This document shows, piece after piece, positions 1 to 40,382 of a DNA stretch of 40,382 bases. Under the pieces are notes generated by a model. The model had not been told where the DNA came from. It did no database searches and saw nothing but the letters and a program-made list of their open reading frames with translations. The position numbers and the translations under genes were made by a program. The stretch spans positions 1-40,382 of the IMG/VR virus record IMGVR_UViG_3300006803_002763, one strand, 5' to 3'. The DNA is from a virus. Positions within the stretch are counted from its first letter, which is position 1. Every line of letters starts with the position of its first letter.

Positions 1-51
1 CGCCAACTTGGTGTTTCCCGAAATACTGTCTACTCCCATGTCACGAATTAG
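1..51 (+). CDS. 3' end of a possible HTH (LuxR-like) gene, cut by the window edge
   Basis: Frame 1 reads 16 residues (RQLGVSRNTVYSHVTN) and then a TAG. The LGVSRNTVYSH stretch resembles the recognition helix of LuxR/GerE-type helix-turn-helix proteins. The following frame (RIRNTEVV, then TGA at 68-70) also looks like the continuation of such a helix, so the gene may be frameshifted or truncated here, for example at the prophage boundary. With only 16 codons visible this is a weak call. From 71 to 235 I see no convincing gene. Confidence 0.25.
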   Translation, partial: RQLGVSRNTVYSHVTN

Positions 52-235
52 GAACACCGAAGTCGTATGAAAGATCCTAGAGCCGACGTTGGTTTGGATC
101 ACTTGAATGGCAACTAAGTCCGCATCTCGGTTGTTCGTGCAGGGTGCAGCGAAGGTCCGGTGTCCGCCCTTCACGTCTGTCATGCGGCCGTTAAGACGTG
201 TTGGACCTCCAGCAATGTATGGCCCGCGCGGTGCT

Positions 236-481
236 TCACCGGCACGCCCGCGCCTGGTCGCGCAATACGGCATAATCGCTGAGCATCCTGATCACGACCG
301 CACCTTCTGGCAGCGCTTCGATCTCGGCTGCAGCAACGTCTTGATCCGCCACGCTGTATTCCACCACGGGTGGGCAAGTTGGCCGTGGGTCAAAATTGCC
401 CATCGCGCATGCGCTGAGCCAAAGCATCGCGATCAGCGGGGCGGCGGCTGGCAGCGTCCAGCATCTGGCGTTGGACTTCAT
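236..481 (-). CDS. Outer-membrane spanin-like lipoprotein (Rz1-like)
   Basis: This predicted 81-residue lipoprotein has a hydrophobic signal (about residues 10-24) ending in the lipobox LSAC, with Cys25 as the lipid site. The mature part is short, acidic and proline-containing. The ATG at 481 was chosen over the upstream in-frame start because GGAGAG lies about six bases before it and because it places the signal peptide at the N-terminus. The gene begins inside the upstream gene (390-641) in another frame, the classic Rz/Rz1 arrangement. Outer spanins are lipoproteins that pair with an inner-membrane coiled-coil spanin to fuse the two membranes at the end of lysis. Function is inferred from lipobox, size, overlap and position after endolysin; there is no direct family match I can name. 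Confidence 0.6.
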   Translation of the reverse strand: MKSNARCWTLPAAAPLIAMLWLSACAMGNFDPRPTCPPVVEYSVADQDVAAAEIEALPEGAVVIRMLSDYAVLRDQARACR

Positions 482-641
482 GGGTTCTCTCCGATGTTGA
501 AAGTCGCTCGGCCAGCCGCCCGGCGCGTTCACCGGCGCGGCGGAGGTTCAGCAGGAACAAGGCGATGGTGAGGGCGGCCAGCAAAAGGCCCAACGCTTTG
601 CGCGCTGGGCCGCTGGCGAGGCTTGCGGTGATCCAACTCAT
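390..641 (-). CDS. Inner-membrane spanin-like protein (Rz-like)
   Basis: 83 residues. One transmembrane segment (about residues 13-31, LGLLLAALTIALFLLNL) is followed by a charged, coiled-coil-prone region rich in Arg and Glu. Topology fits an inner spanin with a single N-terminal anchor and a periplasmic coil, though it is shorter than lambda Rz. Its ATG at 641 overlaps the TAA of the endolysin gene by one base, so the two are translationally coupled. The lipoprotein gene 236-481 is nested in its 3' half in a different frame. A second holin-type role cannot be excluded from sequence alone. Confidence 0.55.
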   Translation of the reverse strand: MSWITASLASGPARKALGLLLAALTIALFLLNLRRAGERAGRLAERLSTSERTHEVQRQMLDAASRRPADRDALAQRMRDGQF

Positions 642-1315
642 TAGCGCTGGCCCCGTTTCCAGTCATCGATCCGGGCGTGGATGGAGACGGCGATGCCTAT
701 CAGTGCCACTGCGATGAACACCCAGCGCAGGGTATCGAGATAGGGCACCAGGGGCAGGATGGCTGTTTGGGTTTCCGCAAGTACGTCTTGCACCACTTCA
801 ACACCGGCGGCGCCGACCGTGGCGATGCCTGCGGCCCCGCCGCCTTTCAGGGTGCGGCTGTCGGCGAGCACCTCACGAGCTGGCTGGGTTTCCGGCACAA
901 AGGGCGTGGCGCGGGGAGCGAAGGGTTCGCCCCAGCTGCGTGCGGGGCCGAGGTCGATGTGCATGAAGCTCGAGCGGGGATAGGTGCCGAAGCCGAGGAA
1001 ACCGACAGCGCGGGCGGCTTCGGCGAACGCCACCGGATCGTGGTTCGACATGGCGATATCAAATGCCGTGCCCTGCATGTGCTTGGAGGCCGGGGCCCCG
1101 CCGACGGCGCGGTTGTGGCTGGGGCTGCGATAGCCCGACCGAACGATCAGCGGCTTGCCGAGACGGTTGCGCAGGGATTGCAGCTTATCCATCGCTTCGG
1201 TGTTGATCTTGATCGCCCCGGTGCCGCGGCAGGCGATCTCGGCCGGGGAAAAGCTGGACCAGCGCCACGCGCTTTCGGGTACATCGCGGAAATGGGCATA
1301 GGTCGTGGTCGGCAT
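641..1315 (-). CDS. M15-family peptidase endolysin with C-terminal membrane anchor
   Basis: 224 residues. The N-terminal 130 residues match the Peptidase_M15_3 family (D-Ala-D-Ala carboxypeptidase/L,D-endopeptidase fold). The zinc-site motif SKHMQGTAFDIA gives His79 and Asp86, and HIDLG gives His119; Arg/Tyr of RSGYRSPSHN precede them. Such enzymes cut peptidoglycan stem peptides and serve as phage lysins. The C-terminus has a membrane segment (about residues 197-214, WVFIAVALIGIAVSI), so the enzyme may be membrane-tethered. The start at 1315 is preferred because GGAG lies about eight bases upstream; an ATG at 1336 sits inside a terminator-like hairpin without a ribosome site. It is followed directly by the spanin pair. 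Confidence 0.85.
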   Translation of the reverse strand: MPTTTYAHFRDVPESAWRWSSFSPAEIACRGTGAIKINTEAMDKLQSLRNRLGKPLIVRSGYRSPSHNRAVGGAPASKHMQGTAFDIAMSNHDPVAFAEAARAVGFLGFGTYPRSSFMHIDLGPARSWGEPFAPRATPFVPETQPAREVLADSRTLKGGGAAGIATVGAAGVEVVQDVLAETQTAILPLVPYLDTLRWVFIAVALIGIAVSIHARIDDWKRGQR

Positions 1316-1334
1316 GATGGGTCTCCAGAAATGC

Positions 1335-1356
1335 AAAACCCGCCTCTGGGGCGGGT
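1335..1356 (-). terminator. Intrinsic terminator between holin-like gene and endolysin
   Basis: Read on the minus strand, ACCCGCC, a five-base loop and GGCGGGT form a perfect 7-bp G+C-rich stem followed by a short T run (TTTTGCATTT). It lies between the end of the holin-like gene (1391) and the endolysin start (1315). It could terminate or attenuate late transcription before the lysis genes. Confidence 0.5.
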
Positions 1357-1390
1357 GGGGAACAGGTTCAGTGGTGGTCTTGGGGGATCG

Positions 1391-1699
1391 TCAGTCGGTG
1401 CGGCCGCGCTGGAACGCCTCGAACATCAGATCGCGCATCGCGCGGATGTCTGTCTCGATGCGCTCCAGCCGGTCGGCGTCGCCTTTGCGGTCTTCAGCGC
1501 GCTGGCGGTCCACGCGGTCACGCTCGGCCAGCAACTCCCGGTCCAGCCGGACAAGCATCGCGTCATTGGTGAAAGCGCGGCGCGTGACGGCGGCCAGGAG
1601 CGCGATGAAGCCGCCGATCAGTGCGGTGATGGCGGCGGTCAATCCGTTGTCGCGGAAGGCCGCGCCGACCTCCTGCAACAGGGTGGTTCGTTCTGTCAT
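1391..1699 (-). CDS. Putative holin / small membrane protein with coiled coil
   Basis: 102 residues from the ATG at 1699, which has GAGGGA seven bases upstream; the longer reading frame begins with a TTG lacking a ribosome site. A single transmembrane helix (about residues 15-37, LTAAITALIGGFIALLAAV) is followed by a highly charged helix rich in Arg, Asp and Glu that should form a coiled coil. The position between tail fibre and M15 endolysin is typical for a holin in alphaproteobacterial prophages. The single-TM topology with a long cytoplasmic or periplasmic coil could also suit a holin accessory protein. Function is inferred from location and topology only. Confidence 0.5.
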   Translation of the reverse strand: MTERTTLLQEVGAAFRDNGLTAAITALIGGFIALLAAVTRRAFTNDAMLVRLDRELLAERDRVDRQRAEDRKGDADRLERIETDIRAMRDLMFEAFQRGRTD

Positions 1700-1710
1700 G
1701 ATGATATCCC

Positions 1711-3636
1711 TCAATAATCCGTCTCGACGTAGACGCCGGAGCAGTCGTAGGCGACGGCGGCCGCCGTCGCGCCGTTATTCATGTAATTGCGCGGGCTCAG
1801 AAGCTGGGTGGCGGCGGGCATGTCACTGGTGACGGTAAACTCGGCGGCCGCGCCGCTGACCTCCTCGACCACCCGCACGCCGATGTCTGATCCGTTCGGG
1901 GCTGCTGCGATGTAGAGCGTCAGAACGTTGGTCAGGCTGTTGACCGGGAAGCTCGCGCCCAGATCGATCAGGCTCGGTGCACCGGTGCCATCGTTATGCA
2001 CCAGCTGCCAGTTGGTGTGGGTGCCGCGCTGGAAGCCGATCCCGATGCAGTTGGCCGTTGCGGCTAACGTCAGCGTGGTGGCCAGTGCCGCAGTCGACCC
2101 ATAGAGCCCGAAAAAGCCCATGCCGGTGGCCTGCAGCGCGGTCAGCGAGAGGCGGTTGACGTAGTTCCACCCGCCCAAGCCATCGGCATTGCCACGCCAG
2201 CAGACCCAGCCTGCGGAGCGTTCTTCGGCCACCGCGTCAGCCGTTGCTGCACTGGTCACGCGCCAACGGCGCATGCTGGTGGAGAGGTTGGTGGTCGCCA
2301 GCGTCGGTGTAGCCACGGTGCCGACTGCCGTGCGCGGCATGCCATTGGTGTTGACCGTTGTGCCGGTCGAGGGCGCCCAAGTCGCGATCCGGTTGACCCC
2401 GAAATGCGGTTGCAGAGGAAAGAACCGCCCCGAGGGCCGCTGCACATCCAGCCACCCGGCCCCTGCGCGGTCACGGGCATAAACGGCAAGCTTTCCCGCA
2501 GGCGGAGGGTCCGGGGCGGCGGGTAGGGCGGGGATCACCAATGGTTCGGGCAGTTCAACCCGGCCCGAGGTCCGGTCGATCCGGATCGCATCAAAGAAGG
2601 TCGATCCGTTCGGGCTGACCTTGAAACTGAAATCGTCGTTGCCGAGAAGGCCGATCAGCGCCCGCGCCGAAAACCCGGTCTTGAAGGCGAAGGCCGCATC
2701 ATTCCCGGCGGCGGCCTTGTTGACGGTGGCCTCGATCCCGGCACCGGCGTTGTTCAGCAGCACCGCAGGGGTATTCATCGACAAACGGTTGTAGCTGTCA
2801 GCGGTCGCCCCGCCGAGGCCCAGCAATTGCGCAGTGAGGTTTGCCTGGGGCATGCCGACCTGCGCCACGCTATTCGCGAAGGTGACTATGGGCGTGTTGA
2901 TCACCGTGGTGCCGCCTGCCCCCGCAATCGCGGACCCGACATTTACCACGGTCGTGGACCCACTCGCACCGCCAGTGCCGAGGTTCAAGGTTTTGGTGAC
3001 GCCGGTCGTCGTGGCTCCTGTGCCCATGCCGTAGGTGGCGGTTGTCGTCGCCGTGCCGATCGATGCGCTGGCCGCCGAGATTGTGACGGTGCCCGACACC
3101 GTCAGTGTGCCGGAGAAGGTCTTGTTGCCGCTGAACGTCTGGGTGCCAGCGAGGATCGCCAGTTCCGACGAGGTGTTCGGCAGCGTGAAGGTGCGGGTTG
3201 TCCCGGTGCTGATCCCCGACAGCGAGAATGTCGCCCGCTTTGTCGGATCGGCGGTGTTTACGAGGCTGAAGACGCTGTCAGGAACATCCACCGGTTCGCC
3301 AACCGGATCCCAGGCGCTGCCGTTCCAGACCAGAAACATCTGTTCTGCCGCGATCCATGCCAGCCAGCCCGGGCGCGGCACCAGCTGCATCCAGACGCCA
3401 TCGACCCAGAAGGCCACGTTCAAGTCCCAGCCAGCCCACAGACCTGTCGCCCCAGACGCCACAATATGCCGGTCGCCGTCGGTCGGGCTGGCAGATGGGG
3501 CGGTGCGCGTGCGGTCCAGCACTGACAGCTGCACCATGGCGTCCAGCAGGCGCAGCGCCTCGTTGTGGGTGACATGCTTTTGCGCCTGCGATGCCAGGAT
3601 ATAGGGCAGCAGGAGGTGGGTGGTTAAATCGGACAT
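1711..3636 (-). CDS. Tail fibre/appendage protein, DUF2793 N-terminus
   Basis: 641 residues. The first roughly 110 residues match DUF2793, found at the N-terminus of phage tail fibres and related rhizobial and rhodobacterial proteins (LLPYILASQAQKHVTHNEAL; LWAGWDLNVAFWVDGVWM). The middle (about 120-260) is a Gly/Thr/Ser-rich repetitive region suggestive of a beta-structured trimeric fibre shaft. The C-terminal 200 residues form an unassigned globular domain, probably for receptor binding. It lies directly downstream of the GTA-like host-specificity protein, where the receptor-binding fibre is expected. Confidence 0.8.
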   Translation of the reverse strand: MSDLTTHLLLPYILASQAQKHVTHNEALRLLDAMVQLSVLDRTRTAPSASPTDGDRHIVASGATGLWAGWDLNVAFWVDGVWMQLVPRPGWLAWIAAEQMFLVWNGSAWDPVGEPVDVPDSVFSLVNTADPTKRATFSLSGISTGTTRTFTLPNTSSELAILAGTQTFSGNKTFSGTLTVSGTVTISAASASIGTATTTATYGMGTGATTTGVTKTLNLGTGGASGSTTVVNVGSAIAGAGGTTVINTPIVTFANSVAQVGMPQANLTAQLLGLGGATADSYNRLSMNTPAVLLNNAGAGIEATVNKAAAGNDAAFAFKTGFSARALIGLLGNDDFSFKVSPNGSTFFDAIRIDRTSGRVELPEPLVIPALPAAPDPPPAGKLAVYARDRAGAGWLDVQRPSGRFFPLQPHFGVNRIATWAPSTGTTVNTNGMPRTAVGTVATPTLATTNLSTSMRRWRVTSAATADAVAEERSAGWVCWRGNADGLGGWNYVNRLSLTALQATGMGFFGLYGSTAALATTLTLAATANCIGIGFQRGTHTNWQLVHNDGTGAPSLIDLGASFPVNSLTNVLTLYIAAAPNGSDIGVRVVEEVSGAAAEFTVTSDMPAATQLLSPRNYMNNGATAAAVAYDCSGVYVETDY

Positions 3637-3646
3637 GATTCTGCTT

Positions 3647-6600
3647 TCAGAAGGTTAGCGTGACGGGTCGCCCAGCGCCTCGGCCGATCAGTGCCGAGAG
3701 CTGGTAGATGCGGATTGCAAGAGATTGGCCGGGACCGAGGGGCGCGCCCCAGTCGGCGGTCTGCTGGGCGGCGGTGTAGAGGACACTGGTCGTGGCAGTC
3801 GTCAAGGATCGCTTGACAACTGACCCGTCCAGAATGTCGAGCGCGTAAGCTTCAAAGTCCTCGGCCAAGGGCACATCGCCCGCGCCCCAGGTGTCGGCGG
3901 AAAGGGATCGCGACCGACGCGTCCATCGGATCGTCAGATCGCCCGCGCTGCGGGCGGTGCGCCACGGCTGTTCGACATGTGCGACCGAAAACGGCCGCAG
4001 CCCAGCGCCCTCGGGCGTGAAGGTTGCGGCAACAAAGGTCTCGTCACTGACCGGCTTGGAAGCTGGGCCGATACGCCAGTTCCATGGCAGACCCAGATCG
4101 GCCTCGCTGATGGGCAACGGTGCCACGGTTGTGTCGAGAACAACGACGCGGGCGCCGCTTGCCACCATTCCAGCGACCGCGCCTTCCGTGCCGCGCTGGC
4201 CACGCAGCAATCGGGTCAGCTGATAGCGCCCCGGTGCGATAAGTTCTGCAACGCCTGCTTGGACGATCTCCCACTGCCCTGCGCCGGTCTCGACGGCCAG
4301 CGCATTGGCCCCACCCAGCAAGGTGATGTCCGTGACGCTTTCCAGCGTGCCGGAATAGAGATCGACCACCAGCGCATTGCCCAGATCGAACCGCGACACC
4401 GGCCCGGCAAAGAAGTCGGCCGCCAACACGCCCATGCGCGCTCGCGAGCTGAAGGTGGTCAGCAGGGCAAATCCGTCTGTCGCGGCGCTGCGATAGACGG
4501 CGATTTCACCCGGCCATGGCTTTGCATGGGCCGCGACAAAGGGCCGGTGCGCAGGCTGATCCTCGCGCAGCTGCGGCAAGTCCATTAGCACGATGTCTGG
4601 TGCGCCGAACACGGTCGGGGTCGACAAGGACGCCGGTCGAGGCTCTCCGGGCGGGAGGTCGTAGACCGCTCGATCCTGGCGCACGGCGTCAATGCTGCGC
4701 AGGTCGGAGTCGGCGATGGAGACGAGGCGCATTTCCGTAAGGCGGCCATCGTGGTCGAGCAGGATCACATCGCAGGGATCCAGCGCCAGCCGTGATGGCG
4801 GCAGACGAAACACCGCGCTTTCGCGGCCCACCCATGCCTCCATTAGCGCGCGGCGGCAGCGGCGTTCTGCCTCCTCGGGCGGGATCACCATCGGGAAGGC
4901 CTCGGATGCGATCCGGGTTGTGTCGACGGTGATGCGCCGGGCTTCGACCTGTGCTGCGTCATAATCCTCGTCGGCGCGGGCAACCTGCCATTTCAGGGCC
5001 TGCGGCAGTTCGGTTTCCTGCGCCCGGGTCAGTTCCATCACGTCGCCTTGCGCAGATGATGGTGCCACCATGCTGTCAGGGGTGACGATGGCGCTGGCGA
5101 TCCGGCCGCGCATCAGGAACTTGATGCGGCCTTCACTCTCGACGGCATCCAAGCCGAAGTGCCGAGCCAGCGTCGAGATCGAGGCACGCGGGGCTTCCAG
5201 TGCCGAGATCACATAGCCTTCAACGGCACCCCAAAGGCCGGAGACGTCGATCTGGTCTTCCGGCATTCCTGCGCGCAGGCAAAGGTGGCGCACAAGGGCC
5301 GCCAGTGACACAGCACCCAGCCGCCCGGTCAGCCAGTGGCCCAATCGCCAGTTCGGGCCATCGGTCCAGACATCGGTCAGCCCGGGGAAGAACGGATAGG
5401 GGCGCGCATCCCATGTCCAAGCGGCGCATTCGGGCACATGCACCATCTGGTTGCCATAGACCGATGACACCGGATTGTTCGCCGCAGCACCCCAGAATAG
5501 ATAGGTCGCTTCCAGATAGGCCCGCTGGATCGCATCGTCGCGCCAGCCGCGCGAGAAATACGGCGTGAAGCTCTCTGAAGACTTCGGGTCGAAGAAGACG
5601 TTCGGCTGGTTGGTGCCACGATCAATCGCCGGGCAGCCCAGTTCGGTAAACCAGATCGGCTTTGACTGCGGCACCCATGCCGTCGGCATCGCGCTCTCCA
5701 CGCCTCCCGGCCTGTTGAAATGCGGGTTTTGCCACCATGCGCGCAGATCCTTGAAGCGGAAGACCCACGGTTTTGCCGCCGCGCCATCCATGATCGGCGT
5801 ACGGTTTTGCGCGGTTCGATCAAGGGCGATGGCATAGAACCAGTCGAAGCCTTCCCCGCCGGTGATGTTCGATTGAAGATAGTCCCGGTCGTAGATCGCA
5901 GGCGCCAGCGCCGCGTCGGCATGGTCAAACCCGTCTCGCCAGTCTGACAGAGGCATGTAGTTGTCGATGCCGATGAGATCGATGTTGGCATCGGACCACA
6001 GGGGATCGAGATGGAAGAAGACGTCTCCCGAGCCATCGGCAGGGTGATGGCCGAAATACTCCGACCAATCGGACGCGTAGCCGATCTTGGGCCCAGCGCC
6101 GAGGATCGTTCGGACATCGGCGGCAAGAGCCTTGAAGGCCGTGACGGCGGGATAGGTGCTGCCACCCGAGCGGATCGTGGTCAGACCGGGCATCTCCGAA
6201 CCGATCAGGAAGGCGTCGACGCCCCCGGCCGCTTTGCAGAGATGCGCATAGTGCAGGATCATCCGGCGCAAGCCCCATTCCCCGATAGGGCCGGTCCAGT
6301 CGACGGTTTCGCCGGAAACGGTAAAGTTGGCGGGCGCGGCTGTGCCAAACAGCGCCGCGACCTGCGTGGCAGCGGTCGCGGTCTTGTCCACCGACCCGGA
6401 AAAGCCCGCTGCCGGGGAACAGGTGATACGCCCGCGCCAGGGGAAGGTCGGCTGGCCCGAGGTGGAGGCATTGGCGCTGTAGGGGTTCGGCTTGGTATTG
6501 CCCGGCGGGACGTCCATCAGGATGAAGGGATAGAAGGTTACGCGCAGTCCGCGATCTTTCATCTCTTGGATCGCCTGCACCACCGCGAAGTCGGCAGGCG

Positions 6601-7618
6601 TGCCGCCATAGACCGGCCGGTTCTCTGCATCGCGGCTTACCAGAAACGCATCCGCGCGTGCGACACCGTTCACGGACCAGGGGGATGGCGTGGTGGTCTT
6701 GGCCGCCACCTCGACGCCCGGCCGCACCTTGCAGTTCCCCGCGCGCAGATCATCCCCAAACCAGGCCACCACAAGACTGACGCTTTCCACGGCAGGGGCC
6801 AAGGATTGCAGCCGATCCAGCGCCACCACCATGTCGGCAGTGTCGGTAATTGCGTTCAGGTTCTCGGCAACGGTCGCACCACCAGCGCCAGCGGTCTTCT
6901 TGACCGGTGCAGTCGCATAGGTGAATTCGCCTGATGCCGGGATCATCGTCACGGCCTTGACCAGCCCTTCTGCGGTGTCAGGATCCGCGAGGGGCCGGAA
7001 CACCTCGAAGCTGATCTGTGGCAGGCGGTTGCCGAATGCGCTGAGGTTCAACTCCTCGAAGACGACATAGGCGGTGCCGCGATAGGCGGGCGTGTTGGTC
7101 GCCCCCATCTTTGCCGAGATGAACGGATCGGGGGCCTGCGCCTCGTCTCCCGGGTACCAGCGCCAGGTGACGCCCGTCATGTCCATCGGCTTGCCGTCGG
7201 CCCAGACGCGGCCGATACCGGTAATTTCGCCCTCGCACAAGGCGACAGCAAAGCTGGCGTAATACAGATATTCGGTGGTGGTGACCTTTGGCCCGCTGCC
7301 CTTGCCGCCGCCTTGGCTGGTTGTGTTGACCTCTTCGCGGAAGTCCGTTGCCCAGATGATATTGCCTCCGATGCGCATCCGGCCGAACAGGCGCGGGATG
7401 ACCGCTCCTTCGGTCGAGGATGTGATGCGCAAGCTGTCCAGCCGCGCGCCCTCGATCCGTTGCGCCGGGGCGAGGGACGAGACGATCCAGTTGTCGACCA
7501 CCGACCCGATGGTGGAGCCGATGAAGCCGCCAATCGTGAAGGCGCTGACGCCGAGCAAGGTGCCCCCGATAGACCCACCGATTGCAGAGCCAACCGCGCC
7601 GAGAACTAATGTCGCCAT
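3647..7618 (-). CDS. GTA-like tail tip / host-specificity protein (TIM-barrel, phage tail 3 domain)
   Basis: 1323 residues, the usual size of rhodobacterial gene transfer agent ORFG15-type proteins and functionally analogous to lambda gpJ. A Gly-rich hydrophobic start is followed by a glycoside-hydrolase-like TIM-barrel domain (about residues 400-720; landmarks KIGYASDWSEYFGHHP, LIGIDNYMPLSDWRDG, WFTELGCPAIDRGTNQPN). Next is a phage-tail-3 type domain (about 780-1000) and a C-terminal domain ending in RGAGRPVTLTF. It forms the tail tip or baseplate hub that contacts the host envelope. It follows the NlpC/P60, DUF2163 and DUF2460 genes in the exact order seen in GTA and related siphophages. 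Peptidoglycan-hydrolase activity for the barrel is possible but not shown by the sequence. Confidence 0.9.
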   Translation of the reverse strand: MATLVLGAVGSAIGGSIGGTLLGVSAFTIGGFIGSTIGSVVDNWIVSSLAPAQRIEGARLDSLRITSSTEGAVIPRLFGRMRIGGNIIWATDFREEVNTTSQGGGKGSGPKVTTTEYLYYASFAVALCEGEITGIGRVWADGKPMDMTGVTWRWYPGDEAQAPDPFISAKMGATNTPAYRGTAYVVFEELNLSAFGNRLPQISFEVFRPLADPDTAEGLVKAVTMIPASGEFTYATAPVKKTAGAGGATVAENLNAITDTADMVVALDRLQSLAPAVESVSLVVAWFGDDLRAGNCKVRPGVEVAAKTTTPSPWSVNGVARADAFLVSRDAENRPVYGGTPADFAVVQAIQEMKDRGLRVTFYPFILMDVPPGNTKPNPYSANASTSGQPTFPWRGRITCSPAAGFSGSVDKTATAATQVAALFGTAAPANFTVSGETVDWTGPIGEWGLRRMILHYAHLCKAAGGVDAFLIGSEMPGLTTIRSGGSTYPAVTAFKALAADVRTILGAGPKIGYASDWSEYFGHHPADGSGDVFFHLDPLWSDANIDLIGIDNYMPLSDWRDGFDHADAALAPAIYDRDYLQSNITGGEGFDWFYAIALDRTAQNRTPIMDGAAAKPWVFRFKDLRAWWQNPHFNRPGGVESAMPTAWVPQSKPIWFTELGCPAIDRGTNQPNVFFDPKSSESFTPYFSRGWRDDAIQRAYLEATYLFWGAAANNPVSSVYGNQMVHVPECAAWTWDARPYPFFPGLTDVWTDGPNWRLGHWLTGRLGAVSLAALVRHLCLRAGMPEDQIDVSGLWGAVEGYVISALEAPRASISTLARHFGLDAVESEGRIKFLMRGRIASAIVTPDSMVAPSSAQGDVMELTRAQETELPQALKWQVARADEDYDAAQVEARRITVDTTRIASEAFPMVIPPEEAERRCRRALMEAWVGRESAVFRLPPSRLALDPCDVILLDHDGRLTEMRLVSIADSDLRSIDAVRQDRAVYDLPPGEPRPASLSTPTVFGAPDIVLMDLPQLREDQPAHRPFVAAHAKPWPGEIAVYRSAATDGFALLTTFSSRARMGVLAADFFAGPVSRFDLGNALVVDLYSGTLESVTDITLLGGANALAVETGAGQWEIVQAGVAELIAPGRYQLTRLLRGQRGTEGAVAGMVASGARVVVLDTTVAPLPISEADLGLPWNWRIGPASKPVSDETFVAATFTPEGAGLRPFSVAHVEQPWRTARSAGDLTIRWTRRSRSLSADTWGAGDVPLAEDFEAYALDILDGSVVKRSLTTATTSVLYTAAQQTADWGAPLGPGQSLAIRIYQLSALIGRGAGRPVTLTF

Positions 7619-7628
7619 GTGTGTGGTT

Positions 7629-8075
7629 TCAGTCTTTTGGGAACAGGAAAGCGAAAGCGATGCGTCGCCGCCAGGATGGGGTCAGCTGTTCCTCGACCAC
7701 GCCCAGCCGCTCATAGGCATGGATGAAGCGGTCAGGCGAGGTCAGGATCCCGACATGCTTGGCTATGGCGCGCGGGGCCATGCGGAACAGGACCAGCGCG
7801 CCGGGAATGACGTCCGTGGGGGCAATTTCCGACATCATCGCCCGTGCGCCTTCGGCCAGCACCTCGCGCGGCCCGGTCTGGCCCCAATCCCGGCTGTACG
7901 GTGGGATCGGAAATGGCTCGTCGCCCACCACCGCGCGCCAGACGCCGCGCGCGAGGCCAAGACAATCGCAACCGACACCGCGTAGGCTGGCTTGGTCGTG
8001 GTAGGGCGTGCCGAGCCAACTGCGGGCGGTAGCAATAACCAAGGCGGGGTCGGCCACGGCCGCGCGGCGTTTCAC
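7629..8075 (-). CDS. NlpC/P60 family tail-assembly peptidase (GTA gp14-like)
   Basis: 148 residues covering one NlpC/P60 cysteine-peptidase domain. The catalytic motif GCDCLGLARG gives Cys38, and KHVGI gives His107. Family members hydrolyse the D-Glu-meso-Dpm bond of peptidoglycan and, in phages and GTAs, sit in the tail tip to open the cell wall on entry. The start at 8075 overlaps the end of the DUF2163 gene by four bases (ATGA), indicating coupled translation. No signal peptide is seen, as expected for a virion component. Confidence 0.88.
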   Translation of the reverse strand: MKRRAAVADPALVIATARSWLGTPYHDQASLRGVGCDCLGLARGVWRAVVGDEPFPIPPYSRDWGQTGPREVLAEGARAMMSEIAPTDVIPGALVLFRMAPRAIAKHVGILTSPDRFIHAYERLGVVEEQLTPSWRRRIAFAFLFPKD

Positions 8076-8956
8076 AGCACATTTCCTTCATGGCCGCCGT
8101 CCTGGCTGGCATAGCGCAGCACGGCGTCTTGGCCGGTGATATTGGGAAAGCCCCGGAAGTTGGCGACATTCGCAAACTTGGCGCTGCAGGTAGCGATCCG
8201 CTTGTCGCAGCCTGCCCGCGCGACAAAGCTGTCGCCTTCGGCGATAGCACGCACGGGCGCTTCCAGCAGGGTCAGGCTGGCGATTGCATCAGCAATGCCA
8301 TGCGCCAAAACTTCAGTGATGCGCCCGGCATTGGCACCACTGGTCCATGTCAGTGTGCCAGAGGTGAACCAACCCGCATCAAACCCGGGCAGCCCGTAGG
8401 CCATGAACGCCCTGTCGCGCAAGAGGTCGGTGACAACGCCGGTGCCCTTGTAGATGGCGTTTTCCAAGTCGATGCCGCACCGAATATCGCCAAGTGCAGC
8501 ATCGCAACCAGCCTGGAACGTGCGACCGACAGTCTGGCCCAGCACATGCGCGAGGCTGCGCACTTCGGCGACAAATGCCATGCGCCCGCGCCGGATTTGT
8601 CCAACCGCGCCCCGGCGCAAGAGTACGCGCTGGCTGGTGTCGGCCCAGTTCACCCGCCACAGCTCCACCGCCGCATTGTCCCACCGCCCGTCGAGAATAT
8701 CGGTTTCTGTGATCCGGTCGGAGGTCAAGACGCCGGTGGCATCCTGCGCATCAACGGCCAAATCGGACCCAGCACGGATTTCCGAGGCGGCGAACCCGCT
8801 TTCGGGTTCAAACTCGGTACCATCGAAGCTGAGGGTACGGTCATGATCGGTAAAGCCCAGCGCCATGCCGTCGGCGCGGCTGATCCTCCAGCACCAAGAC
8901 AAGGTAGTGGTGCCGTCATCGAGATGGGTCTGCAGAGCCGGGGAGAGGGTTTTCAT
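8072..8956 (-). CDS. DUF2163 / BR0599-type tail protein (GTA gp13-like)
   Basis: 294 residues from the ATG at 8956; the open frame extends far upstream, but that part overlaps the DUF2460 gene in another frame and is not coding. The N-terminal half matches DUF2163 (LSWCWRISRADGMALGFTDH) and the C-terminal half matches the BR0599-type phage domain (FQAGCDAALGDIRCGIDL). Conserved cysteines in the second half are typical. In gene transfer agents the equivalent protein is a baseplate hub that may bind an iron-sulphur cluster; that role is taken from the family. It overlaps both neighbours by ATGA. Confidence 0.88.
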   Translation of the reverse strand: MKTLSPALQTHLDDGTTTLSWCWRISRADGMALGFTDHDRTLSFDGTEFEPESGFAASEIRAGSDLAVDAQDATGVLTSDRITETDILDGRWDNAAVELWRVNWADTSQRVLLRRGAVGQIRRGRMAFVAEVRSLAHVLGQTVGRTFQAGCDAALGDIRCGIDLENAIYKGTGVVTDLLRDRAFMAYGLPGFDAGWFTSGTLTWTSGANAGRITEVLAHGIADAIASLTLLEAPVRAIAEGDSFVARAGCDKRIATCSAKFANVANFRGFPNITGQDAVLRYASQDGGHEGNVL

Positions 8957-9579
8957 CGGCGGATCTCCAGCAGGGGGATGGAGGTAATCGATCCCAGCCG
9001 TTCGAAGTCGAGGGTGACGTCGAGGGTGTCGCTGTCGAAGCGCACCGGCACATCGAATTCGAAGCCAGCGCGCACGATCACGCCGCCCGCTGGGGCGGTG
9101 GTGAAGGTGACGACGCCAGTCGTCGTGTCCAGCGTCCAGCCTGATAGCTGCTCCACCATGCCCAGCGCGACGCGGACGGTTCCGGTCACGGGTTTGGTGA
9201 TGGTCCGCACCCATGTCTGCGCGCCAGACGTGTAGCGTTTTGCAAGCTGGAAGGCCTGCAGGCTTCCGGTCCCGGTGCCGATCTGCTGATCGGTTGGCGC
9301 GACCGCCTGCGACGGCAGGGCGGATTTGTAATCGGCCCAGTCCTTGTAGCGAAAGCCGTGCAGGCGGCCGTTGCGGGCTTCGAAGAAGGCGACGACCGCC
9401 GCCAGATCATCAGCGCGACGAATGCCATAGGCCACGTCATAGCGGCGGCGCGAGTTGGCCCAGCTGGCGTTGCGCTCTTCATCACCGGAGGCTAGTTCGA
9501 CCACTTGCGTGCGCCGTTCAGGACCGCCTCGCGCGCCTCGACTGATGTTGTCGGGAAACCGAACCTCGTGAAACGCCAT
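8953..9579 (-). CDS. DUF2460 distal tail protein (GTA gp12-like)
   Basis: 208 residues matching the DUF2460/TIGR02217 family, which forms the distal tail ring that joins the tail tube to the baseplate in GTA-like particles. Landmarks are FHEVRFPDNISRGARGGPER at the N-terminus, RNGRLHGFRYKDWADYKS near residue 75, and the C-terminal end FERLGSITSIPLLEIRR. The ATG at 9579 was chosen over a GTG one codon upstream because GGAGG is well spaced to it. It overlaps the stop of the tape-measure gene by one base. Confidence 0.9.
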   Translation of the reverse strand: MAFHEVRFPDNISRGARGGPERRTQVVELASGDEERNASWANSRRRYDVAYGIRRADDLAAVVAFFEARNGRLHGFRYKDWADYKSALPSQAVAPTDQQIGTGTGSLQAFQLAKRYTSGAQTWVRTITKPVTGTVRVALGMVEQLSGWTLDTTTGVVTFTTAPAGGVIVRAGFEFDVPVRFDSDTLDVTLDFERLGSITSIPLLEIRR

Positions 9580-12026
9580 CACATGCCCCTCCGACCGAGG
9601 GACACGGCGCGGGCGATATCAGCCGCGACCTGCGTGCGGGATTGCCGGAAGCTTTCGGCGTCGCGGGACATGATCGTAACAGAGATATTCGGAGCTGCGT
9701 TCTGTCCCTGGCCATATCCAGCAGCTTCGCGGCGGGATAAAACACGCTCGCCCCGTTGCAAGATCGCGGGGACCTCGTCGGGTTTCAGCCCGGCCCAGCC
9801 CCCGGAGTGCATGCGCGGGGCACCGGCGAAAGCCATGGCAGGCACCATCCGGCCGCTACCTGCGACGCCAACGGTGCCGCCGGAATGCAAGATGTTCGCG
9901 AACAACCCACCTGCGCCACCAAACGCACCCGACAAGGCATCGGCGATGGGGCCGAGGATAAAGCGCCGCGCGGCCAGTTTGGCCAGATCAGCGATCATCG
10001 AAGTGACGAGGCTGCTGAAGTCCAGCTTGCCGGTTTTGATGAAGTCGCCCACCGCGTTCTCTGCGCTCTGGAACGCCCCGACCAGTGTCTGGCCGATATC
10101 ACCACTGATATTACGAGCCTTGGTGGCATAGTCGGCCAGCGCCGCGGTTACGGCAGCCCAGCCGGTTAAAGCTTGGTCCGCACCCTCGGCGGCTGCTGCC
10201 CCAGCTGCGCGCGCGGCGGCTCCGGCACCACCGGCTGCGGTGGCTGTTTCATCAAGTTCGAGGCCGAGCGCATCCGCCGAAGTGGCAGCATCAGCGAGGG
10301 CCGTTTCGGCCCCAGTCCCAGAGCTGGTCATCGCGTCGCGCAGCGCCTGCCAACTTGCCAAAGGGCGACCAGCCGCATCGGCCAGCATGCCTGCTGCCTC
10401 GCGGTAGCCATCGGCCCGGGCGCTGGCGTCGTCGGCCGCCGCCCCAAGCCCCAGATCAGGCGCATCAACGTATGTTCGCCCCAGAGCCGCGGAGAACGCA
10501 TCGGCTGCCGCAGCACCGGCCGCCTCGGCCGCACCCGCGAAAGGGTTTTCGATCCCGCCGAGCGTCACCGGATCGAGGGTGCCGATCCGCACGCCGCCTT
10601 CGCCTGTCGCCCATTCGGGGAGCAGGTCCAGTGCGGCATTCAGCGTCGTAATGAAGCCATTGATCCGAGTGACGACCCCATTCAGCATCGACTCCACACC
10701 GCTGATCAGCCCGTTCGCTGCCTGAAACGCGAAGTCGCCAATGGCACCGGGCAACTGCCCCCAGATCGCCTTCATCGCATCGAATGCGCCCTGGAAGACC
10801 GCCACCGAGCGGTCACCAAAGCTGAACACGCCCGTCACTGCACCGTCGAGCGCCGTCAGCGTTGTGGCCTTCATCCCCTCCCAACCTGCTGCCATCCGTG
10901 CCAGTGCTGCATCAAGCGCGAGGCCAATGCGGCCCCACACCTCGGAGGCGAGGTCGGAGAGCAAACCCATCGCGTTGCCAAAACCACCGGCACCGGCCAC
11001 AAGCCGGGTGAACTGATAGACCAGCTCACCCGCGCCAACGATCAGCGCGCCAATGCCTGTGCGGATCAGCGCGCCGCGCAGGACCACCAGCGCTGTGGCG
11101 AGGCCCCGCACCGACAGCGCGGCCATGGCCATGCCTGCCACCCAGCGCCCGGCGATGAGGCCCGCGAATGTGGCGGCATAGGTCGTCAGCCGTCCGATAT
11201 TGTCGAACAGTGCCGTGATCGCGATACCGACCGGCCCGGTGGTGCGCGCGACGGCGGCCAGCGCATTGGCCACAGCCTCAAGCGCGGGTGCCGCCGCCAC
11301 GGCCAGTTGGTTCGAAACCCCGCGCCAGATCAGCCCCAGGCGGGAAATCGCATCATTGGTCCGCTCGATCTGGTCAGCATCCTGCTCGGAAACCACCACC
11401 CCGAAGGCAAGCACGTCCTCTGTCGCCTGGCGTAGTGTCGCCGTGTCGATGCGCGACATGGCGATGGAGCCTTCCTCGCCGAAAAGCTGCCCTGCAACGG
11501 CGGCACGCTCGGCGGCGGGCACGAAGTCTTCAATCGCGGCGTTAATCGCACCAACGCGCTGGTCCAGCGGCAGGGCGATCAGGTCGGCGGCCGACAGCCC
11601 CAGCCGATCCAGCGCATCGGCGGCTGGGCCGGTCCCAGCGGCAGCCTGGCTCAGCCGCCGCGTCAGATCCTTCGTGGCCTGCTCGATCCCGGACATCGAC
11701 ACACCAGCCAGTTCACCCGCGCGCTCCAGCGTCTGGATCGAGGCGACTGTCGTACCGAGCGACTGCGCCAGCTTGGCCTGCGCATCCACCGTCTGCAGAC
11801 CAGAACGGATCATCGCGCCGCCTGCCGCCACCAGTGCCGCAGTGGCAGCTGCGGCGGCAAGCGTGGCGCGGCGGGCAAAGGCGGCAACGCGGGTATTCGC
11901 GAGGTCCATCTCGGAGGACAGACGCCCGAAGCCCCGCGCGCCCGCCTCGCCGATGCCCTCCAGCTCGGCGCGCACTTGGCGGCCGCCCTCGGCGACGAGG
12001 CGGACGGAGACCCGTTTTTCAGCCAT
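9579..12026 (-). CDS. Tail tape measure protein
   Basis: 815 residues. An N-terminal region with the usual phage tape-measure pattern (VSVRLVAEGGRQVRAELEGI, then Ala-rich helices) leads into several hydrophobic segments around residues 250-340 (GIAITALFDNIGRL; LVVLRGALIRTGIGALIVGA). The Ala-rich middle ends in a Gly-rich tail with HSGGWAGLKPDEVPAILQRGE, a sequence typical of tape-measure C-termini. It sets tail length and is ejected ahead of DNA. By length, roughly 1.5 angstrom per residue would predict a siphovirus tail of about 120 nm, a rule-of-thumb estimate. The ATG at 12026 has AAGGA seven bases upstream and overlaps the end of the frameshifted chaperone gene by eight bases. Confidence 0.92.
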   Translation of the reverse strand: MAEKRVSVRLVAEGGRQVRAELEGIGEAGARGFGRLSSEMDLANTRVAAFARRATLAAAAATAALVAAGGAMIRSGLQTVDAQAKLAQSLGTTVASIQTLERAGELAGVSMSGIEQATKDLTRRLSQAAAGTGPAADALDRLGLSAADLIALPLDQRVGAINAAIEDFVPAAERAAVAGQLFGEEGSIAMSRIDTATLRQATEDVLAFGVVVSEQDADQIERTNDAISRLGLIWRGVSNQLAVAAAPALEAVANALAAVARTTGPVGIAITALFDNIGRLTTYAATFAGLIAGRWVAGMAMAALSVRGLATALVVLRGALIRTGIGALIVGAGELVYQFTRLVAGAGGFGNAMGLLSDLASEVWGRIGLALDAALARMAAGWEGMKATTLTALDGAVTGVFSFGDRSVAVFQGAFDAMKAIWGQLPGAIGDFAFQAANGLISGVESMLNGVVTRINGFITTLNAALDLLPEWATGEGGVRIGTLDPVTLGGIENPFAGAAEAAGAAAADAFSAALGRTYVDAPDLGLGAAADDASARADGYREAAGMLADAAGRPLASWQALRDAMTSSGTGAETALADAATSADALGLELDETATAAGGAGAAARAAGAAAAEGADQALTGWAAVTAALADYATKARNISGDIGQTLVGAFQSAENAVGDFIKTGKLDFSSLVTSMIADLAKLAARRFILGPIADALSGAFGGAGGLFANILHSGGTVGVAGSGRMVPAMAFAGAPRMHSGGWAGLKPDEVPAILQRGERVLSRREAAGYGQGQNAAPNISVTIMSRDAESFRQSRTQVAADIARAVSLGRRGM

Positions 12027-12686
12027 CACGGCTTCCTTCCATCTGTTCGTTTACTTTGCGCACCATCACGGCCTCGATCTCGGGCAGCAGTTCGGCGGCG
12101 ATCAGGGTGTCGATGCCCAGCGCCTGTGCGAGGGCCAAGGCCGCGCCCATGTCCCAGCCCAAGACAGCGCCGGGGATAACCCGCAGCTGGCCACCAAGGC
12201 GGCCGACCAGATCCCAGACCTGCCAGCCGTCCTGCGTTTGTGGCCGGTTCAGTCTTGTAGGGCAGTCCGGGCACGGCCCTGGGCAGGCGGCGCAGTAACG
12301 ATCGCCCCCGCCGAAGGACCAGTCGGCGAGAGCGCGGAGACGTTTTTTTCCGCGTCCAGGATCAAGCCGCGCGCGACGTATTGGGTCTGGAACGCCTCAA
12401 AAACCGGCCAGATTTCCAGCAGGGCGTTGATGCCTTCGGGTGTGACCGGCAGCAGATTGCCAGAGTCATCGCCAACGCCCTCCCAATCCAGCACAGCGCG
12501 CCGTGCGACGGCCTTGGCCATGGCGAGCGCCAGTTCCTCGGTTGTGGCGGTGTCCGGCATAGCTTCAATGGCGGGATCGGCGCGGGCTGATACCATCAGC
12601 GCTGTGGTGAGAGGCGCCACCAGCAAACGCAGGCCAGGGGCGAGGTCCAACCATTCAGGGGTGGCGGTCAGGTTCAGTCGGATCAT
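12019..12686 (-). CDS. Tail assembly chaperone, -1 frameshift fusion (gpGT-like)
   Basis: Zero frame runs from 12686 to the heptamer at 12342-12348. A -1 slip there opens a 107-codon frame ending at 12019, giving a fusion of about 222 residues. The shifted frame is clearly protein-coding and has no start of its own near its beginning. It reads RLRALADWSFGGGDRYC, then a four-cysteine knuckle (CAACPGPCPDC), then GWQVWDLVGRLGGQLRVIPG, GWDMGAALALAQALGI and EIEAVMVRKVNEQ. The T extension would bind the tail tube protein while the G part coats the tape measure. The shifted frame overlaps the tape-measure start by eight bases. That the shift occurs is inferred from heptamer, frame and coding quality. 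Confidence 0.82.
12249..12686 (-). CDS. Tail assembly chaperone, short form (gpG-like)
   Basis: 145 residues from the ATG at 12686 (AGGA about eight bases upstream). It lies between tail tube and tape measure, the fixed position of the lambda gpG/gpGT tail assembly chaperone. The N-terminal part (MIRLNLTATPEWLDLAPGLR; then a helix around ELALAMAKAVARRAVLDWEG) is the conserved globular portion. The last 30 residues after the A-AAA-AAC heptamer are Ala/Pro-rich and look like the unshifted tail. The product keeps the tape-measure protein soluble during tail assembly and is absent from the virion, according to the lambda paradigm. Confidence 0.8.
   Translation of the reverse strand: MIRLNLTATPEWLDLAPGLRLLVAPLTTALMVSARADPAIEAMPDTATTEELALAMAKAVARRAVLDWEGVGDDSGNLLPVTPEGINALLEIWPVFEAFQTQYVARGLILDAEKNVSALSPTGPSAGAIVTAPPAQGRARTALQD
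12342..12348 (-). promoter_or_regulatory. Programmed -1 ribosomal frameshift site A-AAA-AAC
   Basis: On the minus strand the bases read G AAAAAAA C G. The zero-frame codons are GAA AAA AAC, so the heptamer A AAA AAC is in the exact X XXY YYZ phase needed for a double-tRNA -1 slip. The frame opened downstream is conserved-looking and continues to the tape-measure start. The run of seven A residues also stands out in an otherwise GC-rich gene. Confidence 0.82.
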
Positions 12687-12688
12687 GA

Positions 12689-13627
12689 TCAGTATCCTGT
12701 GAGGGTGTTGATAAGGACGGCGGTGCACATGCGGGCGGGGCTGGTGGCCTTAGCGGCCTGCCAGTCAAAGCTGGCCTGCACGCCTTGCGGCCCGGCGATC
12801 TCGATCCGGGGGCGGGGCAGATAGACCGCATGGGCTGTGAAGGTGAAACTCGCATTGGCCCCTAGGCTGTAGTTGAACTCCAGCTCGCAGGGGCTGCCAT
12901 CGATGGCCTGGGTCACCAGCGTTGTGTCGGAAAACCGCACCTCGATCCGGCCGGTGAGCGCCGCCATTGTCGGGTCGGCCCCATCGATGCGGCCATCACC
13001 ACGGATGGTCTCGATCCGGTCTAGGTTGTTGGAATAGGTGATCTCGGCGGAGACTACGTTGCCCAAGGCCGTGCCGTTGCGTTTGACCGTGCCGTTGAAA
13101 TGGCCGAAGCGTTGCAGGCCCAGCGCCGTGGGCGTGCCAGCGGCTGTGGCTGCGGCGATGGTTTCGCCTTGGGCGACAAGCCGTGCAGTGGCGGTCAGAA
13201 GGCCGGATCGCTGCATCTGCCAGGACAGCTGATCCAGCACACAGCCGGAATACATCGCGAAGCGGGGCACCTCGGGCATCGCCGTTTCGATGGCCATGCT
13301 GGGCAGGGTCCAGTTGCCCGACTGGAAGGTGTGGGTCTTCGGCGTCGTGCCGGTCGTGACCGGCTGGCCGAAGGCCGCTTTCAGCCAGAACCCGAAAGCC
13401 TCGACGTCGATGGGGATCACTACCTCGCCATCGGCGGTGACCGCATCTTTGATCGGAGCAAGGGGATCGCGGCCATATCCGAGCAGTTCGGACTCCAGCA
13501 GCGGCTGTTCCGACCCGAGCGTCGCCCGGGCGAAGGGCATCAGCCGGAACCCACTCACCGGCGGGGTGCCGTAAACTGTCTCATACGCAAGCGCCATCTG
13601 CGCCCGCGCGCCTTGCGCACGTGCCAT
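12689..13627 (-). CDS. Major tail tube protein
   Basis: 312 residues of the phage tail tube family. Landmarks are AQMALAYETVYGTPPVSGFR at the N-terminus, AVTADGEVVIPIDVEAFGF near residue 65 and GTVKRNGTALGNVVSAEITY near residue 185. The sequence is rich in Thr, Gly and beta-strand-like alternation, as expected for a tube protomer that stacks in hexameric rings. A strong ribosome site (AGGAG, seven bases before ATG 13627) fits a highly expressed structural protein. It is followed within three bases by the tail assembly chaperone gene. At 312 residues it is longer than lambda gpV, so it may carry an extra surface domain. Confidence 0.85.
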   Translation of the reverse strand: MARAQGARAQMALAYETVYGTPPVSGFRLMPFARATLGSEQPLLESELLGYGRDPLAPIKDAVTADGEVVIPIDVEAFGFWLKAAFGQPVTTGTTPKTHTFQSGNWTLPSMAIETAMPEVPRFAMYSGCVLDQLSWQMQRSGLLTATARLVAQGETIAAATAAGTPTALGLQRFGHFNGTVKRNGTALGNVVSAEITYSNNLDRIETIRGDGRIDGADPTMAALTGRIEVRFSDTTLVTQAIDGSPCELEFNYSLGANASFTFTAHAVYLPRPRIEIAGPQGVQASFDWQAAKATSPARMCTAVLINTLTGY

Positions 13628-13650
13628 TGGGATCTCCTTTTGTGGGGGTG

Positions 13651-14073
13651 TCAGGCCAAGGGGCCGGTTGTGGTGTAATGCAAAACGACGGTGATCACCG
13701 CCGCCTTCAGCGCAGCCGCACCCTCGATGGGCAGATCGACCGAGACCGGGGCTTCGGGTTCAACCCAGTCGCAGAGGCCACCGAGGGTGCAGTCGGCTTC
13801 CAGTGCCGTTCCGATATCGGCGATCAGGGTGTCAAAGGTGCTGGCCCGGCCGGTTCCGGCTTGGATAACGACCTCCAGCTCGGCGCGGTGCTGGTAATGG
13901 TAGCGCAAGGGCGACAGCGTCACCTCCGGCTCGCCCGGCTGGCCGTCGCGCACGATGATAAGCCCCGCCGCTGGGATGCGCTCGGGCAGAACCTCGTCAC
14001 GCAGGGTAAGCGCGGCAAGCGGCTGCAGCCGCGCGTGCAGCGCGGCGAGGACGAGTTCGCGGGTGGTGGGCAT
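13651..14073 (-). CDS. Tail terminator-like / minor tail protein
   Basis: 140 residues, no strong family recognised. Composition and position between head-tail joining genes and the tail tube fit a lambda gpU/gpZ-type tail completion or terminator protein. These are about 130-140 residues with an alpha-beta fold starting in a helix (TTRELVLAALHARLQPL) and ending in beta strands (AAVITVVLHYTTTGPLA). Such proteins cap the tail tube and dock it to the head. It is the last gene before the plus-strand Abi_C insertion, and the minus-strand series resumes beyond that insertion at 15074. Function is inferred from size, order and predicted fold. Confidence 0.55.
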   Translation of the reverse strand: MPTTRELVLAALHARLQPLAALTLRDEVLPERIPAAGLIIVRDGQPGEPEVTLSPLRYHYQHRAELEVVIQAGTGRASTFDTLIADIGTALEADCTLGGLCDWVEPEAPVSVDLPIEGAAALKAAVITVVLHYTTTGPLA

Positions 14074-14218
14074 TTGGGGTCCCTAAGTTTGCGGCTTAAG
14101 TAAGGTTGGCCTAAAGCCCTGAGCGGACGGTCAAGCCAGATGCAACTGCCGCTGGCATAATCGCTCGTAGCTGGCAATACTGCGGTCCAAATGGCCAAGG
14201 CGAAAGGGCATTGAGGAG

Positions 14219-15022
14219 ATGCAGAGTTACGAAATGCTTATCACGCGGCTTGACCGCGCCGTGTTCGAAGAAGCGCTTAACATGCAGTCGGGCTACGTCC
14301 TGGATTTTTCAGATCGCACTTTTGGGGATTTCTTCTGCACTGAGGTCGGTGTCGATCCTGATGCCCCGCCCGGATCGTCGTTATTTTCAGCCTATGGCAC
14401 GTCGAAAGCCAAGCGCCTGCGGTCGTTTATAGCAAGCGCGCAACCTCACCTTGTCGCGCGTGCGCTGCGTGCGCTCTGGGAGTACCGGGAGAACAACATC
14501 CTGGGCAGCAGCGGACCGCGCGAGGATCGGTTGAAAGAAGTCTATTTCAAGATAGTTGGCAAGTTCGAAGGGGAAGAGCACGTAATTGATTCAACGGGAA
14601 TCGAAGCATTCGAGGCAGATGAAACCCTTCAAGAATTAGTCGCTGCGATCCGTAGGGATTTAGACGCTGGCCGTCCAAATTCTGGATTGGACCGACTGCA
14701 TACCTATTGCATGAAGCGCTTCGCTTCTTTGGTAGTCAAACACGGCGGGGAGCCCTGCGGCGAAAATGACGCGCTGCACGCCAGAGTGGGGAAATATGCC
14801 AAGGCGCTGAAAGCATCACGAAACCTCACGGAGATGTCGGACCGGATCATCAAGAGTTCCATTTCCACTTTCGAGTCGATGAACGACATTCGGAACAACA
14901 AGTCCTTTGCACACGACAAAGAAACCCTTGTCCCGATGGATGAAGCGAAGTTCATCTATGACAGCGTGACCGCCCTGCTACGTTTCATCAAAACGATGGA
15001 TGCTCAAAAATTTGAGGATTGA
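14219..15022 (+). CDS. Abortive infection protein with Abi_C domain
   Basis: 267 residues. The C-terminal 100 residues match the Abi_C (abortive infection C-terminus) domain: DRLHTYCMKRFASLV, MSDRIIKSSISTFESMNDIR, then RNNKSFAHD. The last motif is an R-x6-H pattern as in HEPN ribonucleases, so an RNase mechanism is plausible but unproven. The N-terminal 130 residues are an unassigned sensor-like region. It is the only plus-strand gene inside the late operon and has visibly lower GC than its neighbours, so it is a moron acquired separately and probably expressed from its own promoter in the lysogen. A GAGGAG sits immediately before ATG 14219; an alternative ATG lies at 14234. Confidence 0.8.
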   Translation: MQSYEMLITRLDRAVFEEALNMQSGYVLDFSDRTFGDFFCTEVGVDPDAPPGSSLFSAYGTSKAKRLRSFIASAQPHLVARALRALWEYRENNILGSSGPREDRLKEVYFKIVGKFEGEEHVIDSTGIEAFEADETLQELVAAIRRDLDAGRPNSGLDRLHTYCMKRFASLVVKHGGEPCGENDALHARVGKYAKALKASRNLTEMSDRIIKSSISTFESMNDIRNNKSFAHDKETLVPMDEAKFIYDSVTALLRFIKTMDAQKFED

Positions 15023-15073
15023 TGCAGATGGCACACGCGGGCTTGAGTGTCCGCTCCGTCCCCATGGCAGACA

Positions 15074-15706
15074 TCAGGCCAGCTTCCCGTCAATCCACCC
15101 CGCCACGATAAGCCCCGGCACGCCATCCACCGCGCGATCTGCATCGCGCGCCAGATTGAGCCGCTTGCGCAGCTTGACCTGAGGGACCAGCAGGAAGATC
15201 GGCACGGTTGCGACGCCGCGCCCGGTTTTCGACTTCGATGCCACCGCCCGGCCTTTCGAATTCAGCCGCCCCTCCGCAACCAAGAGGCTCGGTCCCGTGC
15301 GGCGATAGATGAACCGCAAGCGCAACCCGGTGCGGCGTTCCCATTCGCCCGGGGTGATGCGACCGCCCCTGGTGCTCTTGCCTGCCGCTGGCGTAGGGAT
15401 CGCCAGCCAGAACCCGTCCTTGGACCGGATCAGCGGGCCAGTGTCATGCGCGCCGATGATGACCGGGGCATTTGACCAGACCAGCGCCGCCGCGTTCAGA
15501 CTGTCGCCGGATTTCGGGAAGCTGGCGAGGCGGATGCTGTTGCCAAGCCGGGTGCCCAGCCCAGCGCCGGTGATCTGGCTGCGCCACGCGGATTTCAGGG
15601 AAGTGCCTGCCTCGCGCATTGCCGCGGAGACAGCTTTTTCACCGGCGGCAATCTCCGCCTGCATCAGGGCTACGATATCTGGGTTGAACTGGACCTTCAG
15701 CTTCAT
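15074..15706 (-). CDS. DUF6441-like head-tail completion protein
   Basis: 210 residues. The sequence starts MKLKVQFNPDIVALMQAEIA and carries SAWRSQITGAGLGTRLGNSI, typical of the DUF6441 family from alphaproteobacterial prophages. I take it to be a head-tail connector or tail-completion protein of the HK97 gp10 type. It is basic and lacks catalytic motifs. Its start overlaps the end of the next upstream gene (15703-16017) by four bases, so the two are coupled. The late operon is interrupted just downstream by the convergent Abi_C gene, leaving about 50 bases between the two stop codons. Confidence 0.65.
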   Translation of the reverse strand: MKLKVQFNPDIVALMQAEIAAGEKAVSAAMREAGTSLKSAWRSQITGAGLGTRLGNSIRLASFPKSGDSLNAAALVWSNAPVIIGAHDTGPLIRSKDGFWLAIPTPAAGKSTRGGRITPGEWERRTGLRLRFIYRRTGPSLLVAEGRLNSKGRAVASKSKTGRGVATVPIFLLVPQVKLRKRLNLARDADRAVDGVPGLIVAGWIDGKLA

Positions 15707-16017
15707 GCTGGCTGCAGGTCCAGTGACCAGACAAGCCGTTCACGGTCGCGCGTGGGCTCGCCCTGAATGGTGAAGCTGTTAGTAGCGATGACGATCAGAT
15801 CGCCCGCTCGCGGTTCAGGCAGGTCGGAGACGCGGACGTCTACCATAGTGGTGTCGCTGACAAATCGCCCAGCGCCAAACTCGGTGATGCGGTCCGGGGC
15901 GAGGCGGATGACGCGGATGAGGCGTTCCTCCGATGTGGTGGTAGAAATCCAGACAGCGGCCGCCGCCATGGATGGGTTGGCGAAGATCCGGTCCATGGCG
16001 GCGGCGAAGACGGTCAT
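15703..16017 (-). CDS. Head-tail joining protein (lambda FII-like)
   Basis: 104 residues, directly downstream of the major capsid gene. Size, order and beta-rich C-terminal half (DLIVIATNSFTIQGEPTRDRERLVWSLDLQPA in pattern) match lambda gpFII-type head-tail attachment proteins, which bind below the portal/gpW complex and accept the tail. The N-terminus (MTVFAAAMDRIFANPSMA) is a helix common in this group. It overlaps the DUF6441-like gene by ATGA. No catalytic residues are expected. The assignment rests mainly on gene order between E and the tail genes. Confidence 0.65.
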   Translation of the reverse strand: MTVFAAAMDRIFANPSMAAAAVWISTTTSEERLIRVIRLAPDRITEFGAGRFVSDTTMVDVRVSDLPEPRAGDLIVIATNSFTIQGEPTRDRERLVWSLDLQPA

Positions 16018-16023
16018 GGCGAG

Positions 16024-17046
16024 TCAGTTCGAGGTGTGAATGCGGATCGCGATGCGCGGCCGCTTGTTCACCGGCAGGATCGAGGCCTCGGTCATAAGGT
16101 CGATCCAGCGCCCCTTTTCGTCGAGGTGCTGGCGCGCATAGAGTGGCAGACCCATCGTATTCGCTGCCTCCAGCAGGTTGGCCGGGCCGCCGTAAGTGGT
16201 GAAGGTGTCCATGGTTCCCAGCGGGAAGGCGATGCCCTCGCTGGCGGGCAGCAGCCGTTCGGTCGCCTTGGTGGAAAGCGTGACGGTGCCAGAATACTCT
16301 TCGAACACGATCCCAGCGAAGGGGAAGTTGCGGCGCACGTCCTGGCGCAGGGGCTGCGCGCCGGTCGCGGCGTAGAACTTGTAGGCTTCCTCGGTCTTGG
16401 GGTGCGCGATCAGTTTGTCGAAGAATTCGCGGCTGACGAGGGCATGCACATCACTCATGCTTTCGCCGAGCAGGTTGTCTTCCATCGACCGCAAGACCTC
16501 GCGCACCTTGCCCTGCACATTGGTGCCTGCCGTGCCCAAGACAAAATCCACCGAGATTTGCGCCAGACCAAACTCGGTGAAATAGTTGTAAAGCGTGGTG
16601 CCAGCGCCGTCTTTGACGATGCCGCGCAGGGCGTTCATCTCCATGTATTCCCGCGTCTGGGCGTGCTTGCGCCGCATCAGCTGCAGCTTGCGGTTCATAA
16701 CCTCGACCAGCGGGTCGGCGCCATCGAAGACGCCCAGCGCGGGTTGGCCCTGAATGTCACCGGGCAGAATCACGTCATCATGCGGGATCCAGGGCAGGAC
16801 GAAGGACCGCATCGAGCGGCCTTCGCGGGTGCCCACGGTGGCCGTGCCGCCCAGTGGCACGGAGGGCAGCAGGTTCAGCACGCCCTCATATTGCTCGATG
16901 ATCACCGACCGCTGGGTGACGCCCTCGAAGCGGAAGAGGCCGATCTGGCCAAGGCGGGTGTAAAGGTTGGGCAGGATATTGATGGCCTGCGTCATCTCGG
17001 CCAGCGAATAGCCGCCAGCGTCAAAGGGATTGCGAACGATGGTCAT
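16024..17046 (-). CDS. Major capsid protein, lambda gpE family
   Basis: 340 residues, matching the lambda-type major capsid family (Phage_cap_E) almost end to end, the usual length. Landmarks are MTQAINILPNLYTRLGQIGLF at the N-terminus, SVPLGGTATVGTREGRSMRSF near residue 60, VLPWIPHDDVILPGDIQG and the C-terminal PILPVNKRPRIAIRIH-like end (ASILPVNKRPRIAIRI). It assembles with HK97 fold on an internal scaffold and is stabilised by gpD. It follows the decoration-protein gene, the same D-E order as lambda. Confidence 0.93.
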   Translation of the reverse strand: MTIVRNPFDAGGYSLAEMTQAINILPNLYTRLGQIGLFRFEGVTQRSVIIEQYEGVLNLLPSVPLGGTATVGTREGRSMRSFVLPWIPHDDVILPGDIQGQPALGVFDGADPLVEVMNRKLQLMRRKHAQTREYMEMNALRGIVKDGAGTTLYNYFTEFGLAQISVDFVLGTAGTNVQGKVREVLRSMEDNLLGESMSDVHALVSREFFDKLIAHPKTEEAYKFYAATGAQPLRQDVRRNFPFAGIVFEEYSGTVTLSTKATERLLPASEGIAFPLGTMDTFTTYGGPANLLEAANTMGLPLYARQHLDEKGRWIDLMTEASILPVNKRPRIAIRIHTSN

Positions 17047-17078
17047 GGGGTGCTCCGGGGGAATGAGAGGGTTTGACG

Positions 17079-17459
17079 TCAGACGCCGTCGCGGGCGATG
17101 ATGCCGACAGCGGCAAGCTGGCCGATCTTGGTGGTGATTTTCGCGCCGTCATCGACGGTGGCGTCATAAGCGAGGCCAGCGCGCGACACGATCGAGGGGC
17201 CGCGCGCGACGACAATGCCCACGGCATCGGCCAGTGTGGCATCGACGGCGTAAAGCAGGACGGCACTCGCTGTCTGCGCGCCGTCGCTGCCGCCACTGGT
17301 GGCCAGCTTGTATTTGCCGCTGGCGGTGATGCGGCCCAGGACCGCGCCGACCGGATAGGGCATTCCGGCAAGCAGGGTGATCACTTCACGGGTGTAGTTC
17401 GGGTTGACCTCATATTTGAGGACATCGCCCATGCTGGGCGGTTCCGTCAGGACGGGCAT
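17079..17459 (-). CDS. Head decoration protein, lambda gpD family
   Basis: 126 residues of the HDPD family. It begins with a flexible Pro-containing arm (MPVLTEPPSMGDVLKYEVNP) and continues as a beta-rich domain ending in GQLAAVGIIARDGV. Trimers of gpD clamp the expanded capsid at the threefold positions. It lies between the protease/scaffold gene and the major capsid gene, as in lambda. Start and length agree with the family. Confidence 0.9.
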   Translation of the reverse strand: MPVLTEPPSMGDVLKYEVNPNYTREVITLLAGMPYPVGAVLGRITASGKYKLATSGGSDGAQTASAVLLYAVDATLADAVGIVVARGPSIVSRAGLAYDATVDDGAKITTKIGQLAAVGIIARDGV

Positions 17460-17497
17460 TGGTCAGTCTCCATGGTGGGAGGGATAGGGGCGCTGGT

Positions 17498-17890
17498 TCA
17501 GCGCTTGGCGTCGGTCGCGGCCTTCTTGGCGGCCGCGATGATCGGGCTGTCTTTGGCGGCAGCTGCGGCCGGGGCGGTGGCGATGATGCCAGCCGCATCG
17601 CTGCGGGCGGCGAGATCGGCCAGCACCCGAGCGCGCAGGGCCTCGGGCTTCAGGCCTTTCGTGACCGCATCGGCGGCGTCGATGGTCACTCCGAGCCGGG
17701 CAGCCTGCGCGCAAACCTGCGCCACCTCGGCCGCCTCGGCGCGAATGGCATCTGCGGTCATGGTGGTGGTGACGAGCGCTGCCGCGTTTGCGGGCGCTTC
17801 GGCCGGGACGGGTGCGACCGCGACCGCAGGCATTGCCGCAGGAGGAGCGGCAACTTCCGCCGGGGTCGGGGTTTCTGTGGGCGTGGTCAT
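17498..17890 (-). CDS. Internal in-frame scaffold protein (Nu3-like)
   Basis: An in-frame ATG at 17890 lies seven bases after AAAGGG and opens a 130-residue product identical to the C-terminus of the S49 protease gene. It starts MTTPTETPTPAEVAAPPAA and continues as alanine-rich helices ending KKAATDAKR. Size, composition and location reproduce lambda Nu3, translated from inside gene C to give excess scaffold. The internal start is inferred from the ribosome site. Confidence 0.65.
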   Translation of the reverse strand: MTTPTETPTPAEVAAPPAAMPAVAVAPVPAEAPANAAALVTTTMTADAIRAEAAEVAQVCAQAARLGVTIDAADAVTKGLKPEALRARVLADLAARSDAAGIIATAPAAAAAKDSPIIAAAKKAATDAKR

Positions 17891-18832
17891 CTGTGGACCC
17901 TTTCTGCTGGGGGACGTTGTGCCGCGAGGCGCGGCGGCGAAGGTGCGGAAGGCTGTGACAGGATCGGCAAGGTCGTCGGCCAGACCGGCGGCGATGGCGT
18001 CGGCCCCGCGGAACACGGCAGCTTCGGTGGCCAAAGCTGCGGCATGGGTCAGCCGATCACCGCGACCGGCCGAGACAGTTTCAGCGAAGAGGAAGCGGGC
18101 CACTTCCAGCTCGCGTTGCATCTGGTCGTGGATGGCGTCGGGCAGGGGCTGATACGGGTTCGCATCGACCTTGTGCGCCCCGGCATGGATCAGCGTGACG
18201 GCGATGCCCTTTTGATCGAGGGCCCCGCTCATGTCGGTATGCAGCGCGACAACCCCGATGCTGCCGACAGCGCCGGTGCGCGGGAGGATTATCCGGTCGG
18301 CCTGGGACGCGAGGACATAGCCAGCCGACAGGGCATGTTCGGCGACAAAAGCGTGGATGGGTTTCTGCGACCGGGCGGCACGGATGCGATCCGCCAGATC
18401 GAAAGCCCCGGCCACCTCGCCACCGAAGCTGTCGATGTCCAGCGCGATGCCGCGCACGCCAGGATCGGCCAATGCGGCCTGCAACTGGGCGGCGATCCCC
18501 TCATAGGACGTCAGGCCGGAGGACTGCCCGATCCATGCACCCCGGTGCACAAGTGTGCCCGAGATTTCGATGACGGCGATACCATCGACCACCGCGAAGG
18601 GCTGGCCACCGTTGCGTTGGTGGCGCTGGGCGAGATCATTGCCAAAGAGCGAGGCGCGGGCCGGAAGGGCGGCCGTGGTTTGGTCGAGCTGCTCGACACC
18701 AAACCCTTGGAAGGTGATGTCTTGCCCGGTGATGCGCGGCCCCAGCCCGGACAGGAAGGCCAGTGCCTTGGCCGGATCGACCATCAGGGGCGTGTTGAAG
18801 GCGCGCTGGGCGATCTGGGCGTGATGCATCAT
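17498..18832 (-). CDS. S49-family capsid maturation protease (lambda gpC-like)
   Basis: 444 residues. An S49/SppA-type domain (about 80-300) has the Ser-Lys dyad: Ser169 in EHALSAGYVLAS and Lys221 in GAHKVDANPY, 52 residues apart as in SppA. GGEVAGAFDLADRI provides the oxyanion region. The C-terminal 130 residues are Ala/Pro-rich, helical and charged, the scaffold part. In lambda the gpC protease and Nu3 scaffold share this arrangement; the protease is packaged with the scaffold and cleaves it together with the portal. The ATG at 18832 overlaps the portal stop by ATGA and is preceded by GGAGG. Confidence 0.9.
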   Translation of the reverse strand: MMHHAQIAQRAFNTPLMVDPAKALAFLSGLGPRITGQDITFQGFGVEQLDQTTAALPARASLFGNDLAQRHQRNGGQPFAVVDGIAVIEISGTLVHRGAWIGQSSGLTSYEGIAAQLQAALADPGVRGIALDIDSFGGEVAGAFDLADRIRAARSQKPIHAFVAEHALSAGYVLASQADRIILPRTGAVGSIGVVALHTDMSGALDQKGIAVTLIHAGAHKVDANPYQPLPDAIHDQMQRELEVARFLFAETVSAGRGDRLTHAAALATEAAVFRGADAIAAGLADDLADPVTAFRTFAAAPRGTTSPSRKGPQMTTPTETPTPAEVAAPPAAMPAVAVAPVPAEAPANAAALVTTTMTADAIRAEAAEVAQVCAQAARLGVTIDAADAVTKGLKPEALRARVLADLAARSDAAGIIATAPAAAAAKDSPIIAAAKKAATDAKR

Positions 18833-20328
18833 GCGTCCTCCTTTGGGTCGGACTTCTCGTCAGAGTCTTCTGGCGCGTCGTCATTGGATTTGTCGTCCTG
18901 CTCGGTGTCGTCCTTGCCCTTGGCCCCACCCGGCCCTTGCGCTGGGGATCCCGGACGGCGGAAGTCGAGGCCCAGCGTCGCTTCGCGTTTGCGCTCGGCG
19001 GCGATTTCTCGATCCACCTGTTCGGCGTCGTAGCCACGCTCTGCCAAGGCTTGGGTGCGCGATTTCAGGCCCGCTTCGATTTGCAGGATCTCTGCGGACG
19101 CGTCCTTCATCGGGTCAATCCAGTCCCATTTCGTCGGCAGCCAGGCGCAGGCCTGATATTGGCGGCGCTGGCTGTCATAACCGGGCAGGTCCAACGCCCC
19201 CGACAGCACCGCGACATCCATCCAGCGGACCCAGACGGCGCGGCAAAGCTGGAACACCAGCACGCCGTGCTGCCAGGCTGATATCCGACGGCGAAATTCG
19301 ATCAGTGAGATGCGGGTGTTCGAGAAGTTGCCCTTGGCCGTGTCGCCGGTCAGATAGCCATAGGGCACTCCCAGCGCGGCGGCGATCTGCAGCAGGGTCC
19401 GATATTGGAACGGCTCATAGGTGCCACCGGAGTCTGGCGTCGCGGGCGTCGAGATATCCTCGCCCGGATCCAGCCGCACCACCTGACCCGGCTCAACTTC
19501 TAGATCCTCGTCGGTCGGGTCCAGCGGCGTTTCGGGAGCGGGCGAGGTGATGAACATTGCGAACATCGCCGCGATTTTCTTCCGCTCCAGCTCTGCGTCG
19601 TCGTAGAGGTCCAGCGTGAACAGTTTCACGATGGCGGCGGCGAACCGCGACACGCCGCGCAACTGGCCAGCCTCGACCGGGTCGAGGACATGGATCACAT
19701 CACCAGCTGGAACGCGCACCGTTTCCCCAGCCAGTCCCGGATCGGTCAGATCGCCAGGATGGCGGCGCAAGAAGTGATAGGCGACGCGGCGGCCAATGCC
19801 ATCAAACTCGATGCCCTGACGGATCAGCCCCGCGCCGGGCAGGGTGCGGTTCATGTCGAGGGGCAGCATTTCTGCGGGCAACATCTGCAATTGCAGCGGC
19901 ACGGTCAGACCGTCCTCTGCCCGGCGCGGCCGGATGCGAATGAACACCTCACCTGACAAGAACACCTCCCGGGCGGCGCGGCGTTGCAAGCCGTAGAAAT
20001 CGGTCAGGCCTTCCGCGTCGGCATCATCGGTCCATGCCAGCCACAGCGCCTGCAGCTCTTCCTTCTTGGCCGCATCCGCGATGGAACTGGACGGCTTGAT
20101 GCCGTCGCCCACCACATTGCTGGCGAAGCTTTCCACGGCATTCGCAGCATAGCCGTTGTTGCGGACCAGCCAGCGCGCCCGGGCGGTGATCGTGTCGCCC
20201 GAGGCAGCGATCAGCGTGTTCACATGGGCGCGGCTGGCCCGGAACCCGCGTAGGCGACGGTGGGCCTGCGCCGCATCGAAGCCCCCGATGATCGAGCCAA
20301 TGCGCTGGCGAAAGGCATCGAACGCCAT
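18829..20328 (-). CDS. Portal protein, lambda gpB family
   Basis: 499 residues matching Phage_portal_2 (lambda family). Landmarks are RARWLVRNNGYAANAVESF near residue 50, REVFLSGEVFIRIRPRR near 120, DVIHVLDPVEAGQLRGVSRF, AAALGVPYGYLTGDTAKGNF and SNTRISLIEFRRRISAWQ. It forms the dodecameric channel at the capsid vertex through which the terminase packs DNA. The C-terminus is an acidic Asp/Glu/Lys-rich tail that may be removed by the protease. It follows the gpW-like gene within a few bases and is coupled to the S49 protease gene by ATGA. Confidence 0.93.
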   Translation of the reverse strand: MAFDAFRQRIGSIIGGFDAAQAHRRLRGFRASRAHVNTLIAASGDTITARARWLVRNNGYAANAVESFASNVVGDGIKPSSSIADAAKKEELQALWLAWTDDADAEGLTDFYGLQRRAAREVFLSGEVFIRIRPRRAEDGLTVPLQLQMLPAEMLPLDMNRTLPGAGLIRQGIEFDGIGRRVAYHFLRRHPGDLTDPGLAGETVRVPAGDVIHVLDPVEAGQLRGVSRFAAAIVKLFTLDLYDDAELERKKIAAMFAMFITSPAPETPLDPTDEDLEVEPGQVVRLDPGEDISTPATPDSGGTYEPFQYRTLLQIAAALGVPYGYLTGDTAKGNFSNTRISLIEFRRRISAWQHGVLVFQLCRAVWVRWMDVAVLSGALDLPGYDSQRRQYQACAWLPTKWDWIDPMKDASAEILQIEAGLKSRTQALAERGYDAEQVDREIAAERKREATLGLDFRRPGSPAQGPGGAKGKDDTEQDDKSNDDAPEDSDEKSDPKEDA

Positions 20329-20331
20329 GGA

Positions 20332-20547
20332 TCACAGGCCCTTCGAGGCCACGGTGCCCCAGCGCCGACGACGCGGAGTGCCGTTCGTGGCCGTGGCAAT
20401 CCGTGTTTCCAGATCGCTGATGGCATTCGCGAGTTCCGCGTCCGAGCCATAGTTGATTGATTTGCCGTCATAGCTGACCGAGCGGACGCCCGCGTAACGA
20501 GCCTCCTGAAGTGCTGCCAACAGGGCGCGCATCCGTTCCAGATCCAT
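20332..20547 (-). CDS. gpW-like head-tail joining protein
   Basis: 71 residues, close to the 68 of lambda gpW. It starts with a helix (MDLERMRALLAALQEARYAG), then a short beta hairpin (VRSVSYDGKSINYGSD) and a second helix (AELANAISDLETRIATAT) with a basic C-terminal tail (PRRRRWG). This is the alpha-beta-beta-alpha plan of gpW, which stabilises packaged DNA and prepares the portal for FII and tail binding. Its position between terminase large subunit and portal is the lambda order A-W-B. Confidence 0.85.
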   Translation of the reverse strand: MDLERMRALLAALQEARYAGVRSVSYDGKSINYGSDAELANAISDLETRIATATNGTPRRRRWGTVASKGL

Positions 20548-20548
20548 C

Positions 20549-22603
20549 TCAGTCCCTCATGAAGTTCGGTGTGTATGCCCGGCGTTTGCGCCGAGGCGTG
20601 GTTGGTGTCCCGGCCTTGGGCGGGGCAGGCTTGGCCGGTTCAGTTGTCGTGGCTTGCTGCGGGGCCGGGCGGGTTTCGACCCCGGCCTGTTCCTCAAGTC
20701 GCCGCCATGTGGCCTCGTCCCAGCGATCCGCGCCCATGATCCACGCAGCGGCGCGGGCATAGACACGGCAGTCGAGCGCCTCGTTGCGTTCCCGCATTTT
20801 CTGCCATTCTGGGTGGCTGTAACCGCGCTTGTTGCGCACGGTAACCAGCTGTTCCGCCACCAGCTGCTTCAGCCATTCCGTGTCGATCCAGTCAGGCAGA
20901 TGGACGGTGCCGGGGGCATCACAGACGCCCAGCGCCCGCTCTTCATCCGAGGGCCGTTCCAACCGCAAGAAACGATAGGTTTCGGTCTTAAACGTCGCCG
21001 TGGCCACCGACCACAGCCGCGCACCCCGCCGCAGGCGTTTGCCGCCAATGGTGGCATCGACAAAGGTTGGACCCGACACCGGCGTGGCACGGTTGAAGCC
21101 TTCCAGACCCTTGATGGGGGCGGCCTGTTCAAAGCCCTGTTTCCGCGCCCATGCGTAAACCGCCGGGGCTTCATAGCCGGTGTCGATGGCCAGCTTGCCG
21201 ATCACCATCACCGCGCCATTGGCGCAGGCCCAAGTCCGACCGAGCAATGCCGTCAGTTTGTCCCAGCAGGCCGGATCGTCTGGCCCACCGGCAATGACGA
21301 TGTGATCGACGAGCCAGCTTGTCCTGTCCCGACCCCAGGCCCAGACATCGACCTCGATCCGGTCCTTTTGCACATCGACGCCCGCGGTCAGGAACAAACC
21401 GCCCATCGGGATCTGTGCGCCAGCATAGGCTTCGCGCCGTTCGGCCAGCCGCTGCCATTCCGGCGCATCGCCACTTTCAACCCAAGTCTCGCCCAGCAAG
21501 GTATTGCGTGCGGCGCGCAACATCTCTTCCGAGCCTTGGGCAGCCAGCCAGTCCCGCGCGATATGCTGCCAGCTTTTCCAGCCCAGCGGCGAGTAAAGCG
21601 CCGAGATGTGGAAGCCGATGGAGTGCGGATCGGCCGAGACAGCGGTCGCCCGCCATTCGCCCCGTTCCAGCATCTGAGTCTTGTGATGCTCGGCGATGGG
21701 CTTCTCGCAGCTTTCGCAATGATAGGCGGCGGTGTCGGGCCGTCCCTTGTCCCAGCGCAGGCGTTCAAACTGCAGCCATTGCATCGCGGCGCAGTGCGGG
21801 CAGGGCAAAAAATACCTGCGCTGGTCCGATGCCTCAAACTCCCTTTCAATGCGCGACAACCCCCGGATCGTGGGGGTCGAGACCATGAACACCTTGCGCC
21901 GATGCGAGAAGGTGGTGGTCCGCGCCTCGGCCAAGGTGACCGGATCGCCTTCCTCGTCGGCGGAAGCTGGATAGGCATCGACCTCGTCGAGGAAAATATA
22001 CCGCGCGGGCATCGAGCGCAGGCCGGTGGCGCTGTTGGCACCGGTTAGCACCAGGATGCCACCGGGGAATTCCTTGGACAGCATCGAGTTGCCCGCATCG
22101 CGCGAGCGGGCCGGTTGCACGCGTTCGCGCAGTGCCGGGGACTCAGAAATCAGCGGGTCGAGACGGCCCCGCGACGTGCGCTTGGCCATCTCGACAGTCG
22201 GCAGCACCGCCAGCATTGGCCCCGGCGCGTGATGGATGACAAAGCCGATCCAGTTGTTACCCGCCTCCGTCGCGCCGACCTGCGCTGCTTTCATGAAGCT
22301 GATGCGCTGCGCCGGGTGGCGGGGCGACAGCGCATCCATGATCTCGCGCAAGTAGGGCGTGCGGGCGGTGCGGTACTGCCCGGGCTCGGCGCTGGCCCGC
22401 GACGATAGCTTGCGATGCTGATCTGCCCATTCCGACACCGTAAGGTCCGGGTCTGGGCGCATGCCGCGACGCCAGTTGCGCAGAATGTCTTCGGCCCCGT
22501 CAAAGCCAAGGTCGAGGTCGGCGGTCAGATCGTCGTTGGCTGTGCCGTCACTATCCGAGGCTGACCCGGAGATCGGCGAGGGCGTCGAGGTGCTGTCTGA
22601 CAT
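20549..22603 (-). CDS. Terminase large subunit, GpA family
   Basis: 684 residues, typical of lambda gpA-type terminases. The ATPase half has MKAAQVGATEAGNNWIGFV (modified Walker A region near residue 105) and YIFLDEVDAYPASADEEGD (Walker B/acidic centre near 200). A zinc ribbon follows with CPHC and CESC pairs around 270-305. The nuclease half begins GVDVQKDRIEVDVWAWGRD (near 410), with the acidic metal-site residues. The enzyme cuts concatemers and pumps DNA into the prohead. Its first 53 bases overlap the small subunit gene in another frame. The GpA relationship predicts cos-type packaging, by analogy with lambda. Confidence 0.93.
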   Translation of the reverse strand: MSDSTSTPSPISGSASDSDGTANDDLTADLDLGFDGAEDILRNWRRGMRPDPDLTVSEWADQHRKLSSRASAEPGQYRTARTPYLREIMDALSPRHPAQRISFMKAAQVGATEAGNNWIGFVIHHAPGPMLAVLPTVEMAKRTSRGRLDPLISESPALRERVQPARSRDAGNSMLSKEFPGGILVLTGANSATGLRSMPARYIFLDEVDAYPASADEEGDPVTLAEARTTTFSHRRKVFMVSTPTIRGLSRIEREFEASDQRRYFLPCPHCAAMQWLQFERLRWDKGRPDTAAYHCESCEKPIAEHHKTQMLERGEWRATAVSADPHSIGFHISALYSPLGWKSWQHIARDWLAAQGSEEMLRAARNTLLGETWVESGDAPEWQRLAERREAYAGAQIPMGGLFLTAGVDVQKDRIEVDVWAWGRDRTSWLVDHIVIAGGPDDPACWDKLTALLGRTWACANGAVMVIGKLAIDTGYEAPAVYAWARKQGFEQAAPIKGLEGFNRATPVSGPTFVDATIGGKRLRRGARLWSVATATFKTETYRFLRLERPSDEERALGVCDAPGTVHLPDWIDTEWLKQLVAEQLVTVRNKRGYSHPEWQKMRERNEALDCRVYARAAAWIMGADRWDEATWRRLEEQAGVETRPAPQQATTTEPAKPAPPKAGTPTTPRRKRRAYTPNFMRD

Positions 22604-23114
22604 GGGTTTCCAGCACCCTTTGCAGGATCGCGGCCTCGATTGTCACCGGCCGCGCCGGTCGCACCGGATTGCCGGATTGTTTTTCCACCTCCGCAGCGAC
22701 TTCGGCCGCCATCAGGGCCGCCACGCGGGCAGGCCAGGTCACCCAAGTATCGCGCTCCTGCCGTGCCAGTCGGAACACCAGCGCTTCCGCCCGGGCGCGA
22801 TCAACCAGCGTGCCTTTCCGCTTCTGAATTGCCAGTTGTTTTTCCTGCGCCTGATAGACGGTCAGCGCGGTCCGGGCCTTCAGGTAGGACGAGCTGTCGG
22901 CTGGCCCCGAAAACCCAGCATCGCCGCCAGTGCGACCGGTGCTGCGGCGCTGCTGGTCAGGGTCCGTCATCTCCGCCCGGCGCACATCGGAGGCGGCCGC
23001 ATTGATCGAACCATCGCTGTAAACCACCAGCCGACTGGCTTTGCGGGCTTTCTGGATTGCCCCACGCGACAGGCCGGAATGGGCGGAATACTCACGTTCA
23101 GACATACCTTCCAT
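22551..23114 (-). CDS. Terminase small subunit (Nu1-like)
   Basis: 187 residues. The N-terminus carries a helix-turn-helix of the Nu1/excisionase type (SEREYSAHSGLSRGAIQKARKASRLVVYSDG), used for binding the packaging site. The C-terminal half (DSSSYLKARTALTVYQAQEKQLAIQKRKGTL and following helices in pattern) forms a coiled oligomerisation and large-subunit-binding region. It overlaps the large-subunit start by about 50 bases. Translation may begin at ATG 23114 or at ATG 23105; neither has an ideal ribosome site. It is the first gene of the late operon, so a cos or pac site is expected nearby. Confidence 0.78.
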   Translation of the reverse strand: MEGMSEREYSAHSGLSRGAIQKARKASRLVVYSDGSINAAASDVRRAEMTDPDQQRRSTGRTGGDAGFSGPADSSSYLKARTALTVYQAQEKQLAIQKRKGTLVDRARAEALVFRLARQERDTWVTWPARVAALMAAEVAAEVEKQSGNPVRPARPVTIEAAILQRVLETHVRQHLDALADLRVSLG

Positions 23115-23242
23115 GGCGCTTTGATTGTCCTCAAGATATTGGAATTAAACGTAAATAACGAGATTATTGAGTTGATTACACTCCCGCGTAGAGCGATTCT
23201 GGGTGCAGGAAAACGATGCAACTCAGCCCCGGAGACGACGCC
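23115..23242. promoter_or_regulatory. Divergent AT-rich intergenic region upstream of late operon
   Basis: This 128-base gap separates the minus-strand late operon from the plus-strand accessory genes. It is markedly AT-rich for this genome (for example GAATTAAACGTAAATAACGA around 23141-23160), as expected for divergent promoters and possibly the packaging site. I cannot assign -35/-10 boxes with confidence. Confidence 0.35.
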
Positions 23243-23446
23243 ATGACCACCATGACCACAACCGCCGCAAAAGCCCCCAGCGAAGCCCTGCTGTTGGAGA
23301 TCGCAGCCAAGCATTTCCACAGCATCGAGACGCTGGAAACCCAGAACAGCGACCGGCTCGACTTCCACGATGTGGCGGTCTGGGCGATCCGCGCCGCGCT
23401 AGAAGCGGCCTATGCCGCTGGCCACGCCGCCGCGACCAAGCGCTGA
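23243..23446 (+). CDS. Small DUF6900-like phage protein
   Basis: 67 residues from ATG 23243, chosen because GGAGA lies eight bases upstream. The core is LLEIAAKHFHSIETLETQ followed by SDRLDFHDVAVWAIRAALEA, a pattern seen in small DUF6900-like proteins of alphaproteobacterial prophages and plasmids; the family call is from memory. It is helical, cytoplasmic and of unknown role. First of three closely spaced plus-strand small genes. Confidence 0.6.
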   Translation: MTTMTTTAAKAPSEALLLEIAAKHFHSIETLETQNSDRLDFHDVAVWAIRAALEAAYAAGHAAATKR

Positions 23447-23460
23447 AGGAGGGCAGGGGC

Positions 23461-23682
23461 ATGACCATGGCAACCACCACCATCCGCATCGACATCGCCA
23501 CGCTGCCCGACCATCTGGACCGTTCGCGCCTGAACAGCGTCGCCGCTGGCATCGAGGACGCGCTCAAAGAAGCGGGCATTCGGGCCGATTGTTCGGACCT
23601 GTTCTCGCACATCAAGATCGACCTGCCGACCGCACAACTGGCAGCCGCCAGCGCCGTGCTGGTCGATCTGCAGCTGATCTGA
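23461..23682 (+). CDS. Small conserved-looking phage protein, unknown function
   Basis: 73 residues from ATG 23461, directly after a strong AGGAGGGCAGGGGC ribosome site; the longer open frame upstream overlaps the previous gene and is not used. The sequence alternates beta and helix (MTMATTTIRIDIATLPDHLD; NSVAAGIEDALKEAGIRADC; HIKIDLPTAQLAAASAVLVD). I do not recognise a family. Its spacing of 14 bases after the preceding gene indicates one operon. Confidence 0.6.
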   Translation: MTMATTTIRIDIATLPDHLDRSRLNSVAAGIEDALKEAGIRADCSDLFSHIKIDLPTAQLAAASAVLVDLQLI

Positions 23683-23691
23683 GGCAAGCAC

Positions 23692-23991
23692 ATGAGCACC
23701 CGCGCGCAGATCGCCATCCAGATTGGCCCCGAGGAATGGGCGCATGTCTACGTCCATTTCGACGGCTATCCCGCCCACATGCTGCCCGCGCTGGCGCGCT
23801 GGAAACCCGAGCATATCCTCACCGCGCGCGAGATCCGGCAGGTCACACCCGAGGCGCTGGATTGCTTCACCCCGCCTCTCGATCCGCGCATTTTGCCGCG
23901 CCCGACACGGGAATTCGCCCATCTCTACATGTGGATCGGATGCCAGTGGGTGCATGTTGCGCCCCAAGATCCTGCAACGGCTGGCCCGTAG
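23692..23991 (+). CDS. Phage protein of the HFDGYP-containing type, unknown function
   Basis: 99 residues. The segment VYVHFDGYPAHMLPAL resembles small phage and plasmid proteins with a Tyr-x-His-x-Asp-Gly-Tyr-Pro motif near the N-terminus, seen in many phages with no assigned role. Aromatic and histidine residues (HLYMWIGCQWVHVAP) mark the C-terminus. It starts nine bases after the preceding gene, so it is co-transcribed. Confidence 0.6.
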   Translation: MSTRAQIAIQIGPEEWAHVYVHFDGYPAHMLPALARWKPEHILTAREIRQVTPEALDCFTPPLDPRILPRPTREFAHLYMWIGCQWVHVAPQDPATAGP

Positions 23992-24049
23992 CATCTGTGG
24001 CCAGAGTGTCATCAGAACACGGCGAGTGAGGTGAACGCACCCTGATCAG

Positions 24050-24070
24050 CCCCGCGATGGCGGGGTTTGT
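24050..24070 (+). terminator. Rho-independent terminator-like hairpin
   Basis: CCCCGC, loop GATG and GCGGGG form a perfect 6-bp stem followed by TTTGT. It lies 58 bases after the third small gene and before the DUF3489 gene, so it probably ends or attenuates that transcript. Confidence 0.5.
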
Positions 24071-24120
24071 CTCGGTAGGAGGGTGGCGCATCGCGCGCGC
24101 CCGAACCACCGGAGCCAGAC

Positions 24121-24651
24121 ATGACCAAGCCCACCGAAACCCAGACCAGCATCCTCCGCGCTGGCGCCCAGCGCCCCGACAACATCGCCCTGCCGCTGCC
24201 CAAAGGGCTGCATGGCGCCGCTGCGAAAAAGGTGATCACCATGATGATCGGGCGAGGCTGGCTCGAGGAGGTCGACGCCAACATTCGCTGCAATGAGCCG
24301 CTCTGGCGCGAGACCGGCGATGGCCATGGCACCACGTTGGTGGTTACCGACGCGGGCCTGCTGGCCATCGGGATTGTAAAGACCGTGGCCGCCATCCGCG
24401 CACGCGCGGCCCAGACACCAATGCCAAAGCCGCCTATCCCGCGCGCCGGCACAAAACAGGCGATGCTGATCTCCTTGCTGCAGCGGCCTGAGGGGGCCTC
24501 CATTGACCAGATCGTCACTGCAACCGGCTGGAGGGCTCATAGCGCGAGGGGTTTGATTTCCGGGGTATTGAAGAAGAAGCTGAGGTTGGCCGTGACCTCG
24601 GCGAGGGAAGACGAGCGGGGGCAGGTGTATCGCATCAGCCAGCCTGACTAG
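24121..24651 (+). CDS. DUF3489 domain protein
   Basis: 176 residues. The C-terminal 75 residues match DUF3489, a winged-helix-like domain: RAGTKQAMLISLLQRPEGAS, IDQIVTATGWRAHSARGLIS, VLKKKLRLAVTS. The N-terminal half (KGLHGAAAKKVITMMIGRGW; TTLVVTDAGLLAIGI) resembles another small winged helix that often precedes it. Together these suggest a DNA-binding regulator or accessory protein, but no DUF3489 protein has a function I know of. It stands alone after the terminator at 24050 and probably has its own promoter. Confidence 0.75.
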   Translation: MTKPTETQTSILRAGAQRPDNIALPLPKGLHGAAAKKVITMMIGRGWLEEVDANIRCNEPLWRETGDGHGTTLVVTDAGLLAIGIVKTVAAIRARAAQTPMPKPPIPRAGTKQAMLISLLQRPEGASIDQIVTATGWRAHSARGLISGVLKKKLRLAVTSAREDERGQVYRISQPD

Positions 24652-24794
24652 GATTGGCCCAATGACCGCCACCAGCAGCGGACATTGGCGGTTAGCTGAC
24701 ATCGACGATTACCCACTGGCGCATCCTTTGATCATAGGTTTCCTTGATGCCTACGAGGGGCAGGGCTCGATCCCACCCGACAACGGGGCGGCGT

Positions 24795-26054
24795 TTATGC
24801 CGAGAGTCTCTTTGCCTTCAGCTCGGCGAAGGTTTCACCAGTTTCCGTCAGCACCGCTTTGGCCCCGGTGAACTGCTGCCAGCGCTCAACGGCGACATCG
24901 ACATAGGCCGGGTTCAACTCGATCCCGAAGCAGACCCTCCCGGTGGTTTCTGCAGCGATCAGCGTGGTGCCCGATCCCATGAAGGGTTCGAACACAGCCT
25001 GGCCCGGGCTGGAGTTGTTCAGGATCGGTCGGCGCATGCATTCGACCGGCTTCTGGGTGCCGTGGACGGTCGCCGCGTCCTGATCCTTGCCGGAGATGAG
25101 CCAGAGGGTCGTCTGCTTGCGGTCCCCGGCCCAGTGGCCTTTGCCGGATTTCTTGACGGCATACCAGCAGGGTTCATGCTGCCAGTGGTAATCGCCCCGA
25201 CTGAGAACGAGGCGGTCCTTGGCCCAGATGATCTGCGACCGGACGGCAAAACCTGCCGCGACAAGGCTCTCGGCCACAGTGGAGGCGTGCAGCGCGCCGT
25301 GCCAGACATAGGCCACGTCTCCGGGGAACAGCGCCCACGCTTCGCGCCAGTCGGCACGGTCATCATTCAGCACTTTGCCGGTGCGCTTGGTCTTGGCCGC
25401 CCCCGCCTGGTTGCGCCAGGACGGGTCATATTGCACGCCGTAAGGCGGGTCGGTCACCATCAGCAGTGGCTTTACATCGCCGAGCAATCGCCCGACCACA
25501 TCGGCAGCAGTGCTGTCGCCGCAGATCAGCCGGTGTGACCCGAGCTGCCAGAGATCGCCTGGCACCGACACCGGCGTGACCGGCGGTTCGGGAATGTCAT
25601 CCTCGCCCTCGACGGCACCACCCTCGACCTGATCGGGATCGCGCAGCAGGGCATCCAGATCTTCGTCGGTAATCCCCAGCAGGGACAGGTCGAAATCCTC
25701 GGCCAACAGCCCCGCGATCTCGTCACGCAACATTGCCTCGTCCCATTCGCCAAGCTCGGTCAGTTTATTGTCGGCGATGCGGTAAGCCCGGCGTTCCGCC
25801 TCGTCGAGATGGCTGAGCCGGATCACCGGCACATCCTTCAGGCCCAGCATTGCCGCCGCCAGCACCCGGCCGTGCCCCGCAATCAGCTCTCCGTCGTCGG
25901 CCACCATGCAGGGCACGGTCCAGCCGAACTTGGCCATGCTGGCAGCGATCTTCGCCACCTGATCGGTGCCGTGGATCTTGGCATTACGGGCATAGGGCCG
26001 CAGCCGGTCGAGCGGCCAAGTCTCGATCTGGCTCGGCGCAAACACGAGGTCCAT
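24795..26054 (-). CDS. ParB-like nuclease/DNA methyltransferase fusion (N4/N6 adenine or cytosine)
   Basis: 419 residues. Residues 1-150 are a ParB/sulfiredoxin-fold domain (GELIAGHGRVLAAAMLGLKD; RRAYRIADNKLTELGEWD). Residues 165-400 are a beta-class amino-methyltransferase: catalytic TDPPYGVQYD (DPPY), then target region, then the SAM site FEPFMGSGTTLIAAETTGRV. This fusion is common in alphaproteobacterial phages and acts on adenine N6 or cytosine N4, probably to protect phage DNA or as an orphan methylase. No partner nuclease adjoins it. Its orientation opposes the neighbouring genes. A short plus-strand reading frame (24662-24871) overlaps its 3' end but looks non-coding. Confidence 0.88.
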   Translation of the reverse strand: MDLVFAPSQIETWPLDRLRPYARNAKIHGTDQVAKIAASMAKFGWTVPCMVADDGELIAGHGRVLAAAMLGLKDVPVIRLSHLDEAERRAYRIADNKLTELGEWDEAMLRDEIAGLLAEDFDLSLLGITDEDLDALLRDPDQVEGGAVEGEDDIPEPPVTPVSVPGDLWQLGSHRLICGDSTAADVVGRLLGDVKPLLMVTDPPYGVQYDPSWRNQAGAAKTKRTGKVLNDDRADWREAWALFPGDVAYVWHGALHASTVAESLVAAGFAVRSQIIWAKDRLVLSRGDYHWQHEPCWYAVKKSGKGHWAGDRKQTTLWLISGKDQDAATVHGTQKPVECMRRPILNNSSPGQAVFEPFMGSGTTLIAAETTGRVCFGIELNPAYVDVAVERWQQFTGAKAVLTETGETFAELKAKRLSA

Positions 26055-26148
26055 GGGGCAGCTCTCATTCGGGGCAGGCGGACATGCCGATGCGCGCGGG
26101 CAACATGGCCAGCGACAGGATCGGGGTCCGCGATGTGGGGGAAACGAA

Positions 26149-26178
26149 AGCGCCCGAGAGGGCTATCCTCCGGGCGCT
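26149..26178. repeat. Stem-loop inverted repeat (possible terminator, minus direction)
   Basis: AGCGCCCG, a bulged A, GAGG, loop GCTAT, CCTC and CGGGCGCT form a 12-bp stem with one bulge. Read on the minus strand it is followed by TTTCGTTT, weakly terminator-like. It lies upstream of the methylase start (26054), where it could block read-through into that gene or attenuate it. Confidence 0.5.
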
Positions 26179-26262
26179 ATTCTTCGATGATTAATAGGTA
26201 GGTCAAGGGGGGCAGCGTTGTCAAATGAAAAATATACGTGGATTCAAAGGCTTCTCGGCAGG

Positions 26263-26422
26263 TGGCTTCCGCTGGCTGGCTTCCGGCGTGGTGGCTTCCG
26301 CAAACTGGATTCCTTGGATTCCGCAAAAGAATCCAGCAAGCCAAGATCGAGATTCCGCAAGCCTTTGATAATGAGTCGCTTTTCCCAAAATTATTCGGCA
26401 GGTGGATTCCGGGTGGCTTCCC
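26263..26422 (+). repeat. Cluster of TGGMTTCCG repeats
   Basis: Eight near-identical copies of TGG(C/A)TTCCG lie within 160 bases, starting at 26263, 26277, 26292, 26306, 26315, 26348, 26403 and 26414 (three are imperfect). An inverted copy (GAATCCAGCAAGCC) lies near 26329. No gene is convincingly encoded here. The array could bind a regulator or replication protein, or be a tandem-repeat relic. It occupies the boundary between the phage methylase gene and the defence operon. Confidence 0.55.
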
Positions 26423-26863
26423 CGGTGAAAGTGCCTGTCGCTAGCGAAATGCTGCGCTGCGCCCCCCCGCATACATTCGGGGCCGGGGAGGAACCATGCC
26501 AAGGGGGCGCTTGTTGCCTAGGGCGCGCATCAGAGTCTCGTACTGTCCGCTGCTAACCACATGTGCAGGCGCGGTGCAAAGACCTGTAACACCGATCAGC
26601 CGTTGAGCTGAAGACAAGCCTATCGCTGTGGCCGACGTCTAACCACAGGGATTGCGTTAGCGTTACCAGCGTGAAAATTCTTACATGCCACTTTTCACCT
26701 CTCAACCACTTATGCACAGAAAACAGTTCATTTACGTTCATGGCGCGAAGTTTTGAGCCTGGACATTTCCGACCAGAGCGCACAACATCCACCCTTAGTG
26801 TCATGGGCAGCTGTGACCACAAGAATATGGGTTTTGCGCACTTGCGCTGAAGGAGCGATACCA
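26423..26863 (+). promoter_or_regulatory. Leader region of the defence operon, no gene seen
   Basis: 440 bases without a supported gene, more AT-rich than the phage core from about 26570. The operon promoter must lie here. AATATG near 26824 is a possible -10, but I see no convincing -35. A CCTGG site near 26758 could matter if the Dcm-like enzyme regulates its own gene, as EcoRII-type methyltransferases can. Confidence 0.35.
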
Positions 26864-27937
26864 ATGACTGCCAGCGGCCCCGCTTTCCGTTTTATCGACC
26901 TTTTCGCCGGTATTGGCGGGTTGAGGATCGGGTTCGAACGCTCCGGTGGGCAATGTGTGTTCACGAGTGAGTGGAACAAGTTTTCGCAGGAAACGTATCG
27001 CGCAAATTTCGAGGACGACCATCCAATCAATGGCGACATCACCGCGATCGATGAGGCCGATATTCCTGCGCATGACGTCTTGCTTGCGGGGTTCCCCTGT
27101 CAGCCTTTCTCCATCGCAGGAGTCAGCAAGAAGAACTCTCTTGGACGGGCGCATGGTTTCGCGGATGAAACGCAGGGCACACTGTTTTTCGATGTTGTCA
27201 GGATCCTGCGCTACCATCGTCCGAAGGCATTTCTGCTAGAGAATGTCAAAAATCTGCTGTCCCATGACAAAGGAAATACGTTCAGGGTGATCCTCCATGC
27301 CCTTGATGAGCTAGGCTATGAGGTCGATCACAAGGTCATCGACGCGCGAAGCTGGGTTCCACAGCATCGCGAGCGGATTTTCATCACCGGCTTCCGTCGG
27401 GACGCTCCCACGCGGTTTTCACTGGATGACGTTGTCGTACCGCCCGGACCGAACCCTCGTCTGTCCAGTGTCCTTCACCCCGGAGATGGGACGGAGATTG
27501 CCGAGGATCCGTATACGTGTGGGCCGTTGGCGGCTGTGGCCCCTAAATACACGCTCACACCGAACCTGTGGAAGTATCTCCAAGCGTATGCGGCAAAGCA
27601 TAAAGCTGCTGGCAATGGTTTCGGGTTCGGACTCTGCGGTCCGGATAGCGTTGCCAGGACTTTGAGTGCGCGCTACTACAAGGATGGCAGTGAGATCCTG
27701 ATCGCGCAGGGCGACGGCATTCCACGGCGTCTAACGCCAAGGGAATGTGCAAGGCTGATGGGGTTTGACCAGCCAGGCTCCAATCGTCCTTGGAAGATTA
27801 ACGTTTCAGATACTCAGGCGTATCGGCAATTTGGAAATGCAGTTGCAGCACCTGTCGCGATCGCAATTGCCGAGGCCATGGCCCCGTGGATCATCAACAC
27901 GGTCGCCCTTCGGTCGAGGAGAAGCATCATTGCCTGA
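26864..27937 (+). CDS. Dcm-like DNA (cytosine-5)-methyltransferase
   Basis: 357 residues from ATG 26864, with AAGGAG eight bases upstream; the open frame extends 5' without a ribosome site. All C5-methyltransferase motifs are present: [10 protein letters not shown] (I), [11 protein letters not shown] with catalytic Cys79 (IV), LLENVKNL (VI), QHRERIF (VIII) and YRQFGNAV (X). The similarity to E. coli Dcm is strong and continuous ([53 protein letters not shown]), including the region that normally determines specificity. The expected product is 5-methylcytosine at CCWGG, an inference from similarity. It is the first gene of a six-gene overlapping operon, and its stop overlaps the Vsr start. Confidence 0.9.
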
Positions 27938-28409
27938 AAAGACGCCGATGACGCGGTCCGAAATGATGTCGCGGATCGGAACCAAGAATACCGAACCAGA
28001 ACTGAAGATCAGGCGTGGCCTTCATAGGCGTGGATTTCGCTACCGTCTCCACCGTAACGATCTGCCGGGGAAACCTGACATTGTACTTCCGCGGCACAAT
28101 GTGGTGATCTTGGTCCATGGATGCTTCTGGCACGGGCACCAAGGGTGTCGGTACTTCAGGGTTCCCCGGTCGAACCCCGAATTCTGGGAGACCAAGATTC
28201 AGAAGAACCGGGACCGGGACGCAAGACAGGTTGACCAGCTTGCTGACCAAGGTTGGCGGGTCTCGGTGATCTGGGAGTGTGCTACCCGAAACTATCCGAC
28301 CGAAGAACTGGCCGATAAAATCGCAGGATGGATATCCGGCAACGAAAAAAGAGATGAGATCGCCGAACATACTGGCGCATCCACAGAAATGGAACCGGAG
28401 ACCACATGA
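27930..28409 (+). CDS. vsr: Very short patch repair endonuclease (Vsr)
   Basis: 159 residues from TTG 27930, preceded by GAGGAG at eight bases; the next in-frame ATG (27948) has only a weak site. Vsr nicks 5' of the T in T:G mismatches formed when 5-methylcytosine deaminates in the methylase target. Key features are intact: [20 protein letters not shown], the catalytic Asp in PGKPDIVL, zinc/catalytic [11 protein letters not shown] and WECATR, and [13 protein letters not shown]. The pairing with a Dcm-like gene parallels E. coli dcm-vsr. It overlaps the methylase end by eight bases and the ATPase start by ATGA. The C-terminal 20 residues are an acidic extension. Confidence 0.92.
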
Positions 28410-30037
28410 GCGACCTTATCAACGAACCAGATGCCTCCCGTCTCATTTTCGGGCTGCGCGATACCGGCTACAACGTAAAGACCGCAGCGGCCGATATCGT
28501 GGACAACTCGATTGCGGCGAGGGCTAGCCATGTAAACATCCTCATTGTTCTTCATGAAACCGGACGCAAGGTTGTCTATTTCGGCGACGATGGCGAAGGC
28601 ATGGATGCGGCCGGAGTGCACACGGCGATGCGCTATGGAGCTCCAGTTCGAGAGAATCCAGAGAGTCTTGGCAAATTCGGCCTCGGCCTGAAAACCGCCT
28701 CAAGCTCCGTCTGCAAAAAATTCTCACTCGTGTCCCGGAAGGCGCCGGATCAGCCTTTGGCAAAATTGTCTTGGGATCTCGAACATGTGGAACGTGTCAA
28801 GAAATGGGAGATGCTCAGCGAACCCGTCTCGACCGATGAGGAAGAGATGTTCGAGGAACTATGTGGCGAAACGGGGACGCTTGTTGTCTGGGAAAACTGC
28901 GATCGGATTCTTTCCAAGGATTTTGAGCCTGGAAGCACTAAGGAACAGGCCGCCATCAAACGTCTCGCAGATACCCTTGGCCGACATCTTTCTCTGATCT
29001 TCCATCGGTTCACCGACAAGAACGATGCTCGAGAGCGGAACGTGGAGATTATGGTGAACGACAGTCCAGTCGTCCCTTGGAATCCGTTCTATCCAAAACG
29101 CTCCGATCAGGTCCTGCCCGAGAAAAAGCAGAAGCTCGTCATCGAGATGCCTGACGGGAGTGAGGAAACGGCGTCCATCCGTGCTTGGATCCTCCCACAT
29201 CGTCGGGACATGTCCAAGGACGAGGAACGTGAATTCGCGAGGATTTCCAACCGCGCACAGGGCTTCTATGTTTATCGCGAGGGTCGCTTGATACAGGACG
29301 GCGGCTGGATGGACGTCTTTGGAACACCCGAACCGCACACATCACTGCTGAGGATCGAGTTTGATTTCGGTCATGACTTGGACGATGCGTTCAGGGTGGA
29401 CGTGAAGAAATCTCGCATACTTTTCCATCCCGATCTTGAAGATGGGCTGAAGGCCCTGCTGCAGCCGATCTACCGCGAGGCCGGGAACAGATATCGCCGC
29501 ACCAACCGTTCAGCTACCGCCGGAACCAATACGGTTGACCACAGCAGTTCGAACAAGAATATCGCATCGACTCCAAATGCCGCGACCGCGACCGTTAACT
29601 CTGCAGATGCTACGGACCAGACGGCAGAGGTGACCAATAACCTCGGCGCTAAGATCCGCATCAAGGCGCCTGTTCAGTCGAACGTAGAGGCCGGACATGT
29701 CCACGTTGAAGCAGTGGAAACCATTCACAATGGTGACCTCTGGCAACCGGCGTTCCGAAGTGCGACGGAAGACGGTTTCGTTCCGTCCGTCCTCCTCAAC
29801 AAGCATCATGATTTCTACCAGAAAATCTACCAGCGCGCCGCTGGCAACGGGTTTGCGGTCGAAGGGATGGACCTGCTCCTCTGGGCATTCGCAGTCGCCG
29901 AACAGAACAACACCAACGCAGAACTCGAGCCGATCTTCGAGGACATCCGCTCCGAGATTTCAGGAAATCTCCGAAAGCTTCTTCGGAACCTTCCTGATCC
30001 GGAACCGGAAGAGCTGTCTGAGGATGACGACCAGTAA
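28406..30037 (+). CDS. MORC-like GHKL ATPase
   Basis: 543 residues. The N-terminal 130 residues form a Bergerat-fold ATPase of the HATPase_c_3/MORC-MutL type: N box AAADIVDNS (Asp30, Asn34), G1 DDGEGMD (61-67), G2 GKFGLGLKTAS (89-99). A transducer-like S5 domain follows to about residue 365. A Ser/Thr/Asn-rich linker (about 365-415) leads to a C-terminal helical domain (about 430-530) of unknown fold with an acidic tail. MORC ATPases clamp and compact DNA on ATP-driven dimerisation. Prokaryotic MORC/paraMORC genes occur in R-M neighbourhoods with helicases and nucleases, matching this context. It overlaps Vsr (ATGA) and the HNH gene (one base). Confidence 0.88.
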   Translation: MSDLINEPDASRLIFGLRDTGYNVKTAAADIVDNSIAARASHVNILIVLHETGRKVVYFGDDGEGMDAAGVHTAMRYGAPVRENPESLGKFGLGLKTASSSVCKKFSLVSRKAPDQPLAKLSWDLEHVERVKKWEMLSEPVSTDEEEMFEELCGETGTLVVWENCDRILSKDFEPGSTKEQAAIKRLADTLGRHLSLIFHRFTDKNDARERNVEIMVNDSPVVPWNPFYPKRSDQVLPEKKQKLVIEMPDGSEETASIRAWILPHRRDMSKDEEREFARISNRAQGFYVYREGRLIQDGGWMDVFGTPEPHTSLLRIEFDFGHDLDDAFRVDVKKSRILFHPDLEDGLKALLQPIYREAGNRYRRTNRSATAGTNTVDHSSSNKNIASTPNAATATVNSADATDQTAEVTNNLGAKIRIKAPVQSNVEAGHVHVEAVETIHNGDLWQPAFRSATEDGFVPSVLLNKHHDFYQKIYQRAAGNGFAVEGMDLLLWAFAVAEQNNTNAELEPIFEDIRSEISGNLRKLLRNLPDPEPEELSEDDDQ

Positions 30038-30861
30038 TGATCGCGGCAAAGAGACAGCTCATTGCAAATGCACTGCTCACAGGCACTGGTGCCGAGATCG
30101 CATTGGCAGTCGATACGGACGGTCTCCGCTCCGGCATGCGGCTGTGGTTTGCCGACTTGGATGAACGCCACGGGCCCGTGGCCGAGCTCAAACCCCATGG
30201 GCTGAAGTCGCATCGCGTGCGGCTGACGTTCGGAAACTTTTCGGGCGCCGTGATCCGCCAGATTGCACAGGCACCCGTCGAGGATCAGCAACTGGCAAGA
30301 GCGCTGGTATCGTCGATTGGCCCGGAGCATGAGGTGTCGATCCATGGGCAGGACTTGGCGGACTGGACTGTCGCCAGTGGGAGCTTTCAACTTCAGGCAG
30401 TCGTAAGGCATGTCGAGGGTCCAGATACGGACGAAGCCATTCGGCGCACATGTCAGGAGGTCATCGTTCCGGTCATGGCGGCGATGGCCGAATTGATTGG
30501 ATACGACATACTTGAGACCGAAACAGCCGAAGCTATGCCCGCCTACGAAGGCGCGGTGCATCCTGCCAACGTGGCACGCCGGGAACGAAATCCGCGAAAC
30601 CGGCTGCTTTGTATCCGGTTACATGGCGACAAATGCGCTGTTTGCGGCATCGATCCTCGCCAAGTTTACGGTGCTGGGATCGGGATAGTGGAAGTGCATC
30701 ATCTTGAACCCCTCGCCAATCTTGCGGAACCGCGCCCATATGATCCGGCGTGTGATCTGATCCCGCTATGCCCGAACTGTCATCGGGCAGTTCACACCAG
30801 ACGTCCGATTCCCCTGGATATTTCCGAACTCCGTCGGTGCATGGAGGACGCAGGTGCCTGA
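30037..30861 (+). CDS. HNH endonuclease with N-terminal accessory domain
   Basis: 274 residues. The C-terminal 90 residues are a zinc-stabilised HNH nuclease: CAVCG (Cys200, Cys203), EVHHLEPL (His221-His222), LCPNCHRAVH (Cys245, Asn247, Cys248, His249, His253). The N-terminal 170 residues are an unassigned alpha/beta region with RSGMRLWFADLDERHGPVAE, not recognisable as a known recognition domain. The active site is complete, so this is the best candidate for the cleaving subunit of the system. It is coupled to the ATPase (TAATG) upstream and to the helicase (eight-base overlap) downstream. Confidence 0.87.
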   Translation: MIAAKRQLIANALLTGTGAEIALAVDTDGLRSGMRLWFADLDERHGPVAELKPHGLKSHRVRLTFGNFSGAVIRQIAQAPVEDQQLARALVSSIGPEHEVSIHGQDLADWTVASGSFQLQAVVRHVEGPDTDEAIRRTCQEVIVPVMAAMAELIGYDILETETAEAMPAYEGAVHPANVARRERNPRNRLLCIRLHGDKCAVCGIDPRQVYGAGIGIVEVHHLEPLANLAEPRPYDPACDLIPLCPNCHRAVHTRRPIPLDISELRRCMEDAGA

Positions 30862-32665
30862 TTTCGCCGCCATGCCAATTACATTTGAAGGAGTGCGCGA
30901 ACGGGTACCCGCCGGTCACACCTTGTCCGAACGGTTGCTGGAACCTTTAATTCTGCTGGATCGGAATGGTGACCGGCTCTCGGCCAGCCTTGGCGGTATG
31001 AGGATGATCCGCGGACAGAAAAATGAACTCAGGGCTCCGACCGACGATCACGCATGGGTTGTCGACGGCACCGTTTTGCGGCCGCTTCCAAAAGATGCAC
31101 CGAAGCTCTTCCGGATTATGCTGGGGGATGTGGACCCGAAAGATCTTCCTTTCAGCGTGGCGATCAGGCTGCTGCGAACGGTCGATGAGCGGATGTCCAC
31201 GGCTGCTTCCACAAGTGTCCTGATTGCAGGACGGGATGCTGCAGACCAGGAGACCAACCCGGTTGCCCCGAGCGGTCTCCGGGCCGACCTATTTCCCTAC
31301 CAAGCCCGCGGCGTCCAGTGGATGTGGGACACTGTCGGAAGGACCGGGGGGGTCATTCTGGCGGACGAGATGGGATTGGGAAAAACGATCCAGATCATAG
31401 CGCTGCTCCTCATGGACATGCCTGACCAATCAAGCCCTGCGCTCATAGTCTGTCCAACAAGTCTGATCGCCAACTGGGTCCGGGAGATTGAACGATTTGG
31501 CCCCAGTCTCGAAACGAACGTGCATCGCGGAAGTCATCGAACGGGCGTCTCCAGTGGCCTCCAAAGGTCGCGGGTCGTGATCACTACCTATGACACGATG
31601 GTAAACGATATCTCCATCTTCTCCGGCCTGGAATGGTCGTGGGTAATCTGCGACGAGGCTCAGGCTATCAAGAACCCTTCCTCCAACCGCCGTCAGGCCA
31701 TCGTCACCATCCCTCGAAAGCGCTCCATTCCCATGACGGGAACTCCCGTAGAGAATACCCTGCTTGATCTGTGGTCGCTTACCGACTTTGCGATACCGGG
31801 GCTTCTCGGCACCCAGAGCGAGTTCGAGGCTGAGTTCCCGGACAGTGTCGAAGCGGGTCAGAGGCTCGGTGGCCTGACCGACCCAATCATATTGAAACGG
31901 CGTGTTGCCGATGTCGCTTCAGATCTGCCAGAACGGATTGACATCGACATACCGCTTGAGCTCGATGATCGTCTCATCGATCATTATCGTGAAGTTCGGG
32001 ATACAACACTCGCTAAATATCCTGTTGCCGGGGCACTTGTCGCGACGCTTCAGCTTCAACTCCTTTGCGCACATCCATGGCTACGGCAAAACTCCGACGC
32101 TGAAGAAGAAGCCGACATCATCCCCGCGTCCAGCATGCCGCTCGTTACGCCAAAAATGGAACGCATTGCGGCACTGCTCCGCGAGGCTTTTGCGAATGGC
32201 CGAAAGGTCATCGTGTTCGCGTTGTTCAACCGTATTGGAGACCTTCTGAAGGAGGTCTGTGCCGACATGCCCGGTGTCCACTGGGGAGCCATTAACGGGT
32301 CGACGCCTCAAGAGGACCGGCAGCCAATCGTTGACATATTTTCCGAAAATGTTGGGGCCGCATGTCTCGTCCTCAATCCAAAGGCAGCCGGTGCCGGTCT
32401 CAATATCACGGCCGCCACTGTTGTGATCCATTTCACACCGGTCTGGAACCCAGCTGTCGAGGCACAGGCGAGCGCCCGTGCCCACCGCCGCGGGCAAACG
32501 CAACCGGTCACCGTATATCGCCTGTTTTACAAAGATACTGTGGAGGAAATTATGATCGAACGATCTGCGTGGAAGAGTGATCTTGCAAATGAGACGGTTC
32601 CTGTGTCCACACGCGATGCGGACGACTTGAAGCGGGCGCTGTCCATCCTTCCGGTGAAAACATGA
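30854..32665 (+). CDS. SWI2/SNF2-family DEAD-box helicase/translocase
   Basis: 603 residues from GTG 30854 (GGAGG six bases upstream). The first 140 residues are a specific N-terminal region. The SNF2 core follows: LFPYQARGVQWMW (Q-like motif), LADEMGLGKTIQ (motif I, Lys177), ICDEAQAIKN (motif II), MTGTPVENTLLDLWSL (motif III), NPKAAGAGLNITAA (motif V) and ARAHRRGQTQPVTVYRL (motif VI). All catalytic residues are present. SNF2 proteins translocate on double-stranded DNA; in R-M and DISARM-like systems they supply the motor for target scanning or degradation. It is the motor of this operon and overlaps the EcoRII-N gene by ATGA. Confidence 0.92.
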   Translation: MPDFAAMPITFEGVRERVPAGHTLSERLLEPLILLDRNGDRLSASLGGMRMIRGQKNELRAPTDDHAWVVDGTVLRPLPKDAPKLFRIMLGDVDPKDLPFSVAIRLLRTVDERMSTAASTSVLIAGRDAADQETNPVAPSGLRADLFPYQARGVQWMWDTVGRTGGVILADEMGLGKTIQIIALLLMDMPDQSSPALIVCPTSLIANWVREIERFGPSLETNVHRGSHRTGVSSGLQRSRVVITTYDTMVNDISIFSGLEWSWVICDEAQAIKNPSSNRRQAIVTIPRKRSIPMTGTPVENTLLDLWSLTDFAIPGLLGTQSEFEAEFPDSVEAGQRLGGLTDPIILKRRVADVASDLPERIDIDIPLELDDRLIDHYREVRDTTLAKYPVAGALVATLQLQLLCAHPWLRQNSDAEEEADIIPASSMPLVTPKMERIAALLREAFANGRKVIVFALFNRIGDLLKEVCADMPGVHWGAINGSTPQEDRQPIVDIFSENVGAACLVLNPKAAGAGLNITAATVVIHFTPVWNPAVEAQASARAHRRGQTQPVTVYRLFYKDTVEEIMIERSAWKSDLANETVPVSTRDADDLKRALSILPVKT

Positions 32666-33093
32666 CCGGTGATGTGTTCAGCAAAGTACTGAGCGCCAAT
32701 GATGTAGGAACGACCGGTGGACATCAGGGCGGCATCTTGATTCCCAAGGGTGAAACGCAGCTACTTGCAATCCTGCCCGTACTTGATCCAGAAATCAAAA
32801 ACCCGGATGCGTGGCTGGATTGTGTGGATGATGCCGGTCAGGCTCTCCGTTTCAGGTTTGTCTATTACAACAACAAGTTACACGACGAAAATGGGACACG
32901 AAACGAATTCCGGGTGACGCATATGACCAAATGGTTCCGTGACACCGGCGCTCGTGAGGGCGATGAGTTCAGGATTTCCCTGATGTCTGACAAGATGCGC
33001 TATTCAATCGGAATAATTCGTCCCGATCCTGAGGACCAGAACGAAGAAGATGGCGTTCGGATCCGCCTGTCCGGATGGCGGCGAGTCCATTGA
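32662..33093 (+). CDS. Stand-alone EcoRII-N (effector DNA-binding) domain protein
   Basis: 143 residues covering only the N-terminal effector-binding domain of restriction enzyme EcoRII, a B3-like pseudobarrel that reads CCWGG. Matching blocks are LSANDVGTTGGHQGG (EcoRII has LSANDTGATGGHQ), IP at 27-28, FVYYNNKL (68-72 region; EcoRII IYYNSR) and TRNEFRVTHMTKW (79-91; EcoRII TRNEKRITRW). The PD-(D/E)XK catalytic half of EcoRII is absent and the protein ends soon after the domain. It therefore probably provides sequence recognition to the other subunits, in partnership with a Dcm-like methylase of the same expected target. It is the last gene of the operon and ends ten bases from the convergent AIPR gene. 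Confidence 0.85.
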   Translation: MTGDVFSKVLSANDVGTTGGHQGGILIPKGETQLLAILPVLDPEIKNPDAWLDCVDDAGQALRFRFVYYNNKLHDENGTRNEFRVTHMTKWFRDTGAREGDEFRISLMSDKMRYSIGIIRPDPEDQNEEDGVRIRLSGWRRVH

Positions 33094-33102
33094 CCAGATG
33101 GA

Positions 33103-35217
33103 TCAATGGGGCCGTGAGATCGCCGATATCTTGATCCGGGGCGAATCTGCCTCGTCAACATAACCTTCCTCACGCGCGCGCAACATGATCTGTTCAGCAA
33201 TCACTGACTGCCGCCCCGACGGAATGCGGCCAGGCAACAGGCTGCAGGTCCTGAGGATGCCGTCCTCTGTCGGGCTGAATTTCCGGTTCGCCCGACCCCA
33301 ATCCCTGAGCCTAGACCAAAATGGTGCCCCGATTGCAATCACGTTTTGCTGGGCTGCTATTTCTGCGTCCATCGACGTATTCCGCCGGTCATCGCGCTGC
33401 GTGGTTCGTGCTTCTTCGGGGGCTACAACACAATCCTTGAAATCATCTCCATACTCGACGACTGCGCGCTCAATTGCAGCCCAACAGGCTTGCTTCTTCC
33501 CCCATTCCGTAATGTTGTTTACACCCGCCTCTGGGGCGGTAATGACCGTCGTGGCCACTTCGGCGGCCATAAGAAGAGTGTCATTCAGAGCCCTCGGAAC
33601 GGATTGTGTCCGCCAGACAGAATCCAAATCCAGCAACTTTTCGGCTTCATGGGTGTCTGATACAACCTTGGCGATCGTATAAGTGATGATGTTGGCCCGG
33701 TAACCGCCAGGATACCACGGTTGTTTCGGCACGACTTTTTCCAGATGGCGAAAGACGATCAGTTTGGCCACAAGTCGCTTGAACCACGTCTCATCAAATT
33801 TACTATCGCTGCGTGACCATTCACTTCCGATTGTCTGTGCGAACGTCCCGAAGTTCTTCTGGGCACCCTTGCTCACGGTATCAGGCTGCATCCGGAAGCT
33901 CATCTCGACTTTGGCTAGATCGGTCTTGACGAAATATTGGGACTTCGGGTTCTCGATATCGAACCGCCGACGCTCTGCAGGCGATTTTTTGGCCCGCTCC
34001 ACCAGATACTGCCCTCTTGCCCGCTCGTAGAACCACTTCGTTTCCTTGTTCGTGCCCTCCGCGGCGGGTGCCAAGACGCGGCGTGAAAACTCTTCCATCC
34101 GCATGTGAAAGGGGTGGTTCGAAAAGAAATCGGCAGCACTGACCTTGTTCTGGCTGTTGGCGTATTTTGAAATGAACGGCACAATCTCTTCGGAGACCTC
34201 GTCAGGCACGACTGTAAGCTTCAACTGGACATGGACATTATCGAGCGTTTCCGGCGATGCGGACAGGGCTGCATGCAGTGACGCCGTTGTCTGTCCCCCG
34301 TTCACGATCTGCAGATTGGTGGCCCTGACGATCTGCATTCCGTTCTCGGACCTCACCACCTCGACCTCGTCTGCTGTGGCGGACAATCCGTTGTTGTAGC
34401 TGAAGAACATCTCCGGTTCATCCTTGATGGTGTCCCGAATGCCCCTGTTGACTGCACCGCGGGCCTGCAAAAAGCTCCGCACATTCGACTCGAGAAGCCG
34501 CGCGCCCCATTTGTCATAGATCTTTGCTAGCTGAGTCCCACCCATTACGATCAGGTAGCTGTCGAGCCTGTCACCACTCCTAGACGCGGCCAGTGCAGGA
34601 AGGGCCTCGCCAAAGTCATCCCGGAAATTGACGATGATCTTCTCTCGGGCATGACCCGAGGTCTCGAAGCGGTGAAATCTTGAAAGATCCCAGACGTTAT
34701 AGGTGACAGGTACATCGGCTATCTTTCCAGCAAGGACGGCGTCCGTCCGGGCACTATAGATGGCGTTGGTAATCAGGATGAGTTTCACCTTGGTGACGGA
34801 TGACCAAGCGGATGTGATCAAGGATGCTGCACCTGCTTCTGATGATCCCTCCATCAGATCGGAACGGAAAGCAGCGCGGCGTGATGCTGCGACAAAGTTG
34901 ATCAGGCTGCCAAAGGACTTTTTCGCGTCGGCAGCATTGATTTTCACCGGAGTGGCATCGGGATGAAAGTCGCTGACGATCACGCTCAGAACGCCTTCGG
35001 ATTCCCGCGGGTCGCCGCCAATTGCGTCGATCCGGACCGGCTTTCCAGAATTCCTGTCCGAGAAGTCGACCCAGTCGGAGGTAACGATCTCGCCCTCCAT
35101 TTCTAGGCGGTTGGCCATTCGCTCAAAAAAGGCCTCCTTGACGTCTAGAGAGCTTTCTTCGGCGACTGCATCAAGTTCAGCCATGAGACCAGCGTGGTAT
35201 TCAGTTATTTCTTCCAC
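33103..35217 (-). CDS. AIPR-family abortive infection phage resistance protein
   Basis: 704 residues from GTG 35217 (AGGGA eight bases upstream). The AIPR domain is centred on residues 250-400: MFFSYNNGLSATADEVEV, NLQIVNGGQTTASLHAALS, SKYANSQNKVSAADFFSNHP. Many AIPR proteins are found beside R-M genes, and some resemble nucleases or Argonaute-associated partners; the mechanism is not established. The gene faces the defence operon, with the two stops ten bases apart. It has lower GC than the phage core and belongs to the same island. Whether it is part of the system or a separate module is unknown. Confidence 0.88.
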   Translation of the reverse strand: MEEITEYHAGLMAELDAVAEESSLDVKEAFFERMANRLEMEGEIVTSDWVDFSDRNSGKPVRIDAIGGDPRESEGVLSVIVSDFHPDATPVKINAADAKKSFGSLINFVAASRRAAFRSDLMEGSSEAGAASLITSAWSSVTKVKLILITNAIYSARTDAVLAGKIADVPVTYNVWDLSRFHRFETSGHAREKIIVNFRDDFGEALPALAASRSGDRLDSYLIVMGGTQLAKIYDKWGARLLESNVRSFLQARGAVNRGIRDTIKDEPEMFFSYNNGLSATADEVEVVRSENGMQIVRATNLQIVNGGQTTASLHAALSASPETLDNVHVQLKLTVVPDEVSEEIVPFISKYANSQNKVSAADFFSNHPFHMRMEEFSRRVLAPAAEGTNKETKWFYERARGQYLVERAKKSPAERRRFDIENPKSQYFVKTDLAKVEMSFRMQPDTVSKGAQKNFGTFAQTIGSEWSRSDSKFDETWFKRLVAKLIVFRHLEKVVPKQPWYPGGYRANIITYTIAKVVSDTHEAEKLLDLDSVWRTQSVPRALNDTLLMAAEVATTVITAPEAGVNNITEWGKKQACWAAIERAVVEYGDDFKDCVVAPEEARTTQRDDRRNTSMDAEIAAQQNVIAIGAPFWSRLRDWGRANRKFSPTEDGILRTCSLLPGRIPSGRQSVIAEQIMLRAREEGYVDEADSPRIKISAISRPH

Positions 35218-35479
35218 CGCATTATTCCCTGACTTGAATTCAAAAGCTCATTTACTCGGGAGGGCCCACTTGACCGACTGATTTTCTATATAATTGAAAT
35301 CTGTAGCCCATCGGGTGTTGCCATTGCAAATGCTCGTTGGTCGCAATCCTATGCCACGGGCCCGGGACGGGTTTCATTGCCAGTAGAGTCCTTCAACCTT
35401 GGACCGGCAGTCGAAATGTCCGGCGGGCCTCGGTTCAATCTGCAGCAAAAGTTTAGTACTCGCAATCTTAACCAACCTA
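35218..35479. other. AT-rich intergenic gap at right edge of the defence cargo
   Basis: 262 bases without a supported gene. The part near 35281-35300 is AT-rich (TTTTCTATATAATTGAAATC) and is a plausible promoter area for the AIPR gene. It also marks the return from lower-GC cargo to GC-rich phage genes, so a recombination junction may lie here. Confidence 0.35.
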
Positions 35480-36130
35480 TCACTGCCAAGGCCGCACTCT
35501 AGGCATCGCCCCCATCACCTCGATATCCCGAAGCATGCGGCCCACCGCCAATCCATCGCGAATCCAGTCCAGCGCCTGCCACCAGTCATCATAGCCGCGA
35601 CGAGCGGACACAATCTGCTCCGGGTGCGGCCGCCAGGTGACCGGACAGGCCAAAACCTCGACCGTTCGCCATTTGCCGCGGGTCAGCACGCGTTCAGTGC
35701 CGACGACTATGGTGGTCGCCCGCTCGCCATGCTGATTGCGCTTGGTATCGACCGGCACGCAGCGCGGCACCACGCCGGGCATCCAGTCGGGCGTTAGCCC
35801 AGCGCGCGCCAGTTCGGCCACGCGGATCGCCATGCGGATGCCGCCGAGGCTAGCCGGCATTCCGGCAACGGTGGCGGCGATCACCTCGGCATCTGGGTGG
35901 GTGTAACTGCCCATCTTGTGCTGGCCGCCGTCAACCTTACAGCCCAGTGCTGCGCGTTGCAGCAGGACATATTCGAGGCCAAAGCCGAAGCCTTCTTCCG
36001 ATACGTTCTTCGGAAGCGGCAGCTCCAGTTGAGCCTTCTCGATCCGAAACGCCCATTCAAGTGCCGCCTGCACGCCCAGAGCACGTTTTGTGCGTCCGCC
36101 GCGATTGATAATCGATCTCTGCAAGGTCAT
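35480..36130 (-). CDS. Conserved-looking prophage protein, unknown function (last gene of the early operon)
   Basis: 216 residues from ATG 36130, which overlaps the stop of the replication gene by ATGA; the longer frame has no ribosome site. I recognise no domain. Features are a basic start (MTLQRSIINRGGRTKRALGVQ), helical ALEWAFRIEKAQLEL, GFGFGLEYVLLQRAALGCKVD, and a C-terminal WRPHPEQIVSARRGYDDWW region. The last part resembles small phage regulators that recur at the end of early operons in rhodobacterial prophages, so an antiterminator-like or late-activator role is possible but speculative. Confidence 0.55.
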   Translation of the reverse strand: MTLQRSIINRGGRTKRALGVQAALEWAFRIEKAQLELPLPKNVSEEGFGFGLEYVLLQRAALGCKVDGGQHKMGSYTHPDAEVIAATVAGMPASLGGIRMAIRVAELARAGLTPDWMPGVVPRCVPVDTKRNQHGERATTIVVGTERVLTRGKWRTVEVLACPVTWRPHPEQIVSARRGYDDWWQALDWIRDGLAVGRMLRDIEVMGAMPRVRPWQ

Positions 36131-37143
36131 AGCACACCCCGCATCCGGAGGCGTTCCGTGGTGACGAGCCCGCGTTCCAGCATCAATCCGCACATAGCGG
36201 CGCTGATCATGTTCGGGGGCAGGTATTCGTCTGAGTTCACCTTGGCCGCATAGAATGCCGCCGTTTCATCGGGGCTGGGCCGTGGCTTGCTTTGGGCCTT
36301 GCGGCTGCGCTTGGCTTTCCCAGCACTGGCCGCCGCCTGCGCATCGCGCTGTGCAGCGCGTTCCATGAACCGGTCGAGGGCTTTGGGCCCATCGGGCGGA
36401 TTGGGATGATCGCACCGGGTCTCGGTGGCGGTCTCGATGATCCGACCCTCGGACAGCCCGAGGTCATCGATCCATTGACGCACATGGGTTCTAGCTGGCG
36501 CGCCCTGCCACCAGGCGGGCAGGCTGGCATTTGCGGCGAAGCCCAGCGCATTCAGAAGTTTTGCAAAGAACCGATCAAAATCGGCCTCGCGCGCAGCCGC
36601 GTCCTCCTCCTCCTTTACTGATTTACTTAGTGGTTCTCTTACAAGGTTAGTGTCCGGATTTCGGACACGGCTTTGGCCCTTTTCCGGACACGGGTCGGGG
36701 CAAAATCCGGACACGGCTTCGGGGTGGCTCCCGTGTCCGAAATCCGGACACGGATCAGTCGCGTCAGGCTCATCGAGACCGCACGTGCCCGCGTCATCAG
36801 TGGTTTCCAGATCGTCTGCGTACCCGTGTCCGATTTCCGGACCCGGCCCCACATCAGCCGGTGTGAAGCCGCGCTCGAACCCCAGGATGTAGCGGGTCGG
36901 CTGCTGTCGCTTGGTCACTGGATCAATCCGTGGCACACGGCGCAACAGCCCCCCGGCCTCCAACTGGCGCAGGTGGTCATTCAGCGTCGAGCGGCTGATT
37001 TCGCAATCGTGGGCCAGCCGAACCTGCGAGGGAAAGCAACCGTAATCCGGGTTGAACCGGTCGCAGAGATGCCAGAGCACGATCTTGGTTGTGGGCTTCA
37101 ACCCGCGCTGCTTGATGGCCCAGTTGGTGGCGTCATGGCTCAT
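36127..37143 (-). CDS. Helix-turn-helix replication initiator-like protein (O-like)
   Basis: 338 residues from ATG 37143 (ATGA overlap with the VRR-NUC gene); about 66 extra residues in the open frame upstream are not used. Residues 1-80 are a winged helix of the RepA/O type (MSHDATNWAIKQRGLKPTTK; DYGCFPSQVRLAHDCEISRS; LNDHLRQLEAGGLLRRVPR). A Gly/Asp/Pro-rich linker (about 95-165) is encoded by the iteron cluster. The C-terminal 150 residues form a helical domain typical of such proteins. It resembles lambda O in organisation: an N-terminal origin-binding domain with the origin in its own gene. A C-terminal helicase-recruiting role is inferred. Confidence 0.7.
   Translation of the reverse strand: MSHDATNWAIKQRGLKPTTKIVLWHLCDRFNPDYGCFPSQVRLAHDCEISRSTLNDHLRQLEAGGLLRRVPRIDPVTKRQQPTRYILGFERGFTPADVGPGPEIGHGYADDLETTDDAGTCGLDEPDATDPCPDFGHGSHPEAVSGFCPDPCPEKGQSRVRNPDTNLVREPLSKSVKEEEDAAAREADFDRFFAKLLNALGFAANASLPAWWQGAPARTHVRQWIDDLGLSEGRIIETATETRCDHPNPPDGPKALDRFMERAAQRDAQAAASAGKAKRSRKAQSKPRPSPDETAAFYAAKVNSDEYLPPNMISAAMCGLMLERGLVTTERLRMRGVL
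36650..36846 (-). repeat. Iteron cluster, probable phage replication origin
   Basis: Eight copies of a TCCGGACACGG-type sequence or its complement lie within 200 bases inside the replication gene. Direct copies lie at 36661-36670 (shorter), 36683-36693, 36706-36716, 36743-36753 and 36836-36846 (one mismatch). Inverted copies lie at 36650-36658, 36731-36740 and 36824-36833. Three inverted pairs are separated by only 2-4 bases, giving palindromes such as GTGTCCGAAATCCGGACAC. Iterons inside an O-like gene are the lambda ori plan. Confidence 0.7.
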
Positions 37144-37535
37144 GGCGCGGACCTCCGTACAGGGGGCGCAATGCGCGTCGTAAAACCGTGATCGGCCAGC
37201 GCGCCCAGCGCCTCGTCGAGGCTGCGCACCAGCGCCCAGCCGAAGCCCTGCGCCAGCACCGCATCGCGGAAGGCCTCCTGTGTCGGGCGCAGGCGTCCTT
37301 TCGGGGCTTTCAGCTCGAGAAACAGCACGCGGCCATCGCACAGGATCACCAGATCGGCAAAGCCCGCATGGACGCCCATGCCGACCAGGATCGCCTGACG
37401 CCTTGCACCGCGGGGGCCTGGCTCGGTCACCTCATTGGCGCAGTGATGGATGATTGCCGTGCGGGGCAGGGCGAGGCGCAGGGCCTGCACGAGAGATCGC
37501 TGCAGGTCAGCTTCGGGTGTGCCGCGGCGCGTCAT
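37140..37535 (-). CDS. VRR-NUC domain nuclease
   Basis: 131 residues that are almost entirely a VRR-NUC (PD-(D/E)XK-type) domain: GVHAGFADLVILCDGRVLFL, then ELKAPKGRLRPTQEAFRD. Catalytic residues are Asp of GFADL, Glu of LELKAP and Lys of ELKAPKG, with the Q of PTQ. Phage VRR-NUC proteins are small structure-specific nucleases used in replication or recombination intermediates; Holliday-junction resolution is a possible role. It is coupled to the O-like gene downstream and to the 93-residue gene upstream (four-base overlaps). Confidence 0.85.
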   Translation of the reverse strand: MTRRGTPEADLQRSLVQALRLALPRTAIIHHCANEVTEPGPRGARRQAILVGMGVHAGFADLVILCDGRVLFLELKAPKGRLRPTQEAFRDAVLAQGFGWALVRSLDEALGALADHGFTTRIAPPVRRSAP

Positions 37536-37813
37536 CCTGCGGCCCTCCCGTTCTCTTCGCGCTGGGCACGCTGCACCGGCCGCCTTGCGTCGATCACCAC
37601 CAGCAGCCTCTGCGCGTCTTCACGCTCGGCGGCGGTGTCGCCATGGACGGCCAAGACCCTGCAGGCGAGCCGGATCAGGTGGTCAGAATGATGCGCCACA
37701 TCGGCGATGACGGCGCGTGCCTCGGACAGGCGGTCTTGGGGCCAATTGTCATCGCCTGTGACGGAAATGTAGGGCGCTGTGCGGCAGGCAGGGTTAAACG
37801 GGATAGTGGTCAT
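37532..37813 (-). CDS. Small early-operon protein, unknown function
   Basis: 93 residues from ATG 37813, preceded by AGGAGG at six bases; the longer open frame is not used. The sequence is MTTIPFNPACRTAPYISVTG followed by helices (EARAVIADVAHHSDHLIRLA; EREDAQRLLVVIDARRPVQ) and a basic C-terminus. No family recognised. It overlaps both neighbours by ATGA, so it is translated with them. Nothing in the sequence suggests a catalytic role. Confidence 0.6.
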   Translation of the reverse strand: MTTIPFNPACRTAPYISVTGDDNWPQDRLSEARAVIADVAHHSDHLIRLACRVLAVHGDTAAEREDAQRLLVVIDARRPVQRAQREENGRAAG

Positions 37814-38055
37814 TTCCGACCTCCTGCCGTCTTGGCCCGCGGCATTTCTTGCGCCGCTAGCCAGTCTTGCACCGCCTTGCGCCGATAAAGCACCATGCGT
37901 CCTGCGCGGACACACGGCGGCCCGATGCGCCGCGCCTCCCAGCGCCCGAGCGTGTCGACCGTAACACTGAGCGCGTCGGCCAACTCCTTGCGGCTGATCC
38001 AGCACGACAGCAGGGTCGCGCCGGTCATCTCCGGTTCAGTCTGTGATTGAATCAT
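37810..38055 (-). CDS. AlpA/excisionase-like helix-turn-helix protein
   Basis: 81 residues from ATG 38055, with a perfect AGGAGGTAGAG ribosome site. The HTH is a MerR/AlpA-like type: WISRKELADALSVTVDTLGRW, then a wing ending RAGRMVLYRRKAVQDWLAAQE. Such proteins serve as phage excisionases or regulators of the integrase, or as transcription activators. It is the first gene of the early minus-strand operon. It may bind the att region or the promoter upstream. Confidence 0.75.
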   Translation of the reverse strand: MIQSQTEPEMTGATLLSCWISRKELADALSVTVDTLGRWEARRIGPPCVRAGRMVLYRRKAVQDWLAAQEMPRAKTAGGRK

Positions 38056-38331
38056 CTCTACCTCCTATTCGCCGCCCGGCATGGGCGGACGTCGTCAGAC
38101 AGCGAGAACAGATCGACAGGGGTGGCGGGGTGGCGCAGGGTGGCGCTCATTTGCTCAGACCAATGCCACCCCTTGTTTTATTGAGGTTTCGAGGTTTCCA
38201 GTCTCTGATGCCGCTCAACCCCAGCGCCCACACGCAACGTTAAGCAACGACTCAGATTGCGCTCGTGCTTTGTTCTGTGCTTCATCCACAGGTAGAGTGG
38301 ATTGCAGAATCAGCAGGAGAAGGAGGCAGAC

Positions 38332-38406
38332 ATGAGTGAGATTATTTTCGATCTGGGTTTGATCTTTCACTGCCCTGCGGCCGTCGCAGACTTCCGGCGC
38401 GGCTGA
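38332..38406 (+). CDS. Possible 24-residue leader peptide
   Basis: ATG 38332 is preceded by a double purine-rich ribosome site (AGGAGAAGGAGGCAG) and opens 24 codons (MSEIIFDLGLIFHCPAAVAD..), closed by TGA at 38406. It lies 92 bases before the plus-strand gene 38499-39095 and may be a leader or small regulatory peptide. The strong site is the main support; nothing else identifies it. The rest of 38056-38498 has no gene; it is the divergent promoter region between the early operon and 38499, with GAGGTTTC repeated in tandem near 38184-38200. Confidence 0.35.
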   Translation: MSEIIFDLGLIFHCPAAVADFRRG

Positions 38407-38498
38407 TCCCCATTTCCCGTTAGCAAGGCCCAAGGCCGCCTCCACAAGGGGCGCGGTGTGATGACCTGTTCCAGAACAACAAGAAAAGAAATTGAGGC

Positions 38499-39095
38499 AT
38501 GGCTTTACCACCCCGTGTTTATTTTACCCTGCACGAAGTCGCCGCCCGCTGGGATTGCACGCTTGCAGATATTGCTGGCTGGGCGTCGGTCGGGCGTTTT
38601 GACATCATGACGGCGATTGCACCGCTTATTGTCGGATCGCAGATCGTGTCCGGGTACGTTGTGGTTTCGGTCACGGACATCCTGCAGATGTTCCGCCGCT
38701 GCGGAACCGGGCCGACAAAAAGCTTTCTGCGCCGTGTCAGGCCGAAGGACCAGGAGGATTGGATCATGATCGCGGACCCGACCGACCGCATTGAGGTTTC
38801 ACTGGCAGACCTGTTGATCATAGCCGATGAGGTTCATCGCTTCGAGACGGATTGTGATCTGCTGCGGCGTCCGGCATCGCACATCGGTTCGACAGCACGC
38901 TACGATTGGGATGGGATGTATATTTTTCTCATTCGCCGCGTTCATGAACACGGCGTTCCTGAAACGCAGGCCGAATGGGTCGGGGAAGTGCAGGAATGGT
39001 TTGTAAGAAAATCCGAAAGCGGCGAGGTGCCCGATGAGCGCACAATTCGCCGACGGCTCACCCCGATCTGGAAAGCGCTGCGAGAAACGTGCTGA
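38499..39095 (+). CDS. Prophage protein with N-terminal HTH-like region, unknown function
   Basis: 198 residues. The N-terminal 30 residues (YFTLHEVAARWDCTLADIAG) look like a MerR/AlpA-type HTH. The rest is unassigned, with a hydrophobic beta stretch (LIVGSQIVSGYVVVSVTDIL), helix LLIIADEVHRFETDCDLLRR and a C-terminal winged-helix-like end (SGEVPDERTIRRRLTPIWKA). It is the only plus-strand gene beside the integrase and converges with it. The position suggests lysogenic expression, possibly as a regulator or accessory protein. I do not recognise the family. Confidence 0.55.
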   Translation: MALPPRVYFTLHEVAARWDCTLADIAGWASVGRFDIMTAIAPLIVGSQIVSGYVVVSVTDILQMFRRCGTGPTKSFLRRVRPKDQEDWIMIADPTDRIEVSLADLLIIADEVHRFETDCDLLRRPASHIGSTARYDWDGMYIFLIRRVHEHGVPETQAEWVGEVQEWFVRKSESGEVPDERTIRRRLTPIWKALRETC

Positions 39096-39109
39096 CGAAC
39101 GGTGTCGAT

Positions 39110-39143
39110 GAGGCGCAGAAACTCATGCCAACTTCTGCGCCTC
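39110..39143. terminator. Inverted repeat between convergent genes (bidirectional terminator-like)
   Basis: GAGGCGCAGAA, a 12-base loop and TTCTGCGCCTC form a perfect 11-bp stem. It spans the integrase stop (39123) and follows the plus-strand gene end (39095) by 14 bases. There is no T run, so termination is probable rather than certain. Confidence 0.5.
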
Positions 39144-40382
39144 GTCCGCGTCATGCACCAGTTTCGGCCGAGGCCTGAAGGCGATGGCCACGGCATCGAC
39201 GCCCGCGCGCAGCGGTGAGTCCATGAGATGGGCATAGCGCTGGGTCGTCTGCATCTGGCTATGGCCCAAGAGCTTGCCGATCATTTCCAGCGATGCGCCG
39301 CCGCTGACCAGCAGGGACGCAAAGGTGTGTCGCAGATCGTGGATGCGTACGTCCGGGATGCCAACCTGCCTCTGGATATTGGACCAGAAGCGTCTGATTT
39401 CCTTTACCGGCTGCCCCGGCACATCACCCGGAAACAGCAATTGGCATCCCCGCGGTACCAGCAGCTGGCGCTGTCGCACGATGGCTGCCGCTTCATCAGA
39501 AATCGGCAGGCGGTGAACCTTGCGCTGCTTGGTCATACTTGCGGGCTTTGACCAACTCAGATGCTCCAGGTTGAAATGTTCAAACCGCGCCTGACGCACC
39601 TCGCCAACGCGCGCACCCGTCAACATGCACATCCGGATAATGTCGGCCGCGCGGCGATCATCGGCCGCGTCCAGCGCCTCGGCCAGTTTGCGGATTTCCT
39701 CATGGCACAAAAAACGTTCGCGCGGGTTTTCGATCCGGCGGCGGAAACTCGAAGCCGGATTATCCTCGCGCCACCCCCAACCCACGGCGTAGGTGAACAT
39801 CTTGCGCAGGACCTCGCCGGTCCGGTTGGCGCGCACCGGGGTCGGCTTGGCCCCCTGCAGTTTCCGCGCCCGGTTATTAGGCTTGGCCTTTGACGGGCGG
39901 GCACGGCCAGCAGCGACCTTGTTCAGCAGTTTTTCCACATCATAGGGCGTGATCTCCGTTACCAGCCGGTTGCCCCATTCCGGTGCCACAAGTTTCGCCA
40001 GCATCGATTTTTGGTCTGAGGCGTTGGTTGGGGAAAGGTGCGGCAGGTGAACTTCGGTGTAGCGCTCGATCAGATCTTTGAACCTTGGGGCCTCTCGCCC
40101 GCTTTCCTTCTGGCCCAATGGATCGCCACCAGCGTCGATCTCACGTCGCAATTCCTTCGCCCGGTCGCGGGCGGACGTCGTCGACCATTCGGGCCAGCGC
40201 CCGATGGTCATCCGCCGTTGCCGCCCTGCATGGCGATAGTCGATCGTGAATGCCCGATTCCCCGACCGGTATATGCAGACTGCAAAGCCCCGCACATCCG
40301 TGTCAAAAATCTGGTAATCACGCCCCGCCGCCGGTTCGGCATCGCGAACGCATTTCTCATTCAATCGCAATCGGTTGACCAT
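39123..40382 (-). CDS. int: Tyrosine integrase (phage integrase family, DUF4102 N-terminus)
   Basis: At least 419 residues; the start ATG coincides with the window edge, so a longer start cannot be excluded. Order: DUF4102-type arm domain (about 1-90, YQIFDTDVRGFAVCIYRSGN), core-binding domain (about 100-200) and catalytic domain (about 215-400). Catalytic residues are visible: Arg in LTGARVGEVRQ, Lys in SMTKQRKVHRLP, HxxR in IHDLRHTFASLL, His in GHSQMQTTQ and the nucleophile Tyr in QRYAHLM. It mediates site-specific integration and, with an excisionase, excision. Integrases of this family usually recombine into a tRNA or tmRNA gene; the attachment site lies outside or at the window edge. Confidence 0.93.
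   Translation of the reverse strand: MVNRLRLNEKCVRDAEPAAGRDYQIFDTDVRGFAVCIYRSGNRAFTIDYRHAGRQRRMTIGRWPEWSTTSARDRAKELRREIDAGGDPLGQKESGREAPRFKDLIERYTEVHLPHLSPTNASDQKSMLAKLVAPEWGNRLVTEITPYDVEKLLNKVAAGRARPSKAKPNNRARKLQGAKPTPVRANRTGEVLRKMFTYAVGWGWREDNPASSFRRRIENPRERFLCHEEIRKLAEALDAADDRRAADIIRMCMLTGARVGEVRQARFEHFNLEHLSWSKPASMTKQRKVHRLPISDEAAAIVRQRQLLVPRGCQLLFPGDVPGQPVKEIRRFWSNIQRQVGIPDVRIHDLRHTFASLLVSGGASLEMIGKLLGHSQMQTTQRYAHLMDSPLRAGVDAVAIAFRPRPKLVHDADEAQKLA

Follow-up and report, generated by a model that had tools for sequence, protein, structure and literature searches.

A phage-borne cassette of the MORC-operon class that combines a Dcm-type methylase with a stand-alone EcoRII-N protein, predicted to act in restriction-modification

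Described MORC operons and related systems

Operons built around MORC-family ATPases were predicted from gene neighbourhoods in 2008 (Iyer 2008, Biol Direct 3:8; PMC2292703), and according to the available text of that paper the SWI2/SNF2 group combines MORC with SNF2, HNH or EcoRII-like nucleases, Dcm and Vsr, with a RAV-type (VP1/RAV, B3) DNA-binding protein in some such operons and AIPR named in the legend of Figure 2. The same text holds that eukaryotic MORC proteins are thought to be descended from bacterial MORC ATPases. Our literature search found no experimental test of this predicted class. The MZA defence class, which has been called validated (PMC9523054), also contains a MORC (MzaB) and an AIPR protein (MzaE), together with a Z1 protein, a PD-(D/E)XK protein and the sigma-factor gene mzaA. 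CglI and NgoAVII, as described in the available text of PMC4267653, have a C5-methylase, a B3 reader, a separate SF2 ATPase and cleavage that depends on nucleotide hydrolysis, with the B3 domain fused to a PLD nuclease, a Z1 domain in the helicase and no MORC in their three-gene set, while the type IIE enzyme EcoRII has the recognition domain EcoRII-N, the catalytic domain EcoRII-C and a Dcm-type methylase.

The DNA analysed here (the window, 40,382 nt in full length) is the IMG/VR virus record IMGVR_UViG_3300006803_002763, which contains phage genes for terminase, portal, capsid, tail and integrase. The following genes are cargo of this temperate siphophage, which was also found in a Yoonia metagenome-assembled genome:

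26864..27937, plus strand: Dcm-type C5-cytosine methyltransferase, 357 aa, predicted CCWGG methylation (Pfam, target-recognition domain identity, PCQ motif)
27948..28409, plus strand: Vsr T:G mismatch endonuclease, 153 aa from ATG, with a possible TTG start at 27930 (PDB 1cw0, TIGR00632)
28406..30037, plus strand: MORC-family GHKL ATPase, MzaB relative, 543 aa (human MORC2, MzaB models, S5 motif)
30037..30861, plus strand: HNH nuclease with N-terminal alpha/beta domain, 274 aa (Pfam HNH, invariant residues, AlphaFold)
30854..32665, plus strand: SNF2-family ATPase/translocase, 603 aa, GTG start (Pfam, motifs, chain 1z63)
32662..33093, plus strand: stand-alone EcoRII-N (B3) DNA-binding protein, 143 aa, predicted CCWGG reader (3hqf, arms, Foldseek)
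33103..35217, minus strand: AIPR-family protein, MzaE relative, 704 aa, convergent accessory gene (Pfam, MzaE model, loci)

The features given for the SWI2/SNF2 group in the available text of PMC2292703 (MORC S5 motif, SWI2/SNF2 gene, HNH or EcoRII-like nuclease, Dcm/Vsr neighbours and, for some operons, a protein of the VP1/RAV type) are all present in the window, and the architecture is that of the second group of MORC operons described there; an earlier note on this DNA had tentatively taken it for an unnamed system, a novelty that is not supported. Judged by gene content, the cassette is a new member of the predicted MORC-operon class, with an activity that is likewise predicted. It differs from the described group in being phage-borne and in having as predicted reader a stand-alone B3 protein matched to a Dcm-type methylase, and an identical operon may be drawn in the full paper. 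A C5-methylase and Vsr are often found beside both MZA and the cassette, but the latter has SNF2, HNH and B3 genes instead of Z1 and PD-(D/E)XK, is without mzaA, and has an optional, mostly convergent AIPR gene. Membership of MZA was rejected, as neither Z1 nor PD-(D/E)XK was among the Pfam, PADLOC and NCBIfam matches of those window genes that were scanned and the homologous MzaB (180 of 850 bits) and MzaE (335 of 1050 bits) models stayed under their curated NCBIfam cut-offs. EcoRII was likewise rejected, with only EcoRII-N found by Pfam in the 143-aa protein and ATPases and HNH in place of EcoRII-C, and a Pfam scan of window genes detected neither the PLD nor the Z1 domain of CglI and NgoAVII. 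The comparison with DISARM that had been suggested earlier was included in a PADLOC scan of the nine proteins between 24795 and 36193; among the matches listed, Zorya, DISARM and Dpd were represented only by SNF2 models (ZorD, DpdE, DrmD) and methylase models (DrmMII), with no partner genes, which led us to reject these three systems. A near-identity search of the phage collection gave no match, and MORC matched at 31–33% in three faecal phage records.

Gene junctions and conserved motifs

The six genes proposed earlier between 26864 and 33093 are open at these coordinates and Pfam names the domain of each, so that the proposed gene set was right as far as it went, with the AIPR gene and the phage setting overlooked. 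That all neighbours overlap by 1–8 bases holds at four junctions (Vsr/MORC 4 bases, MORC/HNH 1, HNH/SNF2 8, SNF2/EcoRII-N 4) and depends on the choice of start codon at the fifth: an 8-base Dcm/Vsr overlap requires the TTG start at 27930, which is preceded by a GAGGAGAAG-like ribosome site, whereas the ATG at 27948 leaves a 10-base gap, the same as annotated in a Fuscovulum plasmid homologue.

The Dcm-type gene (Pfam DNA_methylase, 6.8e-82) has a target-recognition domain with 72% identity to that of E. coli Dcm and 57% identity to that of the pKPN2 methyltransferase, the partner of R.Ecl18kI, and its PCQ motif is found in all 44 aligned sequences. The Vsr protein of the window (Pfam, 7.1e-27; TIGR00632 above cut-off) matches PDB 1cw0 at E=1e-31 and retains both PD and HGCFWH as motifs. 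The MORC protein was recognised by Pfam HATPase_c_3 (4e-24), by human MORC2 (E=5.3e-7) and by two MzaB models (3.1e-41 and 4.8e-53, the latter below its curated cut-off), and residues 286–296 (GFYVYREGRLI) fit the MORC S5 motif GhXhhpXXRhl given in the available text of PMC2292703; the sequence is identical in 28 of 46 aligned proteins, with one to three changes in the remaining 18. The N-boxes of these MORC proteins have Asp in place of the Glu of human MORC2. The SNF2 protein (Pfam SNF2-rel_dom, 1.5e-54, plus Helicase_C) has 1z63 as best solved chain (3.3e-68), and all 44 aligned sequences show recognisable motifs I, III and VI.

The HNH domain scored barely above the Pfam cut-off (1.6e-4; 22.2 against 21.4 bits), and C200, C203, H221, H222, C245, C248, H249 and H253 are invariant in 25 aligned sequences. 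There was no confident PDB match for this protein (AlphaFold pLDDT 80.9); the relevant PDB matches were only McrA-type enzymes (2.4e-3 and 0.019), and the sole PADLOC match was mREase_IV (3.3e-4), all confined to the HNH part. Foldseek matches of the N-terminal fold reached E 8.2e-3 at best (TM 0.24), and none of the 50 listed was significant or a modified-base reader.

The EcoRII-N protein (Pfam, 4.1e-16; EcoRII 3hqf, E=9.8e-8) is predicted from its AlphaFold model (pLDDT 84.2) to be a whole B3 domain, and Foldseek matched this model to plant B3 domains, EcoRII-N (1.2e-5) and the B3 domain of UbaLAI (7.7e-5); the RAV1 B3 structure 1wid also matched the protein (7.4e-4). The two arms, LxANDxGxTxxHQxG and TRNExRxT, vary little or not at all among 14 aligned sequences including EcoRII, and slightly more among 24. 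Residues K92, K97 and Y41 of EcoRII, which we take to be DNA contacts, are not retained in the window protein. EcoRII-N is fused to HNH_2 and located next to Dcm in five loci (L085–L088 and L023), with HNH_2 and the HNH of the cassette being separate Pfam families. The claimed restriction-like unit with a Dcm-type methylase is supported, and so, by homology, is the claimed CCWGG reader; the evidence comes from the B3 fold, from the conservation of the EcoRII arms, from a target domain resembling that of Dcm and from these fusions next to Dcm.

The AIPR gene (Pfam AIPR, 8.7e-102; AIPR_N, 3.6e-31) lies 10 bases downstream of the six genes in convergent orientation, and matched MzaE at 1e-99, below the curated cut-off; comparison with PDB sequences gave nothing useful.

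Recurrence of the cassette in other genomes

Of 39 genome loci covered by the search for co-occurrence that the earlier note had proposed, 35 carry MORC, HNH, SNF2 and EcoRII-N collinear and on a single strand, among them the host contig of the window (L012), and the grouping of these genes is therefore not due to chance. The four remaining loci comprised one with MORC only (L040), one at a contig end (L048) and two weak archaeal matches (L049 and L050). All seven stand-alone EcoRII-N genes were located inside the cassette (17 genomes with EcoRII-N among 394 of the host's family), and none of 14 control genomes gave a match.

A Dcm match accompanies the core in 34/35 loci, the exception being a contig that begins 267 bases before MORC (L024), and a Vsr match in 31/35; it is absent from L037, L041 and L042, which are not cut there. 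The Dcm-Vsr-MORC order on one strand was found in 24 loci, and in the other 11 Dcm is divergent or lies downstream, Vsr gave no match, or the contig is cut. AIPR is located beside the core in 13 loci, in 12 of these convergent and within 139 bp of EcoRII-N (including the host contig), and was not found beside it in the other 22; in a related phage (L003) the cassette is inverted and AIPR moves along.

The CCWGG sequence occurs 59 times in the window against 152 expected. Depletion was also seen in 79 cassette-free phage loci (ratio 0.59), eight chromosome pieces of the host's family (0.54) and seven pieces from non-carriers (0.41), with 0.88 in five pieces from the wider class (the four shortest of 16 fetched pieces, L223, L224, L227 and L230, were left out). 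Depletion was rejected as support for the cassette, since the host family is depleted with or without it.

Proposed function and alternative explanations

We propose, with a probability of about 60%, that the cassette is a phage-borne, multi-subunit, ATP-dependent restriction-modification system for CCWGG. The Dcm-type enzyme would mark resident DNA, with Vsr mending the T:G mismatches that arise from deamination of the mark, and the small B3 protein would recognise unmarked CCWGG in incoming DNA. From the CCWGG site the two ATPases, SNF2 as motor and MORC as clamp, may travel along the DNA or loop it, and the HNH protein would cleave it, with the optional AIPR protein possibly serving, as in the MZA class, as an accessory or as a second-line effector. 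Gene content, domain identity, retained catalytic motifs, recurrence and the type match between reader and methylase are observations; CCWGG binding, assembly of the proteins, their use of ATP, DNA cleavage and protection from other phages are our inference, as is the division of labour between reader, motor, clamp and cutter. The proposal is supported by the recurring core with its accompanying Dcm, by the confinement of stand-alone EcoRII-N genes to the cassette, by the Dcm-like target domain, the B3 fold and the EcoRII-N/HNH_2 fusions, by the Ecl18kI-type methylase of two SNF2-MORC operons that gave no EcoRII-N match (L011 and L109), and by the kinship of MORC and AIPR with MzaB and MzaE. 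Against it speak the EcoRII residues K92, K97 and Y41 that the window protein lacks, the different Pfam families of the HNH domains in fusions and cassette, and the three uncut core loci that gave no Vsr match.

Alternatively, Dcm and Vsr could form an independent anti-restriction module of the phage against CCWGG enzymes of the host, lying by chance next to a separate superinfection exclusion system of MORC, HNH, SNF2 and B3. The variable position and orientation of Dcm-Vsr would fit this, as would the EcoRII-type systems of the host's family, in which full EcoRII-like enzymes occur with Dcm and Vsr; we nevertheless consider it unlikely, given the Dcm-type methylase in all core loci other than the cut contig and a reader domain with which a CCWGG enzyme recognises its site. 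Silencing or condensation of CCWGG DNA by MORC and SNF2 as remodellers, with AIPR or HNH bringing about abortive infection after triggering, is suggested by the human MORC2 and chromatin remodellers among the solved relatives of these proteins, by the Asp in the MORC N-boxes, which is compatible with slow hydrolysis, and by AIPR beside 13 of the cores. The invariant HNH active-site residues argue for cutting and no AIPR was found next to most cores, making this explanation quite improbable. A type IV-like complex might attack foreign DNA with other cytosine modifications while B3 only docks it on resident CCWGG, as the McrA-type and mREase_IV matches of the HNH part could indicate, but no reader of modified bases is among the 50 matches that Foldseek listed for the N-terminal domain, none of which was significant, EcoRII-N is bound to cognate DNA in a solved complex (3hqf, by its title), and the methylase adjoins nearly every core; we regard this as very unlikely.

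Such a compact cassette, with a predicted target and a separate reader, allows the direct question of how a methylation mark aims MORC. Tentatively, prokaryotic MORC machines might be general ATP-dependent cutters with a detachable B3 reader, taken from the recognition domain of a restriction enzyme, that is swapped together with the methylase to redirect one and the same MORC/motor/nuclease core, and a restriction machine could then be retargeted by exchanging one small protein; on present grounds we find this possible rather than probable. Two SNF2-MORC operons (L011 and L109) have an Ecl18kI-type methylase and no EcoRII-N match, and a switch of reader and methylase rests on these two B3-less operons; L011 has no HNH match either, and is thus more divergent overall, and its restriction-enzyme fragment gave nothing useful against PDB. 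EcoRII-C enzymes adjoin the core in three loci (L008, L010 and L023). In a Neorhizobium MZA locus with a Dcm-type methylase (L060), an orphan protein shares 40% identity across 144 residues with the N-terminal domain of the adjoining EcoRII-like enzyme, as if the exchange of readers were used in the Z1 class too.

Composition and recurrence of the cassette

The cassette is real and recurring. All six genes listed in the earlier note are present and run in one direction; the note's claim that neighbours overlap at every junction holds for four junctions (1 to 8 bases), and the 8-base Dcm/Vsr overlap requires a TTG start codon for Vsr.

Cassette and adjoining gene in the window
26864-33093, six genes in the same direction: Dcm-type methyltransferase, Vsr, MORC ATPase, HNH protein, SNF2 motor and EcoRII-N protein
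33103-35217, convergent to the cassette: AIPR, 704 aa, starting 10 bases past the last cassette gene and outside the six-gene set of the earlier note

The window proteins contain the PCQ and ENV motifs of the methylase, the PD and HGCFWH motifs of Vsr (the CFWH stretch is altered in 2 of 40 aligned homologues), the nucleotide-binding boxes of MORC, motifs I, II, III and VI of SNF2 and the zinc and histidine residues of HNH, and cassette homologues retain these features with small changes. At the N-box position occupied by Glu in human MORC2, the window MORC (residues 29-38; gene 28406-30037) carries Asp (ADxxDNS), and when a pattern scan of 25 further loci allowed any residue at this position, all 19 loci with the pattern had Asp. 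This Asp was common to prokaryotic MORCs of SNF2 and Z1 operons alike.

The earlier note had proposed searching for co-occurrence of EcoRII-N-only proteins with MORC, SNF2 and HNH, and recurrence was found from both sides. A MORC-seeded scan of genome contigs gave 39 loci, of which 35 have MORC-HNH-SNF2-EcoRII-N collinear on one strand, with a Dcm match of >45% identity in 34 and Vsr in 31 of these 35 (own host contig counted throughout); the remaining four comprise MORC alone (L040), a locus at the end of its contig (L048) and two archaeal matches that are weak (L049, L050). Record titles place the hosts in alpha-, beta- and gammaproteobacteria and one Verrucomicrobiaceae MAG, and four phage contigs (L002-L005) carry the whole or partial cassette. 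In the reverse search, PF09217 matched 17 of 394 genomes of the Yoonia genome's family and none of 14 control genomes. These comprised seven stand-alone genes (148-166 aa open frame), five full-length EcoRII-like proteins, one partial protein with an EcoRII-C piece nearby, and four proteins of 316-331 aa. All seven stand-alone genes, which include that of the own host and two (G010, G109) on contigs with the lengths of L015 and L007, probably loci already counted from the MORC side, lie inside the cassette with Dcm and Vsr, and three also have AIPR.

The claim that this is an unnamed, new architecture is not supported for the gene list, as PMC2292703 already reports operons in which MORC is combined with SWI2/SNF2 helicases, HNH or EcoRII-like nucleases, VP1/RAV DNA-binding proteins, Dcm and Vsr, and suggests DNA looping for them. 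The new elements are the pairing of reader and methylase, the fusions of reader and HNH, and the setting in a phage. None of the PADLOC and NCBIfam matches of the window genes names a system of such composition. Among the open-licence papers searched, none joins MORC, SNF2, AIPR and defence, and none from 2018 on joins EcoRII, MORC, helicase and phage; a test may have been published elsewhere.

Predicted target specificity and reader-nuclease fusions

We consider the cassette most likely to be an ATP-dependent CCWGG restriction system carried as phage cargo, with a mechanism that we infer. CCWGG is the target of Dcm and EcoRII, and CCNGG that of Ecl18kI. The target-recognition domain of the window methylase (53 residues) is 72% identical to that of E. 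coli Dcm and 57% to that of the pKPN2 methylase, for which R.Ecl18kI was identified as the partner enzyme (3.6e-203). The five EcoRII-N-bearing operons compared (L006, L007, L008, L010, L117) have target domains with 64-70% identity to Dcm and 45-57% to pKPN2. Two SNF2-MORC operons, L011 and L109, gave no EcoRII-N match; the identity of their target domains is 69% and 76% to that of pKPN2, compared with 43% and 50% to that of Dcm. The window EcoRII-N protein retains the EcoRII arms LxANDxGxTxxHQxG and TRNExRxT, with two positions looser in a wider alignment, and structure prediction makes it a complete B3 domain, with matches to those of plants, to EcoRII-N (1.2e-5) and to the B3 domain of UbaLAI. 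In L109, whose methylase is of the Ecl18kI type, the HNH gene is followed by one for a 314-aa protein (10625-11569) that lacks any Pfam match and is a candidate alternative reader.

In four family genomes and in Pseudomonas, a single protein of 313-318 aa encoded beside Dcm combines EcoRII-N with a subsequent HNH_2 nuclease domain; a Vsr match lies nearby in three of the four family genomes.

EcoRII-N-HNH_2 fusions (EcoRII-N score slightly below the Pfam cut-off in L023 and L088)
L085, 4974-5915, family genome
L086, 3094-4038, family genome
L087, 2426-3370, family genome
L088, 3295-4236, family genome
L023, 5696-6652, Pseudomonas

The fusion is a candidate single-chain CCWGG restriction enzyme. 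It argues that an EcoRII-N reader and an HNH nuclease can act as a single enzyme on the Dcm site, although the cassette HNH belongs to a different family.

The AIPR gene and the relation to MZA

In 12 of the 35 core loci, AIPR is convergent to EcoRII-N and at most 139 bp downstream; it is immediately upstream and co-directional in L018, and L020 has a weaker copy 3.7 kb away. It was not found in the other 21, three of which (L022, L030, L041) have <1.5 kb of downstream sequence. AIPR travels with the cassette, since both are inverted together relative to the window's phage backbone in the related phage L003 and, judged by its methylase gene, in L005. At AIPR's place after EcoRII-N, L007 encodes a 721-aa protein (13733-15898) with no Pfam match over the cut-off.

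PMC9523054 describes Z1/PD-(D/E)XK/C5-methylase systems, some of which include AIPR and MORC, and regards mzaABCDE as validated. Of 54 plasmid records that matched MORC, 16 were examined: six are SNF2-type (five with EcoRII-N), nine are Z1-type with Z1 and PD-(D/E)XK genes (eight with AIPR; one of the nine, L053, broken up), and one has neither annotated. MORC searches of two class-wide samples, each with its own query, matched 9/385 and 9/369 genomes, comprising four SNF2-type, 12 Z1-type, one unclear (G963) and one not fetched (G854). With 4 versus 12 in these samples and 6 versus 9 in plasmids, the SNF2-type cassette is here the less frequent sister class to MZA. In L060, a Neorhizobium MZA locus, genes for a Dcm-type methylase and an EcoRII-like enzyme are present as well, and an orphan protein of 240 aa (15087-15809) shares 40% identity over 144 residues with the N-terminal domain of the adjoining EcoRII-like enzyme.

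Phage setting and CCWGG avoidance

The window, a virus record of IMG/VR, carries genes for large terminase, portal, protease, major capsid, tape measure, tail and tyrosine integrase, and a contig of a Yoonia MAG (L012; Paracoccaceae, Rhodobacterales according to NCBI) matches its cassette region at 100%. In the host family and its phages, whether or not the cassette is present, CCWGG ranks among the most avoided of 32 comparable five-base words. Counts in window 1-40382 and in sequences L205-L211, L212-L219 and L220-L229 gave observed/expected ratios of 0.39 for the window, 0.28 for Yoonia contigs, 0.54 for eight chromosome pieces of other carriers, 0.41 pooled for seven non-carrier pieces (range 0.10 to 1.11) and 0.88 for five wider-class pieces. 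Dcm-type methylases were found in only 20 of 198 host-family genomes.

Phage loci were collected with the ParB-N6/N4 methylase gene, and the best 80 of at least 598 were examined. Upstream of this gene, the cassette was present in one of the 80 (L125, which is on the contig of L005), relatives of MORC, AIPR and Vsr in another (L193), and a relative of AIPR in a third (L128). Window 24795-35480, preceding this gene, looks like a cargo slot of the phage family, many of the 80 contigs ending too close to judge. Where the homologue of gene 35480-36193 was found upstream (17 loci; flank ≤10 kb), it lay 428 to 9891 bases from the ParB-N6/N4 methylase gene. MORC/AIPR or other SNF2-like genes were seen in the stretch preceding the ParB-N6/N4 methylase gene in the window, L193, L128 and L149.

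Follow-up and report, generated by a model that had tools for sequence, protein, structure and literature searches.

We identified a cluster of iterons and an adjoining AT-rich tract at 36614-36846 of a 40,382-nt virus record with siphophage-type head and tail genes (the whole stretch is called the window below). This feature very probably is the phage's replication origin, embedded in its own O-like initiator gene, and we put the probability of this reading at roughly 0.87. The evidence comes from the arrangement and clustering of the repeats, from constraint acting on the DNA rather than on the encoded protein, and from co-evolution of the repeats with the recognition helix of the initiator across relatives gathered from viral contigs and bacterial genomes.

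The initiator gene and its product

The gene and the parts of its 338-residue product (P0001) are as follows.

36127..37143, minus strand: O-like replication initiator gene (open reading frame and translation, 338 aa)
36868..37143, minus strand: winged-helix DNA-binding domain, residues 1-92 (AF2 pLDDT 86-95 over residues 1-90)
36955..36993, minus strand: recognition helix, residues 51-63, with SRSTLNDH at S50-H57 (helix 51-63 in the AF2 model; covariation peak at residues 49-58)
36628..36852, minus strand: disordered linker, residues 98-172 (AF2 pLDDT <50)
36142..36615, minus strand: helical C-terminal part, residues 177-334 (AF2 pLDDT mostly 79-93)

A sequence-only reading of the window had proposed an O-like replication gene, and profile searches agree. 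P0001 matches PHROG 345, "replication initiation O-like", at 3.9e-30 over residues 1-230 (the N-terminal and linker part), and lambda O matches the same family (5.2e-17). P0001 falls outside TIGR01610 (phage_O_Nterm), with no match at 0.01 compared with 5.4e-39 for the lambda O control. Against Pfam it matched PF13730 HTH_36 (4.3e-13), and PF06970 RepA_N was not among its matches at 0.001. In the AF2 model the wing strands span residues 67-73 and 80-87; a Foldseek search of the model against the PDB returned nothing at E <= 0.001. The C-terminal part differs in sequence and length among subfamilies. The virus appears to be a phage of alphaproteobacteria and probably infects one of the Rhodobacterales, since a Yoonia metagenome-assembled genome (L033) encodes a protein 99% identical to P0001 over the alignment.

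The iteron array

Eight half-sites of CCGTGTCCG type were found, at 36648(-), 36660(+), 36683(+), 36706(+), 36731(-), 36743(+), 36824(-) and 36836(+). Six of the eight carry the exact CCGTGTCCG on one strand, and the degenerate arms are the outermost two, 36648 (TCCGGACACTA) and 36836 (TCCGGACCCGG). Together the half-sites form five 23-bp iterons at gene nt 298-496, between the DNA-binding and C-terminal parts. Three of these are palindromes with 9-bp arms and a 5-bp spacer, and two have one good arm each.

36824..36846, minus strand (gene nt 298-320): iteron I, palindrome CCGGGTCCGGAAATCGGACACGG, 16 of 23 positions self-complementary
36731..36753, minus strand (gene nt 391-413): iteron II, palindrome CCGTGTCCGGATTTCGGACACGG, 20 of 23 positions self-complementary
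36694..36716, minus strand (gene nt 428-450): iteron III, one good arm
36671..36693, minus strand (gene nt 451-473): iteron IV, one good arm
36648..36670, minus strand (gene nt 474-496): iteron V, palindrome CCGTGTCCGAAATCCGGACACTA, 16 of 23 positions self-complementary
36614..36649, minus strand: AT-rich tract, putative DNA-unwinding element (69% AT against a gene mean of 37%)

The earlier reading had counted at least eight such elements at 36650-36846, several of them paired as palindromes, within the linker of a winged-helix protein. Both the number and the pairing stand, with the interval now 36648-36846, and the DNA in question falls in the stretch for residues 98-172, which AF2 predicts to be disordered.

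The clustering of half-sites is not due to chance. Seven sites with at most one mismatch lie within about 200 bp, compared with a maximum of three in any 210 bp of the rest of the window and never more than three in 200 simulated windows. The most frequent 8-mer occurs six times in the gene, a count that none of 200 synonymous codon shuffles reached (mean 2.5, maximum 4). In 136 of 173 relatives, likewise, the observed repeat count was reached by none of 40 shuffles.

Across the family, iterons III-V hold their 23-bp spacing and lie almost equally far from the conserved NLVREP codons in each gene, and the distal iterons I and II of the window stand apart from this tandem. Two relatives have linkers that are shortened in frame. 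One (L096) has lost the distal iterons and keeps three exact copies of the top word, and the other (L103) lacks 93 nt, including iteron II; the proximal iterons and the AT tract are retained in both despite the distal losses. A short relative in Vibrio phage H8 (L244, gene 3001-3468) has four linker copies at an in-frame spacing of 24 nt, read as ENGTLNRP repeats, in contrast to the 23-nt spacing in the window.

The AT-rich tract

No other 36 nt of the gene are as rich in AT as the tract at 36614-36649 (gene nt 495-530), which starts where iteron V ends. The tract is part of the feature, although it lies outside the interval that the sequence-only reading had marked. The AT maximum directly follows the last iteron in 136 of 157 family genes. 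As a control, lambda O has its AT maximum at nt 440-475, with iteron 4 ending at nt 433. The lambda-like placement suggested earlier is thus seen along the whole gene: a winged helix, iterons at about 23-bp spacing, the gene's AT maximum and a C-terminal part.

Constraint on the linker at the DNA level

Since 23 nt does not divide into whole codons, the iteron word is read in all three frames at this spacing. It encodes PCP, VSG and RVR in these frames, and FGH or PDT in inverse orientation; in other subfamilies the peptides switch all together with the word (PCLK, VSQ, RVS). Synonymous codons were compared among 60 non-redundant relatives of the window's class. The excess of synonymous identity was 0.483 inside the iterons and 0.205 elsewhere (p 2.7e-11), with 0.282 in the remainder of the linker region (p 4e-5) and 0.464 in the AT-rich stretch at gene nt 496-540.

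It had been suggested that the DNA sites shape the linker, and a look at conservation of the repeats at synonymous positions in relatives had been proposed as a check. The synonymous positions are indeed frozen. The first suggestion is supported by the occurrence of the word in three frames and both orientations, as well as by copies that change together with the recognition helix. The gene illustrates how DNA sites, taking precedence in each of the three reading frames, can dictate the sequence of a disordered protein linker.

Covariation of recognition helix and iterons

In a first set of relatives, 31 recognition-helix octamers fell into eight word classes with zero exceptions. Since these word models had been picked after seeing the data, the analysis was redone with blind words, read off de novo at a set offset from the conserved N-[LPS]-V codons. 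The blind-word set comprised 171 genes and 37 helix octamers, with one 7-mer word for each. Among 59 non-redundant genes, pairs were then compared in which the rest of the domain was 40-80% identical. All 32 pairs that shared a helix also shared the word (mean rest identity 0.72), as did 21% of the pairs with different helices (mean 0.61), the two sets being matched in identity range and not in mean.

A partial Mantel test gave r 0.672 for word against helix given the rest of the domain (0 of 1000 permutations) and 0.058 for word against the rest given the helix (187 of 1000), where the permutation addresses the non-independence of gene pairs only partly. When an 8-residue window was slid over the domain, the association peaked at starts 49-51 (partial r 0.59-0.61), in the recognition helix, with a lower shoulder at 63-79 (0.19-0.41), in the wing; over residues 1-36 it stayed close to zero. 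A tree of the genes requires the word to change 13 times (minimum 7). Tree-based independent contrasts were all concordant, but those on supported branches were too few for significance.

Something close to a natural substitution is seen in a pair of relatives (L022 and L023). Six of the first 96 residues differ between them, including a single helix position where S is replaced by H (residue 51 as numbered in these proteins). The five forward iteron cores all change from TCTCA to TCGCA between the two, and most inverse arms do likewise. This is not a clean single change, because the surrounding linker also differs by 36 nt.

Several further observations were made on the iterons of relatives. 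Five genes of the TCTCA class (L011, L017, L158, L159 and L162) hold one or two half-sites of the window's GTGTCCG class in their distal iterons, as though their specificity were in the midst of changing. The iterons of some subfamilies (L019, L020, L021, L173, L216 and L242) contain GAGTC or GACTC, and those of the window do not. GANTC is the CcrM methylation site of Alphaproteobacteria, and methylation could modulate initiator binding in the subfamilies that bear it. Initiator genes residing in the same genome share an iteron class in Gemmobacter caeruleus (L045/L052/L058), Yoonia vestfoldensis (L034/L039/L043) and Loktanella sp. PT4BL (L085/L093/L096/L107), a pattern that may be biased by a relative search that favored close kin of the query. 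Because the class is shared within a genome, the origins of these co-resident initiators may cross-react.

A proposed recognition code and its limits

In outline, and incompletely, the comparisons suggest which residues would read which bases. At one base, G appears to go with R51 and C with V51; an acidic residue 56 appears to pair with CCG and R56 with TC, and H50 and R56 together seem to turn TCTC into TCGC. The word rules were fixed once the first set had been analyzed and then applied to 49 further genes, with 22 right predictions, 11 wrong ones and 16 genes whose helices no rule covered. The code therefore looks real in outline and strong, but incomplete, as the frozen rules were right in only 22 of the 33 covered genes, or in 24 when L386/L387 are counted as right for their CTCCG core.

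The failures have several forms. L386 and L387 missed only because the pattern was drawn too narrowly: their CTCCG core is the expected one, and a flanking base differs. In L288, L473, L509 and L512, residue 53 (T versus S or G) also matters. Two rules clash in L404, where P50 and R56 are both present, and L408 and L516-L518 have no recognizable iteron array. A further rule, by which CTCCG goes with an unmatched residue 51, holds clearly in L228, L242, L386/L387 and L405 and is ambiguous in L390/L396, where both words are present.

More tentatively, these observations could be read jointly as a natural, largely readable helix-iteron code in which the five to nine iterons within a gene switch in concert and origin specificity diversifies rapidly among phages that share hosts. 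We consider this wider reading possible and somewhat doubtful; co-resident prophages, satellites or superinfection pressure would perhaps drive such diversification. The natural series of helix-site pairs makes initiator specificity testable by single substitutions. No earlier description of the helix-iteron code or of this family's origin was found in open-access papers, which is weak evidence because the literature covered was open-access only.

Proposed mechanism and alternative explanations

The protein very likely binds the iterons, as indicated by the helix-iteron covariation and a code that is strong though incomplete. That replication starts at the array we infer from lambda and from plasmids of the pSK41/pPR9 type. 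Each 23-bp iteron would be bound by the winged-helix domain (residues 1-92), which probably acts as a dimer, and the recognition helix (S50-H57) would read the GTGTCCG core. Filling of the tandem iterons III-V, aided by the more distant I and II, would give rise to a nucleoprotein complex, and the AT-rich tract beside iteron V would melt under the resulting strain. The helical C-terminal part may then recruit components of the host's replication machinery (helicase or primase).

The sites could also be truly bound by the protein but act as operators, with the early operon regulating itself. The fold of P0001 resembles MarR/SlyA-type regulators, and the covariation goes no further than linking helix to site. 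However, the sites lie about 300-500 nt inside the initiator gene and no near match to the half-site (at most one mismatch) precedes it. The constraint extends into the AT-rich tract, which would be needless for a repressor, and the PHROG relatives are annotated as replication initiators. On this evidence we regard an operator array as improbable.

A slightly lower probability still is assigned to an array that is bound but serves a different DNA transaction, for example plasmid-like partition, incompatibility or the control of copy number, replication being initiated at another place. Plasmid iterons mediate handcuffing and incompatibility, and the separation of iterons I and II from III-V would suit such a role. 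Against it, the iterons adjoin an AT tract as in lambda and no partition gene lies beside the array, the ParB-like domain protein at 24795-26054 being fused to a methyltransferase. There is next to no chance that the repeats are a protein feature, namely a Pro/Cys peptide motif selected in the linker. PCP(D/E)..GHG peptides do recur there, but the spacing puts copies in all three frames, where they yield unrelated tripeptides; half-sites occur in inverse orientation as well, synonymous codons are frozen, and the linker is predicted to be disordered. An origin embedded in the initiator gene is the reading that we retain.

Genomic surroundings

Three genes near the initiator gene are listed here.

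35483..36133, minus strand: downstream gene at the position that P has in lambda; it overlaps the end of the initiator gene (PHROG 9306)
37140..37535, minus strand: upstream VRR-NUC-like nuclease gene with a 4-nt overlap (Pfam VRR_NUC 1.6e-4, just under the cutoff; PHROG 824, 93 and 5702)
39123-40382: integrase

No lambda P-like helicase loader was recognized downstream, where the overlapping gene gave a profile match to PHROG 9306. A fold was sought for its product with AF2, and the model (pLDDT 41.6) was unusable. In a number of relatives (L018-L021, L030, L031, L193-L211 and L216) the downstream overlapping gene, as judged from reading the sequence and not from a profile search, resembles a NusG N-terminal domain (WYCLRVMTGREFAVEKLL) and not PHROG 9306. 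GC skew across the window gave no clear origin signal. GC content drops to about 0.55 at 26000-36000, which is likely a region of defense cargo; it holds a SNF2-like helicase gene (30854-32665, plus strand, recognized from sequence motifs) and an AIPR abortive-infection protein gene (33103-35217, minus strand, Pfam 8.7e-102).

Comparison with known systems

Origins embedded in initiator genes are a known kind. In lambda the origin, with its iterons and AT-rich tract, sits within the O gene (PMC7466680, PMC3349717). As in lambda O/ori-lambda and the Stx phages P27 and 933W, the gene described here has an N-terminal DNA-binding domain and mid-gene iterons at 20-24-bp spacing (PMC7466680, PMC3349717, PMC6022878). 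It also shares with lambda an AT-rich tract directly after the last iteron and a C-terminal partner domain. Unlike lambda O, P0001 lies outside TIGR01610, uses another word and has no recognizable P gene downstream, and its 23-bp units have 9-bp arms with a 5-bp spacer and number five, two of them set apart. It has long been known that O-type specificity differs among lambdoid phages (Furth and Yates 1978, as cited in PMC6022878).

A second likeness is to RepA_N initiators such as pSK41 Rep, in which the Rep boxes and origin lie inside rep and the central linker is encoded by the origin (PMC5703833). P0001 has in common with them sites within the initiator gene and a linker that is probably origin-encoded, and its winged-helix N-terminal domain may have a fold like theirs. 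It differs in the missing PF06970 match, in belonging to an alphaproteobacterial phage and in an unrelated iteron word. By VIA-align, the winged helix scored Z 9.0 to 4pt7 and 8.1 to 5kbj (a Rep-DNA complex), at 23% identity, values near 9 being common among the winged helices listed. Both structures are of staphylococcal plasmid initiators. The hybrid Rep of pPR9, likened here by description, has a PF13730 N-terminal domain in common with P0001; this domain and the origin region were swapped as a module, giving a functional mini-replicon (PMC5703833). In contrast to the window's phage, pPR9 is a plasmid of a Gram-positive.

Among phage homologues, that of RcBaka is homologous along its full length (39.5%) and has iterons in the same place with another word (CGACTCCG) and the helix SVSSLNDH; that of vB_LagS-V1 covers the N-terminal half only, again with iterons in the same place. 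Labrenzia has yet another word (GTGTCTCAA) and the helix SRATLNRH. In the passages covered, the Rhodobacter capsulatus phage paper gives the homologous gene no replication role, and the record calls this gene only a helix-turn-helix protein. The RcBaka and vB_LagS-V1 homologues are annotated without any replication role as well. By the comparison made here, origins can be located in hundreds of phages and prophages of Rhodobacterales and relatives whose initiators now carry only the name helix-turn-helix protein.
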